Assembly: GCA_005281725.1 (NCBI GenBank)
Contig: SSBO01000013.1
Coordinates: 119,100-183,099, forward strand
Length of the DNA: 64,000 nucleotides
Direction of reading: 5' to 3'
Origin: Wuchereria bancrofti
Taxonomy: Eukaryota > Nematoda > Chromadorea > Rhabditida > Onchocercidae
In this document: piece by piece, positions 1-64,000 of the stretch
Position numbering within the stretch: the first letter of the stretch is position 1
How the letters are laid out: every line of letters starts with the position of its first letter
The notes under the pieces: model-generated
Seen by the model: the letters and a program-made list of their open reading frames with translations, nothing else
The model's database searches: none
Told to the model about the DNA's origin: nothing
Translations under genes and position numbers: made by a program

Positions 1-2773
1 TGGAAAGTATATTGAAGTTATTTCGTCATTTCGTTTACAACAAATTGTTGTCCAATTTCAATTGTTAGTTGCTATTTTTAAAAATAGAAACTATTAAATT
101 TTTACCACTAGCAAAAATACTTGTCACAATTATTTAAATCTTCATGCGCAAATGTCTATTACATTTAACATTATCATGTAAACAATAAACTGTCAAGAAA
201 TAATGTAAAATTCGAAATTTACATCAATATTCTTTCAAATTGATACTTTTTTTCAAGAAAAAAAAGTAATCGTTTTTTGAGAAGAAAAAAAAAATGAATT
301 TTAATTCCAATCAACTTCCTTATCTTACTTATATTCTTTTATTGCTTATATTTCTCATTCGATAATGCTTTATGATGTATTTTTAAAAGAAAAAAAATTA
401 ATTTCTTGATAGAATTTGAAATGTATTTTTTATTTTTTCAATTTTACATTCAATAACTATTGATAGATATATTAGAAGAGGAAGGAAAAGTAATTAATTA
501 GGAATATTTTAAGGATTTAAAAAAATTTCAACATTTTTTTTTAACTTCTGCAATTTTCTACTGATATTAAATTGATATTAGAAGATTGCTGAAAACAAAA
601 TGTTACCAACAGATGATATTAACTTATTTCTAATATCTAAGGTAATTTAATTTTTATGTATCGAAAAAAAGAATTTAGTAATAATAAAGTGAGTTAAGTA
701 AAATGAGAATAATTATGTTGTAAATGTTAACAAATAATAGCTATCATTTAAAAATGAATTTAGAAAGAAACGATTGATAATGAATGAAAAATGAATGACA
801 GAGGCTCAATTGTCTTTTAATCAAAAATGAAAGAAAATGTGAAATAGAACTGATTTAATGATTCATAAGGAATATGAAAATTACATTCAATTAATTGTTG
901 ATTGATTTTGCACCAAAAAATTTAAAAAAATAATAATTGTAGAATGTAGAATTATAATTAATAATTATGAAAATAAACTCTGTCATATTATTACAGGAAT
1001 GAAATATTTAAACTTTAATTAGGTATAATTTTTTTTTAATATTAAAAAGAAAATGAAAATTAGTAGAGTTGGTGATTAATTAATTATTAATTCTAGTATC
1101 TGATTTGGTGATTCGTTTATTTCATTTTCAATAGTATTAAAAGTTGTTTTAATATATTAAAAATAAATTGAATAATGATTGTTTTAAATTTTTAATTATT
1201 TGAATTCAGTATTATAAACAAATATATATATCGTCGGAAATGCTTATTTCCTAGACAATTCTTTTTTTTAATTTTTCATGTCATATTTTGGTAATTAATT
1301 ATGGATCAATATTTGATTATATGCGGAGCGTAATTACTTCATTAAGGTTTGCATATTATCTTCTAGAAATTTCTTTTTGAAGGAATAAACAAAATCGATA
1401 CAAAATATAAAGTAATTGATCAGATGAATTTTAAAATAAGATGAAAATGATAATCGATTTTATCTAATGTGATTTCTTATGTAGTTCTTTTTCTTTGCTA
1501 TACAATTAAATGAAAAATGTTATTTAAAAAAAAAGTGAAATGCAAAATTTAAATATGATCAATTCATATTTTATACATGTGAAAGTAAAATTTTAAAAAG
1601 TTCGTTAAAAAAAATAATAAAAATGCAAATGAAATTAATTATTTGATGTGAAATTATTTCATATGGTTTTAAATAATAGATGTGTAGCATAACAATTACA
1701 AATTTTTGACTTTTCATTAGTCATATAGTTTTCTTTTTAACTGATTTTTTTTTAAAAAAAAGCAATATTTAATTTTCCTTCCTTTGATTTTGTGAAATAG
1801 AAAATTGGAATGAAACTAAAAATTTTTTAAATTTGTTACATACATCTCTTTTAAATTTATTTAGTTGAAAGATTTTCCTTTTTTTTTGACATTTTTTTCC
1901 TAAAAGAATTTAGAAATTTTATTTCATTTTTATGCTTAAACTTTCCGCTCTGTTTCATTAAAGTAATGAGAAAAATCAAATTCAAAAATCATTTTAAAGG
2001 ATTTTTCATGCATTATATTTTTATAATCAAACAAAAATAATAAATGAAAATTTTTGCTTATCACAAAAAAAAAACACAAAAAAATGACTTTCTTGGGATA
2101 ATTATTAATTATCAATAGCACTGCTAATGCTAATACTAATAAAATATTAATATGCTCCCAATACAAGTATTAAAGTTATTATATAATTGAAAAAAATTTC
2201 TGCAATAAGCTGAATTCAAAATGTGTCATTTTTTTTAATTTCATTGACATTGTTTTATCTAGAAAAGAAGAAAAAAATCCAAACAATTAGATATAATAAA
2301 AAATTATATATATATTATTTCAAAAACAATTTTTTTACAAAAAATTCAATTAATATTATAATCAGTGAATTTATCGGAAAATGTTATACAGTTGAAATTT
2401 TATTTTTGAAACAATTTGACAAAGAATGAAAATTTTCCTTTGCTAAAATATGAAATTTCACAAAATAAATAAATCTACATGTCTGTAAAATATTTCCATA
2501 GCTAAATTAATTTATTCATTTCATCTGTATTACTCTTTTTCACCAAAAAATTTTTACATGCTAAAGTTATTCTTGATAAAATAAAAAAAAAAAAATATTT
2601 CAATGAATGAACATTTTGAGCAAAAACTTTAACTAATTCAAGAATTAATTAATATATTGGAGTAATAAATCACTTTTATTGAAATAATTACTTTTACTTC
2701 AATATATTCGTCAACTATTCCGAATTCATTCATCTTAAAAAACACACAAATAATTAAAATTAAAATGCTCTCA

Positions 2774-3070
2774 AATGATATGTTATTATGTGTGGCCAAG
2801 AAAAAAAAATTAGTGGCGGAATGATATGTTATTATATGTGGCCAAGAAAAATTAGTGACAAAGAAGATTAATAATGTTGGCATAGTTAATGTTCATAAAT
2901 TATTTTTATACACTAACCAATTTTAAATTTATTCATTTAATGCTATACAAAATAACGAATAGTTAGATATTTAAGATGTAGCCAAGAAAGTGTTAGTAGA
3001 AAAAAAGTGTTATTAACTGGCCATGAAAGTATTGGTGGAAAAGGAATGTTATCAACTGGCCAAGAAAATA
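2774..3070. repeat. degenerate minisatellite with TGGCCAAGAAA core
   Basis: Two adjacent units (2775-2819 and 2820-2857) share ATGATATGTTATTAT followed by GTGGCCAAGAAAA and TTAGTG. Further degenerate units with GCCAAGAAAGTGTTAGT, CTGGCCATGAAAG and CTGGCCAAGAAAA follow up to about 3070. The spacing is irregular (about 38-60 bases), so this is an old, decayed tandem array. Confidence 0.65.
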
Positions 3071-3203
3071 TCAATCATATAGTTCAATATCGAATTGGTG
3101 CAATATTTACTCTTCCAAAAAGTATATAAGCAGTTAGCTAAATTTTATAAGCAGATAACAAAAAAAAAGATAATATTGATGAAAGCAATTTAATCTATGA
3201 AAA

Positions 3204-3250
3204 AGGAGGAACGAAAAGAGGGAGAGAGAGGGAAAGAGAGAGAGAAGAAA
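3204..3250. repeat. GA-rich microsatellite
   Basis: Purine-only GA/GGA/GAAA tract with interrupted (GA)n runs. Similar GA tracts occur near 3544, 17812 and 51161. Confidence 0.8.
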
Positions 3251-5573
3251 AGAAAATAAATGAGAAAGTGATCGACTGATGGTTCATCGTTATTGCTATG
3301 AAATGTGATATTTCGTTATCTCTACTGATAGAATAAATTATGAATATTTAAATACTTAAACAAAACGGACCAAATACTTCCCACGAATAATTAATTGATT
3401 AATTGATTTAATTTATACAATTAATAAAGCACAATTTTACATAAAAGATGGAAAAAAAATTCATTTAAAAAAAGAATTATTGGTAGTTAATCTAATTTCA
3501 TTTAAAATATCACCCGTATAATTCGGGTTTTTATTCTTTCTTTTGAGAGAGAGAGAATAATTTTGTTCCACTACACGATATTATTATTAATGCACTACTC
3601 ATTATGCATTGAAATTATTATTTAAATGAAATTAGCAGAAAAAACATTTTTTTTTAATCAAAAATCGCATTGCAATAAACTATAATGGTGTGAATTGGAA
3701 ATTTTGTGATATTGTTTGCTTGCAATTTTGATGATCAAATATGCTTGGTTGCAGATGCAACCAAACAACTAAATGCATTATAGATTGTTTGTGAATTGAT
3801 GAATGTTAACTGTAATTAATCTAAATGAAAAAATTTTCAAAACTGATTATTTCAAATTAGGTTTAAATTTTATCATATTTATTATTAATGATTTAAAAAC
3901 AAAAAAAAAAAAATTGAAAATCCTTTTTTTTAATTTTATTTTAGGAAGGGGGAGAAGGAATTTTTAGTTTTTAAAATTGAAAATTTCCCAAACTTATTTT
4001 TCGTATCTAGTTTATAAATAAAATTTTAAAAAATCAAATTCCCATTTTTTTATTTTAGCTCGCAAAATTTTAGCTGAATAAATTACATAATGTATTTTAA
4101 TAATGAAAAGATCAAGAAAATATACTTATTTTCTCAAAGTTACTTCGTTCTTTTTTTTTTGAAAAGGCATTATTCTAAACAAAAATTTTAATGGTAGAAA
4201 ACGATGCAATTTTGAAATGGAAGAAAAAAATGAAATAAACTATAAATCTTAGCTGTTGCAATCTATAAGTCTTTTTAGATAAAATTAAAGAAATAAAAAA
4301 GTGATATCAAATGATAAGTAAAAAGGAAATGTATGGGTACATTCTTTTTTCCTTTATCATTTTGTTTTATCAATTTCATCTAAACATGTAAAAGTATTTC
4401 AATAAATAATGATAATAATCTCTTTTCATAATTTCAACCGTTTATCATTGAAAATGAATTAGTTGTTAATAACTGTGAAGAATGTCCATCATTAAATCCA
4501 TCGATGTTTTCTAAATATCAATCGAGAATTAACAATCTGATTATTAATCAATTTCATTGTTGAATAACAGCTTACCTATTTTTTTATTTATCACAAATAA
4601 ATTACGATAAGTCGATTAATTAATCAATTACTACAGCAATTAGATACAGTGATGATTTTAATTAATTGTTATGAGGAATAATTGATAATGACGAAAAGAT
4701 TACAGATATTTCTGTGTTGCTAGACAAATGTGCCAGTTTTGATATTGCGCAAAAAATTTAGTAAATTTACATTCTTAACGTGATTCACAATCCACTAGAT
4801 GTGTGATATAACTTAAACGTATGTAACTCGAGTGAAGATAATTAAGAGCGCAAAAAGTTGAATAGATATAAGTAACTCATCAAAGTACTTTAAACATAGA
4901 TAAGTTATAAAGAATTTAAGTTAATTCAAAATATTTTTCTCGTTAAACATAATTTAAATTAAAAATTTTACTACTGCTTATAATTTTCTTGAATGAGAAA
5001 TAGCTAGCATAGCTTTATGAATGGTTAATGATATTTTACACATAAACTATTAATGATTTTGTTGGTTTTAAAATGAATGTATGTGTAAATAAAATTCACA
5101 CTGTAAATCATTAGAAATGATAAAGAAAAGATGCAGTAATCGATAAATTCTGCTGATAAACGGATGTTAAACATCAAATACGATTTATTAATCAATGATA
5201 ATTGCATACTTTCATAGTGAATTAATGATTTTCGGGATGAAAAAGCACAGAATACTAGATTTCTACCATTATCAGATGGACTAGAAATAATAGCTAAAGG
5301 AAACATTTATTCCTAGCAGTACGAAGAAAAAAAATTGATTTAACTTTTGATTTGCAATTTCTGCAGCCTTTTCTTTTTCTTGCATTTCTCTTTCATTTGA
5401 GGACTTTATAGGGATATGATATAACGCTGTGAAATGTGTTTTGTCTTATTTACGTAGAAATTTTTTTTCATTAAATAAAAATATGTAAACAATTTCAAAA
5501 AAAAAAACATAAAGAATCAAATTGTACAATCTGAGAAAGAAATATCAAATCATAAAAATCAATATAAAAGAGA

Positions 5574-7938
5574 TCAGTCATCATCAGAAAGAGCAGTATT
5601 CGAATTAGAATTTTCCTGTTGAAAGCTAGCATTCAAAACGGATAATCTACGTTCCAATTCAGGAAAAGTATTTACCCAACGTTCCATATGACTCTAGAAA
5701 ATAAAAATTATGAAATATAGTTTGATGAACATGGATAATCGTCGAATGTATATTATAGATAATTTATATTCATAGGATCAAAAAATTTTTTCAGGTTAAA
5801 TATGACAACGAATAAATTGTACATAGAATACATAAATTATTGTACAAAATGGTTTTTTTTTTTTTGAACATAAGTTTGATTCTTGAATATTTTAACAATG
5901 TACTTTTCGAACTATGCTACCACAATATTTAAAGTGCTAAAAATATTTCTCAGAATGAATTTTCAACACTTTTGGAATTTATTACCTGTAATGCTTCATT
6001 TGTTTCAGATGCTATGGGCTTACAGCCATCAAGTACGCACTGTATAATTTCATCAAGCCGAGCAATTAATTTTTCGCATATTAAAACATTATCACTTTGC
6101 GGCTTCCACGTATCGATCTCAAGCATCTTATTCAGGAATTGATCTTTCAACAAATCATCTGCCTTATCTGAATTTAAATGTAGCAATTTCGGAGAAAAGA
6201 CAGTTTAAAAATGAAAATCTAGAACGAAATCAATAAGCATTAATAATTTAACTGTTGTAACCGTAATAAACGCAGAGTATATTTTTTTAATTTGAAAAAA
6301 AAAGGCGAATCGACATTGAGTAAATCTGATTTTGAGGTTTAAATATATAATTTCTAAAGCTCTATACACGAATAATTTCGCTGGAAACCGAAAAAAAAAA
6401 GTATTGTAAGCAACCTAGCATCTGTAAAGCATATTTTAAAGCAGCAAGTGCAATTTGTGATGGCGGATAGAGAAGCATAACATCACCGAATAATGCTTTC
6501 TAAAAAAGAAAACGTTCAATTTTAATAGTATGTTGAATTTTAACAGTTTATTGTCGTAAAAAGTTCAAAAGTCGATTAGAAGAGTATACGAACCCTGAAA
6601 AAATCATTCGCATGCGGTCGCACTTGTTCCAAATCGAAACCTAACAATGAACGCGTTTTCATTTCGATCAAATGTCCCTCAAATGGTCGAAATGGTGAAT
6701 GTATCGTTAGTTGATAATGTAATTTCAACATTATTTGTGGTTCAAATGATAAAATTGTTTCAGAATTTGACTTGGCAGTGCCAGATCTGAAATTTAAAAA
6801 AAGTAAACTGTTCTGAGTAGATTTCATTATACATTTTTTTAAACAATTGAATAAAAGTCACATAATGAAAGAATAAATTATTATTCAGCATCAAAAAAAA
6901 GCTTACTAAAAATACACTTAGTCCTATGCTTAATATTAGAAAAAGATTGTAACAAATAGAAGAGAAAAACTAACTTCAAATTTTTAGTAAATTCATCAAT
7001 GGATATATTAAATTCATCAACTTTTGCAGCTAAATAAAAGCAAGACATCATCACACTTTTTGGTGAATATTCCATTGCTGAATGATATAGGAAGAACCGT
7101 TTAAAATATGCAAATGCTGTCCAACGAGTTGATGGCCACATTGTAGGACGGAAATCATCCGCAAACCTTACAAATAAAAGAAAAAATTTTTTTACTGTAA
7201 ATAAAAAATTACAGATCTCTCCTTTACTTGAAAAAAAAAATGCTAATAAAGAAAGACTAATGATGAAAACATATTTAATATTTGCATCTGATCTATCTAT
7301 ATCAGAACTATAAATAAATATAATTGTACCTTTATATCTTATCAGTAGCTTTCTAAAAGATCCTCTCTATGGACAGGTAATTTTAGAATCTATACTATTC
7401 CATTATTCAGTATAAATTGTTTTATTATGATGAAACAACGGTACGAAAAAAGAAACAGAAGTTAAATATATACTTAAAGTAATGACTACAATTAGTTTTA
7501 AGAATTTTTTTTTAAAGGATTAAAAATTCTTTGAGGAAATACAGAATTTATATTAATAAACCTAATGCCAGTTTCTGTGACAATATTTCTTAGTAGCGCT
7601 TCTTCCTCAGGTGTTAAAAATATATCTTTTTGATCAGCATCAATCACTGTTCCATATTTTGCTCGAAATTTCTCATTTGCTGCTTTCCTAGAAATAAACG
7701 ATAACATCATGCATATTTGCTAATAATTCCACATCATTTATATTGTAATTTTGAACAAATTTTGCAAAATAGAGAAATAAGAAATGATTAGCTACCCATC
7801 TCCCAAATAATTAATCTATTTTTCTAATCTTTACCCTCTGTATATATTTTTTTTTTAAAAAGAAAAAAACCTGAGGTCCAAAAGATCCTGTTGTGATGAA
7901 AATGTCCATTCTTTCTTTTGAGTACTAGTTGAAAACAT
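5574..7938 (-). CDS. CCNH: cyclin H (CDK7-activating cyclin)
   Basis: Cyclin H is the regulatory subunit of the CDK-activating kinase CDK7-cyclin H-MAT1, which also belongs to TFIIH and phosphorylates RNA polymerase II. I read seven exons on the minus strand: 7938-7871, 7687-7562, 7166-6975, 6786-6594, 6499-6415, 6167-5986, 5693-5574. Phases close exactly, giving 321 residues, almost the length of human cyclin H (323). Matching motifs include KKEWTF near the N-terminus, YFKRFFLYHSAMEYSP and AAKVDEFN in the first cyclin box, HSPFRPFEGHLIEMKTR in the linker helix, PPSQIALAAL in the second box, and an acidic C-terminus ending SDDD. A lone TTTTCAG acceptor lies about 8 bases upstream of the ATG with no coding exon before it, suggesting trans-splicing. 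No odd residues or breaks seen. Confidence 0.93.
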
Positions 7939-7947
7939 TACAAACCT

Positions 7948-10433
7948 GAAAATATATTACACTTCTATAAATTAATACTTATCTATTACATTACTTTGAT
8001 CATCAAAAGAAACGATCTGATTTTATTGACTGAAAACTATGAAAAAATAATTTTGAAATTTAATCAATCCAGTTAACAAGCAGATTTATCTCAAAATTAT
8101 TTTTTCCCATACTCTACTTCTAGAAATGTATGTCATGATTCTTGTCGCAAATACTAACAGTATATCCTAACTCGCTGCCAGAAATATTCCTGAATTACAA
8201 TAGCAAGGAAATATGCAAATTAATGTTCAATCAATGGAGGATTTGTTTTTTCGGAAAATCGAGATGAACTTTTGTGATTGAATCGGCAAAACAAAAATTA
8301 ACAAGAAACAAACACCATATTTGCATTTCTGATAAACTATTTTATATTACAACTGTTACTTTAGAAAAAAAGCTTAGCCACTCTAGAAATATTTCATTTT
8401 GTTTTTTTTTTTCTTCAGAAACACCTGAAATACTTTTCCATGTAAATTAAAAAAAAAAGATTAAAGAGAGATTGACAGTCGGTAGACGTAAATTCAACAT
8501 CAAAGAATTCACCTATTGTATATTCAGAAATTTGTATACCAAATTTCAGCAATTTTAATTGGTAGTAAGATTCTGTCCAATTTCTTTCTTAATAATCAAA
8601 CATTACACAAATTAAGCCCAAATCATTTATTCCACTTTCACAATTTAGAATTAAATCCTTCTCTCACAACATTTCTTACTCTAGGAAATACTTTGGATGT
8701 AATTCAAACAACTCTTATAGAACTGGCATTTCCCAAATAAACTTTCATCACACTTGTTATAATAAGAAAATGAGATAAATGAATAAGATAATGGTTAGAG
8801 AAAAATGAAATATTTAACGTAATGGAATCTTTGAATTAATCTCCCTGGAATTCTCAAATCTCTTGAAAAACTAGTGCATCAAAAATGGGCAATAAAACTA
8901 ATTCCCTTGAAACTCTCAGATATCCTGGAAAACTGATGCATTAAAAATGGGCAAATATACGTTATATTTGGCATTTGCCTTACCTGACCATATACATATG
9001 TCATAAATATTGGATACTCATAAAGTTCATCAACTTTTCTCTCTCTCTTTCCCCCTCTCACTCTTTCCATGATTTCTTGTTTACTAATAAGCAATATTCC
9101 ATGAAAAAAGTAATATAAGCAATAATGTTTAATCAAAGACTATAAATAACTTCTTGAAAAGCACAATAACGAATGATGCAATTTATTTTAATGAAAATAA
9201 AATGTTTAATGAAAAAGGTGAAACAGCGTAATTTATTTAAAGTAAAATAAACGTACTGCTAGAAGCATTTGAATAAACAATGAAATATATTTGAACAGTG
9301 ATAAGAATTACTAAAACAAATATAAAAACCATATAGTTCATTCAAATGGAAAAGAAAAAATGAATTGACTAAAATGGATATGGATATATAAATAAAGAAG
9401 AATAATTGTTTAAGCTAATATAAAACTTCATTATAGAGATTTAAATGAAAATGATTTATCAAAAAAAAGAATTAGAAAAATGTAACATATTTAAATGAAA
9501 CAAAAACTTGAAAACTTGAAACCTTTCCTATGAAACAAACTATGAAATAAAGAAAAATAATATTTGTGTCAACATTTCATAAACAAGTTGGTATAGGAAC
9601 AACTACTTGGTGATAAAATAATAATGAACAGAAATTATTAACCAAGTAAGATGCATGAAGATTTCTGTTCTGTCTAATGAAACAAAAATAAAAAATATTA
9701 AGATGAACATTGATGATACCTATGAATGACATAAACATAAATGAATATTGCATGAGAGAAGGAAATAAAAACTCTAAGAAAGTCATTGAGGAATGAAAGA
9801 AATTCAGGCTCAAAATCCGATCATTTATAAGATATTAGTTTGTACAGAATTGATGTACATTAAATTTGTTACTCAATGTTTGACAGTATTGATCTGAAGT
9901 TAACAGTAAGAGTTATTAATGAAGAGAATTTCGCTTCAAACGAAATAACAATTGCTTATTATAGGAGCAGAGAAAAAATTAATGGAATTCAAAGAAAAAG
10001 TTATATCAGTCAAACATTTCATCAAGCCGGATATCAGGAGATTACGACAGGTAACTTTATGCCTCATAGAGATCGAAGACCCGTGCACTGAGTACCGTCG
10101 AAAATTCAAACAAAATACAAAACAAAGATTTCATTTATGTTGTATATTATTAAGTTCGATTGGATTTATATATGTATATATAATTCAACTCGAAATAATA
10201 ACATAAAATCCATGTACATTGCAGTTATTTCCCAATAATTGATTAGCTATTGCTTAAATGTCTCATTAAAAAAAAAATACGAATTATGGATTATTTTTCA
10301 AATGTCTCCTCAAATAAAATTAAACACTTTATCCTTTAGGCCTATAAAAGTCGGTATTAACTAATTTTTGAAATTTATCTAAAATAAGTAATTCAGCCGG
10401 CATCACACAAATAATACCTAATCAAACAATTTA
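7948..10433. other. intergenic region between cyclin H and zinc-finger gene A
   Basis: No gene recognised. It contains a two-copy tandem repeat (8837-8956), a CT-rich tract at about 9037-9069, and a stretch at 9970-10048 (plus) that has an acceptor-like and a donor-like border but could not be joined in phase to any neighbouring exon. Confidence 0.5.
8837..8956. repeat. two-copy tandem repeat (about 60 bases)
   Basis: Units 8837-8897 and 8898-8956 share the order CCCTGGAA/CCTTGAAA, TCTCAAAT/TCTCAGAT, GAAAAACTA/GAAAACTGA, TGCATCAAAAATGGGCAA/TGCATTAAAAATGGGCAA. They differ at several bases, so the duplication is old. Confidence 0.75.
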
Positions 10434-13400
10434 TTACGACTTTCCAGCAGAAGTGTTTACACCTCCTATGATATTTGTTGACATATTTCGACGATGATCA
10501 TTACTAGCATCGATTTCTGGCAAAAGTGTGCCCAGAACACGTTCTTCAATTATCGGATCCGGATAATACGGTTTCGGATTAGTTGAGCTAATAATCTAGA
10601 AAGAAATCAACGTTCAATTTTCAATTTATATAGTATAAAACATTGCGTCCGATAAAAAAAAAGTTATTTAAAAGACATATCAAGCATTTAAAAAATTCAA
10701 TGTAAGATAAAACAAATAAAAAAAAAAGAAAACAAACTTTTCCTGAAGTATACATTACACGACCTGGCTTCATTGCGTCCACAACTCGAGTGAGGTCATC
10801 AGCCTGGAAAATATATCAATTATGGGGTTTCACCCAGTAAACGTTAATTTTTATTAATTTCCCATTTTTTCTTTTTTTTTTTTGTTCTTGAAAAAAAAAA
10901 TCATGATAAGACCATATTAATTTATAGGAATGCTATGTTACAAAAAAAAAAAAACAACATAATATCTAAATACAATACTGAATGAATATCTAAATACAAT
11001 ACATTACTCCGTACTTGTCTCTGTGTCATGCATGGCAGAACGTTGCCCGGCAGCACATAACCCCTTGGTGCAAGATGCAGTTTATCACAATGTCTGTATT
11101 GCAAGTGAGTTCGCATGTCGGAACAGAAAAATGAACCACAACCGCACAATGAGCAACGTAAACGCATAATGCGTAAATGACTCACAGCATGCCGTCGTCC
11201 CTCCTGCAATTTTGCATTAAAATGAAATAAACCATGAGATCATTCCCAAGATTAATCAAATGAAACGAAACCTTCGCAATACCAATATGAATGTCCACGA
11301 ATTCTATGAAGAATAATGCACAATGATGTTGCAACATTATGTCACAATACGCACCAGTTTATGTAAGTATAAGGCTTGTCTTTGACCTGAGAGTATTCCA
11401 GAAGTGCTTTTTCAAGAATTAAAACAGAAACAACTCCAACCGATATGTTCGCAATAATGTCACCACATTGCATGCACTTATGAGCACTTGATGCACCATC
11501 ACTTGAAGGCGAAGCAGGACGGATGAACGAGAAAAATAGATCACGCTGTGTTTCAGTAAGGTAGACAGGAATTTCAGAGAGATCCTTTGGAAGAGATGCT
11601 TCACCATTTGAGTAACGTACAATCTAAACAAAAATATGGTTTTAAAAGAATGGAGAAAGATTTTTCGAGTTTACCGCAAGCTGATTTGAACCTGAAATTA
11701 ATGTCACAATGTCAAACAAATACCAAACTGACAAAACCAATTTCAAAAATAGAAATTGTCAGTTGATTTGTTAAAGTTTTAATTTCCAAAAAATCTGTCC
11801 ACAAACTAACAAACATACCATAACTTCATCATTATTTTCTCGGATTGTTGAGAGATCTTGCTTACGACGAGACTGCGATGCGGGACGCCCATCACCTGAT
11901 GCTACGTTTGTGTTGTCGCTTGTTGTCTGTCCCCTTATATCTTTCGAGGTGCTTGCCATTTCTTCTTCATCTGCAACTCACTTTATTTCTAGTAAGAATT
12001 TCCCACACATTCACGTTCCATGATATGTAAGTAAAAGTATGACTAACCAACGTTAGACAACAAATCATCTCCATATTTCATCCTTCGAGCTCGTGGAGTA
12101 TACTGTAAACGACAAGTTTTCTTGGTCTGAAATTAGCAGCAAAATGTCAACAATTTGATGAGTCATATTAATGGTAGAAAATATTAGTATTACATTAATG
12201 ACGAAAACACTACCATTATATCTTTGGTACATTCTGCACCACTTGAAGAAGGCCCAGTTGAAGATAAGGGAAGCGGCGATTGTGCTGCACCATCGTTCAA
12301 TTCGTGGCTATTGCTCGCAACGCTGCTATAACAAACAAATAGAATTTTTCTAAGATTTGTCTTAGATTGCCAAACATGAGACAGATCAAAAACATATTAC
12401 AATGCTTGAGAACTAACTATGCGTTTTCATGTGGCGCAGGAGTCGAAGAGTTCGATGTTTCTTCGCTGCTTGCCTCCGACTGAATACCAGGAATGGCACT
12501 AGAAGGTTCAGTAGGTGTTGAGCGTCGACTATTCGCACTTTTAACACATTTTGGTTGGGTCCTCGATGGCGATCGACTTTGGCCTGTTCTTGATGACGGT
12601 CGACTTTGATTCTTTGGCTGTGCACATTCCGAATCCATATCATCGTCATCGCGACGAGAACGTTTGTTCCTAAATTTCATACATGGATATGAAGCTATGA
12701 GAATTAAAGTCTTCAGTACGAATATTTATTCGCTAATTACTCATTTTATCCAAACAATTCATAATAATACAATAATACACAACTACCGAACTGAGAAAAA
12801 AAGATAAAAAAGTATTCACGAGAATACTTACTTAAAACCGGTGACATAATTCTCATCAATCCAATTTGGTTTACGACGCTGACGTGAAGGACGCTGTTTA
12901 CGACTGTCTTCCGCCTGAAAAACAGAAAATAAAAAATTTGACATAATCTAAGCTGCATTTATGGTCAACAAATATATTCACTGAACATGCACTTACTTCG
13001 TCACTATTTCCACTCAGCTCATCTTTTTCAATATCGTTCTTCGGTGCTTGTCCAGCTCTTGGTTTCGGCCTACGCCCTCTACCACGTTTTTTTGGTAGGT
13101 CAGTCTCATGCTTTCCTTCATCATCACTTTCTTGCGAAATCTTAAAAAATAATACGACTCAATTTTCTCCTAAAGACTCTTAATTTTTGCCTTCCTTAAA
13201 CAAATACCCTGCTAGGACCAGCTACTTCATCCATCGGTACATTTTCCATACGTTTACGCGCTGTACGAAGCCATACAGGTGGGCCATGTTTTTTCTTCTT
13301 CGAAATTGATGGACTCACTTTTCCAAGCTGAAAAGCAAATTTTCCGAAACATGACATACCTACAAAACAACTTTCTCAATAATTAGTAAGGTTTCGAGTA

Positions 13401-15930
13401 TTTTGCAACGTCAGAACGTCAAAACAAACCTGCCCTGCCTTTCCGTGACCAAGACGTGGACGTCCCTTCGATCGTATTTGTGGCGTCGAAGATTCATTCT
13501 AAATTTTAAACCGTTCTTAACTCTCATAACTTACATCATTCAACTTTTGCACCAAATCTCAGTTCTTGCTCGTTTTTGATGAAAATATTTCTTAAAATGA
13601 ATGAATCACATAACTTACAGACAAATCCTGTGCATTTAACTCATATTTGCTGTCCTCCAACAATGGAGCCTTTTCGACATCACCACACACAACCCCAATG
13701 ATGTAATCCATACGATCCTTTACTGCCTGAAAGTTATACCTGTATTATGAAAGACATCATGGTGATCCTAAAAAAATAGTTACAGCAGCAAAATATACCA
13801 ATTCAATATTTTCAGCCTCCATATTTGCCATCAATTCCAGCACAGGAGCTGAGTCATATCCAATCTCTTCCGACCCATCAGACGATTCTTCCGTCTCAAG
13901 AAAATCATCGGATAATGGACTCAAGCTTCGTCCCCGCATTAGTACTATCTTAAACAAGAAATTTCCGGAAGTGAAATTAATGAAAGTCTGTTAAAGCTTT
14001 ATTACAGTTGCGTATCAAGCTCAAACCATAGGTAATAGGTAAAAGCAAAATAATTTTCTACCTTTGCCTGCTTCCCCTTTCGGCCTCGTTTAAGTTCTTC
14101 TGATGTCGAACGTGCTGTAACGTGTTCCTGATAATACTGTTCATGCGCACTTTTCAGATGTTCGATCAGTGCAGTGTAACTGAAATATTAGCAACAGTGT
14201 ATGACAAACATCTTTATCAGTTATAGATGAGTGTCACCAGATGCATTTGAATACTTATAATCAGCAACAACACGCACGTCTGAAATTCAAAATCACATAG
14301 ATAACATGGGATTCGCTTGTTCGATGTAGCACGGCGATTATGTTTTACAGTAAGATGATATGCAAACGTGAAGAGTGATGAAAACGGTTGCTTTTCCTTG
14401 CAATCACTGTGTGAGCAAGTAAGCAAGCTCAAATCAACCATCATTGTTTGATATTTGCCCATACGTTCCAAGATTTTAAGCTGAAATTGCAAAAAACATT
14501 AAAAAGATTTACAAGTCATGCAATTTGATCTCCAAGAAGAAAATAAAATAAAATACTTCTTCGGTTCCAACTTTCCGTGCGACACCATTCTTTGAGCTAT
14601 CACCTTTACGATTTCGCAAATTCATTTCTCGATATCGACTTGAATTGTCTTGGGGAATAACAACCGCAACACGATCTGGTGGTACCGTATCCACTGTTAC
14701 CAATGCATGAGGGATTGATTCCATGATCTGGAAAGGTTTATCTCATTCATATTTTGGTTTGAATTTCTTTTAATTCAATTTTTTCAACTCCATCCCACTA
14801 TTCATAAAAATCCATAAAAATAAAAGAAAGAAAGGGAACTGCGCAAAGCCACCTGTTGTCCTTCTACGAATGTTGTTGTTGCCACATCACGAGAGATACG
14901 GGGAAGTGTGTGCAATTCCAATTTGTGCTGTAAACAAATCCATAACAAAATGGAATTCAAATTAAAGACTGGCAGAAATTTATAACCTATCTTCCTCCCT
15001 CTTTTTCGTCTTCATATATATCACATATCCCGACATTATTAATAAATGATACAACTAGTCGTTACAAACAGACAAACTTCCGAATTCGGTAGTGACAATG
15101 CATAGTGTTTTATCCGCTTGTTGACAACGTTGATAAGATTTGTTCGCTTGAGAATGCCTTTGGCACGTTTCGGCGGCTGTGAATCGGTTTTCGTGCCGGA
15201 CGACGTTCCTGCCTCTCCTTTATTCTGCTGTTGTGGTGATGCTCCTTCCTTTCTACTTTGGTCGCCATCTCGAAGTTCTAAAAGGTTTCCTTATTTGATA
15301 AGTTGATAATTATCCTTATTTGATAACAGATATAACTATGGAAAGATCGATCAAAAAATCACTCTTAGTGCAAGGCGTAATTTTAACTGACAATGGCTTC
15401 AGTGTCACGACAAATTCCTCGTCACTTTTTCGACTTTTCCTTGATTTTTGAATTGAATGAGATCCCAACAGCTTTTAAAGAAAGTGCTTACCCGCAAGCG
15501 CTTTTTCCGCAAAATCTAAAGCCACAGCACTGAAAGCCGACGCAACAGTCGAACGTAATGTACGGCAATAGACGCGTTTGTGTGTCAGATAATTCAAACT
15601 ACTTCGAAAGATATTACCACAGCAACTGTAACTTCACTATTAAAAATCAACATTTTATTTCACAGTTCTTTTCAGAAAAAAAAAATTAAAAAATCGAGAA
15701 GTCCATGCAATAGAATTTGCAAATGAGATTTAATTGGTTGGAAATTTCTTAAGACAATGACAAAAATGAACTCACCGACATTCGAAAAGAACATTGCATT
15801 CGTTTGCCAATAAATTTTTCACTTCAACGGTTGAGCTGTTGTATATATCTATTAAACCATCAACACCATCAGATCCTCCGGTTGGTATGGAAGGTTGTTG
15901 AAGGCCCAAGTCATCAACACTCCGCGACAT
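10434..15930 (-). CDS. ZNF800-like C2H2 zinc-finger protein, copy A (complete)
   Basis: Probably a nuclear DNA-binding regulator; its targets cannot be read from sequence. I read 21 minus-strand exons: 15930-15776, 15625-15492, 15277-15078, 14927-14853, 14727-14557, 14480-14278, 14179-14062, 13948-13784, 13726-13619, 13498-13430, 13327-13208, 13140-12997, 12914-12832, 12669-12418, 12325-12214, 12126-12048, 11970-11819, 11623-11441, 11203-11015, 10803-10738, 10595-10434. Phases close to 979 residues. The N-terminus (VKNLLANECNVLFECRCC, then FRSSLNYLTHKRVYC) resembles the N-terminal finger of vertebrate ZNF800. Further C2H2 fingers: C267-C272-H287-H292, C304-C307-H320-H325, C830-C833-H846-H850 and C858-C861-H874-H879. 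Basic AT-hook-like motifs lie at about 454-460 (KGRPRLG) and 523-534 (KKRGRGRRPKPR). Long Ser/Thr/Pro-rich segments lie between. Two fingers are split by introns. Family assignment is by recalled similarity; exon structure is firm. Confidence 0.82.
11241..12893. repeat. duplication block 1, copy A
   Basis: Appears base-for-base identical to 31714-33366 (constant offset 20473), including introns. It carries exons 14-18 and most of exon 13 of the zinc-finger gene. The borders are abrupt: on the left, exon 19 is badly decayed in copy B; on the right, exon 13 begins to differ within a codon. Confidence 0.9.
13488..14800. repeat. duplication block 2, copy A
   Basis: Appears identical to 34076-35388 (offset 20588), covering exons 5-9 and the start of exon 10 with all introns between. 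Both sides pass abruptly into diverged sequence (12894-13487 and 14801-15889). Confidence 0.9.
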
Positions 15931-18900
15931 ATCTTTTTGTACTTGTCGATATTATTGATATTTGCAAAAGACTACAAAAACAAAAAGAAAGAAGCAATTT
16001 TAATTTGATTTCCAAATAAATAAAAAACCCAAAACATCTTATAAATTTCATTGCTAACGAATGCTTATTCAATTTCCAACAATTTTTTACTACCAAATTT
16101 TGGTACATTTACTTGAATTGACTCATTTCCTTCTTTTTCCTACAATTTTGTAAGAATTACATTTCTCTCTGCAACATACACCATGAGAATCATCCAAGAA
16201 ATTGAAATTCTAGGGCACTACTAAAGATATACATTTCGGGATATTGTGATTTCATACTGCGACATGCGATCAACTTACCGTATACCAGCCTCAGTGAATC
16301 GGAATTTGTATTATGTAAGTGAGGATTTCCGGAAGAGAGGAATACAGTTCGATATGAATAAGGACGAATTAAATTTCAGGAAATCGCAAAGGTATGTTTT
16401 ATTCGCTAACGAAAGCAAAATAAACACCGCACTGCAAAAGAGGGAATATTGAATATGCATAACTTGATCAGTAAGAACAAGAACGGAAGATACGATATGA
16501 CTAGAATAAATTCTGGAAATAGAAGTATTCTGGAATTCAAAAAAAAAAGAAAAAAGCACTAAGATTAAAATGACAGTGGATATCAATAAGAATTCATAAG
16601 ATTTGAATAGGTAAAGTGACCTCTTTCCATCCTTATCATGAAATTAAGATCAACTAAACGTAATGAAGTAAATTAGAGTAATATTATTCACTTCACAAAT
16701 AATACCAGTTATTTACGTATTAAATCAAAGTAATAAGCTTTTCGACGACCTAATTAACTGTTACAATACAATAGGAATGAATATTTTTAAAAAACCAAAA
16801 ATAGTTTCAATTATTGAGATTAATGAAACTAATGAAAATTAACCGTTAAATGTAAAGGTGGAATAAAATAGAGCAGAAGTATGAATAATGAAGTCATGTC
16901 GTTGATAGTATCAACATGAGCAAAGAGTTACGAAGAAATTTAAGCCTGAAATTCATGCTATTACATCTGAAATGAAAATCGATTGTAGATGTTTCCTGAA
17001 TGATAACATTGATGGATGATGATATGTTGTTAAGGGTTATCATAAATTACAGTATAAGTAAATTAGGATTATCATGATGATCAATCATAGAAAGAAAACG
17101 GTCCCTAATACATTTAACATGAATCATAATTGATAAGAGGAGAAATCAAAAAGTGGATTTTATGGAAAATTATGATTGATAAACTATTGAACAAATTTCC
17201 AGTTAGCATTAAACATGCTTCAAAGAACGAAAAAGAAGTCTATGTTATTAGTATGTAGATTTTTAGTCGAGAGTTCTCAGTCTTATCCATATTTTGCTAT
17301 GACAAAGATAAATGTATTCTTATCAATGCTTTAATTACAACAAAAAAAAACAGTAGTTTACTAGTTAATAAATTAGTTGAACAAAAATATAGAATGCAAA
17401 TGTTTTTGGTATGCCAAATGATCGAACATTTTTTTTTTCTGGGTATAAGCAAAAATTGATAATATATCTATCTTGGCTACAAATAAACATTAGTATCACG
17501 GGCTTACAAGAAATGTAAAAAATTGATAGAAGAATTTTCTTGCAAACAAATCTGAACTTGCTTAACTGAAATTGAAAATGAATTATTCACTTCATTTCAT
17601 TTTGCACTTATTTTCTTGTTTTTTTGGAAAAGAGAAAAATTTGCTCGAATAATCGAATTATCAACTCTTTCAAATTAAGACAGCCAATCAGTCGTAATAG
17701 TAGATAAGGTTGTTAAACATTTAACATAATTACCACATTTTTCTAAAATAACCTATCTATTATGATTCCCTTAGAACAATAATAAAAAGGATGATGAAAA
17801 AATGAAAGTGAGAAAGAGAGAGAGTGTTAAGCTGCAATGAGTTAGAAAATTCAAATTTGCGCAATTATTATGAATCTTGAAATGTCCCAAAAAGTCGATA
17901 TTTCTGCATCAATATCTCGTCATTACGATATTTGATTTATTTGAAGCAGTGGATTTTATCTTTGAAATTATTGATTGATTAAATACATTTCACTGGAAAA
18001 TTGAGTTGAAATGACAAATGAAGTTGCATATCAATCTAAACTATATGTTAACATTTGAAATAATGAAGGTAAAATATGAAGAAAGATGGCAAAGTAAAGT
18101 ATTCAAAGAATTAATTTTCATAATAATCTTTTGATATATTTTGTCAATAGATAAGCAAAATAATTTTATAAGTATTACTATTTCTTTTTTTCTCTATCCA
18201 TTCTATAATTCAACTAATAACAGTAATGAAAATAGCAACAATTTTTAACTAACTAATTAATTAATCAAAATTAAAGTATTATCGGTAAGACCAATTGCAT
18301 AGAGAGAATTGGTACATACTGTCGCGTAATAAACCATTGTACAACAAACGATAATCATTTGAAACACTACACAATATACAAAGAAGGAGGAGGAGGAAAA
18401 AAAGCACTGGGGGATAGCAGAAGACGAAATGTTAGAGTAAATTGTAATCGAGGATGAAAAATAATTGGAATTTTATTGCTGAAATACTGGAATCAATAAT
18501 TCGCATATAAAGCTACAAAAATGAGATGAAAGATTTTTCAAGTCAAAGAAGTATAAATTTTTAGTACTGACAGTAGAATTATTCTATTGCATAACACTTT
18601 ACACATTTCACATTCATCATCTGTCAGGAAATAAAATTTGGCAATGCAACAGATAAATTAAGTAAGTAATATGGAATTGACAGGAATAAAGTGTCGGTAT
18701 ATGGCACCACCGAGAATACGTAGTTACCGATCAAATAGACGAATATGGAATATTAAGTTAAATATGTATATATATATATAATATGGAATATTAAGTCAAG
18801 GTAAGCGATAATCACTCCAACTGCTGCATAATGCCATCAAGAAAACATAGGTAAGAGTTGACCCTTGTCCACTCCTATCCTTCACTTCCTTTCTCCTCAC

Positions 18901-20848
18901 ATCCGCCTCATTTCTATCACAAACTTCCATGTCAATTATTTAACAATAAGTGAAAAAGCGTGAAACATGATGTTATCGAATAAAGAAATACATATTTTAT
19001 ACTACTTAACCAATCAATCTTAAAACGGTCTTACATGAATTAGAATTTTATGATTTTGAACAGTTTACACTCTACGTATGCAATATTTGGAAGAAATGAA
19101 AAAGATAAATAAAAAAAGTTTGATTAAAAATTAAATCGATACTGTTATTTAAGCGAGGACACTGATATTACGGAAGCCGGAAATATTACTAACAAAAAGT
19201 AACTATTTCATACATATATTAATAATCTATGCTAACCGTTAAAAACCAGTGTTCCGAAAAGTGGAGACCTACTCGGAATCTCGAAAGTTTGACAATGAAA
19301 ATACCTATCAGAAGCTTATGAGAATTTCTCGGGGAGAGCAATTGACGAATAGTCCCGAAATTGCAGAAGGAAAATTTGTTTATTCAGTAGTTTTTGTCTT
19401 AAAGTGACCATTGCGTCGTTGTTAATCAGAATCGATCAATACTGCTATAATATTAATACTCTAAGATACTTTCATGTTCACAAAACATTCATCAATGAGA
19501 AGTTTGTAGGGCATTGGTACCAAACTTATATGAATTGATAAGAATTGGACATCGGTACCAAAATAAAAGTCACAGAAATCATTTACTTTGAACTCATTCC
19601 CCAAATTAATTTTGCATAATTTCGATAACTTTTTCCGTCCCACTTTTCAGTAAGTCAACGTCAAATGTTAACGTGTGAACGTCTTATACAATACAATTTA
19701 GTGCTACGTGCAATCAGTGTTGAAAGTGTTACTTAATGAGCATACCTGAAAAAGTGAGTCTTAGAGAAAAATATTATTTTTCTTACATGTATCACACGCA
19801 TCACAATTCACAACTACGTAAGAATAACTTAGTGTTACAATTACAAGAATAAACTGGTAATTCAATTCCAATTTAATTCTTATCTCACTCAGAAGTATTC
19901 AACTTCATATCGCACTAAATTCCGAGATTTAAATTGTGCGCTTTCGGGGAATTTGTAACCAACGAGCGAGCTCCAATATGCAAACTGCCTGTACTACTGA
20001 AATGGACTTGAAATTAATTTTGGGCGCTTCACTGTTCTTCTCGGTATTAACCAGTAATTGGAATGTAAAGGAGCTAACGAAATCTCAAAAATGATAAGTG
20101 AACTCAGATTCCGAAAAAATAATCCGACAAACATTAAAGGTCAAGTAAATATTGCTAAGTTTCATCCTACAATCAAATCAGAAACCGTCTTTTGGCGGAA
20201 AGAAGTAATTCCGCTTTCCATTTAATGAGTACAATTAATGCTAAAATGTAGAATATTTCCGCGAGGCATCTTTTGTATAATCCGAAAACTTTTTTCATTT
20301 TTAATTTATTCGCGAATAGCATTTATTTTATACGACGCACTACACACTTAAAGAGTAAAGATAACCAATTAGTGATCTTATCAGACAATTGTATCAATGG
20401 AAAGATAAGAGATACGTTTGGCTGAGGTTTAGGTAATCAAGGAGCCTATGCATTAAATTATTTATCCGTTCGATGATTTAGGGATTTCCGAGCAGAAATA
20501 AAAAAAAGAAGCTAAGTTAGTTTTATATTATCGATGGTATGAAGTGTTTCCACTCTCACATTTTTATTGAAGTACATTTTAATTAAGCAAAGAATTTTCT
20601 ACAACACGGAAATATATTCTCTAAGAATTTATTAATTAATTATCAAAGAAAATGCAGGATGTGCAACAACTGTATAAAGTCATGCATATTCCATATTCCA
20701 ACAAATGTAACAAAAATTACAGACCACATATAGCCTAAATCTATACTATTCATATCAGTTCATTTGTTTTAATTGAACTACTTCAGTTGAAAATCACAAA
20801 CTTTTTTACGAACACTTAACACCATATCAACATTTTAACATTATTTTA
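15890..20848. repeat. duplication block 3, copy A (5' end and 5' flank)
   Basis: Nearly identical to 36522-41478 over about 4.96 kb. I find only a few differences, clustered between about 16466 and 16525: two single-base deletions and three substitutions. From about 16530 to 20848 I see none, even in homopolymers and the TATATA tract near 18767. It starts inside exon 1 and contains the putative promoter but no recognisable gene. The right end at 20848 is sharp. Confidence 0.9.
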
Positions 20849-21753
20849 CAGTTGATTATTGTTAAAAGGATTTCATGTCTAAGTTAAATTTTCTTAATTG
20901 AAACGCTAATCAATAATCACTAAAATAATGATTAATTGAAACGCCAATCAATAACCAACCAATAATCACTTTAGCAGACAATAACAAGTAAATCTTTTTA
21001 TTAACAAAAATTCTTTCAATTCCTGCACAAATTTTCACTTCAATTAAAATAATATCTCGATAGCTTCTCGTTAATTTCACTCTCATTTTTCCTAAATCCT
21101 GCAATTCTTCAGTACGTCTCTCATATCATACTTCTTAGATAGTTTCAACTTTACAGAATAGAATTTAGCCGATGAAATGATTTGATATGATTCATGTTGG
21201 TTGCATTCATTTCGCTAATAAATTTGTGTCAAGTAATTAAGTAAACTTTCCTACTTAACTTTTCCCTTTCCGTCCCACTTACATTAGTAAGCGTATTTCT
21301 TTATCACGTAAAGTTGATATTTGGTATATATATGTTAAACGTAAGAGTATTCATCTGGCGAAGTCATATCACTTATTGAAATGTTAAATTCTTAATCGTC
21401 ACATCCCAGGCTCTCAGGCAAACCTATGTTAAGCAGTGTAAGCACTCTATCATTTCATTCCGGGGCGGAATTCCGTCCAGTTTACATTAGTAAATGTACT
21501 TCTTTCGTTTCTTGTTGGACTTTCTATGAAATTCAGACAGGAAAAGCTAGTGTGATTGTGAAGTGGATTTTTGGATTTTTTTTCTTCGAAACTTTTCTTT
21601 TAATTGTAATTTGATTGATGAATGTTTAAATTGTAATTCAATCTTGCAAGCTTTACGTATTTTTCTTCTTCACATTTCATTGAGATAAATCAATTTTTGA
21701 ATATATTTAGTTTTACTTAACTCTTTTCATAAATGATAATATTTATAGTTGTG
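15931..21753. other. gene-free 5' flank of copy A and spacer to ELP4
   Basis: No convincing gene. The segment about 19140-20300 has visibly more G+C than its surroundings and contains a repeated ATTGGTACCAAA / ATCGGTACCAAA motif at 19514 and 19550, but I could not identify terminal inverted repeats or a transposase. Just past the duplication border, 20895-20968 has an imperfect repeat of TTGAAACGC(T/C)AATCAATAA. A short repeated motif with TTACATTAGTAA lies at about 21271-21330 and 21475-21515. Confidence 0.5.
15975..16278 (-). promoter_or_regulatory. putative 5'-UTR intron of zinc-finger gene A
   Basis: On the minus strand a strong donor (GTAAGTTG) reads from about 16278, and a TTTTTGTAG acceptor ends near 15975, about 45 bases before the ATG at 15930. 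Together they could bound an intron in the 5' untranslated region, or the acceptor may be a trans-splice site. The same sequence exists upstream of copy B near 36607-36910. Confidence 0.35.
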
Positions 21754-23350
21754 ATGGCTGGAATACGTTCAGATGTTATGCTAAGAATACCGGGAACGAA
21801 TATGCGATCACGTTATCCAGAAATATCAGTGGGTTGTGCAGCGATAGATGCATTAATAGGTGGTGGTATACCACTTTCTTCACTTTATATCATCGATGAG
21901 AATAAAAGTCGAGGCTATGCAACTATCCTTAGCAAATATTTTAGCGCTGAAGGTTAACTAAATTAAATTTTAATAATATTGGAATGGAACATGTAACAAG
22001 GATTTAGTACTGTTAAGACTGCTCAGAAGTGTAGTATGTTCACTCTTGGTGATATAACTCAATGTAAACTAGTGCGCTTAATTTATTAGTATTATTATTA
22101 GTATTTCTTTCATTTCTGAAATTCAATTTAATTCTTGTTTTATTCTTAGTAACTAATATGTTTTAAAAAAGTTTAAGAAGGTATAATCATTTAGGTATAT
22201 TTTGCGATCATTCATTGTTTGTTGCAAGCACAAGTCGTAGTCCACGAGAACTATTGGAAGATTTACCGGATCGAATAAATGTTATGGATGAGATTACTTT
22301 GAAGGATGATGTAGAGAGACCCGAAGATTCAACAATGAAAATTGCATGGCGTTATTCAACTGTCCCAAAATTGGATTCATCACTATCTTGTTCTCGTCGT
22401 GAACATCCACAATATGATTTAGCGAAAAAAATGGATCGCAAAAAAATGGAAACATGCAACATTTCGTTCTTCCCCGATAACACGAAATCACAAGATGAAT
22501 TATCTAGTTATAATGATCTTTATAAGCAGATACAGCAAAAACTTATGGAAGATGAGTATTCGGCTACTTCTTTGAAGTCCAATAAACGTGTCTTGCGTAT
22601 AGTCATAGAAGGTGAGCGAAATTTTCTAAACGATATTTTTCTGTTATTCTTTTGATTCCCAATAACGATAACTAAAGTCGCTTAGGTGTTGGTGGTCCTT
22701 TTTGGCTAGATCCTGAAAATGATTTAAAGTTTGTTGCTCATTTGCGTACTGTGTTATGCTCCTACTATGCTGTTGCGATGTTAATTATTAACTCGAGTGG
22801 GTTACCGGATGAACGAAAGGTTTGTTTGTTTATTTTGAGTTAAAAATGTAGAATTTATTGTTAAGATTTTTTTTTACACTCCTACTTGAGCTACCTTTCG
22901 CATTGATCGTGGACTTGCCGTATTATCTGCTAATTCATTGTGATATATAGTAAGCCCACTTGAAATTGTTGCCAATTTTTTTTGTATCGTTTGAATAAAT
23001 TTTTTATGTCGAAGTTCGATGATTTGTATTGTTTAAAAAAGTCCCGAGTTTAACTTGTGTTTAAGGAAAGACTTTATGCGTATGGTGACTTAGTGATTCA
23101 TTTGGATGCTGTAGAAGATGACGATACCATGGAGAAGTTTGGCGACCGTTTCGATGGCTATTTCCGTTTGTTGAAGCTTCCAAATATGGCATCGATTGCA
23201 ACACACTGTCCAGCAAGTAGTGATCTTATTTTTCAACTCCAGAAGCGAAAATTTGTTATTAGGATTTTACATTTGCCACCAGCACTTGATGATGATGATA
23301 GAAAGAAAAATTCTGGCCCAAACTGTCAAGAAATTTTAAAATCCTTTTGA
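21754..23350 (+). CDS. ELP4: Elongator complex subunit ELP4 (PAXNEB family)
   Basis: ELP4 forms, with ELP5 and ELP6, the RecA-like hexameric ring of Elongator, needed for modification of wobble uridines in tRNA. Four exons: 21754-21952, 22195-22611, 22686-22819, 23066-23350; phases close to 344 residues, somewhat shorter than the human protein. Family marks include the N-terminal RIPGTN, VGCAAIDALIGGGIPLSSLY and IIDE segment, GIFCDHSLFVAS after the first intron, IAWRY followed by a variable loop, VGGPFW, the LRTVLCSYYAVAMLII helix/strand, and the C-terminal LKLPNMAS...LQKRKF...ILHLPP. As in other ELP4 proteins there is no classical Walker A motif. A TTTATAG acceptor lies just upstream of the chosen ATG; an in-frame ATG at 21733 precedes it and is probably intronic. 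AATAAA occurs at 23567. Confidence 0.9.
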
Positions 23351-24052
23351 TATTCCGGTGATAAAATATTGGTGACTTATTGTTTCTTTATATGGTAACA
23401 GTAAATTTAGTAATCGTAGTCCATGTTATTTTACATTGTTATTGTTTCTTTTGTTTCCCGATATGTTCATATGTATAAAATTTTCATTTATTGACATTGA
23501 TACTGCTGTTCACTGACTTCCCATTCAGGAAATTATTTTTTCTAGTTTCCATCTTTTCTATTTTCTAATAAATGAAAAAAAGCGACAACTTCTTGGAATA
23601 ACGGAGATTGATCTTTTTTTCGGTATTGGAAGAAATTACAAACAACGATTTGTAGTAAGCAGAAATGGTTAAAACAGTGTGAATTTCGAATTTTTGTGTA
23701 GGATGTGGTTAGTAAGACAACAGTGTTTTATATATGTATGGGGTCGATCCATTAATCTACTAAATTTGGCATTTCTGAACCAGGCAGGAAGGCTCGTTTT
23801 CTGTTTTTGTTTTTCTTTTTGTGTTATTTGATTTCTTAGGGATATTTCATATAAAGGTTGCTGGTCTCAGATAATTAAAAATTCTACTGAAGAAAGTGGT
23901 TATTGATTGTTATCATTAAAAAGAATGACGATGGAATGTGAGATTTTCTGCGCATTTTTTCTTTAAGCTCTTCAGAATTTACTGCTTTTTGTATTCTATT
24001 TGCATGATTTCTTGATTTATTTAGACGTAAGAGTTGTGACACATCGAGTGAA
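23351..24052. other. spacer between ELP4 and MTG1
   Basis: About 700 bases without a recognisable gene. It contains a possible poly(A) signal for ELP4 (AATAAA at 23567-23572) and, at its right end, a TTTATTTAG acceptor about 29 bases before the MTG1 start. Confidence 0.6.
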
Positions 24053-26058
24053 ATGCCAAGGGTACAATGTCGAGAACGTTATCAGTTGCCTGTGAAATTT
24101 GATTTCCGTGTCTGGTTTCCCATGCATATGTCTATACAGCTGAAACGTATGATCGGTAAATTGAGAACAGTTGATCTTATCGTTGAAGTAGGTACTTTAA
24201 ATAGTCTGAGTTGCTAATCTTAAAGAATTGCTACTCCCTACTACAAAATTGTTATCTCTTCTGATGATGAACCAATACTTCACAGTTGTAGTATCGATAA
24301 GTGTTTCAAGCAGTTCATTTTTCAAATGTGATATCCAATCTCATTTTTTTTTTTAAATTTCTAGGTACATGATGCTCGAGTGCCAATCACTGGACGTAAC
24401 CCTCAGTTTTATTCGTCTTTATATGCCGTAAGACCACATATTCTTGTAATGAATAAAATGGATCTTATTAATGAGAATTTAAGGTTTGAATATTTACATA
24501 AGTGTTCATAATGTTTCAGATCCTCTCAACTTTGCTAGAATTACTATTAGTACGATTTCTCATTGACTTTACATGAATTACAGTGTAATCTGTTAAGATG
24601 GATTCAAATTCTGATCTGATCATAAACGACTTCACTCATTTTTCTTTCTCCAACTATTATGAAATTGCAATTTAAGAAAACCAATCGAAGATTATTATCG
24701 TGATAACGGTATAACGAATTTAGTATGGACAAATTGTAAAAAACGTCTCAAGAAACCACTCGTAGACTTACAAAATATGATGTTACGATGTCTTCGTGAA
24801 GAACCACGTTTCAATCGAACTGTAAAAACAGAATACCAGGTTGATGTTCCCGTTATGTTTCCGTTATGTAAGTAACTTCATCAACCAGCTGTTAAGAAAT
24901 TTATTGTTGAAATAAGTAATTTTACTGCTGTCATTGAAAATTTCCCTCTACAGATTAATAGTCAACTATATCAGCAACGATTAAAGAATATATTATCGTA
25001 ATTAAGCGCAATTCAAGAGTCAACGCATGTTTTGAGTTCTTAATATTTTCACTTGATCCTGCTTTGATGTGTGAAAAACTTCTTATGTTATAGGTTATGA
25101 TAGTAGGCATTCCTAATGTTGGCAAATCGTCACTGATCAACTCACTACGACTAACCAATCTTGGGAATAATCAGAAGGCTGTTGAGGAAGGTAAACCATT
25201 TCTCAGATTATGTCGAAGTTATTACTACTATAAAACATATTAGAAAACTTTTTTTTAGTGAGTCAGATTGTTTGAGAATTTAGAAAACGATATTTAATGC
25301 GAATTATGTCTCGTAGTTAAAAAGCATTTATCAGAGAGCATGATGTTGTCTAATTAATTTAGGAATTAGATTGTTTGCAGTTCAATAATTACACAACTGC
25401 TAGAATGTAAATATAGTTTGAAAAAAAAATGTGAACTATTTTAAAAATTTTAGGTAGTAGACCAGGAGTAACAGTACGTGTTCAAAATCGTGTACGAATT
25501 TTTGATCAACCACCAATATATATAGTGGACACACCGGGAGTATTGAATCCATTAGCACGAGATGCAGATGGTGCAATGAAATTGGCATTGTGCAATCTTA
25601 TCTTGGAAAGTGCTACACAAATTCACTATGTTGCTGACTATCTGTTGTACTGGTTAAACAAGTAAATTTAAATCTGTGTTTTTCAATAACTATATTTTAG
25701 AACTATCTAAGCCTACACTGAAGACAACAACTCAATAATATTTTTACTTGTACCAAAAATAAATTGCGAAGTGTCATCAGGGCACAATTCTGTGAAAAAT
25801 TGCAGGACAGGTGATTATTCTTATGTCGAAATTTTCAATCTGAAAAATGGGCCATCGGATAACATACACAAAGTGTTGTTGGATATATGTCAATCTAATG
25901 ATATTCGTTTTCAAAGCTATATTGCTGGACAACGAGCTGAACGATGGGACATTGATAGGGCAGCTAAATCGTTCACCAATATGTTTCGCAACAACAAACT
26001 ACGTAATCACTGTTTAGATATTGATCTTTTACTGGATTATATGAATAAAGATGAATAA
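24053..26058 (+). CDS. MTG1: mitochondrial ribosome-associated GTPase 1
   Basis: MTG1 is a circularly permuted GTPase (YlqF/RbgA type) that helps mature the large mitochondrial ribosomal subunit at the matrix face of the inner membrane. Six exons: 24053-24187, 24365-24483, 24677-24839, 25094-25190, 25454-25661, 25806-26058, giving 324 residues, close to the human protein. The permuted motif order is visible: G4 NKMD at 75-78, then G1 GIPNVGKSS at 144-152, G2 PGVT ending at Thr178, and G3 DTPG at 197-200. Other family segments are FRVWFPMHMS at the N-terminus, VHDARVPITGRNP, ADYLLYWLNK and the C-terminal AAKSFTNMFRNNKL. ELP4 lies 700 bases upstream on the same strand, so a loose operon is possible but unproven. 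Confidence 0.93.
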
Positions 26059-26801
26059 GTATGTTAAAATGCAAATTAAAATACATGAAATCGAATGAAG
26101 TTCAGATATTTCTTGTTTTTATTACTTCACTATCTCAAACAGATAAGGTGAATATACTTCATATCAATCATTTCTTCTTTAAGAAACAATTTTAAACAAA
26201 TTTCGAGCTAACGAACTATAGATTATAGATTCATCATGCTTTCGTTGTCATTTACTGACTTGGAAATCCTTAAACTTTGACAAATGACGTCCATTCTTCC
26301 TCTTTTATTTCTCACTGGGAAAATAGGTTTCCAATTCTCGTAGTTCTATTTTTAGACTGAACTATGGTTGTCTCATAAAAAAATAAAGGCTTTGGAAAAG
26401 CTTGCATTTGGCAGAATGATTTCAATTCTTTTACATTATACATTTCTTTCCTGTTAAGTGTTTCACATTACATTTTTTTTCCTTCAAAATATATAGTAAT
26501 AGAAAAAAAAGGATAAATATTCGATGACAAAAATTATCACTCGGTTGCATCATATGCATCATACATTCACTTCTGTATCGCACCTGAAAAACAAAGGTTG
26601 CAATTGCATGATAAGAATACGTGCTGATAATATTAGGATAAAAGTACAACTAATTTCAAATAACCAATCTTATTCCTGCAATAGTCTCAGTCGTTTCTAA
26701 TTATCTTTTTGGATGAGTAAAATTCGTAAAATTTAGTGCCACTAAAGTTGCAAATGTTTAATTTCAATTTCAATAAATGTTTAATGTTATATGAACAATT
26801 A
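26059..26801. other. convergent spacer between MTG1 and glutaredoxin
   Basis: No gene seen. Parts of this stretch (about 26510-26760) resemble 30830-31020, where they accompany a decayed glutaredoxin exon, so this is the source or sister of an old local duplication. Confidence 0.5.
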
Positions 26802-28171
26802 TTAAAATCGACTCGTACCGGCTTCTTTCAACAATTTTTCTAGACGTCCATCCTTTTGTGCAGCTACCGTGTCATCACTACCTCCAATACATTTTCCACC
26901 AATAAAAACACGTGGAACTGATCTAGCTCCTGTTAATTGCAGTAATATATCCTAAAAAAAAGAGAAGCGAATAATAAGTAATAAAAAATATAAACGTTGG
27001 TCTCCGCATGGTCAGATCTGTTAACAACTTTTATACAAACTGTTCAGACATATATTTATTTTAAGAGTAGCTAGGTCGGATGTAGTATTATTAATTCTTA
27101 TGTTGTGGCTCATTTTTATTATATTTTAGTGATTAGATGCTGTTTATGGTATTTTTTGAGGTTTTTGTTAATGATTGCCTTACATGTTTCATTTTTATAC
27201 GTTTCTGCCTTATATGTTGCATTGTGTTTCTTTTGATGGTTTATTGATGATTGCCATTTTTTCGTTTTTTTCTTCATTCGCGCTAATATAATTTTTTTTT
27301 CCTATGCATTTTGCTGATATACAAGATAAACCTCGTAAGGTTTTAGATTACCCTTATTGTTAATTCTATATTCCAGGTACATTCTTCTTCCGGTTCTATT
27401 ATTACTTCTATTGGTTAATATTGTTTAATTATTTGATGATTGAATCTATTTTTTTAAGTATTTCTTTTTATAATAGACAAATATATATGATGGAATAAAT
27501 TATCTGTTACTAATAAATTACTAACAATACAACAGCACAACAACATTTAATAAATTTGTTATTAAACGAAGTACTTTCCACGTAACGTAATGAAGTTGAC
27601 AAAGCTCACCTGGATTTTATCGCAATCCTCTCTTTCGTCCAATTCAATAATTTTATATAAATCATCGCGCATTCGAAATGTACTTAGTGCTCGCTTTGCA
27701 TTCCTGAATTGACAGAAATGTGAGGAAATTTTATGTGCAAAATAAAAAAAAGAACATTTCCGCGTCATTAGTACAATGAATGACCTTTAGGCTTGAAACG
27801 AAACTGCATGCCAAACAATTATAAATTAGCACCCAGAAAAAATTTCTTTTCATTTAAATGAAAAAATTTTTTAAACAAGTTGTTTCATTTATCGATTAGA
27901 TTTTTAGTAACTTTCAATAGTAGTGACACCTTTTTGATTTACACAAATTAACGAAATATATTTGTTGTCATGTTTCGTTATTATCCAATATTTATCATAA
28001 CATTATCCTAATGTAATAAGTAAGATGATTAAATCACAATTAGCAGAATTAGTTACAAATAATCAAAACATACTTGCAATATGGGCAATAGCTTTTACTA
28101 AAAACAACAACTGGAGTTGACTTTGTTAAATTGGTAACAAATGTGTATGGATCTATATTTACATTCGACAT
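26802..28171 (-). CDS. dithiol glutaredoxin (CPYC)
   Basis: A small thiol-disulfide oxidoreductase that uses glutathione to reduce protein disulfides and mixed disulfides. Minus-strand exons: 28171-28074 (coding part of an exon that begins at 28183), 27703-27610, 26951-26802. From the ATG at 28171 it encodes 113 residues, a normal single-domain length. Active site CPYC at 29-32 within VVVFSKSYCPYC; the cis-proline segment GARSVPRVFI has Pro77; the glutathione-binding GGSDDT is at 87-92. Upstream, the reading frame stays open through the acceptor at 28183 (Thr-Ser-Ser-Arg before the Met) and is in phase with the last exon of the VIMP-like gene, so the domain may instead be the C-terminus of a larger fusion protein. 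A decayed copy of its middle exon lies at 31257-31385. Confidence 0.92.
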
Positions 28172-28310
28172 TCTTGATGATGTCTGAAATAATTGAACGA
28201 TTAACTTAATCCTATTATTATTTGTAATATTAATTTATTTTTTTAAATACTTGATGAAATATTCCAATAAAACAAAAACCAATAACGCAATATTTACTAA
28301 TAAATATTAC

Positions 28311-29092
28311 CATAATTCCTTGTAGATACTTTTGTTTCTTTACTTTCAAATGTTTATATGCTTCGACTACTTTATTATTCAATTCCTGTTGAGCTTTTTC
28401 ACGAGCTATTCGTATACGATCACCGTATGCTTCTTGTAGTTCAGCGTCTACAATATTTTTTAAACATTGCAAAATTCTTTCCAATTTAACATATTTTTTT
28501 ATGAATAAAAAATTGCTTATCCATATAGGAGATGCTATGTGTTCTCCATAAAACAAGATTATTTTTCATAACGGTTAAATTAATTACATTTTAAAACATA
28601 ATAAATTAAACATATTTTATTAATAATAATTACTGAAAATGTATGATCCAACAAGAATGGATATTTCGAACTTCTGGAAACAAAAGCTGACTGCATAATT
28701 GAAAAAAAAAAAGATCAGTTTTTATTTAACTATTGCTATCAATAATAATATACATCATTACTGAGAATGATATCAATAAGCTTGAATAACCATTTCTCTA
28801 AAAATTTGTCCTGAAAAACTTTGTCAAAACGTATGATAATCTATCAAGAATTTGTTTTACAGCTTCGTTTTTTTCTTCACAATTTCGACTTGAAAATTGT
28901 AAAACTTATAAAACGAATATAAATTGCTTATTAAAAATGAATAAAATGAACATATCAGACCAAATTTTTTCCTTCTTTCTAGCTCCTTTCTCTGTTGAAT
29001 ATCTTGATAGAACGATAAGATAAATTTCTTATACACAAAATGAAAAACTGTAAGAATTCCCAATATCAACCAACCGTATTCCACGAAAATAT
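28311..29092 (-). CDS. selenoprotein S / VIMP-like membrane protein (partial, 5' exon not found)
   Basis: VIMP is a single-pass ER membrane protein that links derlin to the p97/VCP ATPase in ER-associated degradation. Two minus-strand exons are visible: 29092-28961 and 28447-28311, joined in phase 1. They encode a hydrophobic segment (EYGWLILGILTVFHFVYKKF), matching the YGW-type transmembrane segment of VIMP, then a charged helix (IQQRKELERRKK), then a coiled-coil-like helix with AREKAQQELNNKVVEAYKHL, like the AARLKMQEELN region of VIMP. No selenocysteine tail is seen. If the donor after Met at 28311 is used (GTAATA), the frame continues into the glutaredoxin exon; if not, it ends at a TAA at 28230. 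The first exon begins with an acceptor (TTGCAG) at 29093, so an upstream exon carrying the start is missing. Family assignment rests on short similarity. Confidence 0.55.
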
Positions 29093-31256
29093 CTGCAATA
29101 ACGATTAATTAAAAAGTTTTATAATATCCAATAACTTAATTAAGATTACAACGATTTACAGTTCGCAATGTAGTTTTTTAAATGAAGCACATAATACAAT
29201 TTTATTTCACAGCTAACTGAGCCAGTACAAAATTATTTACTCTAATAATTATATGCAATCATCACTAGTAATAAAAGCATAAATGATTGCTCTTTTCTTT
29301 TTTTTTTAAAGGATAAATTAAAATTAATGAAACTTCAATCTATGCAAATAATCAAGTACTGTTCAAAACATAATTTTGTTGAGCAGGGTTAAATTTTTAG
29401 TTACCAAACATTTTGAGTAAATTATGGATTTATGAGAAAAATTAACTTCAAGAAATGAAATTTCAGACGAAACTAAATTCATACATCTATCTTAAATATT
29501 TTGTGCATTTAATATGAGACGAAAAAAGCAAACAAATATTTGAGAATGAAATACAATGATTTTTAGCCTAATAAAATGCACATACACATATTACTGATTA
29601 GCAGTAACATTCAATGATCAATTTAATTAGGAAAGTTTTTGTTTCAATTTAATTATTCCATGGAAAAGTTAAGTTTTAATAAACACATGGATGGGTTTAA
29701 GAAAGAAAAATTGCAAAAGTTAGAAATATTTTTCTTTTCCTTTTTGTCTTGAAATAAAAAAAAAAAAACGAAAAGAAAACTAATAATATCCTAGACTGAT
29801 ATAAAATTATCAGAAAAGTGTTAGAAAGTTGAACTATATTTGGAAATTCAGCAACCCACTTTTTAGCATGTTTACATCCTTGACGTGCTCAATATTTGAT
29901 CAGTGTTGAACACATCTTCATTAAAATCTTACTTATAATGGAATAGAACGGTGTATCACAAAGAACAAGTTTCTAAGGCAATTTCGAAATTTCTTCCGAT
30001 GCCTTCTTTGTAAGCGAACTTTGATAAAAGAGAAACCGCTCTAAAAAAAACCAAAAAGGAAATTTTTAATTTCACTCTAAAAATTAATTATAACTCGCGC
30101 TAAATCTAGTGAATCATATAACCTCTAGGAATAAAAGCATCCAATGATTTGTAAAGAGAAAATCATTTCTCCACAAAGTTATTGAAAGGATATCAATATA
30201 GGAATTTGTTTAATAATTTTTGCCTTCTGCAACAGTAGCATGAAAATTTTGAATCAATGAACTAACTGTAAGGTATGGAATTTGGTAAACACATCAATTA
30301 ATTTGGAGAAAAAAAAAAGACAGAGTACCTTACTCCAATTATTCATTTGTTTCCACCTATTTTTCATTTAACTGATTCTTTCTTTCTCAACAACATTCTT
30401 TGCTTACTATTCCTTACTCTCTTATCGAATAAAACATGAATAATTTATTTGCTAAGCGAGCAGAAAAATGAAGGATAATGCTTCTTTTTTAAATCCTTTT
30501 ATTTCTTTCCATTTGCAATTGCAGCAATATTATTCCATCTTTTTTCCTCTAATTTGACTCAAAAATATTTCATCAATTTCCTGCTTCAAGGAAATAACAA
30601 GACAATGATAGTAACACCAACTACAAAACAATCTTCACAAATTATGGAAAAATACGAAAATGTAATAAAAAGATTTTTCATAAAATAGACACAATTATTT
30701 GAAAAACAAAATTTTAAACAGAACAAATCAAACCTTCACAACATCCATCATATATTTCTTACTAATTATTAATAATAAAAAGAAAGATTAAATAAGACGA
30801 AGAATTGCAATCACAATTGCTCAGTGACAATAATTATCACTCGATGACCCTATGTATCACATCCAAAAGAGGATTTACAACCATACACTATTAGTAATAT
30901 CAGAACAAAAGGCATAACTCGTCATTTCGATCATCAGTCTTATTCCACAATATCTTCTTAGTCCTTTCTTAATATTTTTCTAGATAAGAAAATTAGTAAA
31001 ATTTAGTCCGACGACGCATTAAAATCAAACACTGGATGATACCCGTTATCAGCAACTAACGTTAATCAAGATATTATCAGAATATATTCTACAAAAGCCG
31101 AACAGCAAAAAATACAAATAACTAATCTCTACATAATTAGATCTGCTAGTTAACAACTTTTATACAAACTATATGTATATATATTTAAGATAAAACAAAC
31201 TATCTGTTACTAGCAACATAAATATACAGCAGAAAACTTCGTAAATTAGCTATCAA
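29093..31256. other. AT-rich spacer upstream of the VIMP-like gene
   Basis: No convincing exon, although a start exon for the VIMP-like gene should lie in or beyond it. From about 30600 on it shows patchy similarity to 26510-26760 (for example TCTTATTCC...GTAAAATTTAGT) and near 30690 to 41818-41870 (ACAATTATTTG...TTTTAAACAGAACA), evidence of older local duplication. Confidence 0.45.
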
Positions 31257-31385
31257 ACAAACTACTTTCCACGCATCACAGAGAGGTTGACAAAGATCAC
31301 TTGCATTTTACCGCAATCCTCTCAATGATTTTTATATAGATCATCGCGCTTTTGAAATGTATTTAGTAGTTACTTCGCATTCCTA
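31257..31385 (-). pseudogene. decayed glutaredoxin exon
   Basis: Aligns with the middle exon of the intact glutaredoxin and its borders (27570-27705): shared ACTTTCCACG, GTTGACAAAG, TCACTTG/TCACCTG, CCGCAATCCTCT, TTTATATA, ATCATCGCGC, GAAATGTA, TTAGT and GCATTCCT. About 14 bases are lost after CAATCCTCT, breaking the frame, and the donor side is altered. The flanking third exon is absent, so this is a relic, not a gene. Confidence 0.85.
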
Positions 31386-31479
31386 AAATATTTTTGCATA
31401 AAAAGTATTTCTGACAAAAGAATAGAGGTGTGTTTCTCATAAAATTGATAAAATAACACTGAAGGACTATGAATATTTA

Positions 31480-31680
31480 AATATAGTAGGTCACTTCTAC
31501 TTGCATCTGTGTTACACACAGCAAAACATTGCCTAGCAGTAAGTAACCTGTTGATGCAAGATGAGATTTATTTCACTCTTTATCTTGCATGTGAGTATAT
31601 CGGAACAGGAAAATGAGTCACATCCACACAATGAGCAATGTGCAAATGAGTCACACACCATGCAGCTACCTTATTCTAAT
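31480..31680 (-). pseudogene. decayed last zinc-finger exon of copy B
   Basis: Homologous to exon 19 of copy A (11203-11015), which carries part of finger 3 and all of finger 4. Shared stretches include TGCTCATTGTG, TTCCTGTTCCGA-like sequence and CATCTTGCA. About 14 bases are missing after CATTTG, shifting the frame, and the altered frame soon meets stops. Exons 20-21 of copy A have no counterpart here. Confidence 0.8.
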
Positions 31681-31713
31681 TTGGTCTTTAAATAAATAAA
31701 GCGGTAGCAATCC

Positions 31714-33366
31714 CATTCCCAAGATTAATCAAATGAAACGAAACCTTCGCAATACCAATATGAATGTCCACGAATTCTATGAAGAATAATGCACAATGAT
31801 GTTGCAACATTATGTCACAATACGCACCAGTTTATGTAAGTATAAGGCTTGTCTTTGACCTGAGAGTATTCCAGAAGTGCTTTTTCAAGAATTAAAACAG
31901 AAACAACTCCAACCGATATGTTCGCAATAATGTCACCACATTGCATGCACTTATGAGCACTTGATGCACCATCACTTGAAGGCGAAGCAGGACGGATGAA
32001 CGAGAAAAATAGATCACGCTGTGTTTCAGTAAGGTAGACAGGAATTTCAGAGAGATCCTTTGGAAGAGATGCTTCACCATTTGAGTAACGTACAATCTAA
32101 ACAAAAATATGGTTTTAAAAGAATGGAGAAAGATTTTTCGAGTTTACCGCAAGCTGATTTGAACCTGAAATTAATGTCACAATGTCAAACAAATACCAAA
32201 CTGACAAAACCAATTTCAAAAATAGAAATTGTCAGTTGATTTGTTAAAGTTTTAATTTCCAAAAAATCTGTCCACAAACTAACAAACATACCATAACTTC
32301 ATCATTATTTTCTCGGATTGTTGAGAGATCTTGCTTACGACGAGACTGCGATGCGGGACGCCCATCACCTGATGCTACGTTTGTGTTGTCGCTTGTTGTC
32401 TGTCCCCTTATATCTTTCGAGGTGCTTGCCATTTCTTCTTCATCTGCAACTCACTTTATTTCTAGTAAGAATTTCCCACACATTCACGTTCCATGATATG
32501 TAAGTAAAAGTATGACTAACCAACGTTAGACAACAAATCATCTCCATATTTCATCCTTCGAGCTCGTGGAGTATACTGTAAACGACAAGTTTTCTTGGTC
32601 TGAAATTAGCAGCAAAATGTCAACAATTTGATGAGTCATATTAATGGTAGAAAATATTAGTATTACATTAATGACGAAAACACTACCATTATATCTTTGG
32701 TACATTCTGCACCACTTGAAGAAGGCCCAGTTGAAGATAAGGGAAGCGGCGATTGTGCTGCACCATCGTTCAATTCGTGGCTATTGCTCGCAACGCTGCT
32801 ATAACAAACAAATAGAATTTTTCTAAGATTTGTCTTAGATTGCCAAACATGAGACAGATCAAAAACATATTACAATGCTTGAGAACTAACTATGCGTTTT
32901 CATGTGGCGCAGGAGTCGAAGAGTTCGATGTTTCTTCGCTGCTTGCCTCCGACTGAATACCAGGAATGGCACTAGAAGGTTCAGTAGGTGTTGAGCGTCG
33001 ACTATTCGCACTTTTAACACATTTTGGTTGGGTCCTCGATGGCGATCGACTTTGGCCTGTTCTTGATGACGGTCGACTTTGATTCTTTGGCTGTGCACAT
33101 TCCGAATCCATATCATCGTCATCGCGACGAGAACGTTTGTTCCTAAATTTCATACATGGATATGAAGCTATGAGAATTAAAGTCTTCAGTACGAATATTT
33201 ATTCGCTAATTACTCATTTTATCCAAACAATTCATAATAATACAATAATACACAACTACCGAACTGAGAAAAAAAGATAAAAAAGTATTCACGAGAATAC
33301 TTACTTAAAACCGGTGACATAATTCTCATCAATCCAATTTGGTTTACGACGCTGACGTGAAGGACG
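31714..33366. repeat. duplication block 1, copy B
   Basis: Partner of 11241-12893; see that entry. The left border lies immediately beside the decayed exon 19, so identical and badly diverged sequence touch within a few bases. Confidence 0.9.
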
Positions 33367-36300
33367 TCGTTTACGACTATCTTCAGCCTGAAAAATAAAA
33401 AATTAAAATTCTACATAACCTCAAATCAATCACATCAACAAATATGTCATTGAAGATGCAGCAGTGACCAGATACAAACTTCGTCACTATTTCCACTCAG
33501 ATCATTTTTCCCTATATCTTTCTTCGGTGTGTGTCCAGCTTTTGGTTTCGGCTTACGTTCTCTACGTTTCTTCGGCGGTTCAGTCTCCTGTTTCTCGTCT
33601 TCATCATTTCCTTGCAAAGTCTTGAAAAAATCAAGTTTATAATATGCAATAATGTTCAGTGCCGGAATATTATTTAAGATCTAAATAGCTTCTCCAAAAC
33701 AATTTGGTTTACAGTGTTGACGTGAAGGACGTTGTTAGTTCAACTTCTCCTTTCCAACGACTGCAACTGCTAAATGCTCATCAATTACTGTCTCATGACT
33801 TCTTTAAATACATACCTTGCAAAAACCAGGTACCTGACCAATCGATATATTTTCCACCATTCGTTTACGCGCTGTGCGAAAGCGAATCGAAGGCACATGC
33901 TTTTTCTTTTTCGAAACTGATGGATCCAATTTTGCAAACTTAAAAACGGACTTTTCACTACATTAATGTTTGCAGTATAATTTTTCGAAAAATTAGTGTA
34001 ATGTTAAAACAAACCTGTCCTGTCTTTCCGTAACTAAGGTGTGGACGCTCGTTTGATCGTACTTGCGACCTCGAAGAAGATTCATTCTAAATTTTAAACC
34101 GTTCTTAACTCTCATAACTTACATCATTCAACTTTTGCACCAAATCTCAGTTCTTGCTCGTTTTTGATGAAAATATTTCTTAAAATGAATGAATCACATA
34201 ACTTACAGACAAATCCTGTGCATTTAACTCATATTTGCTGTCCTCCAACAATGGAGCCTTTTCGACATCACCACACACAACCCCAATGATGTAATCCATA
34301 CGATCCTTTACTGCCTGAAAGTTATACCTGTATTATGAAAGACATCATGGTGATCCTAAAAAAATAGTTACAGCAGCAAAATATACCAATTCAATATTTT
34401 CAGCCTCCATATTTGCCATCAATTCCAGCACAGGAGCTGAGTCATATCCAATCTCTTCCGACCCATCAGACGATTCTTCCGTCTCAAGAAAATCATCGGA
34501 TAATGGACTCAAGCTTCGTCCCCGCATTAGTACTATCTTAAACAAGAAATTTCCGGAAGTGAAATTAATGAAAGTCTGTTAAAGCTTTATTACAGTTGCG
34601 TATCAAGCTCAAACCATAGGTAATAGGTAAAAGCAAAATAATTTTCTACCTTTGCCTGCTTCCCCTTTCGGCCTCGTTTAAGTTCTTCTGATGTCGAACG
34701 TGCTGTAACGTGTTCCTGATAATACTGTTCATGCGCACTTTTCAGATGTTCGATCAGTGCAGTGTAACTGAAATATTAGCAACAGTGTATGACAAACATC
34801 TTTATCAGTTATAGATGAGTGTCACCAGATGCATTTGAATACTTATAATCAGCAACAACACGCACGTCTGAAATTCAAAATCACATAGATAACATGGGAT
34901 TCGCTTGTTCGATGTAGCACGGCGATTATGTTTTACAGTAAGATGATATGCAAACGTGAAGAGTGATGAAAACGGTTGCTTTTCCTTGCAATCACTGTGT
35001 GAGCAAGTAAGCAAGCTCAAATCAACCATCATTGTTTGATATTTGCCCATACGTTCCAAGATTTTAAGCTGAAATTGCAAAAAACATTAAAAAGATTTAC
35101 AAGTCATGCAATTTGATCTCCAAGAAGAAAATAAAATAAAATACTTCTTCGGTTCCAACTTTCCGTGCGACACCATTCTTTGAGCTATCACCTTTACGAT
35201 TTCGCAAATTCATTTCTCGATATCGACTTGAATTGTCTTGGGGAATAACAACCGCAACACGATCTGGTGGTACCGTATCCACTGTTACCAATGCATGAGG
35301 GATTGATTCCATGATCTGGAAAGGTTTATCTCATTCATATTTTGGTTTGAATTTCTTTTAATTCAATTTTTTCAACTCCATCCCACTACTTCTCACAAAA
35401 ACATTTAAGTTATAAAAAAAGTTACCTGCAGCCCTGCTGTTGTTGCCACGCCACGAGAGATACGGGGAAGTGTATGTAATTCCAATTTGTGCTGTAAACA
35501 AATCCATAACGGAATGAATCTAAACTAATTACTGACAGGGATTCCTAATCTATCATTTCTCCGCACACAGATATCGCGCCGCAAGATAACTAATACACGG
35601 TTGAATTGGTTGCTACAAACAGACTAACTTCCGAGTTCGACAGCGATAATGCAGATTGTTTTGAGTGTTTTACGACGTTGGTAAGATTCGTACGCTTGAG
35701 ATTAGTTTTGGTGCGTTTTGGGGGCTGTGAATCGGTTTTCGTGCCGGACGATGTTCCTGCTTCTCCTCTGTTCTGCTGCTGTGATGCTTCTTCCTTTTTA
35801 CTTTGGTCGCCGTCTCGAAGTTCTGAAATGGATTATTTCTACTGCAAATATATCATTTTTAGTCCCTACCGCTACTTCATATACCTTTTAAACTGCAACA
35901 AGATTTCCTTATTTAATAACAAATATAACTATAGAAAGCTTGACCAAAATATCACTCTTGGTGTGAGTTTTAATTTTAATTGACAGTAGCTTCAGTGCCA
36001 TGACAGATATCTCTTCACTTTTTGATTTCTGAATTTGAATGATTTTTGGAAATGTAATTTTTGAATTGAATGACATTCCCTATATTCCTTCTTTTCAGAA
36101 AGCGTTTACCTGCAAGTGCTTTTTCGGCAAACTCTAGAGCCGCAGTGCAGAAGGCCGATGCAGCAGTTGAACATGACATACGACAATAGAAACGTTTATG
36201 CGTCAGATAGTCCAAATAATCACGAAAAAAATTGCCGCAACAACTATAACGCTACCATCAAAAATCAAAATTTTCATTTTACAGTCAATTTCAAAAAAAA

Positions 36301-36562
36301 ACCAAAAAAAGTTTATGCAATACAACTTGCAAACTAAATCTAACTATTGATACAAATAATTGCAAATTTTTGGATGCACCCTAAAATAATCTCAAAAATG
36401 AACTTACCGACATTCGAGAACAATACTGCATTCGTTTGCCAATAAATATCTCACTTCAGCGGTAGAATTGTTGTATATGTCTATTAAACCAATAACACCA
36501 TCCAATCTTCCGGTTGGTATAGAAGGTTGTTGAAGGCCCAAGTCATCAACACTCCGCGACAT
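31815..36562 (-). CDS. ZNF800-like zinc-finger protein, copy B (C-terminally truncated paralog)
   Basis: Eighteen exons corresponding to exons 1-18 of copy A can be read: 36562-36408, 36243-36110, 35822-35629, 35491-35426, 35315-35145, 35068-34866, 34767-34650, 34536-34372, 34314-34207, 34086-34015, 33938-33816, 33620-33480, 33387-33305, 33142-32891, 32798-32687, 32599-32521, 32443-32292, and the last from 32096. All keep the frame, even where they differ in length from A (exons 3, 4, 10, 11, 12 differ by multiples of three). With no intact exon 19 the last exon would read on to a TGA at 31815, giving about 869 residues without fingers 3 and 4. N-terminal finger CRCCGNFFRDYLDYLTHKRFYC is intact. 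Both AT-hook-like motifs of A are changed (SNERPHLS; KKRRERKPKPK). It could be a shortened functional protein or a gene on its way to decay. Confidence 0.65.
34076..35388. repeat. duplication block 2, copy B
   Basis: Partner of 13488-14800, apparently identical, covering exons 5-9 of copy B with introns. Confidence 0.9.
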
Positions 36563-39500
36563 ATCTTTTTGTACTTGTCGATATTATTGATATTTGCAAA
36601 AGACTACAAAAACAAAAAGAAAGAAGCAATTTTAATTTGATTTCCAAATAAATAAAAAACCCAAAACATCTTATAAATTTCATTGCTAACGAATGCTTAT
36701 TCAATTTCCAACAATTTTTTACTACCAAATTTTGGTACATTTACTTGAATTGACTCATTTCCTTCTTTTTCCTACAATTTTGTAAGAATTACATTTCTCT
36801 CTGCAACATACACCATGAGAATCATCCAAGAAATTGAAATTCTAGGGCACTACTAAAGATATACATTTCGGGATATTGTGATTTCATACTGCGACATGCG
36901 ATCAACTTACCGTATACCAGCCTCAGTGAATCGGAATTTGTATTATGTAAGTGAGGATTTCCGGAAGAGAGGAATACAGTTCGATATGAATAAGGACGAA
37001 TTAAATTTCAGGAAATCGCAAAGGTATGTTTTATTCGCTAACGAAAGCAAAATAAACACCGCACTGCAAAAGAGGGAATATTGAATATGCATAACTTATC
37101 AGTAGAACAAGAACGGAAGATACGATATGACCGGAATAAATTCTGGAAATAAAAGTATTCTGGAATTCAAAAAAAAAAGAAAAAAGCACTAAGATTAAAA
37201 TGACAGTGGATATCAATAAGAATTCATAAGATTTGAATAGGTAAAGTGACCTCTTTCCATCCTTATCATGAAATTAAGATCAACTAAACGTAATGAAGTA
37301 AATTAGAGTAATATTATTCACTTCACAAATAATACCAGTTATTTACGTATTAAATCAAAGTAATAAGCTTTTCGACGACCTAATTAACTGTTACAATACA
37401 ATAGGAATGAATATTTTTAAAAAACCAAAAATAGTTTCAATTATTGAGATTAATGAAACTAATGAAAATTAACCGTTAAATGTAAAGGTGGAATAAAATA
37501 GAGCAGAAGTATGAATAATGAAGTCATGTCGTTGATAGTATCAACATGAGCAAAGAGTTACGAAGAAATTTAAGCCTGAAATTCATGCTATTACATCTGA
37601 AATGAAAATCGATTGTAGATGTTTCCTGAATGATAACATTGATGGATGATGATATGTTGTTAAGGGTTATCATAAATTACAGTATAAGTAAATTAGGATT
37701 ATCATGATGATCAATCATAGAAAGAAAACGGTCCCTAATACATTTAACATGAATCATAATTGATAAGAGGAGAAATCAAAAAGTGGATTTTATGGAAAAT
37801 TATGATTGATAAACTATTGAACAAATTTCCAGTTAGCATTAAACATGCTTCAAAGAACGAAAAAGAAGTCTATGTTATTAGTATGTAGATTTTTAGTCGA
37901 GAGTTCTCAGTCTTATCCATATTTTGCTATGACAAAGATAAATGTATTCTTATCAATGCTTTAATTACAACAAAAAAAAACAGTAGTTTACTAGTTAATA
38001 AATTAGTTGAACAAAAATATAGAATGCAAATGTTTTTGGTATGCCAAATGATCGAACATTTTTTTTTTCTGGGTATAAGCAAAAATTGATAATATATCTA
38101 TCTTGGCTACAAATAAACATTAGTATCACGGGCTTACAAGAAATGTAAAAAATTGATAGAAGAATTTTCTTGCAAACAAATCTGAACTTGCTTAACTGAA
38201 ATTGAAAATGAATTATTCACTTCATTTCATTTTGCACTTATTTTCTTGTTTTTTTGGAAAAGAGAAAAATTTGCTCGAATAATCGAATTATCAACTCTTT
38301 CAAATTAAGACAGCCAATCAGTCGTAATAGTAGATAAGGTTGTTAAACATTTAACATAATTACCACATTTTTCTAAAATAACCTATCTATTATGATTCCC
38401 TTAGAACAATAATAAAAAGGATGATGAAAAAATGAAAGTGAGAAAGAGAGAGAGTGTTAAGCTGCAATGAGTTAGAAAATTCAAATTTGCGCAATTATTA
38501 TGAATCTTGAAATGTCCCAAAAAGTCGATATTTCTGCATCAATATCTCGTCATTACGATATTTGATTTATTTGAAGCAGTGGATTTTATCTTTGAAATTA
38601 TTGATTGATTAAATACATTTCACTGGAAAATTGAGTTGAAATGACAAATGAAGTTGCATATCAATCTAAACTATATGTTAACATTTGAAATAATGAAGGT
38701 AAAATATGAAGAAAGATGGCAAAGTAAAGTATTCAAAGAATTAATTTTCATAATAATCTTTTGATATATTTTGTCAATAGATAAGCAAAATAATTTTATA
38801 AGTATTACTATTTCTTTTTTTCTCTATCCATTCTATAATTCAACTAATAACAGTAATGAAAATAGCAACAATTTTTAACTAACTAATTAATTAATCAAAA
38901 TTAAAGTATTATCGGTAAGACCAATTGCATAGAGAGAATTGGTACATACTGTCGCGTAATAAACCATTGTACAACAAACGATAATCATTTGAAACACTAC
39001 ACAATATACAAAGAAGGAGGAGGAGGAAAAAAAGCACTGGGGGATAGCAGAAGACGAAATGTTAGAGTAAATTGTAATCGAGGATGAAAAATAATTGGAA
39101 TTTTATTGCTGAAATACTGGAATCAATAATTCGCATATAAAGCTACAAAAATGAGATGAAAGATTTTTCAAGTCAAAGAAGTATAAATTTTTAGTACTGA
39201 CAGTAGAATTATTCTATTGCATAACACTTTACACATTTCACATTCATCATCTGTCAGGAAATAAAATTTGGCAATGCAACAGATAAATTAAGTAAGTAAT
39301 ATGGAATTGACAGGAATAAAGTGTCGGTATATGGCACCACCGAGAATACGTAGTTACCGATCAAATAGACGAATATGGAATATTAAGTTAAATATGTATA
39401 TATATATATAATATGGAATATTAAGTCAAGGTAAGCGATAATCACTCCAACTGCTGCATAATGCCATCAAGAAAACATAGGTAAGAGTTGACCCTTGTCC

Positions 39501-41478
39501 ACTCCTATCCTTCACTTCCTTTCTCCTCACATCCGCCTCATTTCTATCACAAACTTCCATGTCAATTATTTAACAATAAGTGAAAAAGCGTGAAACATGA
39601 TGTTATCGAATAAAGAAATACATATTTTATACTACTTAACCAATCAATCTTAAAACGGTCTTACATGAATTAGAATTTTATGATTTTGAACAGTTTACAC
39701 TCTACGTATGCAATATTTGGAAGAAATGAAAAAGATAAATAAAAAAAGTTTGATTAAAAATTAAATCGATACTGTTATTTAAGCGAGGACACTGATATTA
39801 CGGAAGCCGGAAATATTACTAACAAAAAGTAACTATTTCATACATATATTAATAATCTATGCTAACCGTTAAAAACCAGTGTTCCGAAAAGTGGAGACCT
39901 ACTCGGAATCTCGAAAGTTTGACAATGAAAATACCTATCAGAAGCTTATGAGAATTTCTCGGGGAGAGCAATTGACGAATAGTCCCGAAATTGCAGAAGG
40001 AAAATTTGTTTATTCAGTAGTTTTTGTCTTAAAGTGACCATTGCGTCGTTGTTAATCAGAATCGATCAATACTGCTATAATATTAATACTCTAAGATACT
40101 TTCATGTTCACAAAACATTCATCAATGAGAAGTTTGTAGGGCATTGGTACCAAACTTATATGAATTGATAAGAATTGGACATCGGTACCAAAATAAAAGT
40201 CACAGAAATCATTTACTTTGAACTCATTCCCCAAATTAATTTTGCATAATTTCGATAACTTTTTCCGTCCCACTTTTCAGTAAGTCAACGTCAAATGTTA
40301 ACGTGTGAACGTCTTATACAATACAATTTAGTGCTACGTGCAATCAGTGTTGAAAGTGTTACTTAATGAGCATACCTGAAAAAGTGAGTCTTAGAGAAAA
40401 ATATTATTTTTCTTACATGTATCACACGCATCACAATTCACAACTACGTAAGAATAACTTAGTGTTACAATTACAAGAATAAACTGGTAATTCAATTCCA
40501 ATTTAATTCTTATCTCACTCAGAAGTATTCAACTTCATATCGCACTAAATTCCGAGATTTAAATTGTGCGCTTTCGGGGAATTTGTAACCAACGAGCGAG
40601 CTCCAATATGCAAACTGCCTGTACTACTGAAATGGACTTGAAATTAATTTTGGGCGCTTCACTGTTCTTCTCGGTATTAACCAGTAATTGGAATGTAAAG
40701 GAGCTAACGAAATCTCAAAAATGATAAGTGAACTCAGATTCCGAAAAAATAATCCGACAAACATTAAAGGTCAAGTAAATATTGCTAAGTTTCATCCTAC
40801 AATCAAATCAGAAACCGTCTTTTGGCGGAAAGAAGTAATTCCGCTTTCCATTTAATGAGTACAATTAATGCTAAAATGTAGAATATTTCCGCGAGGCATC
40901 TTTTGTATAATCCGAAAACTTTTTTCATTTTTAATTTATTCGCGAATAGCATTTATTTTATACGACGCACTACACACTTAAAGAGTAAAGATAACCAATT
41001 AGTGATCTTATCAGACAATTGTATCAATGGAAAGATAAGAGATACGTTTGGCTGAGGTTTAGGTAATCAAGGAGCCTATGCATTAAATTATTTATCCGTT
41101 CGATGATTTAGGGATTTCCGAGCAGAAATAAAAAAAAGAAGCTAAGTTAGTTTTATATTATCGATGGTATGAAGTGTTTCCACTCTCACATTTTTATTGA
41201 AGTACATTTTAATTAAGCAAAGAATTTTCTACAACACGGAAATATATTCTCTAAGAATTTATTAATTAATTATCAAAGAAAATGCAGGATGTGCAACAAC
41301 TGTATAAAGTCATGCATATTCCATATTCCAACAAATGTAACAAAAATTACAGACCACATATAGCCTAAATCTATACTATTCATATCAGTTCATTTGTTTT
41401 AATTGAACTACTTCAGTTGAAAATCACAAACTTTTTTACGAACACTTAACACCATATCAACATTTTAACATTATTTTA
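36522..41478. repeat. duplication block 3, copy B (5' end and 5' flank)
   Basis: Partner of 15890-20848. The difference cluster lies near 37098-37155. The right end at 41478 is followed by sequence that resembles, at low identity, the stretch just inside the border (TTGAACTGATCCAGTTGAAAACTGCAAAC versus TTGAACTACTTCAGTTGAAAATCACAAAC), suggesting a short repeat at the breakpoint. Confidence 0.9.
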
Positions 41479-41905
41479 TTGAACTGATCCAGTTGAAAAC
41501 TGCAAACTATCACGAGTATTAACAGTTCAACCTAACATCATTTCAACTTCCCTGACATAATCTAGTTTCGCCACTTTGCGGAACCAAATGATTAATACAC
41601 CATAAAACTCTACTTGCGTCTATTCGTCGTTATCAAATCTTTATCATTTCGTGTGAAGAATGCATCAACTTCAATAATATGTTAGTAGAGAAAACAGTTG
41701 TCATAACTGATAAGTCAGTAATATGAAACAGGTAAAAATACTGCCATAATAGGCTCACATCTTTAGAAGAAAATTGTGGATGAAAATGAATTTTAAATGA
41801 AAATTTTGAAAAATAGATGCAATTATTTGGAAGAAATTTTAAACAGAACAGATCAGCATTTCACGGCATCTGTACCAATATGTTCTGAAATGCACCTAAA
41901 TCATT
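36563..41905. other. gene-free 5' flank of copy B and spacer to MPPA
   Basis: Duplicate of the flank of copy A up to 41478, then about 430 bases of unique AT-rich sequence. No gene recognised. Confidence 0.55.
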
Positions 41906-44900
41906 TTAGAAACGAAAAAATCCTTTTGACTTGAGCTCTCCAAGATGTCGCTTTGCCACACATTTGTCAACTAATTCATAACGTGGCATACGCCTAATAT
42001 CACCATAACCAACAATGGAAGGACGTTTCGACAACATACGTTCTGCTGTCCTCTTGATATCCTTATCTGTTATCCGATCTGATAAATGAATACTTTTAAT
42101 ACACGTGTCAATAAGTCTAATAAGTCTAACATAAACCTATACTTCTGAATCAAATCTTGCTTTAGTTTAGAATACAAAGATCAACTTCCCAATATTCTAA
42201 ATTTACATCGAAGAATTACAGTTGCATCAATGAAGGTAATCCGTATTTCAAACGAATATCTATATTCAGAATATATAAACACCAATTACCGATTTTTTCA
42301 ACATATTCACTCGGTTTTCGCCGGTAACCATGCCCCAGAACTTGCCGAGCCAAATCTTCAAACATAACAGGTCGTACTTCTAAATTCATCATCAGTTGAC
42401 TTTTCAACTGAGTTTTAGCTCGAGCCAATTCTTCTTTTTCAGCTCCTTCGGACAGCCGCAAAAACTGTTCAATTATCACTTGAGCTGTCTCATCAATCTA
42501 AAAATTGATTTAAAAAAAGAAAAAAAAAAACTATGTGCACATTAGAAAAAAATTAGCAAATTATGCAGAAAATCGAACCCGTGATGGATCGCTAGATGCT
42601 TGAATGTGGAAAATTCCAGATTCTTTGTAAGCATGATTATAAGCTATCGCATTATACATCCAATGATACCTGAAATACGATAATATCGGAAAAACTTTAA
42701 AAAAAACACATACATAGTTTTTAGGAGAAAATATAAAAATGGTGAAATAAACCCATACTTGTTTAAGACGTCAACGTATAACCTTGTGTACATTCCTTTA
42801 CCCGGTCCACCGGCACTGAAACTACCTCCTCCTCCCATTAATGACTGTAGAACGCAAAAAGCTACAAAATCATCATCAAGATAACCGCAACTTTCGAAAC
42901 CAATAACAAAGTGAGCAAGATTAGGATACGGAGTTGGACCAAGAGCCATAGAGCTGAGATTCTTTGCAATCTGGAATATGACGAATTTTTAGCCTTTTGT
43001 GCCTTTAAATCATAATTATTTGAATCTTTAAACGATATTTAGTAATATACTAAGGTAGTATGAATCATGTGGTTAAACTGAAACTGGCACATATATTAAT
43101 AACCAAGCTTACAAGTTTTTCTCCACCCGTATATTGCGCAAGTGAATCATCTGGTGGTGGTATTTTTCCAAGAAGTAGAGACGGATCTTCCGCCCAAGCG
43201 GTTTTCGAATCATCGAAAAGTTCTTTAGATAAAGAAACTAAAGCATCGTGATCAACACCAACACCTGCAAATTTCGAGAGTAGTATGTATGACGGGTACA
43301 ATGTATTTGGTTGAAAAGTTGTGTCCATTAAACCATCATCGTGTGAAAATTTTGAAACAAATGAACATTTTAAAAGGTAGTGCTGTATTTATATTATAAT
43401 AGGCCAGTTTATCAGATGTCTAATCATGATAAGATGCTTACATGGTATCAACAGTAAGAAAAAGGACTCAGCAAAAAACATGGCACGTTTAAAAAATAAA
43501 GTATTTACCAGCAACTACTATGCGGTTTGGTTTATAGTACTGCTTCATGAATGTATAAATATGCTCTTGATTTATGTTCATTATGCTTTCTTCGGGGCAA
43601 TATCTGGAGAAACCCAGAGTATTACTGTTATAAGCTGCCTGCAAAAAGAAAATTTAATAATCCATATATTACAGAATTACAGTTTAGCCTGAATCATGAT
43701 TGATTCAGTTCACTACATTTTAATTCATTACATTCGAAAGTGGTTTAGTTTTATTAATTCGTCAAAATATAAAAAGATTACAGCATGTATCCAGTCGGTA
43801 AGTAAAGGCTCGCATTCTGGTTTCGAATTCATATCTTTATTTTCGAAATCAATAATTAATCGAGCATCTTCTATCTGTAAAATTTTACTATATTATTCGA
43901 GTGCTACATAGAAGAGAATGGAACTTTCTTTTCCGAATGCATGCAATCTTAAAAATTGCTCTCAACAGCTTATATTTAATATTAAAATTTTACGTCATTT
44001 GAGTTAATAATCGGTCTTTGCACAGAATCAGCAATCAATCTTATTACATCAGAGAAACCATCGACTTGGCATGAAGATGCATAGATAAACGTATCTTTCG
44101 TTGACTGACAATCAATTAAAGCACCACGCCGTTCTAACAAACGGAACAAATCCTCCTTACTTGGAAAAGATGGTGTACCCTAAAACAAGGCTTATTTAGT
44201 CCGATTTTTTTATTCCGAATACATGATCGTGTTTGCACAAAAAGCATTAGAATTTGTTCGTACTCTAATCAGTTATTCACGAAATGGTGATAGTTTTTAA
44301 TGAGGTGGCAGAAGGAGCAGGAAAGTTAAGTTCTCAATGAAATTTGAACTGCAAACAAATATAACTGCGTGAGTATATATTTACCGTAAAAGCTAGTTTT
44401 TCGATAAAATGGGAAGTGCCGAATGGATAGCCAACTTCATAACGTGAACCAGCGTCTATGGCAACTGTAAAGCTATTTTTAAAAACATGCAATGGCATAT
44501 CACCAACTTTAATTTAAAAAAAAAAAAAAAAGTCAATAAACGTTGGAATCTAACAGCTGAAAAAAAAGAAAGATAATGCATGGATATAAAAAAAATTCGA
44601 CAAACGGAATAATATGTCAGTTTCAGAAGATCACTGTTCAGCCATACCAATTGGGTGAGTGCTGATTTTGTTTCAACTTATGAAATTACATTCCCTTGAA
44701 AAAACTCAACAAACCTCCAACAGTGCAGTACATTCCATAGTGAGGTTCAGTAGCTACTTTAAGCCCATTTTCTAACAATGTTAATTTTGTATCGAATGGT
44801 TTAACGTCAGTTTGTTTTAAATATTTTGCTTCTGAAAGCCCTGGTACTGGCTCCCGTAATGACACATTATTGACATCAACAGAAATCTGCAAAAATAATC

Positions 44901-45570
44901 CCACAGTTGAAAACTTGAATCTTCCATACACAATTTAGAAAATACATCAAAATTATTCCAACTTACAGCTCCTTTCTTATTTTTAAAGATTCGATAAATT
45001 GCTTAACTGATTATGTGAGAAACGAAAACATACATCAAATTTTCCTATAAGTGGAGAAGCAGTAGCATAATGCGAAGTTGTTGATCCCTTCTTCCCTTTC
45101 GAAGAGAAATTCCTGTAACAACTGATACCATTATATATTGTGCACATTTGAAAAAATGCTAACATTTGAGTTTAGGAATGATTTAGTAATATGAATAAAA
45201 GGTAGACAATTGCCAAAGATAGAAAATGATGAGACTGTACGTAATTAAACGCATCATTTATTGTAGGTGCTACTTTGTTAATATGACAAAAAAGTGTTCG
45301 GAAAGATAAGACAAAGAGTCCCACAAGTTATATTTAACTCGCAAAGTCTAACATACTGCCTCTGGTAAAGATTACTCTAAAAATTCAATTTCAGCTCTTA
45401 TCCACAGTTATCCAATGAGATTATCAAATTGTAATTATAAGGAACTATATGAATTCCTCATATTTACTAGATCCTATTTGAAATTGAAAATTTCAAGATT
45501 ACCTTATATGTGAATGCGATATTTCTTGCAGAACTCTTGACAAAATAGCACGAAATTTCGGCCGTACCAT
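41906..45570 (-). CDS. PMPCA: mitochondrial processing peptidase alpha subunit
   Basis: With the catalytic beta subunit it removes presequences from imported mitochondrial proteins in the matrix; the alpha subunit guides the substrate. Twelve minus-strand exons: 45570-45503, 45112-45034, 44886-44715, 44464-44385, 44179-43994, 43874-43782, 43638-43509, 43264-43113, 42970-42759, 42669-42579, 42497-42290, 42078-41906. Phases close to 547 residues (human 525). The first exon is a typical amphipathic presequence (MVRPKFRAILSRVLQE). TLLENGLKVAT and GTSHFIEKLAF show the degenerate HxxEK in place of the zinc-binding HxxEH of the beta subunit. The glycine-rich loop GGGGSFSAGGPGKGM is at 366-380. RAKTQLKSQLMMNLEVRPV and a VGYGD-like C-terminal segment follow. 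A TTTAG acceptor only three bases before the ATG suggests trans-splicing. Copy B of the zinc-finger duplication ends about 430 bases downstream of its stop. Confidence 0.96.
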
Positions 45571-46655
45571 TGTCTAAATTCGAAACAGAAGTTTACTCTA
45601 GGTAAATCAAGAAATGCTCAAAGCATCAAACATTGCCTTTAATTTAATATGTTTATGTTGCCATGTAAAGCAATTATCTTTTATGAGAATGCAAAAAAAT
45701 TATCAAGTTCTAACTCTCAAGAAAAAACAACTTTTGTAGAAGATTACGAGTAGGAATGAACTTTAACCCCCAACCAAATCCCTCACATACTTTAGCCACT
45801 ACTCTTTATTATCTTGTAACATAAAGACTGATTCTGTGACCGAGATCAGGAAATACTTCTATGACCTAAATTCTCTTTTACAGCCTGATAATGTGAAAAA
45901 TCTAAATGGGTGAGATGGGAAATGTTTGAAATTTTAAAGATCTCAGATTTTGTTATCACTCAGTCATACTCGAACATTTGGCTTCTAACCGACTTGCAAT
46001 GAATTCGATTTTGTTTAATGAAGGAAAAAAAAGTGACATTAATTCTCTTTTATAGCCTAATAACCTAATAATAAAAAAAAAGCCTAATAACGAGTCTAAA
46101 CGGATGGCAAATCTATCATCCACTTTTTATGAAAAAAAAAAACGAGAAACAACTAAGGAACTGAAATGGAATTGAGAATGAAGATTTATATAATTGAAAC
46201 ATAATGCATAGAATTTCATGCGCAAAATATAATGTACAAAATTTATCGAAATTAAATTTGAATTTAAATGAAAAGAAAAAACGAGTTCGAATACGCGTGA
46301 TTGTCTTTATTCTATTTTTCTTTTTCTTATTTATGTATTTGCGTATTGCTGCATTTTTCTTTTTTTAATTTTATTGTCAAAAAATTTGAATTATGATTTT
46401 TATTCCTTACATTATGCAAAAAAAGGAAAAAGAATTTACGATTTGATAACAATGATAGAGAAAAGATCAACAAATAGTACTTCTTCATTTGATAATGCAT
46501 TTCAAACATTTGCTGTTTAATTTTCCCCTTTCCTTTTTTGAAGTGCTACTAATCATTCATTGGTGCAATATGATAATAATAAAATATAATGATAATAAAT
46601 AATAATAAGGAAGAAAACAATGATAGCTCTAATAATATTCACAAAAATAATAATA

Positions 46656-46732
46656 ATTTGATTATATTCATTCAGCATGATAATAATTTCATTATTATTG
46701 ATTATATTCATTCAGCATGATAACATATTGGA
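46656..46732. repeat. short tandem repeat
   Basis: GATTATATTCATTCAGCATGATAA occurs twice, separated by TAATTTCATTATTATT. Confidence 0.8.
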
Positions 46733-47054
46733 TGATCGCATAATTACAATCTAGAAATGATTCTAAATTAAATGAAAAATTACGTGATTATTTGGATCAT
46801 TTATTGATGTGTCAAAAAAATATGAAGTGTCATTTTATATAATTTAACAAAAGAAACTAATGGAAAATTCTGAAAATAAATGTTTCAAAAGAGAAGGATG
46901 AAAATGGTGACAACTTTATAGTCTAATTCTTCCTCCCATTTCTTTTCCTCACACACATCCTCCGTCTTTTTATCGTCACTCAACTAATCATTATATTCTC
47001 ATCGGAAAAAACCAGTTCCAATGGGTCTATGGAATTTCTCGTCTTTTCCTTATT

Positions 47055-47280
47055 GTATCATCATCATCATCATCATTAATATTATTATTTATTTATTATT
47101 ATTGTTACCATTATTATTATTATTATTATCATTATTTATTATTGTTATTGTAATTGTTATTATTATTATTATTATTAATCTTTATCATCGTCATCATCGC
47201 CATCATCATCATCATTATGATTGCTTTTGTCAACCAACATCACCATCACTATCGTCATCATCACCATCATCCATTCTAGC
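47055..47280. repeat. ATT/ATC triplet-rich low-complexity array
   Basis: Imperfect runs of (ATC)n, (ATT)n and (TCATCG)n-like triplets over about 220 bases. An open frame across it (mostly Ile/Leu/His) is a by-product of the triplet composition, not a gene. Confidence 0.85.
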
Positions 47281-47825
47281 AATATTTTCAGTCTTTTCCA
47301 ATGTTTTTACAGTAATTGTTTTGAAATAAATTGATAATTGCTCTTAAATAGGTCAAACATTTGTTTCATTTTCGAGACGACAAAAACTAGAAACGATTGA
47401 TTTTATTTCATTACTGATATATGTTTTACTACTATAACAATTGTTCGTTCAGATGCCTCACTTTTGCTATTTGATTCCACATAGAAATATTGTTTTATTT
47501 GGTATAAGTTATTCATTAGTTAGCTTACTGCTTCTGTTTACTAAAACTTGTCAATTCCCTAATTATAATGCAATGCATCACAGAATATTATCTATGTAAC
47601 AAAAAATTAATTGCAGAAAATTTTTGATTTCGTTATTTATAATGATAAGGAAGCTTTAATCTTTCCGTATTGTAAAAATGCTAAACATCGATTGGAATGT
47701 TAAGGTTTGTTACTACTTTGATGTAGCAGAGATGATGAACCATCAAAAGCATTTGAGAGTTATCATCATTTACTGATAGAATGGTTTCTATTTTTTGCGA
47801 AAAAAAATAAATGATAATAAGAAAT

Positions 47826-47925
47826 AGTTTATTAATATTATCATTTGCTGAATTAATTGATTATTAATGAATTTAAATCATTAATATTATAATTTGCTGA
47901 ATTAATTAATTATTAATAAATTGGT
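47826..47925. repeat. two-copy tandem repeat (about 55 bases)
   Basis: TTAATATTAT(C)A(A)TTTGCTGAATTAATT(G/A)ATTATTAATGAATT/AATAAATT occurs twice in direct orientation. Confidence 0.7.
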
Positions 47926-49861
47926 AGTTTGCTCATTCATCTCACTAAGCAATTCCTCAATTTCCATGCAAATTAATCAAACTCGAAAAAAAAATTAAAG
48001 CTATTTAATGAGATGTGTCTGCAAGACATTTAGCAAAATTTAAGAACAATTTCATTGTTGGATTGGCTGCATAAAGCATATATTTGTGCACATTTCATTT
48101 GCATTCTCATTTTTTTTATCGATCTGAAAAAAAAGAAAACATTTTTCAATTCTATTAATTGCTATGTATGGCTTTATGTTACTGCAATTCTACCCTCTTT
48201 TACAAATTTTAAATTTCATTTTAACCCATTTTAGCAATCGTTATTGATAAATTTTGTTAAATTAACTTTACATTTTGCTCTATTCATGTTTTACTATTAT
48301 TATAGAATTAAATCGACTCCGTCATCTTTCTCTGATCTTTTGCATTTATAGTTGTGTATTTTAGTGCTAAATGATTTTGATAAATAAAATGAATTTAATT
48401 TAGAGTCAATGAACAATAAGGTCAAATAATTCGAAATATAACAAAAGGATAAATTAAGAATAAAATTTTTGTTGCTTTAAAGGGTGATGAACTTATTAAA
48501 AATTATTTATGCATGGTAGTGACTGGTATGAATAGAAAGAAGTAGGGAAAAACAAAACTCTAATAAAATGATCATTTGATGATTAGTATTTGGTATAATT
48601 TAAAAGTTATAATAGTCTAAACTGATCAATGGTTAAGTAAATAAACATAGCAAATTAAATTTAAAATTGTTCACTGATTCATTTATATAACTAATAATTT
48701 GTTGAGTTGTTGATCATCAATAAAGTTTTAGAATTTACTCTTTCTCTTTCCATCTTAAATTCAATTATGATATTAAAGTTTTAAATACGAAATCTAAATG
48801 AAAAATATTTCATTATTCAAAGTGTATTTCTAAACTCTTCACATTAATTTGTTTTTTTAAGCACATTTATCCATAATATTTCAATGTAAGTTATTTTAAA
48901 GAGGAAATTTTGGTCTAAATAAAATTGACCTATGTTATTTGCTCCAAATTTAAATACTTATTCTATTCTTGAACATTTGTTCGATTTGTTTTCCACAAGA
49001 GGAATTTTACATTTATCGTTCATTTTAAGAAAATTAATTTAAATTCCATTTAATTTTTTCTCTCATATTCTTATTCATATGAAAAATCTTCACTTTGAAT
49101 GTTTAAAATTTAATAATTTAATGAATTTACTCAAATTACTTGACTAGTAATTAATTCATTACAATCATATTCGTTCAATCCTCAATGCTAGAAATTTACT
49201 TTTGCGCTTTTTTAAAAAAAAAAAAGTCGCATTAATACTCTTATATCGAAATTAACATATTCGAGAAAAAAAAAACAAATTCGACTTTCGCTTCATGAAA
49301 CCTAACCAAAGAAATTCTACCTAACTTTTCTTTATTTTTAAAAAATTAAAAAAGAAAAGTGAAAGTAGATTAATATATAGAAAAAAAAACTATTACTGTT
49401 ATCGATTACTTGCATGAAATTAGCCAAACGAACATCATAAAGAGCTGAGCTGTGTAATGGAGGTGTATATTTGTGAAAATGGCTTTTATTGCTGATGTCG
49501 TAGTGCACTGATGATTTTCAATTTCTTGGCTACCTAAGCTAGACTAAGAGATGTTTACTTCATATAAAGATTTGCATAAATAATAGAATAGGTCGAAAAA
49601 AAGAAAGGAAATAGGTTTTTGAAAATGATAAATATTTTTTATCTTAAATGTAAAATGAAATTTTTTTTTATATTTGATTCAAATTTCATTGTTATCATTA
49701 AACTATGTTTTCTTTAGCCATTTTATGCTATCAGTATTAATGTTTTTTTTTTTATTTTTTTAGTTTGCATATAAGGGAAATTTCATCTCATCTTTTGACT
49801 TCCTCAGTCTTTTTCCTTTTGTAATTTTAAGCATTTTGATCTAAATTTATTTCTTCAGGCA

Positions 49862-51518
49862 ATTATTCCTATTTCTTTACTATTATATTAAAAGATATTT
49901 TTAACAGAATATTACATACTTATAAGTATTAATTTAAAAGATTTGAAAAAATTTCTTTTATAATATTTAACATTTCAATGATTTCCACTCGTTTCTATTA
50001 TTATCATTATCACAAAAATAATTCATTCATATCATTACCATTCATATCATTTCAGAAATAATTCATTTATATTACTTTAAAAAAAAATAGTTGCTGATAT
50101 ATTACTATCAGAACTATTTTTCCACCGTCTATTTTACTTTACATTCTTTCTAAAATTTATAACTCAATTGCTCTATTGTTGCTCCTTTTCATTCATTTTT
50201 TTTTTCTTTTTATGAAAAAAGTAATTTATTTTAATTTTTTCAATTCTTCAAAAAAAAAAACTTTTGATGATGAAAAAGCTCATTTCTTGATGAAATCTCA
50301 AAATATTTGAGATATTATTCTTCCAATCAATCATATAAAATACTCTGCTATTTCACATTTATTTCATTTTTGGTCATAAAAGATAAAAATGATTGATTAC
50401 AAGCATTGTTTAAAAATAAATCAATTTATATTCAATTTTTTCATCTTTCATTGGTCACTTATGATTATTTTAATACCTCAAATATTGTTCCTTTTTTTTA
50501 CTTTTTCTTTCCCAAATTTTAACTGTTTTTGAGTTGTATATAAATGTCACTGAAGGTTATTATAATAACTGAAATTCTTATAAAATTTCAGTTTAATTTC
50601 AAAATGCAATGTTTGCATTTTTTTAAAGCTTTTTCCTAATTTTCCTTATTTTGATTTTTATTTTATTTCTATTTTCTTTTTTTTTTTAAATGAAAAAAAA
50701 AAGATAGAAAATTTTATCATACAACAACATTTGCATGTTTCATTTATATTTTCTTTCTGTTCATCATAAAATATCTAAAATATTATGAAATAATTAGTTG
50801 AATTTTTGTTTTTTTTTTTTTTGTTAAAAAGAATTATTATTTTTGAAACATTTATCGATGTGACAAAATGTATTGCGCATAATAATAATTTGATTTTAAT
50901 TTGATAGCAAAAATGTATCATACATATATGTTTATGATTGTTTAGATAGCACAGAGAAGAGCTGAGAGTATTTACTGGTGAAAGTAAATAAAAAAAGAAT
51001 TGAAAAGATTTGATGGTATGACAATGGCAAAGTTAAAATGACAACCACTTCCAGCATTTTGTGAAATTTGATTTTTAACGAAATATTAACAAATTATTCA
51101 ATTTCAAACAATCTACACAAGAAGAATACATTGCGTGCTTCTTTTTCGTCTCAACATCGGGGAGAGAGGGACAGAGAGAGAGGCAGAGAAAGAGAGAGAG
51201 AGAGAGGGAGATTTTTGCAAAGATACGACAATAGAATGGATAAAAAAACGGTTAGTTTAAATTAATTATAATCAAATATTTACAATAAGTTGTTTTATAA
51301 CATAATCAAAAGCAAATATTTATTGATTACAATAAATTATAATCAAATATTTATAATAATTAAAACATAATCAAAATCGAAAATTATAGTGAATTATTAT
51401 AGTCAAATATTTATAATTTTTAAACCAAAATCAAATATTTAATTGTTTTAAAACATTAATGTGTAATAATTAATATTTAATTATTTGATGAAATCATTAG
51501 CTTTTTGTTCTAAATCCT
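49862..51518. repeat. exact direct repeat, left copy (contig overlap)
   Basis: Matches 51520-53176 at a constant offset of 1658 with no difference that I can see, including homopolymers. Only the N at 51519 separates the copies. This is the signature of two contigs whose overlapping ends were joined without merging. Confidence 0.93.
51161..51212. repeat. GA-rich microsatellite
   Basis: GGGGAGAGAGGGACAGAGAGAGAGGCAGAGAAAGAGAG-type tract, repeated exactly in the right copy near 52819-52870. Confidence 0.85.
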
Positions 51519-51519
51519 N
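51519..51519. other. single N: assembly join
   Basis: The only ambiguous base in the window. It stands exactly between the two copies of the 1657-base repeat, after TAAATCCT and before ATTATTCC. Confidence 0.97.
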
Positions 51520-53176
51520 ATTATTCCTATTTCTTTACTATTATATTAAAAGATATTTTTAACAGAATATTACATACTTATAAGTATTAATTTAAAAGAT
51601 TTGAAAAAATTTCTTTTATAATATTTAACATTTCAATGATTTCCACTCGTTTCTATTATTATCATTATCACAAAAATAATTCATTCATATCATTACCATT
51701 CATATCATTTCAGAAATAATTCATTTATATTACTTTAAAAAAAAATAGTTGCTGATATATTACTATCAGAACTATTTTTCCACCGTCTATTTTACTTTAC
51801 ATTCTTTCTAAAATTTATAACTCAATTGCTCTATTGTTGCTCCTTTTCATTCATTTTTTTTTTCTTTTTATGAAAAAAGTAATTTATTTTAATTTTTTCA
51901 ATTCTTCAAAAAAAAAAACTTTTGATGATGAAAAAGCTCATTTCTTGATGAAATCTCAAAATATTTGAGATATTATTCTTCCAATCAATCATATAAAATA
52001 CTCTGCTATTTCACATTTATTTCATTTTTGGTCATAAAAGATAAAAATGATTGATTACAAGCATTGTTTAAAAATAAATCAATTTATATTCAATTTTTTC
52101 ATCTTTCATTGGTCACTTATGATTATTTTAATACCTCAAATATTGTTCCTTTTTTTTACTTTTTCTTTCCCAAATTTTAACTGTTTTTGAGTTGTATATA
52201 AATGTCACTGAAGGTTATTATAATAACTGAAATTCTTATAAAATTTCAGTTTAATTTCAAAATGCAATGTTTGCATTTTTTTAAAGCTTTTTCCTAATTT
52301 TCCTTATTTTGATTTTTATTTTATTTCTATTTTCTTTTTTTTTTTAAATGAAAAAAAAAAGATAGAAAATTTTATCATACAACAACATTTGCATGTTTCA
52401 TTTATATTTTCTTTCTGTTCATCATAAAATATCTAAAATATTATGAAATAATTAGTTGAATTTTTGTTTTTTTTTTTTTTGTTAAAAAGAATTATTATTT
52501 TTGAAACATTTATCGATGTGACAAAATGTATTGCGCATAATAATAATTTGATTTTAATTTGATAGCAAAAATGTATCATACATATATGTTTATGATTGTT
52601 TAGATAGCACAGAGAAGAGCTGAGAGTATTTACTGGTGAAAGTAAATAAAAAAAGAATTGAAAAGATTTGATGGTATGACAATGGCAAAGTTAAAATGAC
52701 AACCACTTCCAGCATTTTGTGAAATTTGATTTTTAACGAAATATTAACAAATTATTCAATTTCAAACAATCTACACAAGAAGAATACATTGCGTGCTTCT
52801 TTTTCGTCTCAACATCGGGGAGAGAGGGACAGAGAGAGAGGCAGAGAAAGAGAGAGAGAGAGAGGGAGATTTTTGCAAAGATACGACAATAGAATGGATA
52901 AAAAAACGGTTAGTTTAAATTAATTATAATCAAATATTTACAATAAGTTGTTTTATAACATAATCAAAAGCAAATATTTATTGATTACAATAAATTATAA
53001 TCAAATATTTATAATAATTAAAACATAATCAAAATCGAAAATTATAGTGAATTATTATAGTCAAATATTTATAATTTTTAAACCAAAATCAAATATTTAA
53101 TTGTTTTAAAACATTAATGTGTAATAATTAATATTTAATTATTTGATGAAATCATTAGCTTTTTGTTCTAAATCCT
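51520..53176. repeat. exact direct repeat, right copy (contig overlap)
   Basis: Partner of 49862-51518. After it, sequence continues uniquely (AATCGTTAAAAAAATAC), while before the left copy sequence is also unique. The true genome probably contains one copy. Confidence 0.93.
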
Positions 53177-54263
53177 AATCGTTAAAAAAATACATGCTAA
53201 GAAGTCTAATACTAAAGTAAATAAGTTAGTAAATTTTATACAGGCAATATAACATATTAGCAATTAATGGTAATTTATAATAATCACAATTTGTAATTTA
53301 ATTTATTTCATTATTTAGTGTTTTTTTTTAAATTGTTATTTAATGTTTTCTGAAGTAAATTTTCATATTTACTATTTAACATAAAATTCAATCTTTTGAA
53401 AAAAAGGTTGATTTGTTCAATCTTTTCAGAAACAAAATTTCTTTTAAATGTTAGAACAAATAACTTTTTGAATGTTTTTACTCGTAATTATTTAGAAATA
53501 ATATGATATACATATAAAGTGTGAAATTCAATATTCTAATTTAATAATCTAATAAATTAAATTCGATCTATTAATCTTTTATAACTTTATTATTAATCTA
53601 AAAAAATGTTGTAACTTTAAATGATAAATTATTTAAAGTTAAATATTTTAAATGATATTTAGTTAGATTTGCAATGATAAATGATATTGTTCATATTATT
53701 TTTCTGCTAATATTATGAACAATTGTTTCTTATCGTTTTTCTCGATCAAATATAAATTTTATATTTACTACAAAACTTAGCATAAGATTTAAAGTTATCT
53801 ATGGAAAAAGCTAAAATGGAAAATTTGTTTGCATTCATTTTTTTTCCCATTAAATTATTTTTATTCTTTATATCTTTTGTGCTACCACTTAAATATTAGC
53901 ATGAATAATTCCTGTTCAAATAAAAATCCTTCAATTTAAAAAGTATTACAAATCAATTTTTTTAATGCCTTATAAGTAAGCATTAAGTATGATAACTATG
54001 GGCCTGAAACATGCATTCTTATTATAATGATATTACTGATGATATTATACCTGTAATATCAAGTAAAACTTTTTTAAGCATTACTACTCTACTTTTTTTT
54101 GAAGTATATTACTACTTTACTCTCTTTTAATATTAGTACTTTACTTTCATAATTTTAGTTTTATCTTTATGACATTCTTTTGAAATTTGCATGTAGTAGA
54201 CAAAAGTTTAAAATTTGTGATAGTTGGAATTTTTTTTTTGCTTCAAAATTGAGGAACGATGCA

Positions 54264-54297
54264 CATACACACACACAGACACACACACACGCACGTA
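54264..54297. repeat. CA microsatellite
   Basis: CACATACACACACACAGACACACACACACGCACG, a lightly interrupted (CA)n run. Confidence 0.9.
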
Positions 54298-55225
54298 GAT
54301 ATCGATATGTGTGTATCGGTAGAGACGGACAACTGTTGAAAACAAAAAAAAAGAAAAGAAAAGAAAAACCGGCAAAGAAACATTAGTTTGTTGAATAGAC
54401 TGATAATTTGATGTTATCTATCAAAAAAAGCACAAAGAGACGGAATGTGTTGTTCAAATAGACTAGCATATATCAGAGTAAAACAAAATATTTTAGCTAG
54501 TATTTTAAATTTCTATGAACAATTTGAATTACAATTACAATTGCTATTGTTAATTTGTTTATAAAAGAAACTTGAAATTTCTATCTTCATTTTTTTTAAA
54601 TAATTTATAAATTCTATTCATTTTCTAATCAATTTTTTTTATTGATTTGATTATTTGTAATTGCAAAATATAATTTGTATTAGTGACAAATAATATATTT
54701 CTTTCTACAATTGTTATCACCTAATTATTTTGAATACTTTTGTTGAAGCATTTACTTAGTTAAAAAATTACCGATTTGCAAATATAATTGTAACGAATCA
54801 ATAACATTTGTCATATTCTAGTTATTGTTGTTTCTCGAAAATTCTCGACAAAAAAAACACAAATGGTGATGAATAGCAACATGGATAATTCAGAATTGAA
54901 ATATAACTCGAATCATCAACATCGACCATTCTCTGAAACTAATATAAATTATTTGAAAATATTAAAATTTTTATCTTATCATCATGAATAATTTCAATAT
55001 TTCACTAAAAAATTATTATCATATATTGGTAAAATTACAATTATTTTAAATCATTATCATTGTCAATATAAACCATTAAAATTTTCACACTACTATTATC
55101 AACATAATTTTTATTATTATCAGCCAAATAATCTGATAAACTACCATTATCATCATCATTTACCACATAATTTTATGCACTGTACATTTTGCGCACTTTA
55201 TTCCAATGGATATATCGACCTACAG

Positions 55226-58200
55226 GAATATGCAAAAGAGCAAGAAGTGAAACATCGCCGTAAAATCATCCTACCTTGTGTTATTCCATGGGAATATGGT
55301 ACTAACAAATATGCCAGTCAAAAAGGTACCGGTGGTTTTGGTACCATCCGAAATGCCAGTAAGTTTCATTTTATAATTTTACAAAAAAAAACTTTTTTTA
55401 AAAAATTCATTAGTAATTTATCATTATTAGTATTATTAATTAAAATTTTCTCTTTTCTTTTTTGTTTTTCTGAACTGAATGTTTTTTTTTCAAATTTTTT
55501 GAACAAAAAAAAATGATATATGAATTTAAACGATGTAAATTTGTAAGAGTTAAAATTTTGTTATGTGAAAAAATAATCGTTTAATTATAAGATGATTTTT
55601 TTTATTCTTTAAAAATTCTCAAATATTTTATTCTTTTTCTGAATTAGATATTCTATTTTATATTTTGGCACCTAAAATTTTTACTGTTTACACAACAACA
55701 GTAAATAACCTCGACTTTTAAATTTTTAAGTGGGATTTTTTAATTTGCTAAGCAAAAGTTTTAGAATTTTTCAAAATTTCAAACCAGTTTTTTGAATTGA
55801 TTTGGTGTTCAATTAAGCATCACAATTGAATAAACTAAGTGTGCATATCATTTTCTTTTTTCAAATCTCAAATTTGTTAAATTTCTAAAGAAAAAAAAAA
55901 CGATTCATCCTAATCATTTGTGAATTATTAATTATTTATAGGAAAATTACTGATTAATAAAAGGTGCTTCAAAAAGATTTTTTTGTTCAAAAAGAAAAGA
56001 AAAAACAAAAAACCACTTGTTAATACATTGTTTACACAGATACGTTTAATTTAAAATCCATATCTTAGTATCAAATTATTTCAGAAAAAGTAGTATTGGG
56101 AAATTTTCAAAGATTCGTAAATGCATTTTTTACGATTTGGAATTTTGCAAGTTATTCTAATAAGTAATGCAAATATTCAACTAACAAATTTCATCGTTGA
56201 ATCAAGAAATAAACAATCATAATATGTTGATACTATTGATATAATTTTACATTAAAATGATAAGAAATTAACTACTGAAGCTGAAAGGTCAAGATTGCAA
56301 GTTTCAAACATTTTTTCAGATATGAAAAGAACAACTAATCAATTTAAATAAGTAAGAGATGATGAAATAAGCTTAATTTAGTATAATTTACAGTAGCAGA
56401 ATAAATCAATTTTATCATTTATTCACTTGAAATAATTTATTCAAAATTTTGGGACTCTTTTTTCTTCCTTTCTCCCTATTATATTATTTTAGAAAGAAAA
56501 AATAAAAATGAAATAATAAAATTTTTACAATTTTTTATAGCTGAAAAAAAGGAAAACACCCATGAACCATACTTTTTTTTTGTCAATTGAAAAGCTTAAA
56601 AAGAATGAAAATTCCCTCCACTTTTGATTTTATCTTTTAAAAGTTTTATTGCTTATAGAATATTGCATCAAATATAAATTTCAATATTTATACATATATA
56701 ATACATTTAAAATTTATTTTTTATACTGTTGTGGAAAAATTGATAATTTGTTGGATAATTTTAAAATGATCAAAATTATTTGAGTTATGCAAATCCTTTG
56801 CAAATAATATTTTAACTTTTTTGACTTAATGAACAAAATTAATATTTTTAAAAAATTTTTTTTGCAGCAACAACAATTAAATGCAGTAAACAATTAAGCG
56901 AAAGTAATGATGGTGTAGTACCATGGATGAATTGTCCTCAATTACGAGATAAGGAACTTGCATCGCAAGCAGGCCTTACACCATTTGGTGGAATTCGAGA
57001 ACATGCTATTAAGGTACAGGATAAGGTATGCATTCACAAACATACTTTTCATCTATTAATTTAAAATTAATCATAAGTTATCAACAATTATAGATATAAA
57101 TTATTACGCTAGGTTTTCTAGTGATAAGTTGTTAGTAATCATCGATATAAATGACTTTATTAGGTTTTTATTCCTCACTGATAAGTTGTTAGTAATCATT
57201 GATATAAATGATATCGTTTATCATTTTTCTTCTCTTTCACAAAATGTCAAAATCCCTACAACATTTCATTTTTTTAGTGTTTCCTTTTTCTCACTGTCAA
57301 ACTAATTTAGAACTGAAATGTTTTGCTCATTAATGATATTTCTTACGAATGCTCTGTAATTTATATTTAAAATGAAAAATTATGATATCAGACAGTTAAC
57401 ATCGATAGCACTGAGTGAATGATAATAGTGTTAAATTGATTGATTAATCAAATGATATAAATTATCATTGACTGATTGTGTAATCAATCCATAAAAAAAA
57501 AATTTTTTTCTTCAGCAATATCATGTAATCAGTCCATAACTTAAATGAAATCTGAGATAATAGCACTTAAAAAAGTGTTAAAATTTAAAATGATTGAGAT
57601 CAGGTAATCAGAACAAACATGTATGATAATTGATTTAACTGCAAATTAAAATATTGTAAGATTAATTTACGACGTTTTTTCTTCAGCAATATCATTTTCA
57701 ATAGATTCCGTTATGAAAAAATTATACTTTTAAAGATTTAGGGTTAAAGTTTTAATTTATTTTAAATTATAATTTAGTTTATAATTCTATGATAGTTTCT
57801 GCAAGAGAAATATATTTTAGGAAGGTGAAAAGAAAAAAGATATCAATAAAATTGTTGGTGATCAGACTAGCGAAAGTATATTGAAAATTTGGTCACAAGC
57901 AAATCCTGATGCTAAAAATGGTCAACTCTTTGGTAATGTTTCAAGATTTTAAGACTTAAAAAGATTTTAAAAAAATAAATTAGAAAAAAAGGGTTTAAAA
58001 AAATGCTTCAAGATTTTAAGATTTAAAAAGAACGGTGAAGAAAGGAATTAAATTTAAGAAATCAAATATTATTCCATATTACTTATTTACTTTATTTTCA
58101 CTTATAAAATGTTATTTGGTTATGTTTTTAATTGTAATTATTAAAATATTCAGGAAAGCATCGAGATGCTGTAATGGAAGTGAAAGGTGGTCGAAAATTT

Positions 58201-59096
58201 AGTCAAAAAGAATTAAATGCTAGTCGAGCAGCTATACCAAAATTTCAGGATCCACGTGAAACTTTAGCAGCTAAAGCAAAGAAAGCTAATAATGTAAGTT
58301 TTTTAATAAAAAATTGCTAAAGAAATAACTAAAATTTGTTGTGTTGTAATTTGTACTCCTAAAGTATAACAAAAAAGAAATGTTATGTTAGCACTTAATT
58401 TTGCCAAAAAAATGTAAGTAAATATTTAGAAAGAAATAAAAATAAAACTTGATTTTGTAATTATGGTAAAAAAATTAAATATTATCTATAAAGCGATTTG
58501 CACTCATTTTAATTGCTAATATATATGTTTTAGATTCGTTTTAATGGATTAATAAATAATAAGCAACAAAAAATAATTAAGCAAATTAAAAATGAAAAAA
58601 AGGTTGGTGGTGATATCATGGATTCGCATTATATGCCTTGGATTGGTGGACAAGTAAAATGATTTACTTTAATCTTCATATTTAATTAGCTTTATATTTA
58701 ATTAATTTTCAAATAGCATTGTTGTTGTGCTGTTTTTTCTTTCCCTCTCACTTTTTTTTGGAGTTTTATATAAAAAGAAGAAATTTAAGTAAATATTTAG
58801 AAAGAAATAAAAATAAAATTTAATTTTGTAATTTTGATAAACTATTTAACGAAAAAAAAATCATATCACTTATCATATGATAGGTATTTTTTTAGGTAAC
58901 GCTACAATCACAGCCACATCAGGATGACATTCAAATGTCACATAATATCATCACAAAATCTAAATCATATTTTGATCGAGTGATGAGTGAAAGTAAATAT
59001 GGAATTGAGAAAGTAATGGAAACAAAAGTACAATGCCATCAAAAGCGAAAAGGAAATGGAACGATGGACGAGAAACTTAAATTTGATGAAAGATAG
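55226..59096 (+). CDS. calponin-like repeat protein (5' end not found)
   Basis: Calponin-type repeats bind actin filaments; nematodes have several such muscle proteins. Six exons: 55226-55358, 56868-57025, 57821-57932, 58154-58293, 58534-58653, 58896-59096, in phase to a TAG, 287 residues visible. Repeat-like segments are IPWEYGTNKYASQKGTGGFG (first exon) and ELASQAGLTPFGGIREHA (second exon); VVPW and MPWIGGQ resemble the W/P start of further repeats. The rest is Lys-rich and unlike any domain I know. I see no calponin-homology domain. The first listed exon is taken from a CTACAG acceptor; an in-frame Met at 55175 could alternatively be the start, but the sequence upstream of the acceptor has noncoding composition. 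It could be a divergent member of the UNC-87/CLIK group. Confidence 0.75.
57105..57217. repeat. two-copy tandem repeat within an intron
   Basis: AGTGATAAGTTGTTAGTAATCATCGATATAAATGA and CACTGATAAGTTGTTAGTAATCATTGATATAAATGA, with shared TTAGGTTTT to the left; unit about 64 bases. Confidence 0.8.
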
Positions 59097-59349
59097 AAAA
59101 GAATTAACGAAGTACAAATGGAAGATAAAAAGTGAACAGCTGTGATATATGAGAAGAATATGTGGTGGATAAGATTTAATTGATAAATAAATTCATTTTA
59201 TTATTAGCAATTATAGGTAAGCATAAATTTACTGATTTGATTAATCTGATATTGAATGATTAATTATTCAGCTCATCAAAATTTTTTTACTTATTTTTTT
59301 GGAAGTATTTTTATAAACAGTTTGATTTTATTGAGTTAATTCTTTATTT

Positions 59350-59465
59350 GCAATTATTTAGTTAATTGATTTGGAACTATTGTTTGCCATTATTTAATCA
59401 ATTGATTTGGAATTGCTGTTTATCATTATTTAATTAATGGGTTTGGAATTATTGTTTGTCACCAC
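59350..59465. repeat. three-copy tandem repeat (about 40 bases)
   Basis: Units built on ATTATTTA(G/A)TTAATTGATTTGGAA(C/T)TATTGTTTG, repeated three times with a few changes. Confidence 0.8.
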
Positions 59466-60930
59466 TCAGTTCCTTTTTTCAGATGTCACCTATTGTTTGT
59501 TTTTCTTTTGTTTATATTACACTTGTCAAAATTATGTGAGGGGGTCATATGAAGAAGTGGCCTTGTTATTATCCTTTAATGTGAATTTGTAATCAAATTT
59601 TTTGCATTTTTTTTTTTTTGTATAAATCAAATATATCACTCACAATGTATCCTTTAATATTTAATAAAAGCTAATTTTAAATTTAAAATTTTAGATTATT
59701 CTCTCTCATCTTTCTTCTGCTGTATATGTTTGCTTATTCATTTTAATGTAGCTGATTTGTATTCACTTTTATGATATATTATATTTAAATTTATCACTTT
59801 TTCATATCATAATGGATTAACATATAATAAAAAATTATAAATTAAATTCCAAATATTTAGTTCATTTTAATTTCATTTCTTTTAGAAAAAATTGAATTCT
59901 TTTTGTAAAAAAAGAATTCAACTTGTATTGTAAAAAAAAAGTTGAATTATGATGTAAATTAGAAATGAAGTAAGGCAAAGCACTTTAAGATATAAATTTC
60001 AACCAAATTAAAAAAATCACTATTATTGCTTATCATAATAAAATTGTGAAAACAAAACTAATCACAACAAAATTGCAAGAAAAAAACAAAAAACGAAAAA
60101 TTGAAATATGAAAGAAACCTGAAAAAATTTAACATCATTACATCTTCAGTCTGTTTTTGTGGGTCAGTTCAAAAGTTTCACGATATACCTTCCAAAGATT
60201 TCCAATAACTACTTACTACCCAGTTACCCATTGTTGTATAAAATATATCTTTTTGTCGCAGAACTTTTTTCCAAAGAAAGAAAAAAATCTGATAATTAAT
60301 TAGTTTAATTAATTGCTAATCGATAATTTGAAAGAGAATTGTTTACATTCAAACGATACACATGCGTTTCTGATGTGTTGATCTAGCAGAAGTAATTTGT
60401 TGAAGTAACTAAATAGTGTCGCTGTATCGTTATTCTTCAAATTTTTTTTTTTAGAAATAACTTACAAAGGTATTTCCCGCAAGGTTTCTATTTTTTGGCA
60501 ATCGATTTTTTTCATTTTTCTCATTGATATCAAATAAATCAATAATTGCTTGACCATATGAAGAGACTTAAGCGCCTCATTTCCTTTCCAACTATAATTA
60601 TTCTTTTCAAATGATATTGCATTTATCTCTCTTTTTGTGCTTTATTTCTGTGAAATTTTTTGTATATTTTGCATATTTGCATATATATTTCAGAAAAAAA
60701 ATTTTTTTCAATTTTAAATTTATGAAACAAATATTTGTTTCTTTTCTTTTTTTCTTTTGGGATAGTTTTTTTCTCATTTTTATCATCATATGTGTTAAAT
60801 CTATATTTAAAAAAAATTTTTTTTTTCATTTAGGCAATAAAGAAAAAATAGAAAATAATAGTAATCGATGGAAAAGAAAATTTTAGACAATAAATTTAAC
60901 TTTTATAGAATTTAGTGAATGGTATCATAA

Positions 60931-60975
60931 CAATAATAGTAATAATAATAATAAAAATAATAATAATAATAAAAG
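60931..60975. repeat. AAT triplet microsatellite
   Basis: CAATAATAGTAATAATAATAATAAAAATAATAATAATAATAAAAG, an interrupted (AAT)n run. Confidence 0.85.
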
Positions 60976-62124
60976 TCAGATTTTCTCATAGGTGTCAATT
61001 TTTTGTTTTTGATTTCCGATGTTTCTCAAATCAACTTTATTTTAATTAAAAATTATATATTAACTAAAAATTACTGATATTTTAAAAATTTTTGTTGCTC
61101 AATTTGTCCGAAATAAAGCAGCTATTTTTTATAGTTACTAATAATGAAAAAATAATAGAAATTGAAATGAACTATTGTTTTTAGCTTTAAAATTGTAATT
61201 TTCTTGAAGCATACACTTGTGGACATAAGCGTGTATTTTCACTATCATTTATCAATGTTAAGATGAAAAGCAATTCAATTTATCATTAACCATATGGTGT
61301 TATTAGCTATCACAATCTTTACGTCAATGCTATTTATCGTTGTTTGAATTTTAATCAAATTTAAGCATTCATTTTTTTTTTTTTTTTGGCTATTTGCTGC
61401 GTTATTGAAGTAGAATTTACTGAGCTAATTAAACTTTTATTATTTAAACAGAAGTTAATTTTTAGCGTGCAAAAAGATAGCTATAATTTTCATTTAGAAA
61501 TTACATTTGCTTCTAATTAGATTTATAAGTAGGAGGTAATTATTAAACTTTTATTATTAAACTTTAATTAAACTTTTATTACATCATGCTATTCAGAAAT
61601 GTATCCAAACATGGATGTTTTGATTGCTAGAATTTTTTTCTTTGTTAAATTCGGTATCATAAAGAAAAAAAAAGGATTGACGATTAAAACCACAAAGCTA
61701 AGCTTACATATGTGACATTCAGCTATTGCTTATATGCATGAATGAAGCATATGAATAAAAATGGATTAATTTTTTTTCAAGCATTTTGCATTATTTTCTT
61801 AGAAAATATAAATTTTGCTATTTGCTAGGGTTTTCAAAAAGGAAAATTATCTTACTGAATTGAGCGATAACTTTTACTTTATAGACTTTTTTTTAATACA
61901 TTTAATGTGCAACAATTATGAATAAGTAATCATCGCTTGTATCATTAACTCTGATAAAATCTTGCATTTAATCATTCAAATATTTTGGCCTTACTTTAGA
62001 GACCATAGCAGATGAAAAGGCCTAAATAACTGAGACATTCATTATACAATTATATTGGTTTGTGGAATTTGATGTAAATAGAGGAAGAATTATTGAAAAT
62101 GAATGTCTCAGATCATTTAGGTTC

Positions 62125-62178
62125 AATAGATCATCAGGCATAATAGATCATCAGATGCAATAGATTATCAGGTGCAAT
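62125..62178. repeat. short tandem repeat (about 17-18 bases)
   Basis: AATAGATCATCAGGCAT, AATAGATCATCAGATGC, AATAGATTATCAGGTGC in series. Confidence 0.8.
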
Positions 62179-62269
62179 ATTTTATATACATACGATAAGT
62201 ATATCAAACAGTTTTACAGGACAATGGTCATTGTTACATGGTATTTTTCATTCCTATATTTAATTACAG

Positions 62270-64000
62270 TTTTATCTGATACTCTCAATGAAGCAGGAGA
62301 ATCAGGTATCAATATGAATGCAAAATCACATGTTAAAATATAAACATTAAAGAAATTAAATGTTAATATGAATAATTATTTATTCCTTTTGCTCGTTTTT
62401 CTTTTTTAATTGTAAAGAATTAATTGATTTTTTTTTAATTGCGAAAGATTAATTGAAAAAACTAGGATCTTTGGTGCTGGATAGCGAAATTGCGAGCATG
62501 GTGAATAAGTTTCGGGAACAAGATGTCAATAAAATTGATAATGGAAAAATAATTCTGGATTATCAGGGACATACGGTAACTCATGATCCCACTGATAACG
62601 CCCAAAGAAGGTTATCACTACTGAAGAACTTTTTTACTGGAAAAATTATCGACGAAGAGAAATGAAGTGAAGAAATGCAAACGAACATTTCTGCATTTTA
62701 AATTGCATAAATATTATTTTCCTGCATTTTTTCCATAACGAATTTCATGATTAATTACAGAAATTAAAAAAAAAAAAACTTTTGCTGACCATATATCCAT
62801 CCCTTTATGATATTAGACTTGTAAAATATCTTTATCATTACCGATTTCCATTATATTACTCAACTGTGATTAGTCATAAAATTCACTATAGGAATCATAA
62901 TTGATAACAATAGAGAACCTTCCGAAATTTTCAAACTTTATTTTAGTTGAGGACATTTTAGCAATTATTCGTAAGTTGTAATCCACAAAGAGATCACTGA
63001 TTTAATTGCTTAATGCGAACGGAAAACTGTTGTATGAAATTTATTGTTTCAATAGAACTTTTGCAGTTCTTTAATTGAAAATTTGGTAACGGTCGCTTTT
63101 TAGGTTATTTAAATGGGTAGATCCAGTCTCACTGAAAAAGGATACATTCCGAAAGTGGATTGCTCTGAGTAATGAATACCATTCAGAAATTGGCGTTAAA
63201 GAGAATTCTTTAACGGTATTAATTTGGCTTATTTAAATCTTGGGTATTTGCTGAACTTCTTTTTAATTACAATAAAATGTTAAATATAAAAGTGACTGGA
63301 AAGAAAAATGAGTAAATGTTTCTATTAAAATTTCAAAAAAAAAACACGCAATTTAAACAATATTACGATATAGAGTTAGATTTTATTATAAAATTATAAA
63401 GTTTTCTATTTGTCAAAAAATGATATTTTCAGAAGAATAGAGCTATTGATGATTTTCTTGATGCGGTCTTTAATACCACTGTGTGGGAAAGTCTTTATCA
63501 ATTTCTGCAGCGAAAAGGTGAAATGTATTTCAAATATTGTGAACAATTCCAAATAAATATTTTAATTTGAAAAATAATGAAATAACAATTGCTGAAATTT
63601 AAGGTCATCCATATTCAAAAAACCTACAAACATTCCGAGCTAAGATTAAACAATTATGGTTTGCGGAATATTCAAGGAGTAAAGGTTACAGTTCATCTGG
63701 ATTCAAGCATGTTTTTATGGGAGAGGTATTCTTTTAATCATAAGTTTCACAATAAAATTTAGTTGCTTAAACACAATCAGTTCAACAATTTCTCATTATC
63801 GTGCTTTATCATTTATCACTCGTTACTGATAATATAATTTCACACTGAGCATTACATTATTAGCTTCAATTTTCCATTTAATCCATTTCAATCTGGCTAA
63901 CGATAAAACGGATCACCTGCTTCTTTTTTTTTTTAATTTTGACGAAAATTTGAATAATTAGAATTTAGCACAGAGATGGTGAAGTGAGTGGAATGCATTC
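62270..64000 (+). CDS. EndoU/XendoU family endoribonuclease (both ends incomplete)
   Basis: EndoU enzymes cut RNA at uridines, leaving 2',3'-cyclic phosphate ends. Six exons are visible: 62270-62305, 62466-62610, 63104-63215, 63433-63517, 63604-63725, and 63969 to the window edge, all in matching phases. Family marks: REQDVNKI in the N-terminal part, LFKWVDPVSLKKDTFRKWIA with NEYHSEIGVKE, DDFLDAVFNTTVWESLYQFL, then KIKQLWFAEYSR and YSSSGFKHVFMGE, and finally HRDGEVSGMH. His in GFKHVF and His in SGMH correspond to the two catalytic histidines of XendoU; the catalytic Lys would lie past the window. The last acceptor was chosen as TTTAG before CAC because the alternative CACAG would give an early stop. 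The start exon is not seen. The weak acceptor at 62465 (AACTAG) is the least certain junction. Confidence 0.88.

What the first reader, a model, noticed from the sequence alone, without database searches (positions are those of the whole stretch)
11241..20848. Mosaic segmental duplication: identical blocks alternate with diverged blocks
11.2-20.8 kb and 31.7-41.5 kb are copies of one region. Three blocks (11241-12893, 13488-14800, 15890-20848) look identical or nearly so to their partners, introns and microsatellites included. The stretches between them (12894-13487 and 14801-15889) are clearly diverged by substitutions and indels in both exons and introns. Borders are abrupt, some inside an exon. 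A single duplication date cannot explain both; repeated gene conversion between old copies can. The competing explanation is assembly: identical blocks could be one locus copied into two by the assembler.
Basis: partly seen in the sequence, partly recalled or inferred. Interest (0 to 1): 0.85.

Follow-up and report, generated by a model that had tools for sequence, protein, structure and literature searches.

The report
Paralogue pair patched by gene conversion
Two old neighbouring copies of a zinc-finger gene in a human filarial worm have become identical in three long stretches while short stretches between stay very different; relatives show the same pattern with their own sequences, so repeated gene conversion explains it better than an assembly mistake.

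Summary
Copies A (about 10982-20848) and B (31469-41478) share three tracts: 0 differences in 1653 bp, 0 in 1313 bp, 3 substitutions plus 2 indels in 4957 compared bp. The islands between differ by 24-31%. The genome matches Wuchereria bancrofti. A and B are orthologues of Brugia malayi Bm8116 and Bm8115, deposited as C2H2 zinc-finger proteins. Topology tests are opposite: in islands A pairs with Bm8116 and B with Bm8115; in tracts A pairs with B and Bm8116 with Bm8115. Acanthocheilonema viteae shows a similar mosaic with its own sequence. One assembler error cannot make this; a protein from another W. bancrofti contig also joins a B-type island to tract sequence on both sides. Best explanation: recurrent interlocus gene conversion, here A to B, between tandem copies older than several filarial genera. 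B ends in a copied glutaredoxin exon read in another frame. A third copy on contig C12 looks like a deletion between A and B; its age and linkage are unresolved. No reads were available, so polishing could inflate the perfect identity. Known process, new locus.

The parts
10434..15930 (-). Copy A gene: C2H2-type zinc-finger protein, 21 predicted exons, 972 aa; orthologue of Bm8116
   Evidence: Own splice-aware gene model; 95% identical to P0001 Bm8116 over the whole query. Pfam gives nothing above its cut-off; the zinc-finger name is that of the deposited relatives.
31341..36562 (-). Copy B gene: shorter paralogue, orthologue of Bm8115, open frame of 850 aa including the terminal exon
   Evidence: Gene model with the last exon corrected; exon-by-exon match to P0007.
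11241..12893 (.). Tract 1 in A, identical to 31714-33366 in B
   Evidence: 0 of 1653 differ
31714..33366 (.). Tract 1 in B
13488..14800 (.). Tract 2 in A, identical to 34076-35388 in B
   Evidence: 0 of 1313 differ
34076..35388 (.). Tract 2 in B
15890..20848 (.). Tract 3 in A: start of exon 1 and about 4.9 kb upstream, near-identical to 36522-41478 in B, ending at the end of the duplication
   Evidence: 3 of 4957 differ plus 2 indels, all within 16466-16522
36522..41478 (.). Tract 3 in B
12894..13487 (.). Middle island in A (AT-hook-like basic segment; that label is recalled)
   Evidence: A-B 153 of 562 bases differ; B counterpart 33367-34075
14801..15889 (.). N-terminal island in A
   Evidence: A-B 251 of 1037 bases differ; B counterpart 35389-36521
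33367..34075 (.). Middle island in B
   Evidence: 100% only to itself; 67-81% to C12 and A in the own genome
35389..36521 (.). N-terminal island in B
   Evidence: 71-76% to A and C12 (query 35400-36520)
16466..16522 (.). Small patch with the only differences of tract 3; B has the C12 state at 4 of the 5 positions
31341..31382 (-). Terminal exon of B (ends ECEVTTKYISKAR, stop), a copy of a glutaredoxin exon read in another frame
   Evidence: 38 of 38-base blocks at 89.5% identity on both halves of the exon copy, acceptor AG at the same place; same kind of end in Bm8115
26819..28447 (-). Glutaredoxin gene in the spacer, the likely source of that exon (source exon about 27610-27703)
   Evidence: Pfam PF00462
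21754..23347 (+). ELP4 (PAXNEB family) in the spacer
23703..26055 (+). MTG1 (mitochondrial GTPase 1) in the spacer; identical to the W. bancrofti protein apart from exon-end overhangs
41906..47274 (-). Peptidase M16 gene right of B (probably mitochondrial processing peptidase alpha; that name is recalled)
   Evidence: Pfam PF00675 and PF05193; gene model

Best explanation
A and B are old tandem paralogues of one zinc-finger gene, separated by ELP4, MTG1 and a glutaredoxin gene. Ectopic recombination without crossing over (interlocus gene conversion) has copied A onto B in this lineage over three tracts of 1.65, 1.31 and 4.96 kb, recently enough that almost no difference has arisen since. The islands between, which hold the N-terminal exons and a basic middle segment, were not copied and keep the old divergence. 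The same two coding blocks were homogenised separately in the Brugia malayi and Acanthocheilonema viteae lineages. Shown: mosaic, opposite trees, species-specific tract sequence. Inferred: direction, recency, and that islands persist because their low similarity (or selection) stops strand exchange.
For: Opposite topologies: N-island and mid-island prefer A+Bm8116 / B+Bm8115 (rivals rejected, AU p 6e-8 and smaller), the two coding tracts prefer A+B / Bm8116+Bm8115 (rivals AU p 2.6e-6 and 8.7e-7), five sequences each. Residue identities: A-B 144/183, 255/255, 69/117, 272/272; Bm8116-Bm8115 113/161, 250/250, 65/108, 237/254; Avit1-Avit2 111/187, 241/250, 82/120, 136/143 for N-island, block2, mid-island, block1. 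A. viteae residues 225-399 are 175 of 175 identical between its two copies. Silent divergence A-B is 0.49 and 0.46 in the islands and 0 in both tracts. Direction: tracts differ from the C12 copy by 6.6, 8.3 and 10.1%, like A's islands (3.9, 9.8, 7.7%) and unlike B's (32.9, 27.7, 23.9%). Independent W. bancrofti contig P0009. Gene conversion tracts in nematode introns and exons are known (PMC3966223, section 4 part 1 read).
Against: No reads or read depth. Perfect identity could be sharpened by polishing with multi-mapping short reads. A's islands have no second W. bancrofti witness. Tract 3 (4.96 kb) exceeds the longest tract in the review of C. elegans pairs (12-2958 bp, mean 117), so several events may be merged. 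The Loa loa (140/188, 214/250, 84/118, 46/62) and Litomosoides pairs (93/160, 178/212, 23/48, 138/197) show no near-identical block, so homogenisation is not recent everywhere.
Confidence: 0.9

Rival explanations
1. Assembly artefact: the tracts exist once and were placed in both copies, or polishing made two different sequences identical.
For: The assembly does contain unmerged joins: the N at 51519 abuts two copies of 1660 bp that are 99.94% identical, and the C12 locus has an N-bounded duplicate.
Against: No N in or between A and B; five clustered differences inside tract 3; P0009 from another W. bancrofti contig joins B-type island to tract sequence on both sides; the B. malayi and A. viteae pairs show the mosaic with different sequence.
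Confidence: 0.06
2. Strong purifying selection alone keeps the tracts identical between copies of one age.
For: Some tracts are coding, and the gene is constrained (A-C12 dN/dS 0.23 overall).
Against: Introns, silent sites and 4.9 kb upstream are identical too, while the same tracts differ from C12 by 6.6-10.1%; silent divergence is 0 in both coding tracts against 0.46-0.49 in the islands.
Confidence: 0.01
3. Unequal crossing over or a recent re-duplication, not conversion, homogenised the copies.
For: Tandem direct repeats can do this, and C12 looks like the deletion product of such an exchange.
Against: Crossing over replaces whole stretches and changes copy number; here B-type islands with B-type ends sit on both sides of tracts 1 and 2 and the flanks are unchanged. 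It would need several double exchanges.
Confidence: 0.03

Closest known systems
Interlocus gene conversion between Caenorhabditis paralogues (for example fog-2/ftr-1, zim/him-8; PMC3966223, outline and section 4 part 1 of 2 read)
   Same: Adjacent same-strand paralogues in a nematode, mosaic tracts, introns included, more frequent at short distance
   Different: Tracts here are 1.3-5.0 kb against a reported C. elegans range of 12-2958 bp with mean 117; the copies are separated by three other genes; the pattern recurs across genera
Y-to-Y conversion of amplified Y genes, suggested for filarial worms by Foster et al. (PMC7181701, passages seen)
   Same: Filarial worms, duplicated genes, conversion proposed
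   Different: Bm8115 and Bm8116 lie on a contig whose length equals the B. malayi X (24943668), and the spacer carries housekeeping genes found only on C13 here, so this is not a Y amplicon
Escape from conversion by divergence or selected islands between converting duplicates (recalled: Rh blood group and similar cases)
   Same: Islands of difference kept between homogenised segments
   Different: No population or functional test of selection was possible here

Membership tests
Interlocus gene conversion between tandem paralogues | Different segments of the same gene pair support different trees | tested here: met
   AU tests
Interlocus gene conversion between tandem paralogues | Sharp borders with old divergence on both sides, inside homologous sequence | tested here: met
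   tract 3 ends at the end of the homology instead on its right side
Interlocus gene conversion between tandem paralogues | Non-reciprocal, with a donor and a recipient | tested here: met
   Tract distances to C12 match A and not B; indirect, as C12 is one outgroup copy
Interlocus gene conversion between tandem paralogues | Reads join recipient flank to donor tract | not testable with these tools
   No reads; protein P0009 is a partial substitute
Recent segmental duplication of a single date | Uniform divergence along the copies | tested here: not met
   0-0.1% against 24-31%
Collapsed or falsely duplicated assembly | Gap or join at the borders, no counterpart in other assemblies | tested here: not met
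   No N in or between copies; counterparts in B. malayi, A. viteae and W. bancrofti P0009
Collapsed or falsely duplicated assembly | Half read depth over the identical blocks | not testable with these tools
   No reads held
Y-linked amplicon with Y-Y conversion | Linkage to the Y | tested here: inconclusive
   B. malayi orthologues on an X-sized contig; ELP4 and MTG1 matched only on C13, which argues against a Y; no male/female depth

The most novel reading that the evidence does not exclude
The islands are held apart by selection or by rejection of mismatched heteroduplex for much of the filarial radiation, while the rest of the gene and its upstream region is overwritten again and again: two regulators that share one rewritten body but keep separate N-terminal and basic DNA-binding segments, B with an end taken from a glutaredoxin exon. 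In W. bancrofti the three tracts could even be one discontinuous event of about 9.6 kb. The same repeats then produced, by recombination between them, the C12 copy that lost ELP4, MTG1 and glutaredoxin, possibly on the Y.
Probability: 0.3. Interest if true: 0.7.

Novelty: new member of a known kind. Interest (0 to 1): 0.5.

Why it matters
The pair is a natural replicate experiment: similar blocks homogenised separately in Wuchereria, Brugia and Acanthocheilonema, and not recently in Loa or Litomosoides, so tract borders, direction and sparing of islands can be compared across lineages. It warns that paralogues in filarial genomes can be wrongly dated or called duplicates of assembly, and that short-read variant calls and marker design in the identical tracts of a human parasite will be unreliable. 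The B gene also shows how a duplicate gained a new end from a neighbouring gene's exon.

Tried and rejected
A first idea that C13 is a plain Y contig and C12 the X copy was dropped: ELP4 and MTG1 matched only on C13 (7 of 7 rows) and most of the M16 peptidase matched only there (7 of 9 rows; the 2 C12 rows cover residues 188-263 and 272-304 at 79%). I first took the stop in the C12 row as decay; C13 rows carry such stops too, from reading into introns, so it is not used. I also first took the C12 copy as older than the Wuchereria-Brugia split; the identities lean that way (A-Bm8116 185/188, 241/250, 109/118, 256/267; C12-Bm8116 179/188, 228/249, 104/118, 236/259), but the island tree joins C12 with Bm8116 (83.3/86) and the block trees place it variously, so its age is unresolved.

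A single ancient origin of all B-type copies is supported by the shared last exon (window B, Bm8115, Loa P0013, Litomosoides P0016, Cercopithifilaria P0141, by eye; my regular expression caught 2 of the 12 proteins printed), but the island tree gives only 94.6/69 for the B-type group and puts the Onchocerca ochengi copy with O. flexuosa (supports may be shifted by rerooting). The deposited A. viteae, O. ochengi and Elaeophora models do not show that end. Islands are not always spared: by eye the second half of the middle segment of P0141 is A-like.

Searches for a print record: Bm8116/Bm8115 0 papers; Brugia + gene conversion + sex chromosome 5 papers; Wuchereria bancrofti + gene conversion 10 papers; a four-of-five-term search 185 papers, 15 listed. 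Only PMC7181701 of these was opened, as passages; the Caenorhabditis review PMC3966223 (in the list) was opened at its outline and section 4 part 1. So a description elsewhere is not excluded.

Full report
What is there. The window is C13:119100-183099 of an 86.5 Mb genome in 108 contigs; C13 is 2.36 Mb and C12, which bears a third copy, 24.1 Mb. The genome matches Wuchereria bancrofti: the protein of the C12 copy agrees at all aligned residues with W. bancrofti P0002 (188/188, 249/249, 118/118, 259/259 with 8 gap columns, 146/146), and MTG1 in the spacer agrees with W. bancrofti P0021 apart from overhangs at exon ends (6 mismatches in one row, 1 in another, 0 in four).

The observation. Tracts 1 and 2 have no difference in 1653 and 1313 bp; tract 3 has 3 substitutions and 2 indels, all in 16466-16522, where B has the C12 state at 4 of 5 positions. 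Islands differ by 31.2, 27.2 and 24.2%. The longest run of variable sites with A=B is 403, against at most 29 in 10000 shuffles.

Genes. My splice-aware models give a 972-residue protein for A, a 960-residue protein for C12 and, after correcting the last exon, 850 residues for B, all on the minus strand. Pfam finds nothing above its cut-offs; deposited relatives are called C2H2 zinc-finger proteins. A is the orthologue of Bm8116 and B of Bm8115; both list the contig length 24943668, which is the length of the B. malayi X in Foster et al. (PMC7181701, passages). Between A and B lie ELP4 (21754-23347), MTG1 (23703-26055) and a glutaredoxin gene (26819-28447).

Why conversion. Of the 20 proteins I aligned 16 with A, B and C12 and counted identities by segment. 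A-B: 144/183, 255/255, 69/117, 272/272. Bm8116-Bm8115: 113/161, 250/250, 65/108, 237/254. A. viteae: 111/187, 241/250, 82/120, 136/143. Loa: 140/188, 214/250, 84/118, 46/62. Litomosoides: 93/160, 178/212, 23/48, 138/197. Across species the islands pair by paralogue: A-Bm8116 185/188 and 109/118, B-Bm8115 147/160 and 92/108. On five sequences (A, B, Bm8116, Bm8115, Dirofilaria) AU tests reject pairing by species in both islands and pairing by paralogue in both coding tracts. Larger trees (15 rows, 14 for block 2; four rows dropped: two partial, two that duplicate window copies or are partial) agree: B with Bm8115 100/100 in the islands, Bm8115 with Bm8116 98.6/100 in block 2 and 99.9/100 in both blocks together. 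Bm8115 keeps differences from Bm8116 in the stretch that is tract 1 in W. bancrofti (237/254), so the tracts of the two species do not coincide. A. viteae residues 225-399 are 175/175 identical, and five windows of block 1 give 123/125, around a middle of 15-21 of 25.

Direction and age. The tracts differ from C12 by 6.6, 8.3 and 10.1%, as A's islands do (3.9, 9.8, 7.7%), while B's islands differ by 32.9, 27.7 and 23.9%. So A-type sequence overwrote B. Silent divergence between A and B is 0.49 and 0.46 in the islands and 0 in both coding tracts, so the last homogenisation is very young relative to the duplication. The review of Caenorhabditis paralogues gives tract lengths of 12-2958 bp with mean 117 for 7829 C. 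elegans pairs and says long tracts may be several events (PMC3966223, section 4 part 1 of 2); tract 3 is longer than that range.

A captured exon. B's last exon, 31341-31382, follows an AG acceptor and reads ECEVTTKYISKAR and stop. It matches the glutaredoxin exon near 27610-27712 in two 38-base blocks at 89.5% but is read in another frame. Bm8115, Loa P0013, Litomosoides P0016 and Cercopithifilaria P0141 end alike, so the B gene with this end is older than the split of these genera. A. viteae, O. ochengi and Elaeophora models do not show it.

The C12 copy. It joins the left flank of A (window 8875-10662) to the right flank of B (41471-43087 and 49707 on), lacks the spacer, and lies between N positions; whether those N are gaps or withheld stretches is unknown. 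ELP4 and MTG1 matched only C13; only two stretches of the M16 peptidase matched C12, at 79%. This is the expected product of a deletion by recombination between A and B. Its zinc-finger frame is open and constrained (A-C12 dN/dS 0.23). C12 is X by size only. A Y-linked contig placed in an X scaffold is one reading; published Brugia Y contigs are divergent from the X and the Y arose in the ancestor of Brugia and Wuchereria (PMC10817185 and PMC7181701, passages). The trees do not fix the age of the C12 copy. The further flanks 1-8870 have no long match elsewhere.

Artefact. But A, spacer and B hold no N; a protein from a 6596-base W. bancrofti contig joins a B-type island (118/119) to both tracts (249/249, 272/272); and other species repeat the pattern. 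What remains open is whether perfect identity is partly due to polishing, and A's islands lack a second W. bancrofti witness.

Verdict. A real, recurrent case of interlocus gene conversion with spared islands; known process, apparently undescribed locus within the searches named.

Noticed in passing
49862-53179 (N at 51519): Two abutting copies of 1660 bp, 99.94% identical, with a single N between them: looks like an unmerged contig join.
   Followed up: partly
L005 5941-9233 (C12:11990940-11994232): Left flank of the C12 locus is present twice at about 88% identity to window 8875-10553, bounded by N at 5592, 7356 and 9234-9252.
   Followed up: no
31341-31382 and 27610-27712: A glutaredoxin exon copy serves as the last exon of the B gene in another frame.
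   Followed up: yes
47045-47275: Dispersed repeat with matches on many contigs (257 matches for the 18.9 kb query in all, not all of them this repeat).
   Followed up: no
27056-27480: Spacer repeat with copies at 68-75% on C12 and C7.
   Followed up: no
21754-23347: No Brugia or Wuchereria ELP4 is among the best 120 of 1049 proteins listed for the spacer query, though other filarial ELP4 proteins are.
   Followed up: no
6881-7366: Minus-strand open frame resembling cyclin H (recalled, not searched).
   Followed up: no
P0009: The deposited W. bancrofti protein has 20 extra residues in the middle island and reads past exon 18, probably retained introns in its gene model.
   Followed up: partly
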